From: Aquilaria yunnanensis
Taxonomy: Eukaryota > Streptophyta > Magnoliopsida > Malvales > Thymelaeaceae
Assembly (NCBI GenBank): GCA_039654915.1
Contig: CM077594.1
Coordinates: forward strand, 107,212,893 to 107,276,892
Direction: 5' to 3'
Length of the DNA: 64,000 bases
Notes under the pieces: model-generated
Seen by the model: only the letters and a program-made list of their open reading frames with translations
Told to the model about the DNA's origin: nothing
Databases searched by the model: none
Part shown: positions 1-64,000 of the stretch, piece by piece
How positions within the stretch are numbered: position 1 is the first letter of the stretch
How the letters are laid out: each line of letters begins with the position of its first letter
Position numbers and translations under genes: made by a program

Positions 1-1290
1 ATGAAATGGTAGGCTACCGAGAAAGGGAACTTGTGCAAGTGCCTAAAGGATGTAATGTTGACCAGGAGTTTGACTTTAAGATTGGGATGAAGTATTGAGC
101 TGAAATTTGGCAGTCATGGTTACCTGCATAATTAGGACTTTTTGGCTCAATTTGAATGAATTTGAGGCACCACAACTTATAAATCAATTAATATGTAGTT
201 ATGCTGGAAAAGTGACCAGCAAAGATATTTTTACTTCAAACTTTAGGTAAATGGCCTCGAATTTTGGTTTTCTCAGTTTGGAAGACTTTGAGATGTACAA
301 AAGAAGTTTACTGTAAATTTTGGTTCGATTTGGAGCATAGGAACTCAATTAGGCTCTTTGAGTCCAAAATATTGCTCAAATGGCCAGCAGAAGAAGAATC
401 GCTTCAAAACATTGGAAGAGGACTTATAAATTGGTATGTTGGGGCCAAGACAAGTTTATCATATCAAAAATATGGTGACTGAAATGTTTGGTGTTAATTG
501 GAACACTGCAACTCAAGATACCTTCTAAAACCAAGGATTGTGCTAAAACAATCAGCAGAACGAAACAGGCTTCAAACTCTTAAAAGAAGGCTTCAAAATT
601 TAGGGGTTGAAGATGGAACAAGGTCTTGAAACTATTTCATCAAGGAAAATGGTTCCAAAATGAAATGGTAGGCTGCCGAGAAAGGGAACTTGTGCAAGTG
701 CCTAAAGGATGTAATGTTGACCAGGAGTTTGACTTTAAGATTGGGATGAAGTATTGAGCTGAAATTTGGCAGTCATGGTTACCTGCATAATTAGGACTTT
801 TCGGCTCAATTTGAATGAATTTGAGGCACCACAACTTAGAAATCAATTAATATGTAGTTATGCTGGAAAAGTGACCAGCAAAGATATTTTTGCTTCAAAC
901 TTCAGGTAAATGGCCTCAAATTTTGGTTTTCTCAGTTTGGAAGACTTTGATATGTACAAAAGAAGTTTACTGTAAATTTTGGTTCGATTTGGAGCATAGG
1001 AACTCAATTAGGCTCTTTGAGTCCAAAATATTGCTCAAATGGCCAGCAGAAGAAGAATCACTTCAAAACATTGGAAGAGGACTTATAAATTGGTATGTTG
1101 GGGCCAAGACAAGTTTATTATATCAAAAATATGGTGATTGGAATGTTTGGTGTTAATTGGAATACTGCAACTCAAGATACCCTCTAAAACCAAGGATTGT
1201 GCTAAAACAATCAGCAGAATGAAACAGGCTTCAAACTCTTAAAAAAAGGCTTCAAAATTTAGGAGTTGAAGCTGGAACAAGTCTTAAATA
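1..1290. repeat. Two tandem copies of a ~659-bp non-coding unit
   Basis: The sequence beginning at base 2 restarts at base 661 with only scattered substitutions, so two near-identical units of about 659 bp lie head to tail. The first may extend off the left edge. A third, much more diverged start of the unit is visible around 1357-1430. Short open frames inside the copies are repeated with the unit and show no domain, so I do not call genes. The character is that of transposon-derived or satellite-like filler DNA; the family is not recognised. Confidence 0.85.
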
Positions 1291-2567
1291 TCTAAATCAG
1301 GGTCACTGCAAAATATTATGTCAGTTGGACCACTAGAACTCCAAAAGACCTAGTGAAATGAAGGCTGCGTGCTACTGGAACCTGCATAAGTGACTTGTTG
1401 GAGCAGGTTTGACTCAACTTGACTTTGGGCAAGAAAGGGAATTTTTGAGTAAAATTTTGCAGATAATGTTATACTGCAAAAATGGACTTACTTATGTCCT
1501 TAAACCAGATTAATACATAAAGAATCTGGTTTTGCATCTAGCCAACAAATGTCACCCGTAGAAAAGAAGATTTCCTTGAAAATCAAGGAAGACATTTTCT
1601 AAGTTGAATTTTAAGGTTTTAAACCAAGTTGTTATACTAAAAGATTGGTTTCTGAAAAATCTGAGATAAAATGAGGTTGTAGAACCTGAACTGACACTCA
1701 AATCCACTATTTTTAAGCAAACTAAGAAGAAATCAACTCAAAAGGGATGAAAAGGCCTTTTAGAAGAGAACTTTACCGCATAAATTTGAATAAAATACAA
1801 GTCAACCAGAAAAACGCCCATAAATAGGAATAATGAATGCTATTTTATTTCAAGGATTAGAAAATAATGCTTCTAGGTACAGTTCCATTTTATTCCTCAC
1901 CCTTCTATTCCACAAATTTTGACCTTCTGTTCTGTACAGTTCCCTCACCGCCCTTCTATTCCTTACCCTTCTCTCACATCATCTTTTCTACTGTAATAAG
2001 ATTTGCTGTAGACCAGGAAACTCGTTTGGGCCACTTACCTCTGCTCCCTTAAATTATTTCCTCTCTTACTTTGTCATCCAACAATGTCAAAACCAAGTGA
2101 TTTTTATAATCTTATCCGGGTTTACACAGGCTTATAGTATGTTCCTTAATTATTGTATTACCTGTTCCAACTTCTCCTAGACTACGGCTATAAGAATAAT
2201 TATGGCTTCAGAAGCATGATACAGAAGCCTCTTACCTCTGAAAAGCCCACATTCACTTGTTCTAGCTCTTAGTAAGTCAATGAGTGTAGCCATTTAAGAA
2301 GCCACATATGAGAAATCAAATATATATGGAACCAAGAGAGAAGAATGCAATTTTATAGCTTCTTAGCTCCATAGCTTGTAATTTGTATCAAGCTAAGGAA
2401 TCTCTCTCAAAGTAAGAAAATCCCAAAATAAATTTGATCTATTCAATAAAATCAGCTAAAAATTAATTTTCAAGAAAAATGTGTTTTAGCGACGGCCATT
2501 TTCAGTAGCTATGCATAACTAGAGACATTATATCTAAAACAAATATGTTAACTCTGAGCTGCTACAA
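1291..2567. other. Unassigned AT-rich sequence
   Basis: Apart from the diverged third start of the left-edge repeat near 1357-1430, I see no gene, RNA or element here. A 61-residue open frame at 1867-2052 has the composition of random pyrimidine-rich DNA. Confidence 0.5.
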
Positions 2568-3432
2568 ATGGGGAAAAAAAAAGAAGGTAGCAGAAACCAA
2601 ACCTTGAAGTATATGATGGGATCCAATGAACATCTCCAAAAGGTTCACAATTACAGATTCAAGAAGCAAATCCGGTTGCCTAATTTGTGCAAGAAAATAG
2701 TAAATAAATATTGTTTGCATTGTATTAGAAGTAAACAGAACCTTAAATAAAAAATTACTCCACTAGGCTTAAACCAACAGATCAGATTTTAACAAAGAAA
2801 TGATTAACATGACAAACATACCAGATAAATAGATCCTTCCCTAGCAGTGAAAGAATGATAAGAGGACAACTTGCAAGAACTTCCCACTAGAAAAGCGTCA
2901 AACAAGCAGGCTGCAGCAGAGGTTCAACAAGACGGATGGATCAATGTATTTAGGATACTTGGGGAATCAAATGAGTGAATATATGGTTACATAGAAAAAT
3001 GAACAAAAAGAGGATAGCAAAAACCAAACCTTGAAGTATATGATGGGATCCAATGAAAGTCTCCAAAGGTTCACAATTAGAGATTCAAGTAGCAAATCCG
3101 GTAGCCTAATTTGTGCAAGAAAAAATGAAATAAATATTGTAGGCATTGTATTAGCAGCAAACAGAACCTTAAATAAAAAATTACTCCAGTAGGCTTCAAC
3201 CAGCAGATCAAATATGAACAGGTAAATGATTAACATGACAAACATACCAGATAAATAGATAATACCCTAGCAGTGAAATAATGACAACAGGACAACTTGC
3301 AAGAATATCCTACTAGAAAAGCATCAGACAAGCAGGCTGCAGCAGAGGTTCAACCAGACAGCTGAACCAATGTATTTAAGATACTTAGGGAATCAAATGA
3401 CTGAATATATGGTAACATAGAAAAATGAACAA
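2568..3432. repeat. Tandem duplication of a ~432-bp unit
   Basis: Bases 2568-3000 and 3001-3432 are two copies of one segment, similar over their whole length, including the runs around the shared GATGGGATCCAATGAA and GCAGGCTGCAGCAGAGG blocks. Copies differ by scattered substitutions and small indels. The open frames in each copy do not correspond to a known protein. Confidence 0.8.
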
Positions 3433-4159
3433 ATAGGAGTTGATGTTTAATTTTCCACAAGTCCTATAAACATATACGTACAACTATGTATTTTCTAAGT
3501 ACCCCGTTTCCAAATATGTGTACATTATGAAAATTTGGCTGAGAATAATTGCCATTTTTGGGACAAACAATGCCACCATTTCACTCAGTAGGGATAAAAA
3601 GAAAAGAAAAGAAATCAAGTTGTAGTCAGTGACTCACCAAAACAATCCCTAAAACCCATCAAATTGCTATACTGGAACTTTTGGTCTGCAAGCTTCAGCG
3701 CTAACCAGAATCTTCCAGGCACTCCACCTCTGTAACGACAGCTTTCGGGAAATATTAATCCTAGAAGGAGAAGCAGCTGTTATAGTGCAAATTGACAAGA
3801 GACCGGTAGATACGTAAACATATGAACACACTAACTTTTCAGATTGCTTTATTCTCAGCAACAGACTAAAACGAACCTCAAAATGCTGTCATACAAGTTC
3901 AGGTGCAAATCGAAGATGAGCAAGGATTTCACACGAACAATGGTCGCACCAACACGTACAACAAATAAACCAAGTCAGAAGAGTAGAGAAATTTATTTAA
4001 ACTGCCAATGAGCAAACAGTCCAAATCACAATGCAAGTCAACTAAAACCCTAATTAGAACAGACAATTCGAGACCAAAATCAATGTGAACTGAAAGTTAG
4101 AGAGCTTAACGTGAGTCAGGAGAAGGACATCGCGACTAAACGTACCGGTAGGGAGGATC
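3433..4159. other. Unassigned sequence left of the duplicated leader-like block
   Basis: No complete gene is recognised. A pyrimidine-rich stretch ending in an AG acceptor lies on the minus strand near 4090-4110 and could be a splice acceptor belonging to the GC-rich block to its right, but no coding exon can be assigned. Confidence 0.35.
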
Positions 4160-4540
4160 GATTACATTTGATTCGGGCCGACCCAGCAGAGCAACAGACG
4201 GTACCCTCACCGATTCGCAAGGTAGGCGACGCAAGAACGATGGGGCTTTCGAGGAGAGGTGGCGATTTAGGCTGGGGAACGGGAGGCTTCCCCTAAATTT
4301 TAGCAGGCGAGCAGCGGGTTAGAAGTGGAGAGGAAACACAAGGCTTCGCGCAGACAATCATGTTACCTTCGATTCGGGCCAACCCAGCAGAGCAACAAAC
4401 GAGCAACTACCAATTCGCAAGGTAGGGGAGTGAAGAACAACTGGGGCTTTCAAGGAGAGGTAGCGATTTAGGCTGGGCAAGGGGAGGGAAAGCAAATTTT
4501 AGCAGGGCAGCAGGGGTTTAGAAGTGGAGAGGGAACATAA
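4160..4540 (-). repeat. GC-rich ~200-bp tandem duplication, possibly a promoter/5' leader
   Basis: Two copies of a GC-rich segment (about 4160-4340 and 4360-4540) repeat the same succession of blocks, including GATTCGGGCC, ACCCAGCAGAGCAAC and AGGAGAGGTRGCGATTTAGG. On the minus strand each copy reads as a pyrimidine-rich leader followed by a possible splice donor after CTTGCGAATYG. The sharp rise in GC over the neighbouring DNA is what plant promoters and first exons look like. No start codon with a convincing frame follows, so the block may be a duplicated non-coding first exon, a relic, or part of a mobile element. Confidence 0.4.
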
Positions 4541-4599
4541 CGCATCGTGTAGACAGTGATAAGAGGAGAACACGGTGCGTTGGAGGGGAAAAAAATACT

Positions 4600-6537
4600 A
4601 AGTGCTACGACGGCTATGTGTCGCTTAGAAGTAATAAAGGGTTAACCCTCATGTGACAATAAATCAATGGTCAATTAATATAATTTTTATTAAATAGATT
4701 ATTTGTTAATTACTCATTCATATTTAGAGATTTGTATGTTTAATTAATAAAATTAAAAATTATAATTATACAATTAAACAAGTCACATAACAAACGATAA
4801 CTGGTTTTATATTCAATTATATTTAACATAAACAATAAGTAAAATAAAATATGAAAAATTGGAGGTCACATTATAATGATTAAATAATCGACAAGTACTA
4901 AAGGCTATTAAGACATAAATTATTAGCGACTGCTAACAGTTGGTAAATTACCGTGGTCAAACCTTCACGGTTAACTATAAGTAAATTACCAATGTCAGGC
5001 AGCTAAACTTTAATTTGACTTAGATATCAACAAAATAATAGCTTACCCACCACTCATTTCCCAAAATAATTTTTATGACTAATATCATAAAGTAGTTTAT
5101 CATGTTGAATATGTCAAGTAGCGGCCCATAACCATCTAATAAATTTTTATCCGAGTTTAAGGTCCACAAATCAACAAAAGTTCAAATATTTAAAAAATAT
5201 ATATGTTTATGTTAAAGGAGATGACGATTGAGAATAAAAAAAACTAACACATGAGAACTATTACTATTTTATGATGGATATTGTTAAATTTAGCGATGAG
5301 TAAAAGTCACTAAATTAGCGACGGTAACATGTCATTAAATTTAGTGACGCATAACCATCACTAAATTAGCGACGGTAACCCGTCACTAAATTAGCGACGC
5401 ATACACGTCACTAAATTAGCGACTATAAGGCGTCACTAAAATAGTGACGGCAAACCGTCACTAATTTTAGCGACGTATAACCATCACTAAGTAGCGGCAG
5501 CCAACAGTCACTAATGTTAGCGACGGATAATAACCCGTAACTAATATTAACGACGTATAACCGTCATTAAATTAGCGACGTTAAGGCGTCACTAAATTAG
5601 GGATTTTAACTATCACTTATTTAGCGAAGATAACCAAATACAAACTTTAGCAATGTTTAACAGTCAGTAAATTTTCAACAGTAAATTATCACATAAAGCC
5701 CGGTGAAACTTTTACGACGGATATATTCGTTGTGTATTAATATTTTTGTTTTATTATTCTGTTTATTTAAACAAGATTATTTGTTGTAATGCTAAAGATA
5801 CAGCAAATTGTTGGATAGAAGGGTCTCAATAACGTAAATAAAATTCATATAATCTTAATTACAATTGTTTCGTGAGGAAAAAAATATCTACAATCTAAAT
5901 ACATTTGTATTATATCAACTGAAATAATTTATGTTGTGTGAGAATTTGAGACGTCAAACAATTTTCGGCTATAATATTTTCATCTTTCTGGTAGTGTATT
6001 CAAAAGTAATTATTTTCATCAACAGCACACTGATCACCAATGCGTGAAACCAACACGTTTAGCTGTTGGTAATTTTTAATTTTTTTTACCAACGATCTGA
6101 CGTGTTGGTAATTACTAACATACAACCCGTTAGTAGATCAGACTACCAAGTGTGTGTGTGTGAAATCAATTTTTCCAATATGTCTAGATATTGAGAATTT
6201 TATTTTTGAAAATAAAAGTAATTATTTATGTTTAATCACATAACAATTTATCATAAAAAATGACAACCACATGAGAACCCAAACTTTTATTTTTTTTTAT
6301 TTTTTTAGTTTAACGACGCATAATCGTCACTAATTTAGCGACGGCTGTTAGTTGCTAACTTTAGCGACGCGTAGCCGTCACTAATTAGCGACGGCTACGC
6401 GTCGCTAAAATTTAGCGACTAACAGCCGTCGCTAAAGTCTCACCGGAATATTACCGACTATTAACTGTCGCTAATTAGTGACGGTTTTTGGCCGTCACTA
6501 ATTAAACCGTCGCTAAATTCGATTTTTCTTGTAGTGG
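4600..6537 (-). mobile_element. Degenerate CACTA-like transposon DNA
   Basis: Bases 5270-5640 and 6300-6520 hold about two dozen copies, in both orientations, of a ~10-bp motif close to TTAGCGACGG. Dense subterminal repeats of this kind are a hallmark of CACTA (En/Spm) elements. Two element-end-like sequences are present on the minus strand: CACTACAAGAAAAATC ending at 6537, and CACTACCAGAAAGATG ending at 5996. The first matches the canonical CACTA terminus. I found no matching left terminus and no transposase, so this is probably one or two nested, deleted copies. The left boundary is placed only where the motif first appears, near 4600. Confidence 0.6.
6334..6436. repeat. 103-bp palindrome built of subterminal repeats
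   Basis: Two ~46-bp arms are near-perfect reverse complements around a short AT centre at 6380-6389, so this part of the CACTA-like end would form a long hairpin. The arms contain the same GCGACGG motif that fills the surrounding element. Confidence 0.75.
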
Positions 6538-6749
6538 GCGGCAAAGGTTATGGGTAAAAGTAAGAGTTGAGATAGGTTAAGGTATTTAAATTGGTTAGAT
6601 TATGGTTTTGTGTTTTGGGTTTTGTTTGGGCTTTTTTGGCTTTTTGGGCTTCTACATGTAAATAATATATGGGCTTTTAATATAAGATATATAAATTCAC
6701 ATTATATTGTTCTTATTATATTTAAAGTATATATTCTTATATACAATGC

Positions 6750-6755
6750 AATATC

Positions 6756-6805
<50 letters not shown>

Positions 6806-6812
6806 TATTAAA
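6750..6812. repeat. (TTA)n microsatellite
   Basis: An interrupted run of TTA/ATT trinucleotides of about 60 bases, within strongly AT-rich DNA that continues to about 6980. Confidence 0.9.
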
Positions 6813-7155
6813 AATATAATAATATATATTTAAAATATATCATATATATTATAATGTATAATGATAATAATCATATACAAAATTATATATTTTTTAAAAT
6901 AAAGTTTTAAATTTTTTAAAATATTTTTTTGAAAATAATAATTATAATATTTTTAATAATAATATTATTATTATATATTTAACTGTTACACGTTGGTAAT
7001 TACTAACGCACTGACACATTGGAAATCAACAGCACACTGATCACCAATACGTGAAACCAACGCGTTTAGCCGTTGGTAATTTTTAATTTTTTTTACCAAC
7101 GATCTGACATGTTGGTAATTACTAACATACAACCCGTTAGTAGATCAGACTACCA

Positions 7156-7186
<31 letters not shown>

Positions 7187-7221
7187 TCAATTTTTCCAAT
7201 ATGTCTAGATATTGAGAATTT

Positions 7222-8658
7222 CCATATAACTTTCTTTTGTACCTATACTAGGAGGAATAGCTATAGCAAAGATTTTTTTGACAAAAGATGTTTCATTCAA
7301 ACTAAAAGTGAGTTATACGGCATATATATTACAAACCAACGATAGCATAAGACTTTGAGGAACAACAAAAACTTAAAACTAGCCATGAAAAGGTTACTCA
7401 CTCCTGCAATATCAAATCAAGAGAAAATAATCGGATCAAACCGGAATAAATCTGAACTATATAACTCACAAATAACTGAAATAAAGTTCATAACAAGCTA
7501 ACAATAATCGAGCAGTACTAAAATCAACCAGGCATTATAAGTATGAATAAGATTATCTGTGAAAACAAAAGGACTACCTATAAAACATAAGAAAATAAAC
7601 GTTGACTTTATTCTATGCAATCACCTTCATATCTATTGTCTAACATTTGGATGCCTCAATAAATCCAAGATTCTAATAAATTTAAGAGAAAATCTAGATT
7701 CATCGTTATCTGCTTTCAATTTAAAATCGCTCTTGAATACCAAAATTTGAAGAAAATTGCATTTACCATAAAATCCAATAAATAATATTAGATAAAATTA
7801 GCCAGGTAATAAAATGACTGAAAGAAAACTAAGAGAGAACTAGCCAGATCCGGATCAAAATCCAAATATGGCAAAAAAACAATTAACAATACTGGGAGAG
7901 ATGGAGAAGGGAGAGGTGGCGCTTTTTTGGAGAAAACTAGGTATACCAATAATAATACATTTGCTACTTTTTGCACTCCTTAACCTAGATTATGGTACAT
8001 ACTTTCATGGAAGAAAATTTGAAGAAGTAAACTGAAGATCTTTCCCCACCTAGACAAGCTAAACAGCAGTAGCTTCTTATTTTCCCCCCAAAGCAATTAC
8101 CTTTTTCTAGTAAAAAATTAAAAATCAATAGTTCTTTCAAGAATGTAACTGACATGGTTGTATGACCAGATTGGACCAGGCAGATAAACTATTTCAATTG
8201 TCATCTATAAGATTCATTAGTCCATGTATTGTCTCATTAGAAGAAACTAGTAATCAGCCCGCACTTTGTTGTGGGTTGATCAACGAATATATAATTTTTT
8301 CATACTAATAACATTTTTAGAGAAAAATAGTACTTGAAAGAGTTATGAATTTAAAGCTAAGTGATGATCAATTCAAGGATTTTAAAAAGTTGGAATGTTC
8401 GAAAGTGTTGATAAACAATTTGAAAAATAAAAAACATACAGCAAGGAACGAAGATAATACATGTGGAATTTCAGTACAAACTGAGACTTTGACTGTAACT
8501 TATAAAAGTTTGAGAATTAAAACACCAAAATCAAAAGTTTATGACTTCTCCTATGTCTGTTAGAACATAATGGAACAAAAATGACCTATGTTGTGATTTA
8601 CCCATTTGTTTGATTTCTTGTTCCTCTTGTGCCAAAAGTCCGAAACACGTGCATTAAA

Positions 8659-8702
<44 letters not shown>

Positions 8703-9302
8703 CATAATGTGGCAAGAAGGACACTATTGCACCAGGTCTGGAGGCATGAGGCACAGGCTGGGAAACGGCAAGTGAAAGCCCAAGAGCAGGTTTAACTCAG
8801 CCCAAAAAGCAATTACTGTAGCAGAGAAAGTTACTGATGTTAATGTCCCATTAAGGCTTGTTGATTTAGTTAATATAATTGGTCATTAGAATCAGTGAAC
8901 AGTTAAATTATTAAACTGGAAAATCGGTGGTTTGCATTTTTTTTTGTTAATAGTTCTTTTGATGAATATTGTTTTTTGCGAATAACTGTTCTTTGATAAA
9001 TTAACTAGGAGAATTATAATTTTTACTGTAGAAAATAATAATTATTATCATAAATATGCATTTTATATATTTATGGCATATGAATAAGGTAACGATATTG
9101 ACAGATAGTAATTTTTTTCTTTTTTTTGAACCAAGAACTTGAACGGTTTTCTTTATGGTCCATATCTAAAAACTATGGTGATTAATTGATACGGAACGAA
9201 ATACAATATTATCGTATTCACCTTTTTCTTTATAGGCTCACTAAAAAAGGCACCTTACTCTTGTTTGTATTTCTAGAGTTTTTGATACATAGGAGGTTAA
9301 TT
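7222..9302. other. Unassigned AT-rich sequence
   Basis: Apart from the microsatellite at 8658-8702 I see no supported feature. Short open frames (for example 8345-8563) show no domain and no coding-like composition. Confidence 0.5.
8658..8702. repeat. Compound (AT)n(AC)n microsatellite
   Basis: About 29 bases of alternating A and T run directly into about 16 bases of AC repeats. Confidence 0.95.
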
Positions 9303-9734
9303 AAGGGGTGTAAATTAGTTGGGCTTTTATGGATAGTTCAAGCTTGAATTCGATTTAAACCTTATTAAACTGAGTTTTATTGAGCTTGAGTTCGAGCTTA
9401 AACCTGAAAATAAGCCGTATATCTTAAAGGATCTAGCTCGAGCTTATAAGTATGTGGCCCCGTAACATGATCCTTAAATAATAATGTATATAATACTTTG
9501 ATTATCTAGCTAATCAAAGAATTATTAGTTTAAATTGTTAAATTAATAAAATAAATTTTGTAAACGGCCCTTCATTCAAGTCTAGCAAGTTTTCACACGC
9601 CAAACCCAAGCCCTCATCAAGCCTAACTCGAGCCTTAAAATTTGAGCTCATACAATTAGAGTTCAAGCTCAAATAGTACTAATAACTTAAGAGGCCAAAG
9701 TTGAGCCACAAGCCTAAGTCCCTTTACACCCCTA
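9303..9734. mobile_element. hAT-like non-autonomous element (MITE)
   Basis: The left end AAGGGGTGTAAA and the right end TTTACACCCCTA are inverted repeats of the form common in plant hAT elements. The interior is rich in GAGCTTGAG/CTCGAGC blocks that are complementary between the two halves. A clean 8-bp target duplication was not found, so the exact ends are uncertain. The element at 20211-21031 has related ends and interior motifs. Confidence 0.55.
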
Positions 9735-9899
9735 GCTGTTCTAGTAATTGATCATAAATATTAGTCTTAATTATTAACTAGTAATCCAGTAACTAGTAAT
9801 CCAGCCAAGATTTTTTTGTTGTTATTGTATTTGCAGAGTTAATCATTAAACATTTAATCAGTGTCAACAATTTATTAGGATGACTTATTCTAATATAAT

Positions 9900-10045
9900 G
9901 AAAAAAAAGGTATTTTGAAATACCTCATTAATTCTAAGGTTTAGGGACCAAAGAGTACTACTGCTTGCTGCTGTGCTTGGTTTTGAACTCTAGACTTGTT
10001 GTTAACCATTAAAGTTTCCGACCACCAAGCCTAGAGGAAAAACCA
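9900..10045 (-). mobile_element. tRNA-derived SINE, copy A
   Basis: Read on the minus strand, the 5' part has a Pol III box A-like TAGGCTTGGTGGTC and a box B-like AGAGTTCAAAACC. The 3' end is a perfect small hairpin (GGTATTTCAAAATACC) followed by a T run. Two further copies occur at 10583-10735 and 13935-14086 in the same orientation. Confidence 0.65.
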
Positions 10046-10582
10046 GTTAGTGTCTTCAAAAGATATCATAATAGTATCTGAGGCAAAGCAGGCTCACACA
10101 ATTGACCAGTCGCCAGACAACTTTTTCTAGACAATTTTTTTTTTTTGGCAAAAAGGATCAATTCTACAGTTCTGCTCACTAGTAATGAGCTTGTTGCAAC
10201 CCTTACATAATTTGCTAGTTGGAAGAAGGATAGAAATTTATAAACACCTCAAAATTGGTTCTATGTGCGATTCAGTTTACCTCATATATGTTTTCACAAA
10301 TAATTCAACATAATCGAGTTTTTAGATGATTCCTCATAAATTCACAAGATTAAAATCTTATAAAAGTTAAGTGTAAAAGATTTACGCAGACTTGTGCATG
10401 ATTACATAAATTAAATCGTAAAGATATAATTGATTGTTATGTGCGTGGCAAAAAGTGATACAATTGTTACATATGTTTTACTAACGATATTTATTTAATT
10501 ATTTATTTATCTATGTATGTATAGAAGAGGTATTTCATATGTTCTACTAACGATATTTATTTATTTATCTAGGTATATATAG
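10046..10582. other. Unassigned sequence between two SINE copies
   Basis: AT-rich, no supported gene. The right part (from about 10468) contains a local ~60-bp duplication including a partial SINE end. Confidence 0.5.
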
Positions 10583-10735
10583 AAAAGGTATTTTGAAATA
10601 CCTCTGTTTGAGCAAAGTTTTGAGGACTAATTTTGGTCAGTATTTTTTCCTTGCTGTTGGCCTTCGAACCCTATGCCTCGTTAGTTGATAATGAAGCTAC
10701 CAACCATTGAAGCGAGAGGGAAGGCCGACCAAACT
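10583..10735 (-). mobile_element. tRNA-derived SINE, copy B
   Basis: Same structure as the copy at 9900-10045: a box B-like AGGGTTCGAAGGCC near the 5' side on the minus strand, then the terminal hairpin and T-rich tail. The hairpin core is identical. Just to the right in minus-strand terms (10468-10599 on plus) a ~60-bp segment containing part of the SINE end is duplicated. Confidence 0.6.
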
Positions 10736-10963
10736 TCCTAAAAAAATTTAGACGTGCAGTATCAACAAACGAAAGGGCCAAAGAAAAAAAAAACTAAAAA
10801 CCAGCAACAAACCTCTTTTGTTGGTCTACTTTCTAAACACTTTCCAATCCGAAAGCATAGGGTTGATACGCCTTTTGAATTATTTTTAAGTGATTAAAAA
10901 TAGTCATTTTATGTATTTTATTCATTTTTATAGAAAATCATTAATTGAAAGATAAAATTTTAA

Positions 10964-11193
10964 TACTCTCGCCATCTCAAAATGGTTGAAAATTTTGAGT
11001 TTAAAATAAAGATTAAGAGAGGCAAAAAAATATGGTGTGTTATTTTCACCTTTGTCATTAATTTTTTACATGTAAAACAAGAAAGATGAAAAAGTAAATA
11101 TTGAAATGACCGTTTAAAAAAAATATGATAAAGTAATTTACTAAATAAATAATATTGAAAATATGGTGTAAACTATTTCGGATAGATTGAGTA
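10964..11193. mobile_element. Probable degenerate Stowaway-type MITE
   Basis: The left end TACTCTCGCCATCTCAAAAT and the reverse complement of the right end TACTCAATCTATCCGAAATA match the pattern of Stowaway termini, with a TA at both outer edges. The interior is AT-rich and non-coding. Divergence is high, so this is less certain than the copy at 14581-14930. Confidence 0.45.
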
Positions 11194-13934
11194 TTTAGAG
11201 AGTATTTTTTTTATCTTTTATTTTTGCAAAAGTATTAATTTCTATATTATTTTTTCGTTGACTGATCACATGAAAAAAGAAGTTTGCAAAAATAATTATT
11301 TCTAACAAAAATTATTCAATTGATAATGGTCAATAACTTTACACACATAGAATTTACATGAAAAATAATAATAATCCAAGACGAATGAAAAGATTACCCT
11401 TAAAAAAAAAAGAAAAAAAATACAAATTAAATTAGCTTGGGACACATATCCCCCTTTTTGATAAAGATGTTTCCTAATTAATAGAGTTATTCATCTTCCA
11501 TCAGTGATTTGAAATTTTGACCGAGTTCTGTTTAAATTAAATTGGATTAATTTAGGATAAATTATTTTAATTTTCACATCTTTTTATGTGAAAAAAATAG
11601 AATTAAAAAATTTTATATTATGTAAATAAAATAATTCATTGAATAATATTTTTTATAATTTAATTAATTTTTTATATAATTTTTTTACTTACTCAACTTA
11701 AAAAAATAATAAAAATTTAATGGTCGTAAACATATTTCATTCCATGTTTTATGGTAACTATATAATATTACTTTTCAAATTGGATTAATTCTAGACAAAA
11801 AATCATAAAAAATTAAAATAAGTTATAAGCCACAATAAATAAAAAAAAATCTTATGTGGGGTTCCAACGGTTGAACTTCACTCGCTCGTTCGACATCTCA
11901 CAGACTGACGCACAACCAAACGAATTATTGATCGTGAAAGATGGGATACATTAATTCATTTGTCATTTCATTGTTCGTTTTCTCTCACACCATACGATTA
12001 GGGCATTGCTATTTTTTCCTTAAAAATGTAGTGGTTACAAATAATGCTAAAGGATTTCTAGTGCTTGTAAAGGAAATTGTTTGTATACTAGCCGATCGAA
12101 ATATATATCTCAATTATTTGAGATCATGTTTAGTTGATTGGCGCTAAGTATTTTGCAGCAAAATCTCTTTGTTTTTTGTTTTTATTTTTCGAAATTAAAG
12201 CATATATATCATTAGCAATCAATAGACATCTGGTGTGGAAGCATTAGAAATAATATCTTTCATAGATCAAAAGATATAACCACTCAATCCTTTATATGCA
12301 TGCATGTGCTGATTCATGAGCTACAAGATTGCATCTACGAAGATGAGCAAAATTCTAACTGAGAAGTTAAATAAGAAATATCCTCTAAAACAACACCAAA
12401 AGAATTAAAACTTGTTGTTTCTGGAGAGTGAAGCAGATTAATTAATTAATTGTAACAAATCAAATTCAATGACAATATTCTGCCATCCGCAAATTGTTGG
12501 CTCTTGCAAAATCGCCAGTGTTTCCTTATATATGAAGCACCGATTCTATAAAAGGAATAAAAGCCATGAGAAGCCATAAATTAATTAACAAAACCAGAGC
12601 AGCATTATCTCTCACAAGACAACATTAATTAATTTCCAACCCCGGCAACTAACGGATTATATAGTAACAATGCAGCATATCCAGTTTTAATTTAAATTTG
12701 AAGAATCAATCAAATGATCATAACTATATAGCTAAACCAAAGAACACTGTTAATTTAGCCTTCTACCCCGGCCCGGCCCTGAAGTTGATCGATTCCATAA
12801 TGCATGCAGCAGAGAAAAAGGACAGCCCATCATGAGCATACGATTTCTATTCAAGGAAAAGAAAACCCCACCTCTGTACAATTAAGCAACCTTGCTAAGA
12901 ACAAAGAACTAGCTAGTGAACAAGGTTAGAGAACTCAAAAGAAGCAAAATGTACCAACTCTTTCCCATAAAAAAGAAGATGCTCAATCAATTTGGGCCTA
13001 CTTCCACACATCACGCAGTCATCTGGGATGTCAATCTGATGACTTTAATTTGAAGGTTAAGCAAGCGATCAATAAGAGCTTTCTATCAAAAAAATTTAAT
13101 TTTAAGTGGAATATATATGCAAATGCCAAAACTCGCCCAAAATCACTGAATCTTTTAACAATTCACCAATGTCTTCATTCAATAAGGAAAAAGGCAACAT
13201 ATATAGTATCCTAGCTAATTTAGCCAAATACCTCCCATTCTCTATTGTTTTCTCCCCAAATAAACTTACCCGCAACATACCGTGCTCCAAGACCGGAATT
13301 AGTAGGAGACACAAAACCTCTTGACGATATGGAAACTAAATTGAAGTAGCTGCCTATTTCAGAGTGCCTGACCTGAAAGCAACCATGCATGGATGTTTTT
13401 AACAAAATTAACAAGAGCTTAAATTAAGCGCGGCATATGTTTGATTGGACTTATTATTTTTTACATAAATTCTACTGCTGTTTTATTCTGTTAGAGAAAT
13501 TTGGACATAAAATGTAAATAAAGAAATTTTGAGAAAATTTTGAAAGTAAACTAGACCAAGCAATTATTTATTCATTCCCCTTATCTTAAATCCTATAAAT
13601 TGATCACGAATGGCACACTCAAATTTGCTCTTTCCGAGTGTTAACTAACCAAAGTTTTGTGCTGCTTTGAAGTTTTGGTTAGCAGGAATAAAATTATGTT
13701 TATTTTAGATCAGCATATGTAGACTTATTTCCAACCGCAATCGTTTAAATTGTCCTAATACTTAAAAGCCTAATTAATAATACAGATCGAGGGTGTTTAA
13801 ACTCCAGTTCGTTTAGTTTGATCTTTTACCTGTCACAGAGCTGAACGAAGTTCAAGACATCCAGGACCCCTCTTCTCCAAAAAAACTTTCTATTTATAAA
13901 AAAGGGATTTTGAATACAAAAAAATAATAATAAA
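11194..13934. other. Unassigned AT-rich sequence
   Basis: I recognise no gene or mobile element. Open frames of 60-70 residues on both strands around 11941-12147 and 13102-13414 overlap each other in opposite directions and have no recognisable domain. Confidence 0.5.
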
Positions 13935-14086
13935 GAGGAAAAAGGTATTTTAAAATACCTCACTTGCAGTATAATAGTTCAGGAATTAGGAAAAGCTAGC
14001 TGTGTATCTGTTTGTGTCTTTCGAACTCCAGAACTCGTTGCCAACAGTAACGAATTGTGGCCACCGAGCCTAGAGAGAAAGCCACG
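13935..14086 (-). mobile_element. tRNA-derived SINE, copy C
   Basis: Third copy of the family seen at 9900-10045. On the minus strand it has TAGGCTCGGTGGCC (box A-like), GGAGTTCGAAAGAC (box B-like) and the terminal hairpin GGTATTTTAAAATACC followed by a T-rich tail. Interiors between box B and the hairpin vary freely between copies. Confidence 0.65.
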
Positions 14087-14580
14087 AAGCATCTCACACA
14101 AAAACGTTTAAAAGCTGATTATTCTAAAAAGCCTTTTCACTACGACAAATTGTGTGGGCCAAATTTACATGGCTTTTAACTGTAAAAGCCTGAAACATAA
14201 ACAACAATTGTGGGATTTTCTTAGATGATTACGTACAGAAAATGTTTAGCGTCAGAGTTTGAAAAAAATTATTTAATAGTAGTTTCTAAATATTAATTTT
14301 AGCGGTTTAATTTTTATTAGTAACTAATCATCACAAAATCTAATACTAATTCTAAAAGACTATTCCTAAACGTGCGCATTGTGTAGTTCTGAAGTCTGTA
14401 CCAGTTGTGTACCTTTTTTTTTTCTTTTTTTTTCCCTCTCTTTTTTGGGGCAAGAAAAATAAAATATGGGATGACATATTTTTCGGCTTGAGGAGCCCAT
14501 GTTAAAGCCCGGCCCAATTGGAGATTTTATAAATTTTCTCATTTTTTTTTTGAAATTTTCTGATTTTTCTTTTTTCTTTT
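14087..14580. other. Unassigned sequence
   Basis: AT-rich with T homopolymer runs near 14410-14440 and 14540-14570; no supported gene. Confidence 0.5.
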
Positions 14581-14930
14581 TACTCTCTCCGTTACAATTT
14601 AAATAAAACGTATTTTTTTTTATGTCTCAAAAAGGTTGAAATGTTTTCTCTTTTAGAAAATTTTAAACAATCAATTTACTCTCTTACCTACATTTAAACT
14701 CTCACTACACAAAACGCAATAAATAATCTTTTTTTAATCTTCACTCAATCTCTCATTACACAAAATAAAAAAAAAATTTAATCATTATTTAAACTCTCTT
14801 TACACAAAATCTAATAATAACAATAATTTTAGTTCCATGGGTAAAATTAAAAAAAAAATAACATAAATTATATATATCTTAATCTACATGCATAGAGAAA
14901 CGTTTCATTTAAATTGAGACGGATGGAGTA
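14581..14930. mobile_element. Stowaway-type MITE
   Basis: The left terminus TACTCTCTCCGTTACAATTT and the reverse complement of the right terminus TACTCCATCCGTCTCAATTT are clear inverted repeats that continue through AAATRAAACGT. Flanking TA dinucleotides fit the TA target duplication of Tc1/mariner-type Stowaway elements. The 350-bp interior is AT-rich and non-coding. Confidence 0.85.
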
Positions 14931-15209
14931 ATAAAAGTTTGAGTGCATAACATGTCCTAAAGATGTGGAAAACCTTATTTTTAAAATTTTGGAAAACTTA
15001 TGTGTTAAAATAAAGTTTTCTACATACTTAAAACAAGTTATGTACCAAAATTTTATGAAAAAAAAAATTAAAAAAGAAAAATGAGAAAAATTTTCATATC
15101 CAAACACTAACTAAGTCTCTAAACTTATCAATTTCATCGTTTTCTTGCCACCCTATTCCAATGATGTCCTCAATTGGACTGAGCGCCGCTTGTAGCATCT
15201 CCTCCCTTA

Positions 15210-15449
15210 CATGATCAAAGCCATAAACCAATTGAAGATTTTGAGCCCGATATCCATCTTGCTCATGTAATATCCTGGCTGAATGCAAATCTGATGACAG
15301 CAATGAGCATGGAGAGGGTGATGAGGTTGGTGAATTCGATCAGAACTGTGAACCAATTGGGGATTTTGAGCCCAATAGCCTTCTTGCTCTTGTATCGTGG
15401 CTCAGAGTGGATGAAGCTAGTGGTGGGGGATTGGCTAAATTCATTTAAG
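15210..15449 (+). pseudogene. Gene fragment with an internal duplication, unrecognised
   Basis: Two stretches on the plus strand encode variants of the same ~21-residue segment: one containing PIEDFEPDIHLAHVISWL, the other PIGDFEPNSLLALVSWLR. They are joined by an acidic linker but lie in different frames, and the second ends in a stop at about 15447. The coding-like pattern repeated twice suggests a decayed exon or gene fragment. I do not recognise the family, and it could be coincidental. Confidence 0.3.
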
Positions 15450-15463
15450 TGGCAGTTTGGCTA

Positions 15464-15758
15464 GTGTTAATCTAATTAATTAGTCAATAGTTTTTGGCCG
15501 GTCAAAGGAGGGTGCCAATGTCTCAAAGGGGCTGAAGTTGGGAAAAATTGCGGGTTATGTCATTGTTCCTTTATGAGAAGTTAATAGTTGGACTTGGAGG
15601 AAAAAATCTCTGCCTGCTTTGTTTCGACACCCTCTCTCAAGCCAAACCAGTATACCTGATTCCAGCGGCCATCCCCAACTTTAGCCCCTTTAACACGGCA
15701 ACTAGGCCACCCTCTTTCAACCAGCCAAAAACCCTTGACCGATTAATTGGATTAACAC
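15464..15758. mobile_element. Foldback MITE with ~90-bp inverted repeats
   Basis: The first ~90 bases (GTGTTAATCTAATTAATTAG onward, including TTTTTGGC and AAAGGGGCTGAAGTTGGG) are matched by the reverse complement of the last ~90 bases. The loop is unrelated between arms. No coding capacity. No clear target duplication was identified. Confidence 0.6.
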
Positions 15759-16205
15759 GACACGAGCCCGATTGTTCCTAAACCAATTGAGTCAAAATAC
15801 TTGATCTCAGCCCCTCAATTGACACTTGCTCTCTGTCTCTCATTCCACAAAGGGAATTGAAGACGGAAGGAAGGATTGGACTTAATTCATCTAAACCAAG
15901 AACGTTTCCGTATTTTCACTAACCCGAAGAAGCAGTAAAGGTGCATGTTACCAAAGCTATTAACAGGCAGACATTCCCACTTTTAATTACATTTACTCTC
16001 TGAACAATTTCATGACAACAGAGATGTCACACACACCTTTTGATTCATTACATGATTGACGGTGAAATACGAGGAAACACACATAGAGTTTAGGATGTTT
16101 GACCAAAATTATTGATTTAGCAGAATCATTTGTTTGAGAAAAGAAATTTGAAAGAGAGCAAGCGGGACAGGAAATAGGCACAACAAGGATTGCATAAAGA
16201 TGATC
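15759..16205. other. Downstream flank of the oxidoreductase gene
   Basis: Probably 3' untranslated and intergenic DNA of the minus-strand oxidoreductase to the right. No other feature is supported. Confidence 0.4.
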
Positions 16206-18589
<2,384 letters not shown>

Positions 18590-19137
18590 TGAAACGAGAA
18601 AATTTCATGAATCATCTCTAACCTTTAGTCATTATTTCCTTTTAGTCTCCAACCTATTGAACAATATGTTTTAGTCCTAAACCTATTAAAAATATTTTTT
18701 TTAATCCTAAATCTATTGAAAACGTTTCATTTTTTGTCCTAATTTAAACTATCCGATAACTGTTTTACAATAAATTTAATATGTATAATAATTTTTTATA
18801 GTTAATGAAAAATTGAAATCACACTTTTTATTTCTTTCTGTAAATTGAACTTATTTTATTCAGAAAGAAAAAACTATTTATTTAAATTATCTATTTACTA
18901 TAAAAAAATATTAAACTGTTTAAATTTACTAGAAGATAGTTACTAAATATTTAAATTAAAATTTTAAAAGCTTCTATCATAAAATTATTCTGAGTTATCG
19001 TATTTTATCTAGTGATAGACCAAAATGAAACAATTTTAATAGGCTTATGACCAAAACAGAACATTCAATAGGTTAGTGACTAAAATGAAACAATGACTAA
19101 ATATTAGAGATCATTTATACAATTTACTCAATTTGAA
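18590..19137. mobile_element. Foldback element with ~180-bp inverted repeats
   Basis: The left arm (with ATCTCTAACCTTTAGTCATT and repeated AACCTATT blocks) matches the reverse complement of the right arm over roughly 180 bases, leaving a short AT-rich loop. It has the form of a long-TIR MITE such as Mutator-derived elements. No coding capacity. Confidence 0.75.
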
Positions 19138-19185
19138 ATAGAATAAGTAAAAGAGAGACAGAGAGAGTTATGTACAAAAAACAAA

Positions 19186-19715
19186 AGGTAAAATTATAAA
19201 CTTCACCTGAGGTTGACCTAACCAACACTTTACCTTCACTTCTTTTATAATATCTAACAATAATTTTTAAAACCTTAATTTAAAAGATCTGACAACTATA
19301 TTCTAGTAATTATGAAATTCTTAATATTTTTTTAACAGTGAACTGACATTTAAAACATAATTATTTGCATGTATAAAGTGGAAAATGTATTTATAAAGAA
19401 TAAAAATTGATAATTAAAAATGACTATTAACTATAAAAATATATTGAAGACATTGAAATATGGAAAGATTTGACTATTGTATGGCTGTTGACACCCAATT
19501 TCTTTGGGCGTTTTAACAAAGTTGTTTTAACGTAACCGTACTCCCGAACCCCCGAACTCTCGTAGACCAATATTTAAGGTGACCAATCGACCTAGGTAAA
19601 CTGATTGGTGGCGACTCCCGAAAACCCGACGTTGCCACAATGGCTTAAACTAAGATTTCAAAACTTGTTATCGAATAATGTAAAAGAAGCAAAGGCAGCT
19701 TTAAGTTTTCAAAAA
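19186..19715. mobile_element. Foldback element interrupted by a solo LTR
   Basis: The left arm (19186-19330, with CACTTCTTTTATAATATC and ACCTTAATTTAAAAG) is matched in reverse complement by 19645-19705. The right arm is split from the loop by the 154-bp LTR at 19486-19639. Its right terminus merges with the next foldback element, so the outer boundary is approximate. Confidence 0.65.
19486..19639 (-). mobile_element. 154-bp solo LTR with perfect target duplication
   Basis: The element begins TGTTGACACCCAATTT and ends GTTGCCACA on the plus strand and is flanked by ATGGC at 19481-19485 and 19640-19644, a perfect 5-bp target-site duplication. Its sequence matches both ends of the much longer LTRs at 51229-54066 and 54481-55297 in inverse orientation, with the whole LTR middle missing. 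It is therefore either a miniature LTR family member or a deletion derivative that transposed. Orientation is given as minus because its plus-strand start corresponds to the LTR end seen in reverse in the other two copies. Confidence 0.85.
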
Positions 19716-20190
19716 TAAAAAGAGAAACTTACAATTTCTTCCTGAGGTATGACCTAATCTATAGTTTACTCTCTCTATTTTTAGAAACCTACACTTTGCC
19801 CCCTATGTTTTTTACACACTGTCTGATAAAAACTTCTGAAACTGTATTTAAACTATACGATAGTGATCTTCCAATAATTTCAATTTCTTTAATATTTTTT
19901 TATAGTTAATAAACATTTTAAATTATCAGGTTTTGTTTTCTGTAAATGTATGTTTCTCCTTGTAAACACATATCAGTATTTTTTAAGGGTCAATTGACTG
20001 TGAAAAAAAGTCAAATATCTTGAAATTATTGAAACATTATTATCAGACAGTTTAAATTAGAGTTTCAGAAATTGTTGTCGGACATTGTAAAGCAATCAGG
20101 GGGCAAAGTGTAGGTTTTTCAAAATAGAGAAGGCAAAGTGTAGGTTAGATCAAACCATAAGGGTTTTTTGTAATTTTCCTAAATAAAAAA
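19716..20190. mobile_element. Foldback element with ~200-bp inverted repeats
   Basis: The left arm contains CCTACACTTTGCCCCCTA and the right arm its near reverse complement, and similarity extends about 200 bases into each side. It belongs to the same family as the element immediately to the left and as the single arm at 40735-40972. Confidence 0.75.
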
Positions 20191-20210
20191 TGTAAAGTAT
20201 GGGATAAGGC

Positions 20211-21031
20211 TAGTGGTGAAAAAAGACCGGGCTTTTTCGGATAGCTCAAGTTCGAGCTCGAGTAAGGGATTTTCGAGTTAGCTCTTTTCGAGCTCGAGCC
20301 GAAATTTGAGCTCAAGTTTATTTTGAGTCGAGCTTGAGCCTAATGCTATCCAGCCCTTCAGGCTCATGGGCCTCACAAGCCCTATGTTTTATCTCTTCTA
20401 TTGGGTCTTTTTATCTTCAAGCTCATTACTTACCTTACTCCCTTCCCTCTGCACTTTGTTGAATCGTCAATTTCGTCCTTCTCCTCTCCTACCATCCCAG
20501 GCACCACGCTCCTAACTTCTAAGTCCTAATCTATTCAACCCTAGGCACGATTTTCACGAAGAAGCAATCGGCGGCATGATTTGCACAACCCCAGGCACGA
20601 TTCGTTGAAGAAGCAATCGGTGGCACGATTCACACAGCCCCAGGCATGATTCGCACGACTCGCACGACGATTGCATCACCTTGGCTTATCGTCGCACCAG
20701 CCACCAAGGAGCAGTGGGTCGGACGCCTAAAGCTGAAGCAACACCAAAATCGAGAAATTCGAGCCAGCTCAAGCGGATGAGGGAGTCAGGGAACAACCAA
20801 GGCATGTGATTTGGCAGTTGCATAGCGGACTTGAAGCTGATGGTGACGGAGGCCGAGATTAGCAACTCCCCCTGTAACATTAATGGAGCCTAGAACCCTT
20901 TCGAGCCAAGCTCGAGCCCAAAAAATTTGGGCTCGACCAACTCAAGCTCGAATTCGAGTAGTACCGAATTGCAATAGGGCCAAGCTCGAACTTGGCGAGC
21001 TCGGGCTCGGCTTGGCCCATTTTTAGCCCTA
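20211..21031. mobile_element. hAT-like non-autonomous element
   Basis: Left end TAGTGGTGAAAA and right end TTTTTAGCCCTA form inverted repeats. The flanks GATAAGGC (20203-20210) and GTTAAGGC (21032-21039) match at seven of eight positions, as expected of an 8-bp hAT target duplication. Both ends carry self-complementary GAGCTCGAG/CTCGAGC tracts. The GC-rich middle (20520-20880) contains only short frames and no transposase. Confidence 0.75.
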
Positions 21032-21039
21032 GTTAAGGC

Positions 21040-22840
21040 AAACCACAAGGAGGTTATTTTAAGTTCCTAAAACAAAAACTTTTACTACTAAAATAAAAGC
21101 AATTTTCAACTGCATTTTATTAACGCGTTAGATCGTTGATAACAGAATTTAATATTTACCAATGATCCTCCATTGGTATATGGACCAACTGTTTGTATAG
21201 ACCTATTACCAACTGTTCAAACCATCGGTAATTGTTGGCGGCTAAAGTGATCAAAATGTAAGCGAGAAATTTGGGTGGAGTGTGAGCCGATAATGGTGAC
21301 ACCGAGGTGGTGAACACGACGGGAATGGTGGCGACAAAGAACGAGTGATTGACGAACGATATGACAAGTGCTGATTTCCAGTTGTAGATGACCTCTACGA
21401 TTGCAAAAGTGAGGTGATTTGAACTTGGGTTCTTCATATTAAGGCAGAGATTGGTAATTTTCTTACATAATTTATGTTTCTTGTGACCTGTTCTCTGATA
21501 GGGTTTCCAATTGTAACACTGACTCTTGATGAAATTAGTCAAACATTTAGGACACAGCAAATATCTGAATGTCATAAGTGTTTTCATTTTCGACACCATT
21601 AACATGCAGTTGAAGTCAATGAAATAACAATTGGATTCTTCATTGAGACAGAAAAAATAAAGCGGTTATCCTACAAGTAGATGCGTCATGAGCATGCATA
21701 TAGGGACAGCAGTCTGATTGGATATTGAGATGCTTAGTTTGTTAGATTTCCATAGATTTCCAGGTGTTGTAATTTGGTTTTAGACCTTAGAAATGAAATT
21801 TGATAGCAAAAATCTGCATAAAATGTCCATTTTGGCTGATTTGGAACTTCAAAGTGATTTTGGCTCAAGTCACCTCGGATTGACTTGATATTTTGCAGAA
21901 ACCTAGTATCCAGTATAAGAAACATGTAGAAAGTGGAAAATTTCAATTTCAATTTGTGAGTGAAAAGTTTGAAGGATCTTAAATTGCAAGATTTAGAAAG
22001 TAGACCTAATACTAGTCTTTAGAGATGTCTGGGTATTGCAAGTCTCTCTTCTCTAGATTACATGGACATGCAGTCCTTAAAGGAGTTGATTTAATGACAT
22101 TAGAATCAAGAATTTTATTGTTTGGATACTGATTTTTATCATCTGGAGCTTAGAAGAGCCAATTAAGCAAAAGGAGGGCATGTCCTGGAAGCTGCTGGAC
22201 AGCCATGGTTTGAGAAGGAAAAGCGTAAGCAAATGTGCTCTTTTTAATCTGAAAATTTCCAGATCATTAGTTCAATATGTGCTGAATATTGTGGAATATT
22301 TTCTGAATTTTAGAAGGTCTGTAACCTATTTTTCCAGCAAGCCAGGTTGGGGGCAGCTGCAATGTGTGAAGCTAGACATCCACGTTTTCCAAGGAGGCAA
22401 AGGGTAAGCTATTGACCTCTTTTAAATGTAAAAAGGTGCAGTGTCATGTGAGTTGAATGTGGTTATATTTTTTTCTGGATTTATTGATGCCTTGGTGAAT
22501 TTTTGAAAGTTAGCTAAAGGCAGTACGTATATTACGGTTTGGATATAACTAGAGTGATTGAAGCAAATTTTTTTCTGCTGTGCTATTATTTTTTTTTTGT
22601 CCCCAAAAACTGGATCTGATGTTTCATGCAATACTAATTTTGGTGCAAATAAGATCTCCAAGAACAAAGAGTTTTTGTTATATAGCTGAAATATTTGGCT
22701 AGATTTCTGATATGTTTGCCTTCTCTAGTCTACCATTTCTCCCTCTTTCAACTGTATTTATGAAAATGGTATAAGATACATGTTAGTTTGTATGAGCAAA
22801 GTACTTTGATGTTCTCTCATGGAATGCAATGTGTTATATG
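21040..22840. other. Unassigned DNA left of the copia element, with one 149-residue open frame
   Basis: The longest frame is 21156-21605 (minus, 149 residues). It has a CPKC-type pair near its N-terminus and a hydrophobic stretch in the middle, but no family is recognised. It may be part of a decayed element. The DNA from 21730 to 22840 is non-coding as far as I can see and continues at 31234 once the copia insertion is removed. Confidence 0.35.
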
Positions 22841-24254
22841 TGAAGATTTCAGGATCTCATGATAACATATCTTTATGTTATCTACTCATGTACATGCCAC
22901 ATGCATTTTGATCATTTGAGTTCAACGTGAATACAAGCATGCATCATTCTAATTTGTTTAACATATTTTGTGCATTTGATATAGCATGTTAGTTTTACAT
23001 ACATATTGTGGCAAACAAATCCTACCATGCTACTAAGAACATTCATGTAAATAATGAATGAAACCTAACATGCTACTAAACCAAGAAGGAAGGTACACCA
23101 AGAAAGAATGTGTACCTTCCTTCTTGGTTATGTGTGGAGAAAAGAGGAAGAACTTGATCTTGGAGGAGCACCTTGAGGCTTGAATTGAGATGAACAATCT
23201 CAATGTAAATCTATCCACAATGCTCTAGAAAGTTGTTTAATATTTCGGCTATTTAAAGGAATGGAGGGAGGAGATTTTTCTCTCAAGAAAATGGAGCAAA
23301 TAGAGTGCCAAAGAATGCTTGAAATGGCCGGCCACTTTAGGCTATTTATAGATGACCAAAAGGCACACCTTTACAACAAGCAAGGTGTCCTTTAAGCCAA
23401 AGAACACTTCCTTTGGCCAAGGGTCATCTATAGTGGCGAAAATACATGTCTCTTTGGCCAAGGAACACTTCCTTTGGCCTAAGAGACATGTCCCTTTGGC
23501 CAAGAGACATGTCTTGGCCGAAATGATGTGTCTCTTTAGCCAAGGAACATGTCTTTTCTAGCCTATGCCAAAAATACATGTCATTTAAAGCCAAAGGACA
23601 TCACACTTGGTGCTATAACCACCTCATGGCCAAATATACATGTCTTTTAATGTCAAAGGACATCACTCTTGGTGCAATAACCACCCCAACCACCCCATGG
23701 CCGAATATACATGTTCATTCACTCAAGGAACACTTCCTTTGGATGAAAAGACATGTTCTTTTAGCCAATAGTCATCTCTTTTGATGAAGAGACATACCTT
23801 TACACAAAAGATGTGTCTCTTGGTGGTTTTGAGCTAAAAGCAAGGTGAGCTGACACAAAGTTAGCTCACTATGCTACTTATGCACCATTGAGCTCCTTTG
23901 AGCTCCAACCAAGCACCATGAACTGAGGTCCAGCTCCTAGAGCTGACCTTGAGCTGGAGTTAGCTGCTCTCAGCTGAAGTGAACTGAAGTCCAGCTACAT
24001 TCAGCTACCAAAAGCTGAAGTGAGCTGACTTAAGCTAACTTGAGCTGAAGTCCAGCTACTTTGAGCTACTTATAGATGAAGTGAGCTGACTTGAGCTGAA
24101 GTCCAGCTACATTCAGCTACCAGAAGCTGAAGTGAGCTGACTTGATCTAAGGGGAGCTACTTCTAGCTGTCTTAGATAGCTGTTCAAGCTAAAGTTAGCT
24201 CAATGAGCTCAAATCCTATCTTAAAAGGATCTTGGTGCGCCAAGAATTCCAACA
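22841..24254 (-). repeat. 3' LTR of the copia element
   Basis: 1414 bp. On the minus strand it starts TGTTGGAATTCTTGG and ends AATCTTCA. It is preceded in that direction by the purine-rich AGTGGGAGTT. The interior contains two internal repeat classes: TTTGGCCAAGAGACATGTC-like units (about 23380-23780) and many AGCTGAAGTGAGCTGACTTG-like units (about 23830-24190). Compared with the 5' LTR it has an extra 17-base and an extra 10-base duplication. Confidence 0.95.
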
Positions 24255-25520
24255 AACTCCCACTCGCACTAAGATGCTTTTAAACTTCCAGCTTCCACTC
24301 AAAACAAAACTCCTTAATCCTTATAGCCGAAATAATCTAAACACTTCTACATATATAGAGTTGTGGGTGCGACCTCAGGCACACACACACCAAGTCTATT
24401 CTATTGAGGTTGTTAGACTCTCAATAGAAGATTGTCCTCTCCTCATAGTTTGAGCATCTTCAAACTTTCTTTGAACACATCAAATTCAAGTGTGTTGCTT
24501 AAACACATCAAGCTTGCTTGAACACATCAAGTTATGCCTTTCAGACCCCAAACATATGATACACTTCTTAATCACAATCAGTCTCTTCCTTAGAATTTCA
24601 ACTCCTTGAAATCCATGATTGTATTAAGCATTGAGTACTCATTTCAATCACTTGTCATTCAATCTAGCATACTACTCACAGTAATATATGGGCCCAAGAT
24701 TGAATTTAGTGAACGTGTATCATCTTAGCTTCAACTACTTAGGTCAATGAGTTAACATGATTACGCAAAAGGAGGATACTCCAGTCTCATTTTTCTAAGA
24801 CCTTCGACAACCAATCAAAGTAATCATAATTAACTCAACTTCCTAACAGCAAGCCATAGTCACTAAGAGTCTGATTCGAAGAATCTCACACTAAGCAAGA
24901 ATAGATACAACTTGCTTAAATTCTTCTCTGGTCGTATTTCATGGTCATGGAACACTTGGAAACACATCCATTAAAGTTCCATAATACACTTCTAAGGTGT
25001 TTTACTCATGTCACTCCTACTTGGAGTGATCTCCATTCCAATTGAAGAGTGTGTCATTTCTCCCTCTTAAAACACCATGAAGTGTACTCCTCTTAACACA
25101 TAAAAGGAGGACGTGTCAATAACCATGAAATTTTTCCATGTAAGCCTTAGCTTACATCTAACATAGGCTAGGATGTATGAATGGTCATACAAACTGAATG
25201 CACCAAAGCATTGAATCTTGATTACTCATAATCAAGGCGACCATAAAAGCTAAAGTGTCATGTGTTGGAGCATGACTCCCACTTAAATGTATTATTCACT
25301 TAAGTTTCATTTAAGTCTTTAGTCAATCTCATCCTTAATCTTACACAAAGATCAATGGCGGATGACTTGTGTGAGAAAGTCACCCTCTGCCTATGTTTGA
25401 CATGTTCATTTGTTCGTTGTGATTCATAAAATTGGACTGAGTATTTCATAAAATAATCTATATTATTTCAAAGAAATACATAACATGTGTGGCACTAAAG
25501 AGGTGAAGTACATCCAACAT
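24255..25520 (-). other. Non-coding 3' internal region of the copia element
   Basis: About 1.27 kb between the end of RNase H and the 3' LTR. No envelope-like or other frame is supported. The polypurine tract lies at its left edge (24255-24264). Confidence 0.6.
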
Positions 25521-28500
25521 TTACAATCTTCTAAGACCCATTGCTCTAACATGTCGAGCAAATACAAGTGGTGGCAATGGCTTAGTGAGAGGATCTGCCA
25601 CCATCAGGTCTGTAGAAATGTACTCAATCCTAACTTCACCCTCTTCAATTGCATCTCGCACAAAGTTATATTTCATGCTAATGTGCTTGGTCTTTCCATG
25701 GTATTTGGGGTCCTTGGTATAAGCCATGGCTGTCATACTATCACTGTAGATAGTAATAGGTTTCTTAATAGAAACCCCGGACTCCAAATTCTTAAGGAAA
25801 TAAGCTAGCCAAAGGGCTTCTTGTACAACTGAGGCACATGAAACAAATTCAGCCTCCATTGTGGACAATGCTGTACAAGTTTGCTTCTTACTACACCAAG
25901 TAGTAGCCCCACCATTTAGCATGAAAAGATAACCAGATGTAGACTTGCTAGAGTCTCTATCTCCTCCCAAATCAGCATCAGAATAGCCACGTAAACCAAG
26001 GTCTTTACCTTGGTAACAAAGCCAATAATCCTTAGTACCCTTGAGGTATCTTAGGATTCTCTTGACACTCTTCCAATGCTTTAGACCAGGGTTGGAAGAA
26101 TATCTTGCTAGAAGTCCAACCGCTTGGCTGATGTCTGGCCTTGTACATAACATGGCATACATCAAGCTACCAATGACACTTAGGTAGGGGATCTGAGTCA
26201 TCTCTTCCTTCTCCTTTGGAGTCTTAGGACATAAGTCCTCTCCAATCTTGCAACCATATGCAAGAGGTGTACTCATGGGCTTTGCATTTGTTAAGTTAAA
26301 CCTTGCAAAATTCTTATCAATATAAGGCTCTTGAGAAAGGGCCAACAGCCTTGCCTTTCTATCCCTCAGGATCTTAACCCCTAGGATAAAGGCAGCCTTT
26401 CCCATGTCCTTCATGTCAAAGGTGGAAGACAACCATCCCTTGATGGTACTTAACAACGCAGGCCCATTACTTGCAATCAGTATATCATCTACATATAGAG
26501 TCAATACTGCAAAATTAGACCCAGAAGAGTACAAGTACACACAATGGTCTTCATGCATCATCACAAAGCCATAGCTTGTGATTGCATGGTGAAACTTCAA
26601 GTACCACTGTCTTAAAGCTTGCTTAAGACCATAGATAGACTTCTTTAGTCTACAAACCTTGTCCTCTTGACCCTTTTGGACAAAAGCCTCATGTTGTCTC
26701 ATATATATCTCCTCACTCAAATCACCATTGAGAAAGGCGGTCTTTACATCCATCTGATGTAACTCTAGGTCTAGATTTGCCATGATGGCAAGTAATATCC
26801 TGATGGAAGTGAATTTTACAACATGAGAGAATGTGTCTTTGAAATCAACACCCTCCTTCTGTGTAAAACCCTTGGCCACCAAACGGGCCTTATATCTTTC
26901 AATACTTCCATCAGAGTTCACCTTGATCTTGAGAACCCACTTGTTCCCAATTACCTTACGGCCTGAAGGAAGATCACTTAGCTCCCAAACCCCATTGAGA
27001 TGCATTGAATGCAACTCATCCTTCATTGCATTTAGCCACTCTTCCCTCTGTGCACCCTCAAGAGCCTTTTTAATGTTACTTGGCTCATCTATCTCAAATG
27101 CAACCAAATTTGCCTCACTATCCAAGATCCACCATTCTTTAGGTGGTCCAAATTTCCTCATTGATCTTCTCAATGTAGGCTGAGATGGAGGCAACTCATG
27201 CTCAATCTCTTGAGGCTCAACATTTTGCTCTTGAGTATCCTCAACTCCCTCTTGAACAAAACCTTCCTCTTGGAGGTCTTGCTCATGTTAGTCCACAACA
27301 ACAGGCATTTCTGGAGCCATTGCTCCATGTGGTTGAGGTACTCCCTCTAGAGTTGGTGCATGTGTCCCAGGTGTCCTTATGACACTTGGTTGATCCTCAT
27401 CTAGGATCTGGCTTAATGAGGTTAAGTCACATTCACCAACTTTGGGGAACTCATCCTCCACAAAGTTAGCATTCCTTGCATCAAAGATGTTCCCAGTTTT
27501 GTGACTTATATCCAAGAACACATAACCCCTAGATTGTTCAGCATAACCAAGGAAGGCACACCTCCTCCCTCTTGGACCCAACTTTCCCAAATGGTGGTCC
27601 GTTATGTGAACATAAGCTAAACAACCCCAAGGGCGTAAATAGCTTAGGTTAGGAGTTTTCTTCTTCCATAACTCATATGGAGAAGAGTTCACATTCTTGG
27701 TGGGTACTCTGTTAAGGACATGAACTGCATATAGCAGTGCATCACTCCAATAAGTGATGTCTAAATTGGCCTTTGCCATCATGGAACGTACCATGTCCAT
27801 AAGAGTTATATTCTTCCTTTCAGACACTTCATTCTGTTGGGGTATCCAAGGAAGAGTGAACTCCCTCTCAATACCCTTCAAGTCTCAAAATGCCTTGAAT
27901 GCATTTGATGTATACTCTCCACCCCTATATATCCTCAAGGACTTAACCTTCTTACCTACTTGGTTCTCAACCAAGTGCACATACTTCTCAAAGCATGCTA
28001 AGGCCTCTGCCTTGTTTCTCAGTAAGTAGATGTGGGTGAATCGAGTATAATCATCCATGAAAGTGATGAAGTACTTAAATCCATTTCTGGATTCAACTCT
28101 CATTGGTCCACACAGGTCAGAGTGAACTAAACTTAGTGCCTCACTTTTCCTAGTTGCTTTGCCAAAAGGCTTTCTTGTGGCTTTGCCCTCTAGGCATGAT
28201 TGGCAACTTGGAAGGACAACCTTGGTCAAGAAACCTAGCAAATCCACTCTTAGCTAGCTTGTCCATTCTATCTTGACCAATATGACCCAACCTCTCATGC
28301 CATCTCATTTCATTTGTGACCTTTGTCACATAGCAACTAGGACTTGCAACAGAATGGTCAATTGGCTTCAACTCATAAAGCCCATTATTAATTGAACAAG
28401 TGCATACTATCTGATCATCTTTAATAATAGACACATTATTATTAAAGAAATTAAAGCAATAATTGTACTTCAAAATACAACTTATAGAAATCAAATTTCT

Positions 28501-29574
28501 ACAAATGTTTGGTACATACAATACATCTATTAGATACAAATATCCAATATCCACAGGAATTCTACATGTTCCTATGCCTTCTACTTCCAGCCTGGCATCA
28601 TTCCCCACTGAAACGTGCTTAGCTCCTTTTGAGAGCTTCCTGTAGGCCACAAACTAGGACCTGTCCTAGGCTATGTGGTCTGTTGCTCCCGAGTCTACAA
28701 TCCACAAAGAATTGCACTCAGTTAGTAATATACATGACACAACATGTACAATGGAAGTAGAAGGGTATGTATGTACCTTGGGTGGACCCTTGCAATCTTT
28801 TGCAAAGTGTCTCTTATGCCCACAGTTGAAGCACTTCAGCTTGTTTATGTCCCGCTTCTTCTTGAACTTTTTCTTGGAAGCAGGGCATTTTCCCTTGCCC
28901 TTCCCTGGCCCTCCTTTGCCACCATTCTTCTTCCATCATTTCTGGATAGAAGATGAGGCAATAAATGCCTTAGAATGGTCCTTGAAGGCCATCATCTCAG
29001 CCTCAAGGAGGAGGTGATGAGCAATGTCATCAAATGACATTATTTGAGGGTTATGGCGTAAGTTGACCTTCATCAATTGTCATTCCTCATCGGGCAAGGA
29101 ACGGATTATTGCTTGCACTTGTTGCTCATCAGTGAGCACATGCCCAGCCGACTTGAGTTGGTGGATCATGCGTGACATTTCACGTAAGTGAGCACTCATA
29201 GAATGATCAGCACGCTTCATATAATTCTCAAACCTGAGAATTATTGAGCGTTGTTTCTCCACAGAAACATCTCCATACTTGGCTTTGACCGAGTCCCATA
29301 TGGCCTTGGCCCCCTCAAGCATGGAGAATTCCACCATAATCTCATCCAGCATAGTGGAAAGGAGAGTGACTCTACACATAGAGTTCTTCTTTAGGAATGC
29401 CTCATAGGCAGTCCTATTCTATCCCTCAGCAGGAGGCATGATCTCATGAGTGAGCACATCAAGAGTATCTTGCTCAGTTAAAATGAATTTGACCTTCTGT
29501 TGCTAAATTGAATAGTTTTCACCATCCAATTTGAGGTCACGATTTAATTCTGCAACTATATTCTTACAAGTCAT
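25521..29574 (-). pseudogene. Copia gag-pol polyprotein, broken by stop codons
   Basis: Domain order on the minus strand: gag from an ATG at 29574; zinc knuckle CFNCGHKRHFAKDC (CX2CX4HX4C) near 28830; protease motif DSGATDH near 28690; GAG-pre-integrase (MRWHERLGHIG) near 28300; integrase core 28130-27700; reverse transcriptase with intact YVDD and RNase H in an open stretch of 557 codons at 25521-27194. In-frame stops interrupt gag (at least four), the segment after protease (two), integrase (one, near 27886) and the linker before reverse transcriptase (near 27288). Most gag and protease stops fall where relatives have tryptophan, as TGG to TAG or TGA. The second integrase catalytic aspartate is replaced by tyrosine (IYRGGEY). 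The reverse transcriptase half looks intact as a sequence, but no functional polyprotein can be made. Confidence 0.93.
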
Positions 29575-29826
29575 CTACATTGATGCAATTCACATGTTTT
29601 AGTTCAATTTACACAACAAGACTCAACAAAGCAACATGTGTATGAAACAACTTCTAACATGCTCATATGTGGCAAAAGAGATGCATTTAGCATTCAATCA
29701 GAAATACACAAACATGCCTTCATTGCTTCATACACATATCCTTCATTAGCCTTTATCAAAATCATACACATATGTATGATCCTAAATCATGCTTACTACA
29801 TGCAACATATACATTTTCATGACCTA

Positions 29827-29840
29827 GGCTCTTATACCAA
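29827..29840 (-). other. Primer-binding site of the copia element
   Basis: On the minus strand TTGGTATAAGAGCC lies next to the end of the 5' LTR. It matches the initiator-methionine tRNA primer-binding site usual in plant copia elements except at one position. Confidence 0.85.
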
Positions 29841-29841
29841 T

Positions 29842-31228
29842 TGAAGATTTCAGGATCTCATGATAACATATCTTTATGTTATCTACTCATGTACATGCCA
29901 CATGCATTTTGATCATTTGAGTTCAATGTGAATACAAGCATGCATCATTCTAATTTGTTTAACATATTTTGTGCATTTGATATAGCATGTTAGTTTTACA
30001 TACATATTATGGAAAACAAATCCTACCATGCTACTAAGAACATTCATGTAAATAATGAATGAAACCTAGCATGCTACTAAACCAAGAAAGAATGTGTACC
30101 TTCCTTCTTGGTTATGTGTGGAGAAAATAGGAAGAGCTTGATCTTGGAGGAGCACCTTGAGGCTTGAATTGAGATGAACAATCTCAATGTAAATCCACCC
30201 ACAATACTCTAGAAAGTTGTCTAATATTTTGGCTATTTAAAGGAATGGAGGGAGGAGATTTTTCTCTCAAGAAAATGGAGCAAATAGACTGCCAAAGAAT
30301 GCTTGAAATGGCCGGCCACTTTAGGCTATTTATAGATGACCAAAAGGCACACCTTTACACGAAGCAAGGTGTCCTTTAAGCCAAAGAACACTTCCTTTGG
30401 CCAAGGGTCATCTATAGTGGCGAAAATACATGTCTCTTTGGCCAAGGAACACTTCCTTTGGCCTAAGAGACATGTCCCTTTGGCCAAGAGACATGTCTTG
30501 GCCGAAATGATGTGTCTCTTTAGCCAAGGAACATGTCTTTTCTAGCCTATGCCAAAAATACATGTCCTTTAAAACCAAAGGACATCACACTTGGTGCTAT
30601 AACCACCTCATGGCCAAATATACATGTCTTTTAATGTCAAAGGACATCACTCTTGGTGCAATAACCACCCCAACCACCCCATGGCCGAATATACATGTCC
30701 ATTCACTCAAGGAACACTTCCTTTAGATGAAAAGACATGTTCTTTTAGCCAATAGTCATCTCTTTTGATGAAGAGACATACCTTTACACAAAAGATGTGT
30801 CTCTTGGTGGTTTTGAGCTAAAAGCAAGGTGAGCTGGCACAAAGTTAGCTCATTATGCTACTTATACACCATTGAGCTCCAACCAAGCACCATGAACTGA
30901 GGTCCAGCTCCTAGAGCTGATCTTGAGCTGGAGTTAGCTGCTCTCAGCTAAAGTGAACTGAAGTCCAGTTACATTCAGCTACCAAAAGCTGAAGTGAGCT
31001 GACTTGAGCTAACTTAAGCTGAAGTCCAGTTACTTTGAGCTACTTATAGCTGAAGTGAGTTGACTTGAGCTGAAATCCAGCTACATTCAGCTACCAAAAG
31101 CTGAAGTGGGCTGACTTGAGCTAAGGGGAGCTACTTCTAGCTGTCTTAGATAACTGTTCAAGTTAGAGTTAGCTCAATGAGCTCAAATCCTATCTTAAAA
31201 GGATCTTGGTGCGCCAAGAATTCCAACA
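29842..31228 (-). repeat. 5' LTR of the copia element
   Basis: 1387 bp, with the same terminal sequences as the LTR at 22841-24254. It should contain the element's promoter on the minus strand. The AGCT-rich internal repeats lie at about 30825-31170. Confidence 0.95.
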
Positions 31229-31233
31229 ATATG

Positions 31234-32108
31234 TATCTTTACCTCTTTCATTTTCCTTTATATTTTTCTCCTTAGCATCTGTTGGCTCTGTATTGGTAAA
31301 TTTTGTTTCTGATTCAATCTTTCTTTCATTACACAAATGACTACTTATGGTCTCATATTGCAAGATATTTGATTTTGTTTTGTCATCTTTTTTTTTTTTT
31401 TTAACATTTTAAAAACTTAATTTGTCTATTTTTTTCATATCATTATTTGCACCATCTCAATTGTCTTTGCTGATATTCTCAGTTCTACTCCACACAATAT
31501 GAGAATTGGTTCATTTTTTTTAACTTTTTTTTTCCTGTGTGTAACTTCTGTAGTGTATGTTTTCCTTCCATTTCGGGATCAACTATATTCCACTAAACTC
31601 TCTTTAACTCATATTGAAACAATGCCTGTGGCTTGAATCATATATTGTTCTTGGATAAACTTACATCAATTATTCTCATGCTAATTTGTTGTTGAAGATG
31701 CTTCATAGAGAAGTGACATAATAAAAAATTATGACCCTAAAAACTTACATAAAGTATTCTTGGGTACATCCTGACTCAGGCTCAGTGGGCTTGGGGATTT
31801 TTAACCCAAGCCAGGCCAGCAACCTAGCAGCCTAACAGTGCACATGCATTTTATCTAACTATTGTGACAAAAAAAAATGTATGCTTTGAAAAAGTATAAA
31901 CCTTTGCTTTATCAAGTTAAAATTCCAACTAGTGGAATGAAGGACTACATAAGTTGATCAAGCATTGCAGCGTTGTTAGGGAGAAAATGATATAGGGAGG
32001 TTATCAAAAGTTGTACAAGAATACTCTAAATACACTAGCAGTTTCAAAATGGAAATAGAATGATGGGCAAACAATACACTTTAATCATTGCCAAGGTATA
32101 AATGATAC
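31234..32108. other. Intergenic and probable 3' untranslated DNA
   Basis: Right flank of the copia insertion, then the region downstream of the minus-strand stop codon at 32109. No additional gene is supported. Confidence 0.4.
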
Positions 32109-32450
32109 TCATAGGGCTCCAGCAACAACATGGCCAAGAAGCTGCGGTCCCATGTGTATGATTATTTTATCACTTCCAGCCCCATGTTTGGGAGTGGTAG
32201 CTGCAAATTTGGCATAAGATGGGCAGAATCATAACTAACATTAAACAACAACAATGAGAGCTCCTAGTCCACGATTAAGAAGTTACCTGATCCCATAGGA
32301 AATAAAAGTAACGCTACCATGCCGGTCCATTTGTTTTCTGTTAGCCAGCTAGGTGATACGCTAAATGGTATGATTGGAACCCAGAATATACAAATAAATC
32401 CTCTCACATACACTGCCAGAGAATTCCTGCAGCACCAGTTTCATTATACG

Positions 32451-32596
32451 AAACAAATTAGAAGAACTCGACAAATTGAACCCTAAACCTTAAACTCGCA
32501 TTAACAGAACCACTACCTGGTCTACAGCTAGCCCATTCAAAACCTATGAAATAATCAGACGACCAATATGAATATTGTGTACACTACATCAATAAT
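32451..32596. repeat. Left copy of 146-bp direct repeat flanking an inverted-repeat element
   Basis: This segment of the intron is repeated at 34368-34513 with about a dozen and a half differences. The pair brackets the element at 32618-34363. Confidence 0.85.
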
Positions 32597-32617
32597 GAGA
32601 CGAAAAATATGAACCTT

Positions 32618-34363
32618 AAAGTGCATGAATAGTTCCTAAACTATGACCTATGTTGCGCTTTCATCCATAAACTATGAATTGTTACACCGTTCGCTCTAAA
32701 ACTATCATTTTGTTGCATCACCATCCTCCATCAATACCCACCGTTAAACACTAACAGAGAAATAACTGAATTGCAACAAAATGAAACATTATGGCTGAAC
32801 AGAACAAAATATAAATATTGAAAGCCTAAAAATGCAATCATGAAAAGCAAAATTAAAACTTACATTTTAATAAAAAATTAGGTGACAAAAAATAAAGGCT
32901 TAAATAAGGAACAATACCCTGAATCTTGTCTATTAGATCACTTAAAGGGTCTAAACTATGAATCAGTACAACTCAGGACTCGTACTTCTAAGTTTGAGGC
33001 GATTCAGTCTAGAAGGTAAGTTGGTTCGTCAAGTGAAGCCATGTATTCGAATACCGTTTGTTACCATTTAAGTACCTTCACAAGCGACGATGTGACCGAG
33101 TCTATCAGCTTGTTCAGATTGTGGTAAACAGTATCCAAAGACATGATTTTACCTGACTGACCAACTTATCTTTGTGGACTAAATTGTCCTAAATTCAAAA
33201 ATACGAGGCCTGGGTTATACTGGTTCATAATTTATACCCTTAAGTGATTTAGTAAACAAAATTTGAGGTACTATTATGCATTTAAGCGAAAAAGAAATAT
33301 GAAATATTGAAGTTACACCGTACATTTGGGTTTGCTTGAACCCTCCCTTGGTCATCCGAATTAATTGAATTTGAAATAGAAAATTAAGTCAAAATTCAAT
33401 CAACCGACTTTTGCTCTTTGTTCTCTCTTCAATCTCTCTCCCAAGAATCCAATTCTGACATCCCCTAAGAAGAGAAATTGGGCGAGAGATTAAACCTTGA
33501 GAAAAGAGAGAAGAAGGTCGTTAGAGGTCCAATTTCGTTAGGGCGCCAAAATTAAGATAGCCAACCACAAAGTCAACAGTTTGGGCGCCAATAAAACAAT
33601 GATAATTGATCTCACTATTCGGGCTGCAAGACGCCAACTGATGTCCAACAGTGAATTCCACTGCCGGAGACCTGCCTGCCAGCGCCAACTGGTGAATTAG
33701 GTTTTCTTTCCTTTGTTGTTTGAAATCTTTTACTGCAAGAGGAAGATGGGTTTGGGAATTGTCAAAATAATAAATACAGGCATAATCGTGGATTATCTTT
33801 TACTGGTAATGGTACATGGGTTGGAATTGGCAAAATAATAAATACGAGCATAATTGTGGATTATAAAGGAGCTTCCTTTTTATATGGGGCGTGTGAGTGT
33901 CGATTGAGTTGTGCTATTATATTTTAAAGACCCTATTTTTATTAGTTATTATTTTTGTTATTAATAAAATAAAATATACAATTTATTTTTATTATTTTAC
34001 TTATTATAAATTTATATTTTTTTGTTTTTTTATTATTTTATTAATAATATATATATATATGAGATTATTTCTAGTTTATATTATTAATTTTATTTTAATT
34101 TGATTTTTTTCACTCGATTTTTAAGTTTTAATTTTTTTGTTGAATTGCATTTTCAGACATTCAATATTTATGTTTTATTCAATTCAGTCATAACTTTTTA
34201 TTTTCTTGCAAGTCAGTCATTTTCCGCTAATGTTTAACTGTGGAAACGGATGGAGGACGAGTGGTGCAACAAAATAATAGTTTCAGGACTAACAGTGCAA
34301 CAATTCGTAGATTAAGTAAAAAACACAACATATGTCATAGTTAGAGGACTATTTGTGCACTTT
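32618..34363. mobile_element. 1.75-kb element with ~250-bp terminal inverted repeats
   Basis: The left end AAAGTGCATGAATAGTTCCT and the reverse complement of the right end AAAGTGCACAAATAGTCCTC start inverted repeats that can be followed for about 250 bases. No transposase is visible; the right interior (33890-34110) is very AT-rich. Long TIRs suggest a Mutator-like non-autonomous element. No short target duplication is seen at the TIR edges; instead 146-bp direct repeats flank it. Confidence 0.75.
32898..33287. mobile_element. ~390-bp foldback MITE nested in the larger element
   Basis: GCTTAAATAAGGAACAATAC at the left and the reverse complement of the right end (GCTTAAATGCATAATAGTAC) begin inverted repeats of about 110 bases (sharing AAATCACTTAA and CTCGTA blocks). 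It lies entirely inside the element at 32618-34363. Flanks are A-rich, so the target duplication cannot be judged. Confidence 0.7.
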
Positions 34364-34367
34364 ACCC

Positions 34368-34513
34368 AAACAAATTAGAGGAACTCGACAAATTGAACCC
34401 TGAACCTTAAACTCGCATTAACAGAACCACTGCCAAGTCTGCAGCTAGCCCATTCAAAACCTATGAAATAATCAGAGGAACAATGTGAATATCGCCTAAA
34501 CTACATCAATAAT
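34368..34513. repeat. Right copy of 146-bp direct repeat
   Basis: Partner of 32451-32596. It lies between the right end of the inverted-repeat element and the second exon of the minus-strand gene. Confidence 0.85.
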
Positions 34514-35008
34514 CTAGAAAGTAGAGAAGTGAAAAAGGACGGACCCTGAACTCCTTGTAGCGATAGAAAGAATCAAAAGCCCAACCGCCAGTGGCCAAAA
34601 CTGAAAAAGAAAGCAAACAAAACAAAGACCCACAAACCCTGAACACCAACGGAGCCCTCCTCAGAGACGAATCGGGCATTGATGGCCTTCTGCTTGTACC
34701 ACCAACATTCACTCTCGAAGCTTCCCGGGCAGTACCTCCATCTTGGGTTCTGGAACGTCTTCAGGAGCAGACGGCGGACGGCTGGGGTGGTGAGCAGGAG
34801 AGGATGCATGACTGAGGGAAGAGCTGTCAGAGGTGAGAGTCAAGTCGGGAGAGGAACCTGGTGGCGGTGATTGGAAGTCGGCGTTGCTCCCAGGTGGCAG
34901 CGGAGAGTGCTCATGTGGCGATTGTGGATCTGAGGGTACGGGAAACTGCGGTATTGGTTATTCGCCTTGATTTTGCCATTTTGTCGGGCTTTGTGGAGGT
35001 TTCTCCAT

Positions 35009-36608
35009 TTTATGGGAAAAGAAAACTCACTAAGAATAAAACCCAAGTCGAAAAATCGGCGCCAAATTAGCGCTGCCCGGCGCAGGCACTTGTCCTCTAA
35101 TGCACGAAACTATATCATGGGACTACCAGACCAGTGCCCCTCCAATATTTTGACGGGTAAACTACAGAAATCTCTTTAACATGCTGTATATTTTAGTATT
35201 TGGTATTTATAATTGTCAATTTTCACCACATTATTCCAGCAATATACACTTACACCTCTCAATCATCCAAGTCCATTCGTTTCTGTGTTATCAAGTTGGG
35301 TTACTCGTTTATATCATTAACATTAGCCTGATTAGTTTAGCTAGTGACCGAACCTGGTATCACAAAAACTAAACAAACATGATAAAGTGTAACAGGTAGA
35401 AAGTTGAAGTAGGATAGGCCGATAAGGTGTGGGATATGTATTTTGTTTTCCTAGTATATATGAAAAACCCTTTTTTTTTTTTTTTTTGTTCATCAAAGGA
35501 AGGAGACAGAAAAAGAAACGCAGTGACAACTCGTTTGGTACCAAAATTGGGTTGATTAGTTCAATAATTTGGATAATAGATATAAACAAACAAAGTCAGA
35601 CTTGGCTTGATTAGTTCAGTTTTGTTGAATTTTGCTTGAATCAAAACAAACGCTAACATCCCAGAGGGAAGGGGTAGCTCGTCGTGGAGGCAATATGCCG
35701 ACGCGTCGCATATCAACAACTTCGAGCTCAAGCCTTTCAGTGTCTTGGGGAGCTTGAAGATGTGGAAGCGGCGGGGAGGTGACGATGCAGTAGACGAGCA
35801 ATCTGGAGACTTGTGGAACCAAACGATCCAAATTTCTGTGAATTTCCTTTTTGCAAAGGCCCATTTGCATAGCCGAAATGCATTCCCAAATGCTTATATG
35901 TACACAATATATATATTATGACACGATTTCAAGTTGAGCATTTTATTTATACCCTTGAACCTTGCTTATATGTACACAATATATTATCAGTTGGTAGCTC
36001 AATGATATAAAGCTCCTTTGAATGTCACCTCTTTCGACATTTGTTGAGCCCTAACTTGGTGGACCAAGCTCACTTTCCATCAAAATGCCAATGATAGAAA
36101 TTCAGCCACCCACTTTAACAAGTGGGGCCTCATGCAAATCGGGCCAAAATCAAATTGGTTCAGTTGGAGCTTTATACGAATCTCAGTTCTCGCCTCTTAA
36201 ACATGCCTCTGGTTTTTCTAGGTTTTTCATTTAGCTGGAACAAGGAATTGTCTTCCACAGGTTCAGTTGCATGGCCAGGCCTCCCCTCCAGATCGATATT
36301 ATGACAAGCTCTTTAAAGCCGAGAACTGTCTTCAACTTACAACAATCAGCTATAGCGTTTGCCACTAACAGTTAGTCTTATGAACTATTAGTCACATGTA
36401 CTTGAACACGCATTTTATTTTAACTTAAGTTAATTGACTTTAAAATGACTTATTTTTATTCTTACATTTTTTTTACTTGAAACTAATTTTAATTAAAAAT
36501 CAATGTTATATAATTACAATAATCCATTGCAATTACATCTTACAGATCCAGAGACACAATCATAATAATATTTTCGAGACTTCAACAAGATGATGACAGA
36601 AGAAGCAT
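35009..36608. other. Intergenic DNA between two minus-strand genes
   Basis: No complete gene is supported. A plus-strand stretch around 35700-35790 encodes FELKPFSVLGSLKMWKRR in one frame and could be a gene fragment, but I cannot extend it. A T homopolymer of about 18 lies near 35471-35488. Confidence 0.4.
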
Positions 36609-39600
36609 TCATGGCTTGGAAAAGAATTCGTGTGCTTCGTGGTATCGATCGACAACAACATTGTAAAGGGGGTGTATGGGTTCCAAGAGATTGGAGTATG
36701 GTCCCAACACAGCGCTGGGCAATGGTGGAGAATCCTCATCCTTTGACCAGCTATGCTGACACACGGACAGGCCACTCAGACAGTAACAAGTGTGATAAAA
36801 GTCCCTACCTTTCCCTGGTTTGTCCCGGAGACCACCCCCGTGCTCCTGTGCACAAATTCAACAAGTCAGGATCTGACCCCGGAAAAATCAAGATTCAAGA
36901 TTATTACGAACAAGTAATTGTGGTTTTCCAGGAATCAGGAAAGGGTAAGATGAGCAGATCGGGTACAGGTTCATGAGGTGAAATATTCTTAAAAATGTCA
37001 AACCTGTGCACATAACAATATGTATTGCTGCAAGGCCAAGCTGTTAAAAAGTGGTTCCACTTTTATGCACCCTTTGGTAGACGTACTCCCCAAGGAATCA
37101 TGGTGATGGACTTCATAAAAAAAACATCAAAAAGAAAAAAATCAATTTAAACATCTCAAAGGACAGGATTCACTTTATCAAGAAGCCCAATAACCAAATC
37201 GGGCTACCTTCATCCTCAGAATGGTCATCAATCTCTGATGAAGTCCCATCTGAACCTTCTCCTTTCATGTCCAGTGGTGTACTACTCTTTGGGCTTTCGG
37301 CACCATCATGCTCACCCGCATCAAGAGATGATATTTTTTCCATAACAACTGAATCGAGCATTTTCAATAATGCAAATACACCTCCCTGAACATCATCCAG
37401 TTATCAATTTCTTGAAATTCTCGGGAACTTGAATAAAACAAACAAAAAAGGATGTTCACCTGCCAAAAGGAGTAGCAACCATCAACCAACTTATTTGTCC
37501 GGCCCTGAAACCCACCCTCCACTCCTTGGCGAAACACAACCCAGTCCTACATTAGTTCCCAGATACATGTTCATCAATCAACCATAAATACAAGGAAATT
37601 GCAATGCAATTTGTATGAACTGAAGAGATTATGAATAAATCACTATGAAAAGAAGCAATATTGTCTTACAGTCAATCTAGACAGATTCAGACGGTCAATC
37701 TCATTTATCAAAATCATTGTAGCCAATCCACAAAAAGTGTACCTGGGAAGCAATTAATGGCATTATAGAGGCCTCACCAGAAGTGAAAAAATTATTGCTG
37801 AAGCAGGAATATGCATAAACAGCAGTGGAGAACATAAAAATTAATAAGGCTACAAAAACGTAAAAACAAGTTAAAATTTAGAAATAGGCAAGTGGACTAG
37901 TGAATGGTGAGAACACTGCAATTGCACCATACCCTCCATGAGCTTCAGAACCAGGCTCCCCAGCAATGCCACCTTCATAAGTCTGACAGCTGATAAGTAA
38001 AACAAATCACATCAATTTATTTACTGGGTCACACAACATGCGTCAAGACAGGAAGGTAGTTGATAATAAGGCGTTGTAATACAAATGCTATGTTTATCTT
38101 AATGCCCCCAACAAAACCATCTGGATCACGATTAAGAAATGACCAAAATAGATGCTCAAATAACAACCCCTGGAACCAAAGAAAAATTAAATCCACCAAA
38201 GACTGACCTTAAGATGTAATCTCCAACATTCTTGACCAGTCCATCATCTAAAATATTCAGAATACTGGCAACCTGTTCAAGGAAAAACAGTTGATATTGT
38301 CCTTTCAAAGATCATAACAAGGGGATGTTCGAGGTTAGAATGAAAACAAAATCGCTAGTCAGAATTTACATGATTGCGAGAGAGAATATAGCGGCTAGGT
38401 AATTAAGAAAGTCAGAAAAGCGCCAACTCTACCAAGAAAACCCGCATAAAATTTGATTTTGCCCCACAGCATTCTCTGGTTTGAGATGAATGTTTTACTA
38501 TTTGATTGCAGCAAGAAACAGGAATACAGTGAGACCGGGATGAGATTCGGCTCATGCACTAGATGTATAACTAGCAATGTGTTCAATTCTCACCTCTTAC
38601 TAGCTACAAAACCAAATACAGCCTTTATGTAGGTCAATATACTCCCCGTACTACGTTAATTGGCCATCTCAAGGATGTGTAAGTCCAGGCTTACCCACCG
38701 CCCCATGCAGCAAAACTCAACATGCCTAAAAAATGCGCAACTAAAATGGGCATACCGATATAGCAGTGTAGCATGCCCGGACATCAATTTCCCCGCCTTT
38801 GTGCATCCTGAGTAAAAAAGAAATTTCCAGTCACAGAAGTGCTTTGCATAACAGACTTGTTCTGAAAAGATTGAATTAATCAACTGTTTCTTGAAAAATT
38901 ATAAACCACCTTGATACAAAAGGATTTTGAGTCAAGAAGCAATACGATCAACACAATCCAGTTTAGTTAGAGCCATTTGGGGATAAACAAAGACAGAGAC
39001 ATGACTATGTGTTGCACCTGAATGCCCCACCAGGGTCCTTCATTCGGCGCAGAAACATATGCAATTTTTCTCTGGAAAGAACAATAATTCTCTCAAATGA
39101 TTTGAAGACACTGAGAAGAAAATATTAAGTCGGTTATTGCTTAGGCTTTCAACCTGTTAATTGATGATAAAGCCTGATCAGTACCCAGAGTAACCAGCGT
39201 ATTAACTGCAGCATAAGTTGTTGCAAGATGTGGCATCTGGATGAAACAGATTATAGTCATTAAGTTGTAATCCAGAACTTTTGGTCATTCATTTTACTTG
39301 CCTGTCCAGGTCCACCACAGTATCCACCATCAGGGTCCTACCAGTGAGGGAGCGGAAAAATTAATGTTAGAGAGGAAATAGGACAAAAATGATTTTTTTA
39401 AGCAACTTTAGAATACATAAAGACAAACATTTTTAACACTTTCAAACATAACAAAAAATAAATCAGTGAACTCAAAGCTCCAAACTAATGATTTTTAACT
39501 ATCCCTAGGAATTTCAAACATCTGTTAATGTTTTAAAAAGACAGGGGATATAGTGAGCATCATTCAATAACACATCATAAGATTTGTTTCCCTTTAGAAA

Positions 39601-40641
39601 ATAGCACAATGGGAACAAACTACTGACTCTGATCAACAAAAGATGCTGATAACCTCTTATGAGTTATATTGCCCAAACATTCCCTACTTTTTCCGGTTTT
39701 CCTTTCACCTTACAGGGGAAGACATAATTGCATGGACTATGAAACATGTGAAACAAAATACGATAGAAGAATCACAACACAAGCAAAAAGAATATCTGCA
39801 AGTGCTTGAACTCCAAGAGCTAGCACCCACAGTAGAACCTTCTATAGTTTATGAAACATGAAGAAACTAAGCATTTGCATGCACAAACTTCTTTCTCGAA
39901 CCATGACAGCAATAAAGGAACTAAGGAACCTTATGGCACCAGAAGGGTACTGTAAGACGCTTACAGTGAAGCAGGATTGGTTACCTAGCTACTCCACAAC
40001 TGCTTCATACCATCTATAACCAAATGGACATTTTTTTTGGGTTTCCTTTTTCTAGAGCCCAAGATGGAATTCAATTAGGATCACTAAACTAAGCACATAT
40101 CAAAACATCACAAATAGAGCTAAATTTAAGCTAACTCACCTGACAGCGGCTTAGGAATTCTATGGTAGCTTCTTCATCCACAAAATCACCCAACAAAGCG
40201 ATCGAATGCAGGATCCAGTAGCAAAGCCAGGGTCGACTGCCCAGAACACCAATGTAGAAAGTAAAGATAATATATAAAAGATTAAAAAGAATAAAATAGA
40301 AGGCTAATCCAAATTCTGAGGCCCGCATTTAGGGCAAGAGAAAAACTTACTTAGCATCTAATACGCAAAAAGAGGGAGCAAGATGTGCCAATCCTCTGGT
40401 TAAATACTCGACGTGGTCTTCCCGCTGTAGCTCCAACCTGCGAACAAACATCAAATCGAATCTAACTAAATAAGCAAAGGAAAAGATGGAAGAAGAACAC
40501 CCAACGCAAGGGGTTGGTAATGTACAGAAAGGATTGGGATCTAGGAGGAATATCGCAGAAGGCTCTGTAGATGTTGAAAACTTGTTCCTCAACTATCAAC
40601 TGCTCGCGCTGAGTCGCTGTAAGAGTCGTCGACGACTCCAT
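36609..40641 (-). CDS. FTB/ERA1: Protein farnesyltransferase beta subunit (ERA1-type)
   Basis: Catalytic, zinc-binding subunit of CaaX farnesyltransferase, which pairs with the alpha subunit shared with geranylgeranyltransferase I and attaches farnesyl to C-terminal cysteines. In plants it restrains ABA signalling and meristem size. Fourteen exons by hand: 40526-40641, 40351-40437, 40140-40236, 39302-39337, 39154-39236, 39018-39071, 38756-38807, 38208-38272, 37933-37989, 37670-37742, 37460-37546, 37208-37385, 37004-37071, 36609-36845. They sum to 430 codons (429 residues), normal for the family. Landmarks: NRPWLCYWILHSIALLG in exon 3, GGYCGGPGQ in exon 4, YEGGIAGEPGSEAHGGYTFC spanning exons 9-10, and RDFYHTCYCLSGLS in exon 14. 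Predicted zinc ligands are Asp262, Cys264 (DGCYSFWQ) and His369 (FYHTC). Exon 12 adds an acidic serine-rich insert typical of plant subunits. Intron 4 uses a GC donor. The exon 13 acceptor (CCAAAG) is the least certain boundary. Confidence 0.95.
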
Positions 40642-40734
40642 GATCCAGTCGCCGGCGATCGGACACCTGAACTTTTTTTTTTCTTTTTCTGAAAGTACAA
40701 CTGAAATTTTCGTGTCTGCGTCTTTATTTTGAGA

Positions 40735-40972
40735 AAAATTACAACAACCCCCCTGTAGTTTGGTATAACATACATTTTGCCCCTTATATTTTTAAAATTT
40801 TATACTTTACCCCTATTTCCTTTTCAGTATTCGATAATAACTTCTTAAACTCTAATTCAAATTATCTGATAATTATGTTCCGGTAATTTTAAGATTTTTT
40901 ATTTTTTTTTTACAGCTAACCGACCTTTAATAAATACTGATATACATTTATAAGGAGGAAAATGTTTCATTG
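40735..40972. mobile_element. Single arm of a foldback element
   Basis: Similar to one inverted-repeat arm of the elements at 19186-19715 and 19716-20190 (shared ATTTTGCCCC, CTCTAATT and ATCTGATAAT blocks). The partner arm is missing; the sequence stops where the truncated copia remnant begins, so the junction near 40972 is a deletion point. Confidence 0.5.
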
Positions 40973-40974
40973 TA

Positions 40975-43900
40975 ATCAATTCCCAGTTGTTGTGAATATC
41001 CTTTGGTAATTAACCAAGCTTTATGCTTTTGAATTGATCCATCTTCATTACTTGGTCTTATAGACCTATTTCAACCCAATAACATCTTCATTTCAGGTAG
41101 ATCAACCAGCCACCATGCCCTATTTTTCTTAATCATCTTGATTTCTTCATCCATGGCTTTATACCATACTTCATTTTCTGCAGCTTCTTCAAAACTTTAA
41201 GGCTTGCATACAAATAAAAACAATCTCTAAGTACTTTTATAGATATTTACTAAACTTCGAATCTTTCGTGGAGGTGTATTATAATCTAGTGTCACTTCAT
41301 CTGGTTGATATAAAGTAGATAAACCAGCTTCAATATTTATCTTGTCTAATCCAGTACCATTGTCTTCTTGATATCTTTCAGGCTCCATTATTTAAATTAT
41401 TTTTTGTTCTCTATAATTATCTCTTTGTCATTTCTAAGTCTCTGCTTCATCAAATATAACATCTCAAACAATAATAAATTTATTTGTGTCTATATTATAT
41501 AAGCGATAATCTTTTGATTCATTGTTATATTCAGTGAAATTATATTTTTTTCTTTTATGATAAAACTTCTTTCTTTATTGGGCATCAATATAAGCATAAA
41601 CTATGTAACTAAATATTCTAAATTGTTATACATATGGTTTTATGTGAAGTCATGCCTTATATGGAATTTTGTTAAGCACTGCTTTCATAGGAGATCTATT
41701 CAAGTTATAAATTGTTGTGTTTACTGCTTTTGCCCCAAAACTGTTTGGAATTTCTTTGTATTTTAACATACGCTGAGTCATTTCAACAACTGTCATGTTC
41801 TTTATTTTTACAACTTCATTCTGCTGTGGGGTGCATAGAATCATTTTGTCTTCTTATTCCACTTTCTTGGAAAAATTTGACAAATCCTTTAAAAATATAT
41901 TCTCTGCCATGATCCATCCTTAGAATTTGATGGATCGTCTAGTTTCATTTTCTATAAGCGCTTTGAATTTCTCAAATAATTCAAAAGCTTATGATTTTCT
42001 TTTCAAGAATAAAGTCCACATTGCTTTGGTGAAGTCATCAATAAATATAAAAAAGTATCTGTTACTATTTAATGATGGAGTTTTGAACTAGCTCCAGAGG
42101 CTTCTTTACTCTCTAAAATGTCTTTGGAAATGGGAGTTTATGTATCTTCCCATATATGTATCATTTATAGATTTTATCAATTTTGTCTATATTAGACAAA
42201 CCAATGATCATATTTTTATCCTTTAATAGTTTCAAATATTTATAATTCATATATTCATATCTTAAATACCATAAAAATAACTCATTTGCTATCACTTTTC
42301 AAAGCAATATCATCATGTAGTGACATAGCTAGAGAAAAAATATTGTTCCTACTCATCGTAACTTTTGCAACTATGATATTTTTCTTCTTATCTTTAATAA
42401 TGCACTCATCACCTTAAAAAATTAGTGCATAGTCTTTCCATAATAGTTGTCTAACACTTGATAGATTTTAAGTCAAATCAAGAACATAAATGGAATTTGT
42501 GATAAATTTAAAGTTACTTCCATTGCTAACAATTGCTATAACTCCTTTGCCCTTAACATCGTAGAGTTTGCCATCACTAAGCTTTACATTTGAAAAATAA
42601 TTTTCATTTAACTTTGTATAGCTTTGCTTATCTTTAGTTATGTGGTTGCTGCAATCACTATCTACATACTATATAGTACATGATTCTTTCTTGGCACTTA
42701 AGTAAGAATATAATATTTTATTGTCTTCATGTTCTTCTAACAAATTAACCTTGTTACTTTGATCTTTGTGCTAGCAATTTTTATCTGAGTGGTTTGGATT
42801 TTTGTAATATCAATACTTGAATTTGTAATCTCTTGTTTGATGATCATTTTTTAAAAAAATATTACAAGTTGAGCTTAGATAATTTCTTTAGTCGAAATTA
42901 TTTTGATTTCCTCTACCATGGCCACGACCTCGGCCTCGATATCTTTTTCCTATATTTTGGAATGAAACTTTGTCTTGATTATTTTGCCTGATATTGTCTC
43001 ATATGTTTGTCTATGATTGGAAAGTCTGTCATATTTGTTGGCTTGAGAATCTGCTCATTCTCCTTTTATGTGCTTTTAGAGAGTCAATCAAAATATCAAT
43101 TGCTAATTTTGATAAATCCTTACTATAATAACATGCTCAAATTTTACTGACAGGTTTCGCAAAATTTTCTCATTAATCTTTCTATTTTCAATATTGTCAC
43201 CAAAACTCCTCATTTGATTTATAATTTTCGTTGCCCTAAAAAAAAAATACTGAATACTCTTTGCATCATTCATTAAACGATTGTCAAAGTTCCTCTATAA
43301 ATTTTACAATTTTATAGAAATAACATTTTCTTGGCCACTAAATCATTTATTTAATATTTTCCAAGCATCTTTTGATCTCTTGGCACTCATGATGCATGGA
43401 AATATTGCTTTACTGAATGTTGAATATTGAGTATTGTTTTTGCATCCTTTTGCCCATTTTGCTTGTATTGTCTTTTATGTGCTTCAGTCCAGCTAGTATA
43501 TGTTTCTAAACTAGATGTTTCTTAAAAGCTAGATTCTACCAGCTCCTATAAATATTGAAAGATGAATAATGTTTTTATCTGGATGCTCCAAAATTGATAG
43601 TTCTTGCCATTGAATATGAGAACAAGAGATTGTGAATAGTTGAACTACTTCACTGCTTATGTCCATTACTACAACTTATGCTTTGATACCAAATTTGTTG
43701 TGTGCAAAAGAAGAAATTAAGAGATTTTGAAAAGTTTAGGTAAAGAAAGACGGAGAGAAAGAGGAGAAACTCTACTATTTCATTTCATGGAGACATATTA
43801 ATACAATACACAAAATAAAGTTTTGATAGCTATTTATAAAGCCATTTGAAACCTTAGTTGGAAAATAGTTATAAATGAACTTGAGTTTTCAACCGTTTTT

Positions 43901-43985
43901 TTTTCTTTGACTTCTACATCTAATTTGTAGCTAGCCAATTTATGATGTTTCTAGCAAGTAAGTCAAACCTACATCCTACCTCTTA
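40975..43985 (-). pseudogene. Truncated, heavily decayed Ty1/copia remnant
   Basis: On the minus strand: a primer-binding-site match TTTGGTATCAAAG at 43681-43693, a gag start near 43665, a decayed zinc knuckle (NPNHSDKNC), a protease-like DSDCSNHIT near 42660, integrase fragments including CTPQQNEVVKIKN at 41844-41800, and the start of reverse transcriptase ([20 protein letters not shown]) ending near 40975. Many frameshifts and stops. The rest of reverse transcriptase, RNase H and the 3' LTR are missing. The 5' LTR begins at about 43696; its outer edge (about 43985) is a guess. It is a different and older family than the element at 22841-31228. Confidence 0.8.
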
Positions 43986-44725
43986 TGTCCATGTATATTT
44001 GCATTATAATATTACCATTTATAGTATAAAACAAGTGTGAACATATCAAATCTTGTATTCCCCTTTTCCTAAGTCTGGAGATATATACAAATCAGATACT
44101 AGATATGTACAAAGTCGATGTATAAAGAAAATGAGAGATATGTATAAATAATGTATAACAAATGCATAAATGGCATAATTAATATGTTACAGGTTTAAAA
44201 TTCCATTAAAAAAAACATGTGTGAACGTGTCAAATCCTGTTTTGTGGCAAAATTTGAGATATGTACAAATGGACGATAGATATGTATAAAGTAAGTGATA
44301 AATATGTACAAAACATATGCCACATATGTACAAATGAGATCAGAGATATATTACAGATATGTAAGTGAATAAACTTTCACATATAAATGATAATGTATTT
44401 AACCTAATTTGTCCAAATAAGTTTTGGGTAAGTCAAATATGCAATCTACACTCTATGTTAATATACATTTATAAGATTTATATTTTTATAAATTAAATGA
44501 AAAATAGGATAAAAATTCAATTAATAGTAATATGATAGTTATATGTACAAATCAGATGTTAATATGAACTTAATACATAAATAAAGTTAGACATATGCAC
44601 AAACCAAACAGCTGATATATATATATTTGTTATGAAAGATTTGTATAAATTATATGAGGCATGTGCATAAATAAAAATATGAAAATTGTAATTAATATAT
44701 GTAAAATTCGATGTATAATGCAACT
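43986..44725. other. AT-rich DNA with a degenerate ATATGTACAAA motif
   Basis: The motif ATATGTACAAA and close variants occur about a dozen times at irregular spacing. A ~35-bp segment around 44030 is repeated around 44218. The same kind of sequence resumes after the solo LTR, at 45583-45640. No gene is supported. Confidence 0.5.
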
Positions 44726-45577
44726 TGATGCCCAGGGGCTTCATCGTTGGTATTCATGGTGACTGATGGAGGGACTCCCGGAGAGGAAAAACGCATGGTG
44801 GCCAGTTTGCCCAAGGGAGAGTGCCTGAGATGTTCAGAAAAAGTGGGTTAGGAGGTCCCCGGGGTGTTTTTCAGGGGAAGAGCCTCCGACGCCCAAGTCA
44901 GTGGTGCTGAGAGAAGGCAGAGGAAATAGCACTGAGGGGTTCAGTGAACTCGCCTGGTCGTATTTTCTCAGAGTGAGGAGTCAGGATATTTGCCAACCGT
45001 TTGCCAGGGTGTATTCCCTGGTATTTATAGAGGTGTCCAGCCCGTTCAGATCGTGACACGTGTTCGGTCGGATGTTCTCTGAATGTCTGGGCGTAGAGGA
45101 CAAGTAGCTGGTGGCAGGCTTCCTTGAGCCGAGACGGGCCATGATGTGACTTTGATGGCGTCGGCGTGTCAGAGCGCCGTTTGAGGCGGCTTATGACGTC
45201 TGTGGGCGACATGTCAGAGGCTTCCTTAAATGCTCCTACCGTACTCCCGAGGTCCTTGGGTGAGGTCGTCCTCTAGTACGTACCGTGCCACTTCGGGAAA
45301 CATGCCCCTAGTTCGGGGGTTCCCAGAGTCAGGGAGTTCCGCCTTCGGGAAGATCATGTTCGGCCCGCCCTAGCTGGTGCCACTTTTCCGAAGGCGGTCT
45401 GTTTACTACCTCGGGGGGGCTAATAGTATCCTCAGGTTCCCTGGCGTGCCTAGCTCGGGCTCTTCGGCTTTTCTCCGAGGTGTGTGATCCCACCTTTTTT
45501 CGGGTAGCTCCAGATCTTCTGGCCATTTTGGTGGCAGAGAGTTCGGCCAAGTGGAGGCGATAGTCCTTCGGCTATCA
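44726..45577. mobile_element. GC-rich solo LTR with target duplication CAACT
   Basis: Starts TGATGCCCAGG and ends GGCTATCA, with CAACT at 44721-44725 and 45578-45582. At 852 bp with TG...CA ends and a perfect 5-bp duplication, this is a solo LTR. GC content is far above the flanks, which is why several open frames of 70-100 codons appear in it; none has a recognisable domain. Family not determined. Confidence 0.85.
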
Positions 45578-45582
45578 CAACT

Positions 45583-46640
45583 GATAGATATATATATAAA
45601 CTATGTAACACATATACACAAATTAGATCGTAAAAATGTTACTGATATGTTATTTTTATTTGTAAATGATTTTATAATTTTTTCCACATTATTCTTTTTC
45701 ATTTGTACCTATGAAAAAAAAAATTAGTTTGAAAATAAAAGTTGGGGTAAAATTAGTTAAAAGGAGAAATAGTGAGGGTTGAAGTCAAATAAGTCCAAAA
45801 AATTCTAAAAACACTGTTGCGTTCGTTTCTCGTGACGAACCAGATCTCCCTCCTCCGTGCGACCATCGAGTTGAAGACGAACCAAATCGGCAGCGAGTAG
45901 ATAGATCGACAGCGAGCGGCAAGAAGAATGGTGGCGAGCGGCGCACACGTTTGCCAGCGACCCAAAATACCGGATCCACAACCGATCGCCGAACTCCTTC
46001 GCCGCGTCTCACCTATGCCGCTGATCTAGCCACCCGTGATCGATGCGCACATGCCCAGCCGTCATCCGTCACACCAACAACCGAATCAGCCCGAAGGTGA
46101 TGCCAAACGGCGAAAGAAACGAGCAACGCAATTAAGCGTAGGAGAGAGAGGAAGGACATGGTAGGGATTATTTTATTTGACAAGGATAAAACTGTCTTTT
46201 TAGCCATAGGGCATACATAACATAAGCTGAGGCGCATATAGGACAAATGCGTCTCTAGCTAAAGCTTGTCAAGCTTTCGCTAATAAGAAACAATAACTTA
46301 TGCAATGGGCCCCAACATTTACAGCTGGTGTTCCAGGTGTCTAAAGTTTAGATAAAACTAATACAAACTAAATACAACACGTAAGTAAAGAAATCAACAC
46401 CGCGACACTTGTTTTTCAGCACATCCATGAACTTCAACCCAGCCAAGAACCGTCCGTCTTGTTTCATCTGATAATTAGCGTTGCTCGAATCACAGCTCTC
46501 CACATCCTTTTCGTTACCGCCAATCAGGCATGAGCCACGCTTTAGGATGACAATCCCCAAATAGTGATTTGACCTGCCCAGGCAGCCACCCCATAAACTT
46601 TTAAATACCGGCAAGAGTATTGAGTTCTTGTCTCCTTCAT
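45583..46640. other. Unassigned DNA upstream of oxidoreductase copy 2
   Basis: Contains a moderately GC-rich block (45820-46080) with overlapping short minus-strand frames and a 100-codon minus frame at 46348-46650, none recognised. Its right end overlaps the promoter of the oxidoreductase gene. Confidence 0.4.
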
Positions 46641-46646
46641 TATATA
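46641..46646 (+). promoter_or_regulatory. Probable TATA box of oxidoreductase copy 2
   Basis: TATATA lies 40 bases before the ATG at 46686. The following leader (AAGAAAACTCCTTGTTAG) resembles the leader of the paralogue on the minus strand. Confidence 0.5.
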
Positions 46647-46685
46647 TCATTGTTATATGTAAGAAAACTCCTTGTTAGTGCAGCC

Positions 46686-48099
<1,414 letters not shown>

Positions 48100-50433
48100 G
48101 ATAATATATATTTTGATCTTTATTTAACCCTTCTCGCTTCCTTTTGCGAAGAGGCTATTTTATAAAGTAAATACAAAAAGGTTTGTAACCGTCCCAGTCG
48201 GCCCTACGCACATTGGGCACGTAACCTTCATGTGGTCAAATTCTACTTTGATTTTTGTTATCCTTGGTAATTCCTAAATATATGTTATTGACATGAGTTT
48301 TCTAATTATATTTTCATTTTTGTAATCCTAGTTCCGAACTTTGAACCTTATTTTAACAAAATACTAAAGAGCATCGAAGTTGGTAAGTTAAAACAAAAGA
48401 ATAGAATCTGTAATTTGTAGTACAAAAGTGTAAATAAAAGTAGGATATATATTATCAGAAAGGATTTTTTTGAGACAATTATTTAGAAATGGCGATGTGT
48501 AAATACTCCGAACAAAGAAGTTCTTAAACGAGGACAAAAATAAGCCGGCTATGAATTTCTTGTAGTCAAGTAAGGTTTGCTTAAGATATAAGGCTTTTGA
48601 CATCAACATCAACATCTCCTCAAATCGACTTGATTTCGGCCTTGCTGTGATGCCGACACACAAAACGAAGTTACCCAACAATTGTTTTTTCTTTTTACCA
48701 GAAAAAAAAAGAGTGAGAGGGAGAGAGAAAAGAAAAAGGATGAGATGAGTGATGTACTGCAATTATCAGACGCTACTTGTCCCTTCGCTGAAACTTGGAA
48801 GACGTGCGGTACCTGTGACCGACGAAGAAGGATTAGTGGGTGGCATGGGATGGGACACGTGTGGGGCTCAAGTGTTTGACAACTCTCACCCATTTGTCCA
48901 TGCTCATTTGTCTATGCTAGTGGGCGCCCTCCAGCCACCGCAAATTTTATTAGACATATATTAATCTTAGTTTAAAATATGTATTTATTGGTATTTACAT
49001 CAGTCATTTTAAAATGCTCATTTTAAGAATATTATAATATTTTTATATAGGATATGTATGAATCTTAATTTATAATTAAGAAAATTTGTTACCCTTGATT
49101 GAAAATTAAAACCTATAAATGCCATCAACTTTAAAAAACAATAAAATAGTTTTTTTAAAATTTTAAGATGCATAAAAATCGTAATTCTCATGGCATTTTA
49201 TACTCTAAATTAAGAATTAAGATTCGTAAATATTTTTAAATTAAAATACTATCTAAGAGTTTTTTTATTAATTTTAATTCATGTAGAAATCTCAATCTGA
49301 TTACTTATAGTTTGTGTTCAAAATTAGGAATTAAGATTCATAAATACTTTAAAATTTAAAAAACTCTTATAATTTAATTTCTAGCTAAGCTCTATTTTTT
49401 CATATATATGTAATCAGCGAGAAGGAACAAAAAAATTCAGTATGGGAGGTAAATATGCCTGAAATGGAAATCCATTTATCGAATAAAGAAGTTTTGGGAA
49501 TAAAATGATAGAGATAAAATATTTAGCGAGTGAAGGAGAGGTTTATTCATTTATTGGAAAAGGCAACAAAAAAAACATGATGTAAATGCCACCATACATT
49601 CTGAGAATATGTCTTATATTGCACATTCATATGAAAAGTAATAAATATCTATGAAATATTCTTCTCAATTTTAACCATATTAAACTTTCAATCTACAATT
49701 TTGTGTGTTTTCACCAAACCTAAGAATACGGATATATCGGGTAAAAATTGTAAGTCATTATACGTAAAACACGCTTTGTGCTTTTATTTATTTTGACTCC
49801 TGTCTTGGACTCTTAAGCAATTTTATTGAATGGTTGAATATGCAAAAACTGTATCTTCTAATCATTTATATGCACATAAATATAAGGTGGGAAAAAAATA
49901 AAATTTCCATGTGTGATAAATCCGTTTATATTATTATCTCCATTGCATTTTATATATTTTAGAGACTATTTGGTTTTTTTTTTTAATTTTTCTTCATATA
50001 TGTTTATATATTTTAATCATATTTATAACATTGGCTCCGTTTCACATTAGTATCAGCTATTAGCGTTACATTCTTAAAAAAAAAATTCAATAATAGTTTT
50101 TAACCTTTTACTTAAACATTTTTATCTCAAAAGTTAAATAAATTATTTAAACCTCTAACATTGATTTCTCCTTCGTTTTCTTTAGAAAATTCGGTTTTTC
50201 CAGCTATTTGTTACGTTTCGAACTTTCTATTATTTCTTACTCAAACGTATATTCACCAAATTTAATCACTCATGATCATTGCTTTTGTTTTGTTTGTATA
50301 TACATATCCGCAAATTCTTGTCCAAAAATTCTTGGTCAAAGTTTGACACTTCTTTTGCACGGCCAATACTAAATGAGGCAATTGAATTAAAAAAAAAACA
50401 CTAGGACGTTCTGCATGCCAATCGAATTAAGTG
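48100..50433. other. 3' flank and unassigned AT-rich DNA
   Basis: After the oxidoreductase stop codon I see no further gene. A purine-rich stretch near 48700-48745 and long AT-rich segments are present; overlapping frames at 48388-48893 on both strands have no domain. Confidence 0.5.
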
Positions 50434-51094
50434 TAGGCTGGTTCATTTCCATTTAATGTGAATTAATTCAACCGCATTAATTAACTTGAATTGAGTTGAT
50501 TCGCAGGTTAAAAATGACCCGCTTAGGTTGAATGTAATTTGGACATTGAATTTGCTAGATTTACACTTTATGCCACTCCTTATCATACTGTTGAAGTTTG
50601 TTTTTAACTGGCGTTGCCATGTCTCTGACGCAGTTTTCAATGAAGCCCAAATTTATGAGAAGATCAACGAAACCCAAACGTGGATCGCCTTGCTGAAGTC
50701 TTGATATGCCATTTGCAGAGACTAATTCATTGGCGGGATAGGTGAACAAAGCAGGGAATCAAAGCAAAAAATACTGAGAGGAATATGTGGTGGGAGCGGG
50801 AAAGGTAGAGAATCAGAGCAAGAAAGGCGGTCAACGATAGACAATTAGACAAGGAAAGGCTGAGAATAGCAGAGAATCATAGTAAGAAAGGCAAAGAACG
50901 ACAAGGCTGAGGTGATGGAGAACAACAGGGACAGTGTGACCAAAAACAGAAGATGACATGGGTGAAATTTTTACAAATCCAATGACCAAATTGTGTCCAA
51001 TCTAAGCTAGCTACATTTAACCTATGAATTGAACCAACCCAGTTTTATTAATGCAATTGAATTAATGTACATTAAATGGAAACGAACATCCTCT
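50434..51094. mobile_element. Non-autonomous TIR element, hAT-like
   Basis: The left end TAGGCTGGTTCATTTCCATT and the reverse complement of the right end TAGAGGATGTTCGTTTCCAT begin imperfect inverted repeats of about 110 bases (sharing TTAATTCAA and GGTTAAA blocks). The ~660-bp interior has no transposase. The flanks share only a partial TAAGTS match, so the target duplication is uncertain. Confidence 0.65.
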
Positions 51095-51228
51095 AAGTCA
51101 CTCAGTTTAATAACTCTGCCTTAACATCTTCTCAACTTCTCAAACTTTCTTCCTCAATCTGCAGTGTATCCATTTGGACTTGGCTTTTAGTTCAAATATG
51201 TTTAGTCAATCTATTATCTTATGGTCAT

Positions 51229-54066
51229 TGTGGCAACGTGCGGGGTTTTCTGGAGTCGCCACCAATTGGTTTTCGCTCAGGTCGATTGGATACATTAAAA
51301 ATATGGTCTGTGAGAGTTCGGGGGTTCGGGAGTACGGTTACGTTAAAACAACTTTGTTAAAACGCCAAAAAATTGGTACCTTAGTTGATTTCCATTTTTG
51401 TTTTGCTTGCTTTTAAATGACTTTAGTTAATTTTCAAACTAGAAAATTTAACTGAATTAGTCGGATGTGGATTAATATGGTATTTACAATTTTTGGTAAT
51501 TAATTTGTATAATTTTTTTAATAAATTTGATATTTCCGAACTATGGACTCTACTGAGTCACCCGGACACGGAATTTGATGAAATTTTAATTAAATATTTT
51601 AATCCATATCATAATTTTTACCAAATTATCAGAATATGGATTTTTATCCTGATACTTAATTTTATTTCATTTAAAATTTTATTTTTCTTCTCCAAGCCAT
51701 AAATCCTATCAGATCACCCGGTCATGGAATTTGATGAAATTTTAGTTAATTATTAAATATTTTAATTAATTAATAATCCATATCATAAATTCTACCGAAT
51801 TATCAGAATATGGATTTTATCCTGATATTTAGTTTTATTCATTTAAAACTTTTATTTTTTTTTCTCCAAGTCATGAATCCTATTGGATCACCCAGACATG
51901 GATTTTAATTTAATTTTTTGTTTATTTAATTAATTATTAATTTTAATCATAATTTTTAATATTTTTTAATATTTTATTATCATTTTTCTATTTTTCTTAA
52001 ATTTTTAATTATTATTATTATTTTAATCTAATCCATAAAATTTAAAGATATATTGAAAAAGAATTGATTTTTATTTTTTGGAATTATTTAATTATGCTTG
52101 TTTAATAATTTTAATAAAAAGGAAATAAATGGTTAACTTTTTGAAGAAATAAATAAAAAATAAAAAAAAATATATGTGTTCCAAAATAGTAGAGGATGCG
52201 GGCTTTGTAATAAAAATGGATTCTTGATTAGTCCTAAAAATAAAGTTAATTATTTCACATAAAAAAAAAAATTCTTCTTTTATTTTGTTATTATTTTATT
52301 TTTTTATAGCCGAAAGTGAAATAAGTTTGACCATCTATATAAAAAATACATAAACTAAATAAAGGACAAATAAATAAATAAAAAATAAAGTGGGGCTTTT
52401 TGGCCATCCACTTAAAAAAAAATTCACAAATTAAATAACATATGCAAATAAATAAATAAATAAACAAATAAAAGCACATAAAGTAAATAAACGAAAGTTA
52501 AAGGATAATAAATAAATAAATAAAAATAACGTGGGGCTTTTTGGCCATTCACTTAAAAAATTAAATAAATAGGAGGTATAACCTTCCATGAATAATAATA
52601 ATAATAATAATAATAAAAGTTAGTTGTTAGTAATTAGTTCTGCAAAAATTAAAAGGTTAGTGACTTATAATAATAATAATAATAATAAAAGTTAGTTGTT
52701 AGTAATTAGTCGTTAATAATAATAACAATAAATAATGAATAAACAAGTAAATATAAAAGAGTTAGTAATTAGTTTTCTGCAAGGATAAAAGAAAGGTTAG
52801 TGACCAAAGAGAAAGAAAATGAAAAGATGAAGGACTAAAATAGAATTTGACCCTAGGAAAACAAAATTGTAATTCTGTCACAGGAACACGACGAACTTGG
52901 CGCCGGCAGCGTGCAGGGGCGAGGTGGACGGCGGCCAGGCGAGCAGGCGACGACGGTGGCAGCGTACCGGGAGGGCGACGGCGACGGTGAGTAGAGGGAG
53001 GAGGAGGAGGAGGAGGAGGGCCGGAGGGAAAGGCGCGACGGGCGAAGGGGGGGATGCGGCGGGGCAGAGGAAGGGAGAGGAGGAAAGAAGGCGAGCCGAA
53101 AGGGAAATGGCGACGGCGTCGGGCAAGGGAGAAGAAAAAAAAAAAAAGGAAGACGACGACAAGCGGAGGGGGATGACGTGTCGACGGCGAAGGTGGACGG
53201 GATAACGGCGGGGAACGGCGAAAGAAACGGAAGTGGGAACGGGGGTTAAACGGGCAGAGAGAGAATTCTGGTTTTCTGGGAAGAAGAAGGAGAGGCCAGG
53301 GACTAAACTACAGTTTTTATTTTTTTTTAAAACGGAGCTCTAATCTTGATTTCTTTTTTTTTTCCCTCTTCTTTACAGAATTCCTTATTTATAGCAGAAG
53401 GAGTGCTGGACTGTTCATAATTAAAAAATAATTAAAATCAAACTTATCTCTTAATTTGGTAAAATGACAGTTTCAGTCCTTTCCGTCTCTTTTGACTTTC
53501 GGGATATTCCTAAAACTTCTGATTGAGACAATTTTATCTTTTTCTGTCAATTTGGGCCAGAACCGTCGGTCTGGCCCAAAATTGATGTGATAAACTACCA
53601 AATGCTCCTGGAACTTTCATATTTTGTCAAATTTTTCCAAAACTTCTTAATTTTGTCATTTTTACCCCAAACTTTTCAATTTTTTTTGTTTGTTTGTTTT
53701 TTTTTTAGTTTTCTTTTGTAATTCCTACATACATACATACACACATATATTATTTTTAACTAAACCCCTATAAAACAAAATATATTTTAAACTAATTAAT
53801 TAAAATTTTTTAGTAATAATAATTAATTAGTTAATAATAATAATTTTTTAATTTTTTTTTTTGAATTTTAATTTCTTTGGATATACACACATAGATATTA
53901 ACTTAACAAAATGCCCCTTCCCCAAAACTATTTAATTTAATTCTCTCTTTGTATAATTAATTAATAATAATTTTTATATAATTATTATTTTTTTAATTTT
54001 TAATTAATTTTTTTTAATTATTATTTTTTTAAAAAAGAAGGGGTCGGACGAAATTGGGTGTCAACA
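51229..54066 (-). mobile_element. 2.8-kb solo LTR, gypsy-type
   Basis: Starts TGTGGCAACG and ends GGTGTCAACA on the plus strand; flanks are GTCAT (51224-51228) and GTGAT (54067-54071), a one-mismatch 5-bp duplication. The first ~170 bases and the last ~25 bases match the small LTR at 19486-19639 in reverse, and much of the right half matches the LTR at 54481-55297. The interior includes duplicated GTGGGGCTTTTTGGCCAT blocks, ATA microsatellites (52588-52616, 52668-52688) and a GC-rich block (52890-53230) whose arginine- and proline-rich frames are compositional artefacts. No internal coding region is present, hence a solo LTR. Confidence 0.75.
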
Positions 54067-54071
54067 GTGAT

Positions 54072-54480
54072 CTATTTTTTTTCTAAAGACAAGTTTGTTG
54101 GTATATATTACACAACATGACTGGTTTGGCAGTGGACTGTGGTTCGCCATTTCATTGATGTTGATTTGACTAAGCCTAAAGAAAATGACATGAAGTTTGT
54201 AATGGAGATAAGTAATATCTGACTACATGGATTAGGGGATTTGTATTGATTTTTTGTTTTATTTTTGTGTTTTTATTTTTGTTAGCACATGTTCAAATGT
54301 TACGCTTGGATGTAATGTGTTAGTCCAACTGTGTGTTGGTTTGTGTTATTGTGTTGTTACATCTAGTTAGTTTGTTGGTTTGTTATTTTGGTCTATCTGT
54401 TTATATCTATATGTATGAATATTAAAATTACCAAAATTATTCATGGAAGTTTTTTTTTCCTAGTATAGTTTCATTAGGAC
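54072..54480. other. Short host segment between two LTRs
   Basis: About 400 bases of unassigned AT-rich DNA separating the solo LTR from the 3' LTR of the next element. Confidence 0.5.
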
Positions 54481-55297
54481 TGTGGCAACGCCGGGTTTTC
54501 TGGAGTCGCCACCAATCAGTTTTTTTCTTAGGTCGATTGGTCACCTTAAAATTGGTCTGCGAGAGTTCGGGGATCGGGAGTACGGTTACGCTAAAACAAT
54601 ATTGTTATAGCGCCCAAAATTGGCACCTTAGTTGATTTTAATTTTGTTTTACTTTGCTTTTAAATAATTTTCAGTTAATTTAGAGATTTTAACTGAATTA
54701 GTCGAAATGTGGATTTTTAAGTTAATTTGTATAAAATTTTATACTTCCGAACCATGGACTCTGCCGAGTCATTTGGACACGGAAGATTTTGATTCCGAAC
54801 CATGGAAGTTTGGCTGAACTGTTGATGGATAAATTAATAAAAAATTTCAAACTTATCTTTTAAATTGGTAAAATGACAATTTTAGTCCTTTACGTCTCTC
54901 AGTCTCTGGATAAGTTCCTGAAGCTTCTGATTTTGACAATTTTGTCGTTTTCTGTTAATTTGCGCCAGAAACGTCGGCAGGCCCAAAATTTTATGTGACA
55001 AACTACCAAATGCTCCTGGAACTTTCAGAATTTGTCAATTTTTCCCGAAACTTTTTAATGTTGTCATTTTTACCTCAAACTTTTAAATTTTGCCATTTTT
55101 TTGGAGTTTTCTTTTTTTCTTTCAAATACACACATATATCATTTTAAATCAAATCTTCACAAAAAAAAATGTATTTTAAACTAATTAAAATTTTTAGTAA
55201 TAATAATAATAATAATAATAATAATTTTTTTTATTTAATTTCTTTTATTTAATTTCTTTTAAAATTTTTTATGGTCGGACGAAATTGGGTGTCAACA
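54481..55297 (-). repeat. 3' LTR of the cargo-bearing element
   Basis: 817 bp, starting TGTGGCAACG and ending GGTGTCAACA on plus. It matches the first ~360 and last ~450 bases of the 2.8-kb solo LTR, so about 2 kb of LTR middle is missing. The base 3' on plus (55298) starts a polypurine tract in reverse rather than a target duplication, which identifies this as the 3' LTR of a minus-strand element. Confidence 0.75.
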
Positions 55298-55310
55298 GCT
55301 GCCCCCCTTT
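55298..55310 (-). other. Polypurine tract
   Basis: On the minus strand AAAGGGGGGCAGC directly precedes the LTR start TGTTGACACC, as expected for the plus-strand primer of an LTR retroelement. Confidence 0.75.
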
Positions 55311-55439
55311 GCATGCTTCATGAGACATGATGTATGCAAAGTCGTTACCAAATTTCGTCCGGCTTAGCTAGGCATTGAAAACCTTTTCGCCGCCTAAATC
55401 CTGAGGTTAAGGAACTCTCCTTAGAACCCCGGCGATAGG

Positions 55440-55975
55440 AGCTCTCCTATCGTTGAAGGAAAATTGATTGTTTCTGAGGCAAAGGTTCTATCCTTAAAAC
55501 CTCGGATTGATTGATTGATTTCGAAGCAAAGGTTCCATCCTTAAAACCTCGAATTGATTGATTGATTTCGAGGCAAAGGTTCCATCCTTAAAACCTTGAA
55601 TTGATTGATTGATTTCGAGGCAAAGGTTCCATCCCTAAAACCTCGGATTGATTGATTGATGTCGAGGTAAAGGTTCCATCCTTAAAGCCTCGAATTGATT
55701 GATTGATGTCGAGACAAATGTTCCATCCTTAAAACCTCGGATTGATTGATTGATGTAGAGGTAAAGGTTCCATCCTTAAAACCTCGAATTGATTGGTTGA
55801 TTTCGAGGCAAAGGTTCCATCCTTAAAACCTCAGATTGATTGATTGATTTCGAGGCAAAAGTTTCATCCTTAAAACCTCAGATTGATTGGTTGATTTCGA
55901 GGCAAAGGTTCCATCCTTAAAACCTCGGATTGATTGATTGATTTTGAGGCAAAGGTTCCATCCTTAAAACCTCGA
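55440..55975. repeat. 47-bp tandem repeat array
   Basis: About eleven copies of a 47-bp unit containing TTCGAGGCAAAGGTTCCATC followed by CTTAAAACCTCGRATTGATT. Units differ by occasional substitutions. This array runs into the 51-bp array to the right. Confidence 0.9.
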
Positions 55976-56716
55976 TGATGAAAATTGATTATTTTCGAGG
56001 CAAAGGTTCCATCCTTAAAACCCCGATGATGAAATTTGATTATTTTCGAGGCAAAGGTTCCATCCTTAAAACCTCGGATTGATGAAAATTGATTGTTTTT
56101 GAGGCAAAGGTTCCATCCTTAAAACCCCGATGATGAAAATTGATTATTTTCGAGGCAAAGGTTCCATCCTTAAAACCCCGATGATGAAAATTGATTCTTT
56201 TCGAGGCAAAGGTTCCATCCTTAAAACCCCGATGATGAAAATTGATTGTTTTCGAGGCAAAGGTTCCATCCTTAAAACCCCGATGATGAAAATTGATTGT
56301 TTTCGAGGCAAAGGTTCCATCCTTAAAACCCCGATGATGAAAATTGATTGTTTTCGAGGCAAAGGTTCCATCCTTAAAACCCCGATGATGAAAATTGATT
56401 ATTTTCGAGGCAAAGGTTCCATCCTTAAAACCCCGATGATGAAAATTGATTATTTTCGAGGCAAAGGTTCCATCCTTAAAACCCCGATGATGAAAATTGA
56501 TTATTTTCGAGGCAAAGGTTCCATCCTTAAAACCTTAGATTGATGAAAATTGATTATTTTCAAGGCAAAGGTTCCATCCTTAAAACCCCGATGATGAAAA
56601 TTGATTATTTTCGAGGCAAAGGTTCCATCCTTAAAACCCCGATGATGAAAATTGATTCTTTTCGAGGCAAAGGTTCCATCCTTAAAACCCCGATGATGAA
56701 AATTGATTTTGAGGCT
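55976..56716. repeat. 51-bp tandem repeat array
   Basis: About fourteen copies of a 51-bp variant of the same unit (CCCCGATGATGAAAATTGAT then TATTTTCGAGGCAAAGGTTC). Because 51 is a multiple of three, frames stay open on both strands and give a repetitive 17-residue peptide; I treat that as an artefact. Confidence 0.92.
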
Positions 56717-57256
56717 AAAGAGCTTTCCTTAGGACCTCGAGCGAAATTTATATGAAAGCAATTGAAATTGGAATAATTTTCTTCGAAAGTGTGAATTTTC
56801 ATAATAGGTGAGTGCAAAAATTTAAACTTCGATAAGATGAGTGAATCTTGATGTTGACAATAACACTGACAAATTATGTAAAGGGAACGGATGTTTGGAA
56901 TCAATATCCAAGGTTCATCTAATATTTTCTTCAGTAAATATAGATTCCCTTGTGAGATATGTCATCCAAATAAGGTTAAAGCTTAACTACCCCAAAATGT
57001 TATGCCTAGTAGACCTAATAGGATGCGTCTCAAGAGTAATAAAAATTACTCTTTACTCAGCCATTCCAACCTAAAAGCATTGTCCCATGGTTTTAATATC
57101 AGCATGGACGAAACTATCTTATAAGATAACGAAATTCCCTGAAAATAAAAACTGAAATACGAAAGAAAATGCTGATAATTAAAACTAAAGGACAAGAAAA
57201 ACGGATCAGATCGCTTCTTTCTTCCACAATACTTCAACAGGGTGAGTAGAGGACCA
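56717..57256. other. Unassigned DNA between the tandem array and the LOG-like gene
   Basis: No supported gene. On the minus strand this is the region downstream of the LOG-like stop codon and would hold its 3' untranslated sequence. Confidence 0.4.
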
Positions 57257-57886
57257 TTATGGGAGTGAACTGGTCGGGAAAAACTGTCGTGTCCAGTCTA
57301 TCTGAATCATTGCTGGATCTGGTTCAGGAACAAAAGCTTGTATTTTATCTAGCAATTCTTCAGCAGTTGTTGCGGATATTATGATTCGCCGTGCCACTCT
57401 TGATATGAAATTCTTCTGCATAGCATAATCCATAAAAGCTATCAGACCTGTAAAGAAATTGTTAACATTTAAAAGCCCAATGGATTTCTTATGCAAATTA
57501 AGTTGGGCCATGGAAGCAATTTGAAAGACTTCTCCCAATGTGCCAAAATCACCTGGTAGAGCGATAAAAGCATCAGCATTTAAAAGCATTTGTAACACAC
57601 GCTCTTGCAGATTTTTTACCACTAGCTCCTCTCCGATCGTGCCCCCAGAAATAAACTTCAAAGGTCCTGGGATAATGCCTAGAACTTGACTTCCTCCTAA
57701 AGATGCTGCTGATGCTACGCCTCCCATTAATCCGACACTACCTCCTCCATAAACTAAATGTATTTTACGCTCAGCTAATACTCTACCCAAATGGTTGGCT
57801 GCCTTTAAATATTCTTCATCTTTTCCAGGAAAAGCCCCAGAAAATACACAAATACTTCGGGATTTACGAGTTGAGGTTTTCTCCAT
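57257..57886 (-). CDS. Intronless LOG-like cytokinin riboside 5'-monophosphate phosphoribohydrolase
   Basis: Family enzymes release active cytokinin bases from their ribotides in the cytosol. The 209-residue protein has SICVFSG (11-17), YGGGSVGLMGG (46-56), Arg96 at the position of the conserved active-site arginine, the catalytic-loop equivalent PGDFGTLGE (111-119) and SIGLLNV (135-141). The family signature is PGGxGTxxE: the glutamate (Glu119) is kept, but the third position is Asp instead of Gly, so activity is uncertain. Plant LOG genes normally have several introns; this copy has none, which points to a retrocopy. An upstream in-frame ATG at 57973 would add 29 residues, but that stretch contains the TATA box, so the start at 57886 is chosen. 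It lies in the sense direction of the surrounding retroelement, with a promoter module shared with the neighbouring ORFs. Confidence 0.85.
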   Translation of the reverse strand: MEKTSTRKSRSICVFSGAFPGKDEEYLKAANHLGRVLAERKIHLVYGGGSVGLMGGVASAASLGGSQVLGIIPGPLKFISGGTIGEELVVKNLQERVLQMLLNADAFIALPGDFGTLGEVFQIASMAQLNLHKKSIGLLNVNNFFTGLIAFMDYAMQKNFISRVARRIIISATTAEELLDKIQAFVPEPDPAMIQIDWTRQFFPTSSLP

Positions 57887-57916
57887 TCCTATCCTTACTC
57901 TTGTGAGAAAAGAGGA

Positions 57917-57926
57917 TATATTTATA
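57917..57926 (-). promoter_or_regulatory. TATA box of the LOG-like gene
   Basis: CTCTATAAATATATCC on the minus strand, about 35 bases before the ATG at 57886, gives a very short leader. The preceding ~60 bases (with GGCAATAATGTATCC and TTATCTCTTCATC) are homologous to the same region before the cysteine-motif ORFs. Confidence 0.7.
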
Positions 57927-57964
57927 GAGATGAAGAGATAAGGCAATAATTTTATTTTCAAGAA

Positions 57965-58510
57965 TGGATACATTATTGCCAGCTATTCACAGTAGTCACG
58001 AGTATGACTCTGGTCAGGTATGGGTACACTATCGTTAAAAGAGGAGGAAAATTTTCAAAATAGCTGCTAGCATGTACAGTAGTCACTACTGTAGCTTACG
58101 TCAGGAGTAGGTACGTGATTGTTGGAAGAAAAGGAAAATTTCAAAAGTGGCAGCTATATACAGTAGTCCGTGTCAGGAGTGGGTACATTATTGCTAAAGG
58201 GGAGGAAAATTTCAAAAGCGACAGCTAGCACGTACAGTATCGTGACTATGGCTCATGTCAGGAGTGGATACATTATCGCCGAAAGGGGAGGAAAATTTCA
58301 AAAGCGACAGCTAGCACGTACAGTAATCGTGACTTTGGTTCATGTCAGGAATGGATACATTATCGCCGAAAGGGGAGGAAAATTTCAAAAGCGACAGCTA
58401 GCACGTACAGTAATCGTGACTTTGGTTCATGTCAGGAGTGGATACATTATTACCAAAAGGGGATGAAAATTTCAAAAGCGACAGGTAGCACGTACAGTAA
58501 TCGTGACTTT
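57965..58510 (-). repeat. ~87-bp tandem repeats upstream of the LOG-like gene
   Basis: Six to seven copies of a unit containing GGAGTGGATACATTATCGCC, GGAGGAAAATTTCAAAAGCG and ACAGCTAGCACGTACAGTA; the three rightmost units are nearly identical at 87 bp, the left ones more diverged. The unit is recognisably the distal promoter segment found once upstream of each cysteine-motif ORF (59200-59290 and 60050-60130), here amplified. Confidence 0.85.
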
Positions 58511-58559
58511 GATCCTCGTCTTCCACTGGCTTTGCGTCCAGTAATGGCTTCAATACTTT

Positions 58560-59107
58560 CTATGAATCGGTGATTTGCATCTCATCTAGCTTTCTCACAA
58601 ACTGGCAATCAGGGTCGTTTAAGGTCAGATTCCCAAGACTGTAACGTTCTCGTTCTTTTTGGAGAATTATCCATAATCCAACAACCTCAAATGGCACTAT
58701 CCGCAAGAATGCGCTTCAAGAACCTCTCGGATATCTTCCAGAGATTCCTTACGCAAGCCATTCTTGATGAATTTTATTCTATCTTCACGATTTCTGGTAA
58801 TCACTCCTGGAGAACGACATTTAGCACCGCAAATCCACCATCCACAATTGTGACAGACGCCTAGCCTCTTTGCTCTTCTCTTTTTGGCATAAGCGCTTTT
58901 ACCAAAGCCGGGCATACGGGGAAAGAACGCATCTGGAACTTCACCAGCCGAACGAACTTTAGCTTCGATTAGCCATCGCACATTATCAGGAATGCCTTTG
59001 TGCATAAATAGTCGGAATCGTTCACATCTAGCTTGATAAATCTTTTTAAGAACATTTATTGGGAAGGAAGGAAAATACTTTCGTAGGGCGGAAAGAGAAG
59101 ACTCTAT
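58560..59107 (-). pseudogene. Cysteine-motif ORF, copy 1, decayed
   Basis: Paralogue of the two intact 182-codon ORFs to the right. The position of their ATG is ATA here (59105-59107), and after the conserved HSCG the frame hits a stop at 58697-58699 owing to an apparent 1-base deletion; the homologous C-terminal region continues in another frame to 58560. The basic stretch and all four cysteines (VCHNCGWWICGAKC) remain. Both lesions make it a probable pseudogene. See copy 3 for the family discussion. Confidence 0.75.
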
Positions 59108-59164
59108 TGATGAAGGAGGCAAAGAAAGAAATTAGTGATTGTAGGAAACGATAATAACTAACAC

Positions 59165-59174
59165 ATATTTATAG
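59165..59174 (-). promoter_or_regulatory. TATA box of cysteine-motif copy 1
   Basis: CACTATAAATATGTG on the minus strand, preceded by GACAATAATGTAC and TTATCCCTTTCATC, as in the LOG-like promoter. Confidence 0.6.
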
Positions 59175-59323
59175 TGATGAAAGGGATAATGCGTTAATTA
59201 CACTTACAGAAGCAAGTACATTATTGTCAAAAGAAAAGACAAATGACAGCTTATATGTATAGCAATCATGACTGTGGCTCTCATCTTCCACTGATTTATA
59301 TCTAGTAATGGCTTCAATGCCTT

Positions 59324-59872
59324 CTATGAGTCGAGGACTTGCTTCCCATCCAGTTTTCTTACAAGCTGGCAGACAGGGTCGTTTACAGTCACATTCCCAA
59401 GACTGTAACGGTCTCGTTCTTTATGGTAAGTCCTCCACAATTTGATAATTTGACCTTGCACTTTTCCACAAGAATGCGTTTTAAGAGTCTCTCGGATATC
59501 TTCCAGAGATTCCTTACGCAGGCCATTCTTAATGAATTTTCTTTTATCTTCACGATTTATGGAGATGTATCCTAAAGAGCGACATTTAGTAATACAATTC
59601 CATCGCCCACATTTATAACACACGCCTAGTCTCTTTGCTCTTCGCCTTTTGGCATAACGGCTTTTACCTAAACCGGGCATGTGGGGCATAAATGAATCTG
59701 GAACTTCACCTGCCAAACGGACCTTAGCTTCAATTATCCACTGCACATTATCGGGAATGCCTTTGCGTGTAAAAACTCTGATTCTTTCACATCTAGCAAG
59801 GTAGATCTTTTTAAGGACTTTCATTGGAAGGGAAGGAAAGTATTTTCGCAGTGCAGAAAGAGTAGAATCCAT
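59324..59872 (-). CDS. Cysteine-motif protein, copy 2 (viral nucleic-acid-binding-protein-like)
   Basis: Intact 182-residue ORF. It matches copy 3 without gaps at roughly 70% identity by eye. It contains GKSRYAKRRRAKRLG (69-83), a C-X2-C-X4-C-X3-C cluster (Cys85, 88, 93, 97) and a conserved C-terminus with RYSLGN (155-160). The arrangement of a small GKS-type stretch, an arginine/lysine run and an immediately following cysteine cluster is that of the cysteine-rich nucleic-acid-binding proteins of betaflexiviruses, though cysteine spacing need not be identical. Function as nucleic-acid binder is inferred. The start codon is the first ATG and is shared with copy 3. Confidence 0.7.
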   Translation of the reverse strand: MDSTLSALRKYFPSLPMKVLKKIYLARCERIRVFTRKGIPDNVQWIIEAKVRLAGEVPDSFMPHMPGLGKSRYAKRRRAKRLGVCYKCGRWNCITKCRSLGYISINREDKRKFIKNGLRKESLEDIRETLKTHSCGKVQGQIIKLWRTYHKERDRYSLGNVTVNDPVCQLVRKLDGKQVLDS

Positions 59873-59992
59873 TGATGAGAGAAGAATTTGAGAAAAGAGG
59901 GAAATGAATCAGTTATTGTAGGAGACTGGAATAACCGACTTTAGAAGTCACGAGGTATCTTATCCGCTGCTTAATCAGAAGGAAGAACACGC

Positions 59993-60000
59993 ATTTATAG
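59993..60000 (-). promoter_or_regulatory. TATA box of cysteine-motif copy 2
   Basis: CACTATAAATGCG on the minus strand about 120 bases before the ATG at 59872. Upstream lie the same TTATCCCTTTTCATC and CTTGACAGATGTAC segments seen at copy 1. The longer leader contains a GTGACTTCTAAAGTCGGTT segment also present in copy 3. Confidence 0.6.
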
Positions 60001-60161
60001 TGATGAAAAGGGATAACGTGTCGATTACACTTAGGGGAGCATGTACATCTGTCAAGAGAAAATGCAAACTTTTCCAAATATAACAAACTGTATGTACAGT
60101 AATTGTGACTGTGACTCACATCTTCCACTGGCTTTACATCTAGTAACGGCATTAACGGCTT

Positions 60162-60710
60162 CTATGAGTCGAGGATTTGCTTCACATCCAGTTTTCTTAC
60201 AAGCTGGCAAACAGGGTCATTTACAGTCAGATTCCCGAGACTGTAACGGTTTCGTTCTTCATGAAAAATGCTCCATAAACCAAGAAGTTCACGTTGCACG
60301 GATCCACAAGAATGCGTCTCAAGAGTCAATTGGATATCATCCAACGAGTCTTTACTCAGGCCATTCTTAATGAATCGTATTTTATCTTCTCGATTATCTG
60401 AGATCATCCCTAAAGAACGACATTTAGTATTACAAGTCCACCGTCCACATTTATGGCAGACTTGTAACCTTTTCGCTCTTCGCTTTTTGGCATAAGAGCT
60501 TTTGCCTATACCAGGCATGTGAGACACAAATGCCTCTGGGATTTCACCTGCCAGACGAACCTTGGCTTTGATTAACCACCGCACATCTTCAGGGATTCCT
60601 TTGTGCATCAGAACTCTTAATCGTTCACAGCGAACTTGGTAGATCTTTTTGAGAATGTTCATTGGGAGAGAAGGAAAATATTTTCGTAAGACAGAAAGAG
60701 TAGGATCCAT
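60162..60710 (-). CDS. Cysteine-motif protein, copy 3 (viral nucleic-acid-binding-protein-like)
   Basis: Intact 182-residue ORF, first of the array in transcription order. The N-terminus is a helical-looking segment (LRKYFPSLPMNILKKIY). It is followed by GKSSYAKKRRAKRL (69-82), the cluster Cys85-X2-Cys88-X4-Cys93-X3-Cys97, FIKNGL (113-118), HSCG (133-136) and RYSLGN (155-160). The central region resembles the cysteine-rich nucleic-acid-binding proteins of plant betaflexiviruses, several of which are reported as silencing suppressors or nuclear transcription regulators. The long flanking regions are not familiar to me. If the link is real this is an endogenised viral gene that has been duplicated; otherwise it is a plant or retroelement zinc-binding family I do not know. 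No TATAAAT box is seen upstream of this copy. Confidence 0.7.
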   Translation of the reverse strand: MDPTLSVLRKYFPSLPMNILKKIYQVRCERLRVLMHKGIPEDVRWLIKAKVRLAGEIPEAFVSHMPGIGKSSYAKKRRAKRLQVCHKCGRWTCNTKCRSLGMISDNREDKIRFIKNGLSKDSLDDIQLTLETHSCGSVQRELLGLWSIFHEERNRYSLGNLTVNDPVCQLVRKLDVKQILDS

Positions 60711-60839
60711 TTTCTAGAGGGAAGTAAAAGACAGAAGAGAGGAAAGAATCAGTTATTATGGGCAACTGAGAGAACCGACTTGAGAGTCACGGAGTACCGT
60801 ATCCGCCGTTTAACCGGAAAAGTGGATCCTACTTTATTT

Positions 60840-61210
60840 TGGTATCATAGATATTTCTTATCTTTGATATCTCGTCAGGCATGACATTGATCCAGTCCTT
60901 GATTATTGAATCCATTGTCTGCTTTCGACGACAATATTTCTCGATATCCATGCTTATCTTTGACCATAGCTATTTCTTATCTTGGATACCGCTAAGCTGG
61001 CGTCAATTCTGTCCATCCAGGTGTAGCATCGATTATTGAATCAATTGCCAGGCTTTTGACAATATTGTCTACTTTATATTTTTTTGATATCTGCCTTATC
61101 CTTGGCTATAGCTATCTCTTATCTTGGATACTACTAGCTGGCGTCAATCCTATCCTTCCAGGTGTAGCCTCGATTATTGAATCGATTTCCAGGCTTTTGA
61201 CATATTGTCT
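60840..61210. repeat. Three ~125-bp tandem repeats
   Basis: Units at about 60840-60960, 60961-61083 and 61084-61210 share TATCTCTTATCTTGGATAC, GCTGGCGTCAAT and TTATTGAATCRATT; the first is more diverged. They lie upstream, in transcription order, of the cysteine-motif array. Confidence 0.8.
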
Positions 61211-62734
61211 ACCTTATCCTTGAATTCCTGATGCGGGTTGGTCCCGCATATTAGCTGTGTATCCAGTGATAGATTGTTAAGAGCTGATGACATTGAGATC
61301 TCAGCTTATACTGCTGTAACGGTGCGGTGGATGTGTTTCCCATTTGATTCCTATCATGTAAAAATCATGCATGCATGATGTGAAATGCATGAATGCAAAG
61401 CATGTGTAATTGATGGTTCTTTTTTTTATTTTTATTTTTATTTATATTTATTTTTTTATTTTTATTTTTTTTGGATTGATCTAGTTCTTCATATCTTTGC
61501 TTTACTGGATCCTCTTTATAATTGCCTTCTTGGACTATCATTGAATCTCTTTATGCTTTCCAGCTTTTGTTCACTGCCTCAAAAGCCCAACTCTTTTCAA
61601 AATCCCCTTTCTTTGACTTGTTCTTGAATTTTGGCCTCAATTTCTTTAAAGTTGGCCCGCCTCATAATTTATATCTCTTTCGGGTACTCATCCATTGTCA
61701 TGGATTTGATACCATCAAAGGCTTTACTTTCAATGTCTGCTTTGCCCATTTTCTTGTGGCCATGCCGACACTTGTTTACCCCCATGTTACAGTCCGAATG
61801 ATTGCTCTTCCTTAGACTCAGGTTCTGATCCATAAGACTTGCCCCCTTGTCTATTGAGCTTCTTTCTTGGCAGTACTTTTCTTGCGCTTAGTAGATACTA
61901 CTTTGCCCCCTTGATTATGGTGTTTATGTGGAAAGAGATATCATCTCGCCTTTGATTTAACAGAAGGTCGAGCATTTCTAGACCTTTGTGATGGCACTTG
62001 ATCGTAAATTTCTCTTACAAGAACCACATCTTATTAAAGAAAGACTCAAGCTATCTCCTCACTTTTAAGTCTACACACATTAATGAATAATGGTTTGGCC
62101 TTAAAGAAAAGCTTTCATCAATTTGCAAAGCTTGACAAAGTAATTTACGGTCTTTGTTTTTAATTAAAATATCTTGTCATTCTTCCCTTTCCAATTCGAA
62201 AACATAAACTGTGCAAGGCAATAAGGTAGAAACATGATTTACAATAATAGCCTTTTAACTGAATGAGGATGATATCGAGAGGTAAATGTTAGGTGTGAGG
62301 AAAGTTAAGTTTGAATGTTTTTTTTTTTTTTTGTGTCAGTCTTTTAGCTGAATGAGAATGATATTAAGAGGTAAATATTAGGTCTGAATAAAGTTAAGTT
62401 TGAGTGGTGTGAAAGAAGGGTCTTTTAATACTACTCGTGAGCAAATTTGATTATGGTGAAAAACTCAATAGTGATGACCTCAATTTGCCACTCTTTTCAG
62501 AAAGTTAGACCTCATCTGTTGCCCCTCAACTATTGTGATCTTTATGCATGCTTGGTTTGAGGGTTGCTTTTGTGTTCTAAACCGCCTTTGCAGGTTTTCA
62601 GTCTAGAATCCATAGCTCACTTTTTTCTTTTTTTTTTCTTTTGCTCTAGTTTGAGCCTTTTTTTTTTTTGTTTTTTTTGTTTTTTTTGTTTCCTGTTTTT
62701 TTTTGTAAGCTATGGTGATGACATACTTGATAAC
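61211..62734. other. Unassigned internal region of the LTR element
   Basis: This is where gypsy pol would be expected, but no protease, reverse transcriptase or integrase motif is seen on either strand. T-rich runs occur at 61420-61470 and 62315-62335. Frames at 61385-61815 are low in information. Confidence 0.5.
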
Positions 62735-63215
62735 TCTCTTGAAGTGAGATGACTCAAGTGGCCTTGCTTGCTCGTGCTTGTTCTCAGTCCTTTTTGGTTT
62801 TGAATTTTCCCTTGTTGTCTTTTGATGGAAGGGATGAACTTCTTCCTTTTCGGAGTTTTTGTTACAGAGAACCGAGATCATAGCCTTCTTGAAATGAGAT
62901 GATTCAAATGGCATTACTTGCTTGTATTTTCTCTCAGTCTCTCTTTTTTTTTTTGGTTTTGAATTTTCCCTTGTTGGCTTTTTGATGGAAGGGATGAACT
63001 TTTTCCCTTTTTTTTTTTTGGAGTTTGTGTTATAGAGAACCGAGATCGTATCCTTCTTGAAGTGAGATGACTCAAGTGGCTTTATTTGCTTCTTAGTCTC
63101 TCTTTTTTTTGGATTTTTTTTTTTTGGATTTTCCCTTTAATGGCTTTTTGATGGAAGGGATGAACTTTTTCTTTTCGGAGTTTGTGTTGCGGAAAACTGA
63201 GAACCTTTTTTTTTT
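62735..63215. repeat. Three ~150-170-bp tandem repeats with T runs
   Basis: Units starting near 62738, 62890 and 63058 share CTTGAARTGAGATGAYTCAA, TTTTGAATTTTCCCTTGTTG and TGATGGAAGGGATGAACTT. They differ mainly in T-homopolymer length. Confidence 0.85.
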
Positions 63216-63784
63216 TTGAGCATTTATGAGAATTGGGAAGCCACTGAAGTCATTTAATATGAGAGTTACCTTGTTTGGAAACTAACCCCAAACTTCTTGC
63301 AAGGATGTTGATAACCACTGTGAATTCTTTTTGAGGGTTGAGGTGCAACATATGAAATCCTTCTTACTAGATTTGGCAGCACTTTCAAGATCATTACTAT
63401 CAAATTTCCCTTAACTTTTTATTTTCACCCACGAGTAGTATCATTTAGAAAGCAAAGTATGATAGCAATAATGGATAGTATAATGGAAAGAGTGTAAAAA
63501 TGGAAAGTAGTAGAATGCACGCATCACATCTTTTTGTTGTACCAGAAAAAGAATAGCAGGTGTCCATTTAACAAAGACTACACCCTAGATTCTGGACTAA
63601 ATCTAGGAGATTTTTACTATTAGATTACTTTTGCAAGCTTTCAAAGATACAAGTTTATTCAAAGGATTCCCTGTCATTCGAAAATGTATGCGGACTGTTA
63701 GGTCAGATCTGACTTGGAGGCTTTCCAAAGTCAATGTAATTCTAGCTCGAAATCTTCACTTTTCAATTATCAATCACATCGGGC
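63216..63784. other. Unassigned region downstream of the gag fragment
   Basis: No supported gene; lies between the gag stop codon and the tandem repeats on the minus strand. Confidence 0.45.
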
Positions 63785-64000
63785 CTAGCAACTTGGACTT
63801 GGTTTTGCTTGATGAGGCGGCAATGGATTGTGGGTGACATTTGGCTCATCGGAAAAGTCCAACCACTTTGACTCGATTAATTGTTGAACTATACGCTTTA
63901 ATGCCATGCAGTTTTCCAAGCCATGGCCTGGAACGCCATCATGATATGGGCAGGTAATGTTAGGGTCATACCACCTTGGATATGGGGGTTTGAATGGCTT
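63785..64000 (-). CDS. Ty3/gypsy gag C-terminal fragment (runs off the right edge)
   Basis: The last 72 codons of a minus-strand frame, open at the window edge and ending in TAG at 63785-63787. It contains RWYDPNITCPYHDGVPGHGL and then ENCMALKRIVQQLIESKWLD, a C-X2-H... H-X4-C type knuckle and flank typical of plant gypsy gag proteins, followed by PNVTHNPLP, also typical. Autonomous relatives continue into protease; here the frame stops. Orientation agrees with the 3' LTR at 54481-55297. Confidence 0.8.
   Translation of the reverse strand, partial: KPFKPPYPRWYDPNITCPYHDGVPGHGLENCMALKRIVQQLIESKWLDFSDEPNVTHNPLPPHQAKPSPSC

Follow-up and report, generated by a model that had tools for sequence, protein, structure and literature searches.

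An LTR retroelement of Aquilaria yunnanensis carrying an intronless LOG-like gene and three tandem virus-type NABP units

The window, the whole 64,000-nucleotide stretch of Aquilaria yunnanensis DNA analysed here (contig CM077594.1, hereafter C2), contains most of an LTR retroelement on the minus strand, with the 5' LTR outside the window. The features are as follows, in window positions.

54476-54480 (no strand): left target-site duplication AGGAC; partner at C2:107281197-107281201, right of the window
54481-55297 (minus): 3' LTR, shortened by an internal deletion; its ends are TG..CA and it matches the 5' LTR
55298-55312 (minus): polypurine tract, a purine-rich minus-strand run abutting the inner edge of the 3' LTR
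55461-56708 (minus): ~51-bp tandem repeat, about 25 copies, also present in the C1 copy (see below)
57257-57886 (minus): LOG-like cytokinin nucleoside monophosphate phosphoribohydrolase ORF, 209 aa (PF03641, E 3.9e-27; PDB 2a33, E 1.3e-49)
57920-57930 (minus): LOG-unit TATA box; TATAAAT lies at -40 relative to the ATG in 8/8 loci
58171-58511 (minus): 87-bp tandem repeat between LOG and NABP-A
58492-59108 (minus): NABP copy A, broken in the window; its 102-aa open piece exceeds the cut-offs of PF05515 and PF01623
59167-59177 (minus): TATA box of unit A, TCNCTATAAAT pattern
59324-59872 (minus): NABP copy B, 182 aa, open (PF05515, E 1e-6; PF01623, E 4.1e-5)
59905-59980 (minus): conserved untranslated leader of unit B
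59993-60003 (minus): TATA box of unit B, TCNCTATAAAT pattern
60162-60710 (minus): NABP copy C, 182 aa, open (PF05515, E 2.8e-7; PF01623, E 5.7e-6)
60739-60820 (minus): conserved untranslated leader of unit C
60953-61217 (minus): 141-bp tandem repeat
62791-63202 (minus): 168-bp tandem repeat
63785-64000 (minus): 3' part of a gag-like ORF, whose open frame is 316 aa in all and reaches window-equivalent 64735

The sequence at the left end has the TG..CA ends and the adjoining purine run of the 3' LTR that an earlier, sequence-only reading had placed there, but it is a shortened version, with an internal deletion, of an LTR of ~2.58 kb. The 5' LTR (2578 bp) is located at window-equivalent 65727-68304, 1.7 kb past the window end, and the two LTRs are identical at 322/326 and 488/496 aligned columns. 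A primer-binding-site-like stretch, GCT-TGGCGACTCCACTGGGGAC, lies just inside the 5' LTR, outside the window. The locus thus shows the paired TG..CA LTRs, 5-bp target duplication (AGGAC), polypurine tract and putative primer-binding site of an LTR retrotransposon. The sequence-only reading had predicted a 5' LTR with a primer-binding site and a second AGGAC to the right of the window; the LTR, the duplication and a primer-binding-site-like stretch were found there, and the cargo falls inside the element. The order it gave, with gag fragment, cargo ORFs, polypurine tract and 3' LTR all on the minus strand, also holds.

No Pfam model reached its cut-off when the whole 316-aa gag-like frame was scanned. 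In a sister copy the corresponding frame is longer and matches a protease weakly; this match and a general likeness to gag are why we call the frame gag-like. Pfam scans detected no reverse transcriptase, RNase H or integrase in 13 minus-strand frames of at least 45 aa at 60720-64000, in the gag-like frame or in three frames 5' of it. The integrase frame of another gypsy element, L001, matched L022 when used as a query, and found nothing in window positions 54481-64000, L002, L035 or L036. As far as these scans reach, the element lacks the reverse transcriptase, RNase H and integrase that an autonomous Ty3/gypsy element requires, in agreement with the missing pol genes of the earlier reading. 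No Rfam family was matched in L001 or in window positions 51000-64000.

The NABP ORFs match nucleic-acid-binding proteins of carlaviruses and vitiviruses, and the Pfam names refer to carlavirus and other viral proteins. They match PF05515 at 27-31.2 bits and PF01623 at 23.9-26.7 bits (curated cut-offs, 23 and 20.9 bits); the NABP of L001 is 1.1 bits short of the PF01623 cut-off. The three virus-like cysteine-motif ORFs proposed earlier are therefore recovered as three tandem NABP units with both domains above cut-off, but copy A in the window is a pseudogene, with no start codon and out of frame near the 3' third. The C1 copy and 5/7 other loci have NABP-A open, and in L029 and L031 it is broken. 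The closest relative of NABP-C is 95% identical. The element NABP shares with carlavirus and vitivirus NABP (CRP) proteins such as CVB p12 the Pfam domain and a Cys cluster preceded by a basic stretch; it differs from the viral proteins described in PMC12172455 in its 182-aa length, an extra conserved C-terminal half and its residence in retroelements. That paper reports silencing suppression or nuclear transcription activity for viral members. The Cys spacing C-X2-C-X4-C-X3-C, found in 107/120 NABP relatives, is unlike that of viral NABP. The family has 195 relatives at E<=1 and is conserved in further blocks that the viral domain does not cover. In the gypsy elements L001 and L022 an NABP is placed after integrase sequence, close behind it in L001. 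Searches of IMG/VR with a single sequence, an alignment and the conserved trailer pattern returned no NABP relatives, and a sequence search of the PDB gave no match. The AlphaFold model has a mean pLDDT of 57.

The LOG ORF is intronless. Its open frame extends to 57973, and its relatives begin at the inner ATG at 57886. In LOG proteins, the PGGxGTxxE motif and a catalytic Arg have roles in enzyme function. The element LOG has the PF03641 domain and keeps the catalytic Arg and the last Glu of the motif. PGG is present in 6/8 loci of the genome, with Asp (PGD) in the window and L031, and GTLGE is present in 8/8, the relatives having mostly GTLEE. Because of the Asp and the GTLGE, the activity of the element LOG is not assured. 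The whole motif is retained in 104/120 relatives. The element LOG shares its domain family and most catalytic residues with plant LOG enzymes (At2g37210, PDB 2a33), but differs from them in being intronless, in its high copy number and in the EAR-like tail of many relatives; the relatives form a single tree branch apart from the sampled host LOGs (support 100/97). A 1ydh-type LOG was rejected as the parent of the element LOGs, as it grouped with host LOGs in the tree. An LxLxL (EAR-like) C-terminal end is found in 96/120 LOG relatives elsewhere, including 93/98 of length 213-222, versus 0/120 in a control set of the nearest kin of Arabidopsis At2g37210 only. Among the 98, leucines occupy positions -7/-5/-3/-1 in 90/97/94/97 and Lys position -10 in 95, and the residues between vary. 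The tail is absent from the source-genome LOGs in 8/8 loci read. No LOG relatives were found in IMG/VR by single-sequence and alignment scans, and no LOG in the MAG containing L001.

The TCNCTATAAAT pattern, picked after the sequence had been inspected, occurs three times in 64 kb versus 0.25 expected, each time a short distance 5' of LOG, A or B. We saw no TATA box for NABP-C. The promoter remnants proposed earlier for the cargo ORFs include TATA boxes for LOG, A and B. Because of these TATA boxes, LOG, NABP-A and NABP-B are likely to be expressed independently of the LTR. Compared with L001, the leader of unit B is identical at 53/70 aligned positions and that of unit C at 58/69, versus 104/183 and 115/183 third codon positions, respectively. 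A conserved RNA fold in the NABP leaders (three sequences, one compensated pair) is noted as a lead only.

A second whole copy in the same genome (the C1 copy) has LTRs identical over 2574 bp and flanking TATGG duplications. Its order is the same as in the window (gag - NABP C - B - A - LOG - repeat - LTR), and its gag, three NABP and LOG frames are all open. In 7/7 other fetched LOG loci, which cover the LOG-NABP surroundings with the LTRs outside the fetched sequence, NABP-A adjoins LOG. All 150 LOG matches scored, out of 3659 candidates in the genome, are full length without stops, so that 150 or more places of the genome, irrespective of surrounding LTRs, hold an intact LOG ORF. Twenty sampled 10-kb stretches of C2 held no LOG, no LTR of this element and one NABP; at 150 LOG places per 842 Mb, no LOG is expected in these 200 kb. 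A scored LOG lies within 16 kb of 4/38 typed LTR places (41 listed, C3 excluded), a weak comparison in which 40/3130 LTR and 150/3659 LOG candidates were scored. The cargo between the LTRs, the lack of detected reverse transcriptase and integrase and the second whole copy with LTR and cargo together bear out the earlier proposal of a non-autonomous element with cargo in its pol space. Neither of the two outcomes that the earlier reading named as refuting it, a 5' LTR that leaves the cargo block outside and a genome with no further copy joining LTR and cargo, was observed. We are highly confident that the window holds most of a recently mobile, non-autonomous LTR retroelement with this anatomy.

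Over eight LOG loci, dN is 0-0.0063 at dS 0-0.237, with up to 30 synonymous versus 0-4 amino-acid-altering nucleotide changes; these loci are the best protein matches, a choice that favours few amino-acid changes. Between the window and the C1 copy, dN and dS are 0.0084 and 0.1329 for LOG, 0.0215 and 0.1355 for NABP-C, and 0.0192 and 0.0164 for NABP-B, so that no constraint is evident for NABP-B within so brief an interval. The paralogues NABP-B and NABP-C differ by dN 0.169 and dS 0.556 (dN/dS 0.30), and NABP-A pairs range from about 0.12 to 0.70 in dN/dS. These comparisons show strong constraint on LOG and weaker, uneven constraint on NABP. Selection at the level of the element is very probable for LOG and reasonably likely for NABP.

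We believe that the locus probably represents a Ty3/gypsy-type non-autonomous family with cargo kept for the element's own copying and transmission. The element keeps its LTRs, primer-binding-site-like stretch, polypurine tract and gag-like frame, and the freed pol space carries four cargo units, three tandem 182-aa NABPs and one intronless LOG. A related autonomous element presumably makes the copies in trans. The LOG protein would be expected to free active cytokinin from the nucleotide form. For NABP, whose basic stretch lies beside a Cys cluster, nuclear nucleic-acid binding is predicted, and it may damp RNA silencing or alter transcription as viral members of the family do. The cargo may be retained because a cell held dividing, with silencing blunted, favours the copying and transmission of the element. 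The benefit to the element is what we infer; the particular mechanism through cytokinin and silencing is tentative and may well be wrong. A bolder version, which we consider doubtful, is a selfish element with its own growth-promoting package of cytokinin activation and a virus-type nuclear regulator or silencing suppressor, kept by element-level selection, the NABP unit being a cassette that moves between gypsy elements. If true, plants would have an equivalent of oncogene-bearing retroviruses or T-DNA, an element that steers its host cells to division or to de-silenced states in which it spreads. Hormone and virus-type regulatory genes here travel on a transposable element in which no replication enzymes were detected, and LOG is open at 150 or more sites. 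This makes testable the long-standing question of whether plant retroelements bear genes that benefit them by acting on host development or silencing.

LOG and NABP may instead have been captured once and copied along without helping, their frames open only as the copies are young. The identical LTRs of the C1 copy fit this explanation, since recent bursts alone would leave frames open, as do the unconstrained NABP-B and the NABP-A ratios of up to 0.70. The excess of synonymous changes among LOG copies (chosen by protein similarity), the ratio of 0.30 at dS 0.56 between NABP-B and NABP-C, and the recurrence of both families in many plants argue against it, and we consider such hitch-hiking unlikely. 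LOG may also be mainly a nuclear regulator and not an enzyme. EAR-like LxLxL motifs bind TOPLESS, and the basic stretch and LxLxLxL of the relatives would recruit TOPLESS-type corepressors and silence host genes, the tail having been lost in the source genome. The frequency of this tail in relatives compared with canonical LOGs (the nearest kin of At2g37210 only), and the near-constant leucines and Lys -10 among varying residues, favour this role. However, a tail missing in all eight source-genome loci cannot explain the Aquilaria element, and the relatives mostly keep PGGxGTxxE; we regard this explanation as quite improbable.

The viral names of PF01623 and PF05515 would suit a fossil RNA-virus insertion (endogenous viral element) that the retroelement landed on or engulfed and that has no role of its own. 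This origin of NABP is very improbable in view of a 182-aa family with its own conserved blocks beyond the viral domain, its 195 relatives and its place after integrase sequence in L001 and L022. That host LOG and NABP genes merely lie beside LTR fragments is practically out of the question: the cargo is bracketed by matching target-site duplications and its order recurs in other copies, which refutes the idea for the copies in the window and on C1, and no point in its favour was found.

The abstract of Steinbauerova et al. 2011 reportedly describes Athila-like elements similar to LOGL4. Our results link betaflexivirus NABPs to a large retroelement gene family. Parts of this composition have precedents. 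A LOG (YgdH/LOG domain) inside Ty3/gypsy elements of Citrus and Populus has been published (PMC9289625, which cites Steinbauerova et al. 2011), and a LOG-type ORF within a plant gypsy element is shared with the Aquilaria element. The section on these elements gives the domain only and does not describe NABP, a tandem array, promoters, selection, copy number or an absent pol. The earlier statement that no element of this composition had been described therefore fails for LOG in gypsy elements and stands for NABP and the package: our literature search found no report of NABP in LTR elements or of LOG and NABP together. Retand elements, as described in PMC11963269, resemble the Aquilaria element in having a long stretch ahead of the 3' LTR, with tandem repeats and extra ORFs lying between pol and that LTR, and some clusters are without coding domains. 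Their sense ORFs encode no known domain and their antisense ORFs mostly TRP28, whereas the Aquilaria element carries cargo of other families in sense, with no reverse transcriptase or integrase found. Both the LOG and the NABP families recur in many plants. Three LOG-NABP pairs come from contigs of exactly equal length within the same source, where about 0.1 would be expected.

The window holds a young, non-autonomous LTR retroelement with a LOG gene and an array of NABP genes (akin to carla- and vitivirus nucleic-acid-binding proteins), a conclusion that now stands more strongly than when first written. The element extends past the right end of the window, and both the 5' LTR sought there by the sequence-only reading and the AGGAC target duplication it predicted are present, the latter at both element ends.

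Features of the element (window coordinates)
54481-55297 (minus strand): 3' LTR
57257-57973 (minus strand): LOG frame, intronless
65727-68304 (minus strand, window-equivalent, in chromosome sequence to the right): 5' LTR

Directly inside the 5' LTR lies a primer-binding-site-like stretch, GCT-TGGCGACTCCACTGGGGAC. The 3' LTR agrees with the two outer parts of the 5' LTR at 322/326 and 488/496 columns. Between those parts the 5' LTR has a further 1756 bp, partly akin to the central region of a different LTR that lies at 51229-54066 in the window, and we therefore regard the 3' LTR as the deleted form. The LTR pair differs by ~10 substitutions per 820 sites, so that at rates of 6.5e-9 to 1.3e-8 the insertion would be about 0.5-0.9 million years old. 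As first read, the element has no recognizable pol genes: no reverse transcriptase or integrase was matched in 13 minus-strand frames of at least 45 aa (60720-64000), in three frames 5' of gag, or in the 316-aa gag-like frame. The integrase frame of L001, a NABP-bearing gypsy sequence, detects a second such sequence, L022, and has no match in 54481-64000 or in L002, L035 and L036.

The proposed LOG gene is identified by its Pfam match (PF03641, E 3.9e-27) and is matched by At2g37210 (PDB 2a33) at E 1.3e-49; its protein is probably 209 aa long, since relatives begin at an inner ATG. Viral NABP domains (PF05515 and PF01623, Pfam) are above cut-off in all three frames upstream of LOG. Of the three virus-like ORFs proposed, NABP-B and NABP-C are open; NABP-A has no start codon and shifts out of frame close to the 3' third.

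LTR and cargo also occur together elsewhere in the genome, in a copy on chromosome C1 assembled from stretches retrieved separately. Its order is gag, NABP C, B and A, LOG, 51-bp repeats and LTR; LOG and all three NABP frames are open, the LTRs are identical over 2574 bp, and TATGG stands on either side. As in the window, TCNCTATAAAT is found upstream of LOG, A and B. The gag frame spans 742 aa and gives a weak hit to a protease model (PF13650, E 2.6e-4), which stays under the cut-off. In the LTR search (819-base query, 40 of 3130 candidates scored), every scored match breaks at the deletion point except the 3' LTR of the window itself, which is matched in full. When the 842-Mb genome was searched with the LOG protein, 150 of 3659 candidates were scored, and all 150 are full length, stop-free and 98-100% identical, distributed over C1-C9 and C27. 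Eight loci were retrieved: L027, which is the window's, and seven more, the best protein matches. In all of these seven NABP-A adjoins LOG; its frame is open in five (L028, L030, L032-L034) and disrupted in two, L029 and L031. L033 and L034 do not differ in either gene.

The LOG of this family, present in at least 150 places, is under constraint. Across the eight loci dN is 0-0.0063 and dS 0-0.237, and L032 and L033 differ by 24 synonymous and no amino-acid changes. Choosing loci by protein similarity biases dN downward; constraint is nevertheless indicated because neutral change at such dS would bring far more amino-acid changes. Between window and C1 copy, dN and dS are 0.0084 and 0.1329 for LOG, 0.0215 and 0.1355 for NABP-C, and 0.0192 and 0.0164 for NABP-B, where no constraint is visible. 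NABP-A gives dN 0-0.0215 and dS 0-0.097 over five open loci (ratios ~0.12 to 0.70), and the paralogues B and C give 0.169 and 0.556. Because the NABP ratios are uneven, we regard selection on NABP as only fairly likely. Cargo units seem to have been exchanged between element copies, as L032 and L028 are distant in LOG (dS 0.236) and close in the adjoining NABP-A (dS 0.017).

Both cargo families have relatives in other plants. The LOG search gave 2842 relatives at E<=1e-10 (120 listed). Among the listed matches, Reevesia is represented by many loci spread over several chromosomes, and others come from Paulownia, Populus, Diplodiscus and further plants. A tree of 86 rows was built from a subset of these listed proteins: 57 LOGs of element type together with that of the window, 24 from hosts and 4 others. 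Element-type and host LOGs split there with support 100/97, and one Xanthoceras LOG takes the basal position on the element side. NABP relatives number 195 at E<=1 (120 listed), with Xanthoceras and Orobanche among those named; of the listed proteins, 107 keep C-X2-C-X4-C-X3-C and 111 have a basic run before CxxC. Among 414 same-source LOG-NABP pairs (contigs 1900-15000 nt), three have exactly equal-sized contigs (8723, 4511 and 2128 nt; ~0.1 expected). Apart from these, one pair shares a chromosome, and three shorter coincidences are too small for both genes. From copy number and contig sharing, we infer that LOG relatives elsewhere are element-borne.

Many of these relatives (P0121-P0240) end in a conserved basic stretch and an EAR-like LxLxLxL, which we take to fit the EAR repression motif. 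LxLxL ends 96 of the 120 listed proteins and 93 of the 98 that are 213-222 aa long, preceded by a basic stretch in 92 of the 96; it occurs in none of 120 canonical LOGs, a control comprising the nearest kin of At2g37210 rather than every LOG branch. The tail is absent from P0121 and from the LOGs of all eight retrieved loci of this genome, which end in FPTSSLP.

NABP also occurs in other gypsy sequences. Scanning GTDB contigs returned a single match, L001, evidently plant DNA inside a bacterial MAG, and 20 evenly spaced 10-kb samples of chromosome C2 returned one, L022 (C2:71000001-71010000).

NABP leaders and the L001 contig
60739-60820 (window, minus strand): leader of NABP-C
59905-59980 (window, minus strand): leader of NABP-B
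1672-1740 (L001): leader of the L001 NABP
DAIEQH010000041.1, 1-3330 (L001, one strand): gypsy integrase (PF00665, PF17921), 204 bp, open NABP; binned in a Candidatus Nomurabacteria MAG

In L022, a gypsy remnant, the NABP is preceded by gag (PF03732), protease (PF13650) and what is left of an integrase, which is 48-56% identical to the L001 frame and without a Pfam match. No LOG was found in the 29 kb around this NABP, nor a LOG-like frame among ORFs in the 1 kb after the L001 NABP. Window C and L001 agree at 58 of 69 leader and 58 of 74 trailer positions, against 115 of 183 third codon positions; for window B and L001 the counts are 53/70, 54/73 and 104/183. Between C and B, third codon positions agree at 130/183, the leader (51/69) hardly above this and the trailer (58/73) above it. 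The NABP unit thus appears to move as a cassette, its flanks probably under some constraint. The three leaders may form short hairpins and have no Rfam match. A splice-acceptor-like tttctctgcag precedes the L001 leader, and ~360 bp after the L022 NABP a stretch resembles window 56994-57116.

LOG proteins activate cytokinin (PMC9289625, excerpt), and viral NABP relatives are described as silencing suppressors, with CVB p12 a transcription factor that causes hyperplasia (PMC12172455, excerpt); the element might use the two jointly. The sequence-only reading knew of no element of this composition. LOG/YgdH is already in print within Citrus and Populus gypsy consensus sequences (PMC9289625, excerpt). 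The hits listed by a literature search covering few subscription journals contained no report of NABP in LTR elements, of a LOG-NABP element, or of an element LOG with an EAR motif. Among the nearest structural parallels found are Retand elements with extra ORFs (PMC11963269, excerpt) and extra-ORF elements in a review (PMC7264820, excerpt).

Elsewhere in the window are a related solo LTR of ~2.8 kb (51229-54066, minus strand, flanks GTCAT/GTGAT) and a short one of the same type (19486-19640, plus strand, ATGGC at either side). Degenerate copia-type polyprotein pieces, by eye integrase, reverse transcriptase and RNase H, lie at 25521-29418 (minus strand). Two similar split genes, plant quinone oxidoreductase-like by eye, occupy opposite strands at 16206-17624 (minus) and 46605-48099 (plus).
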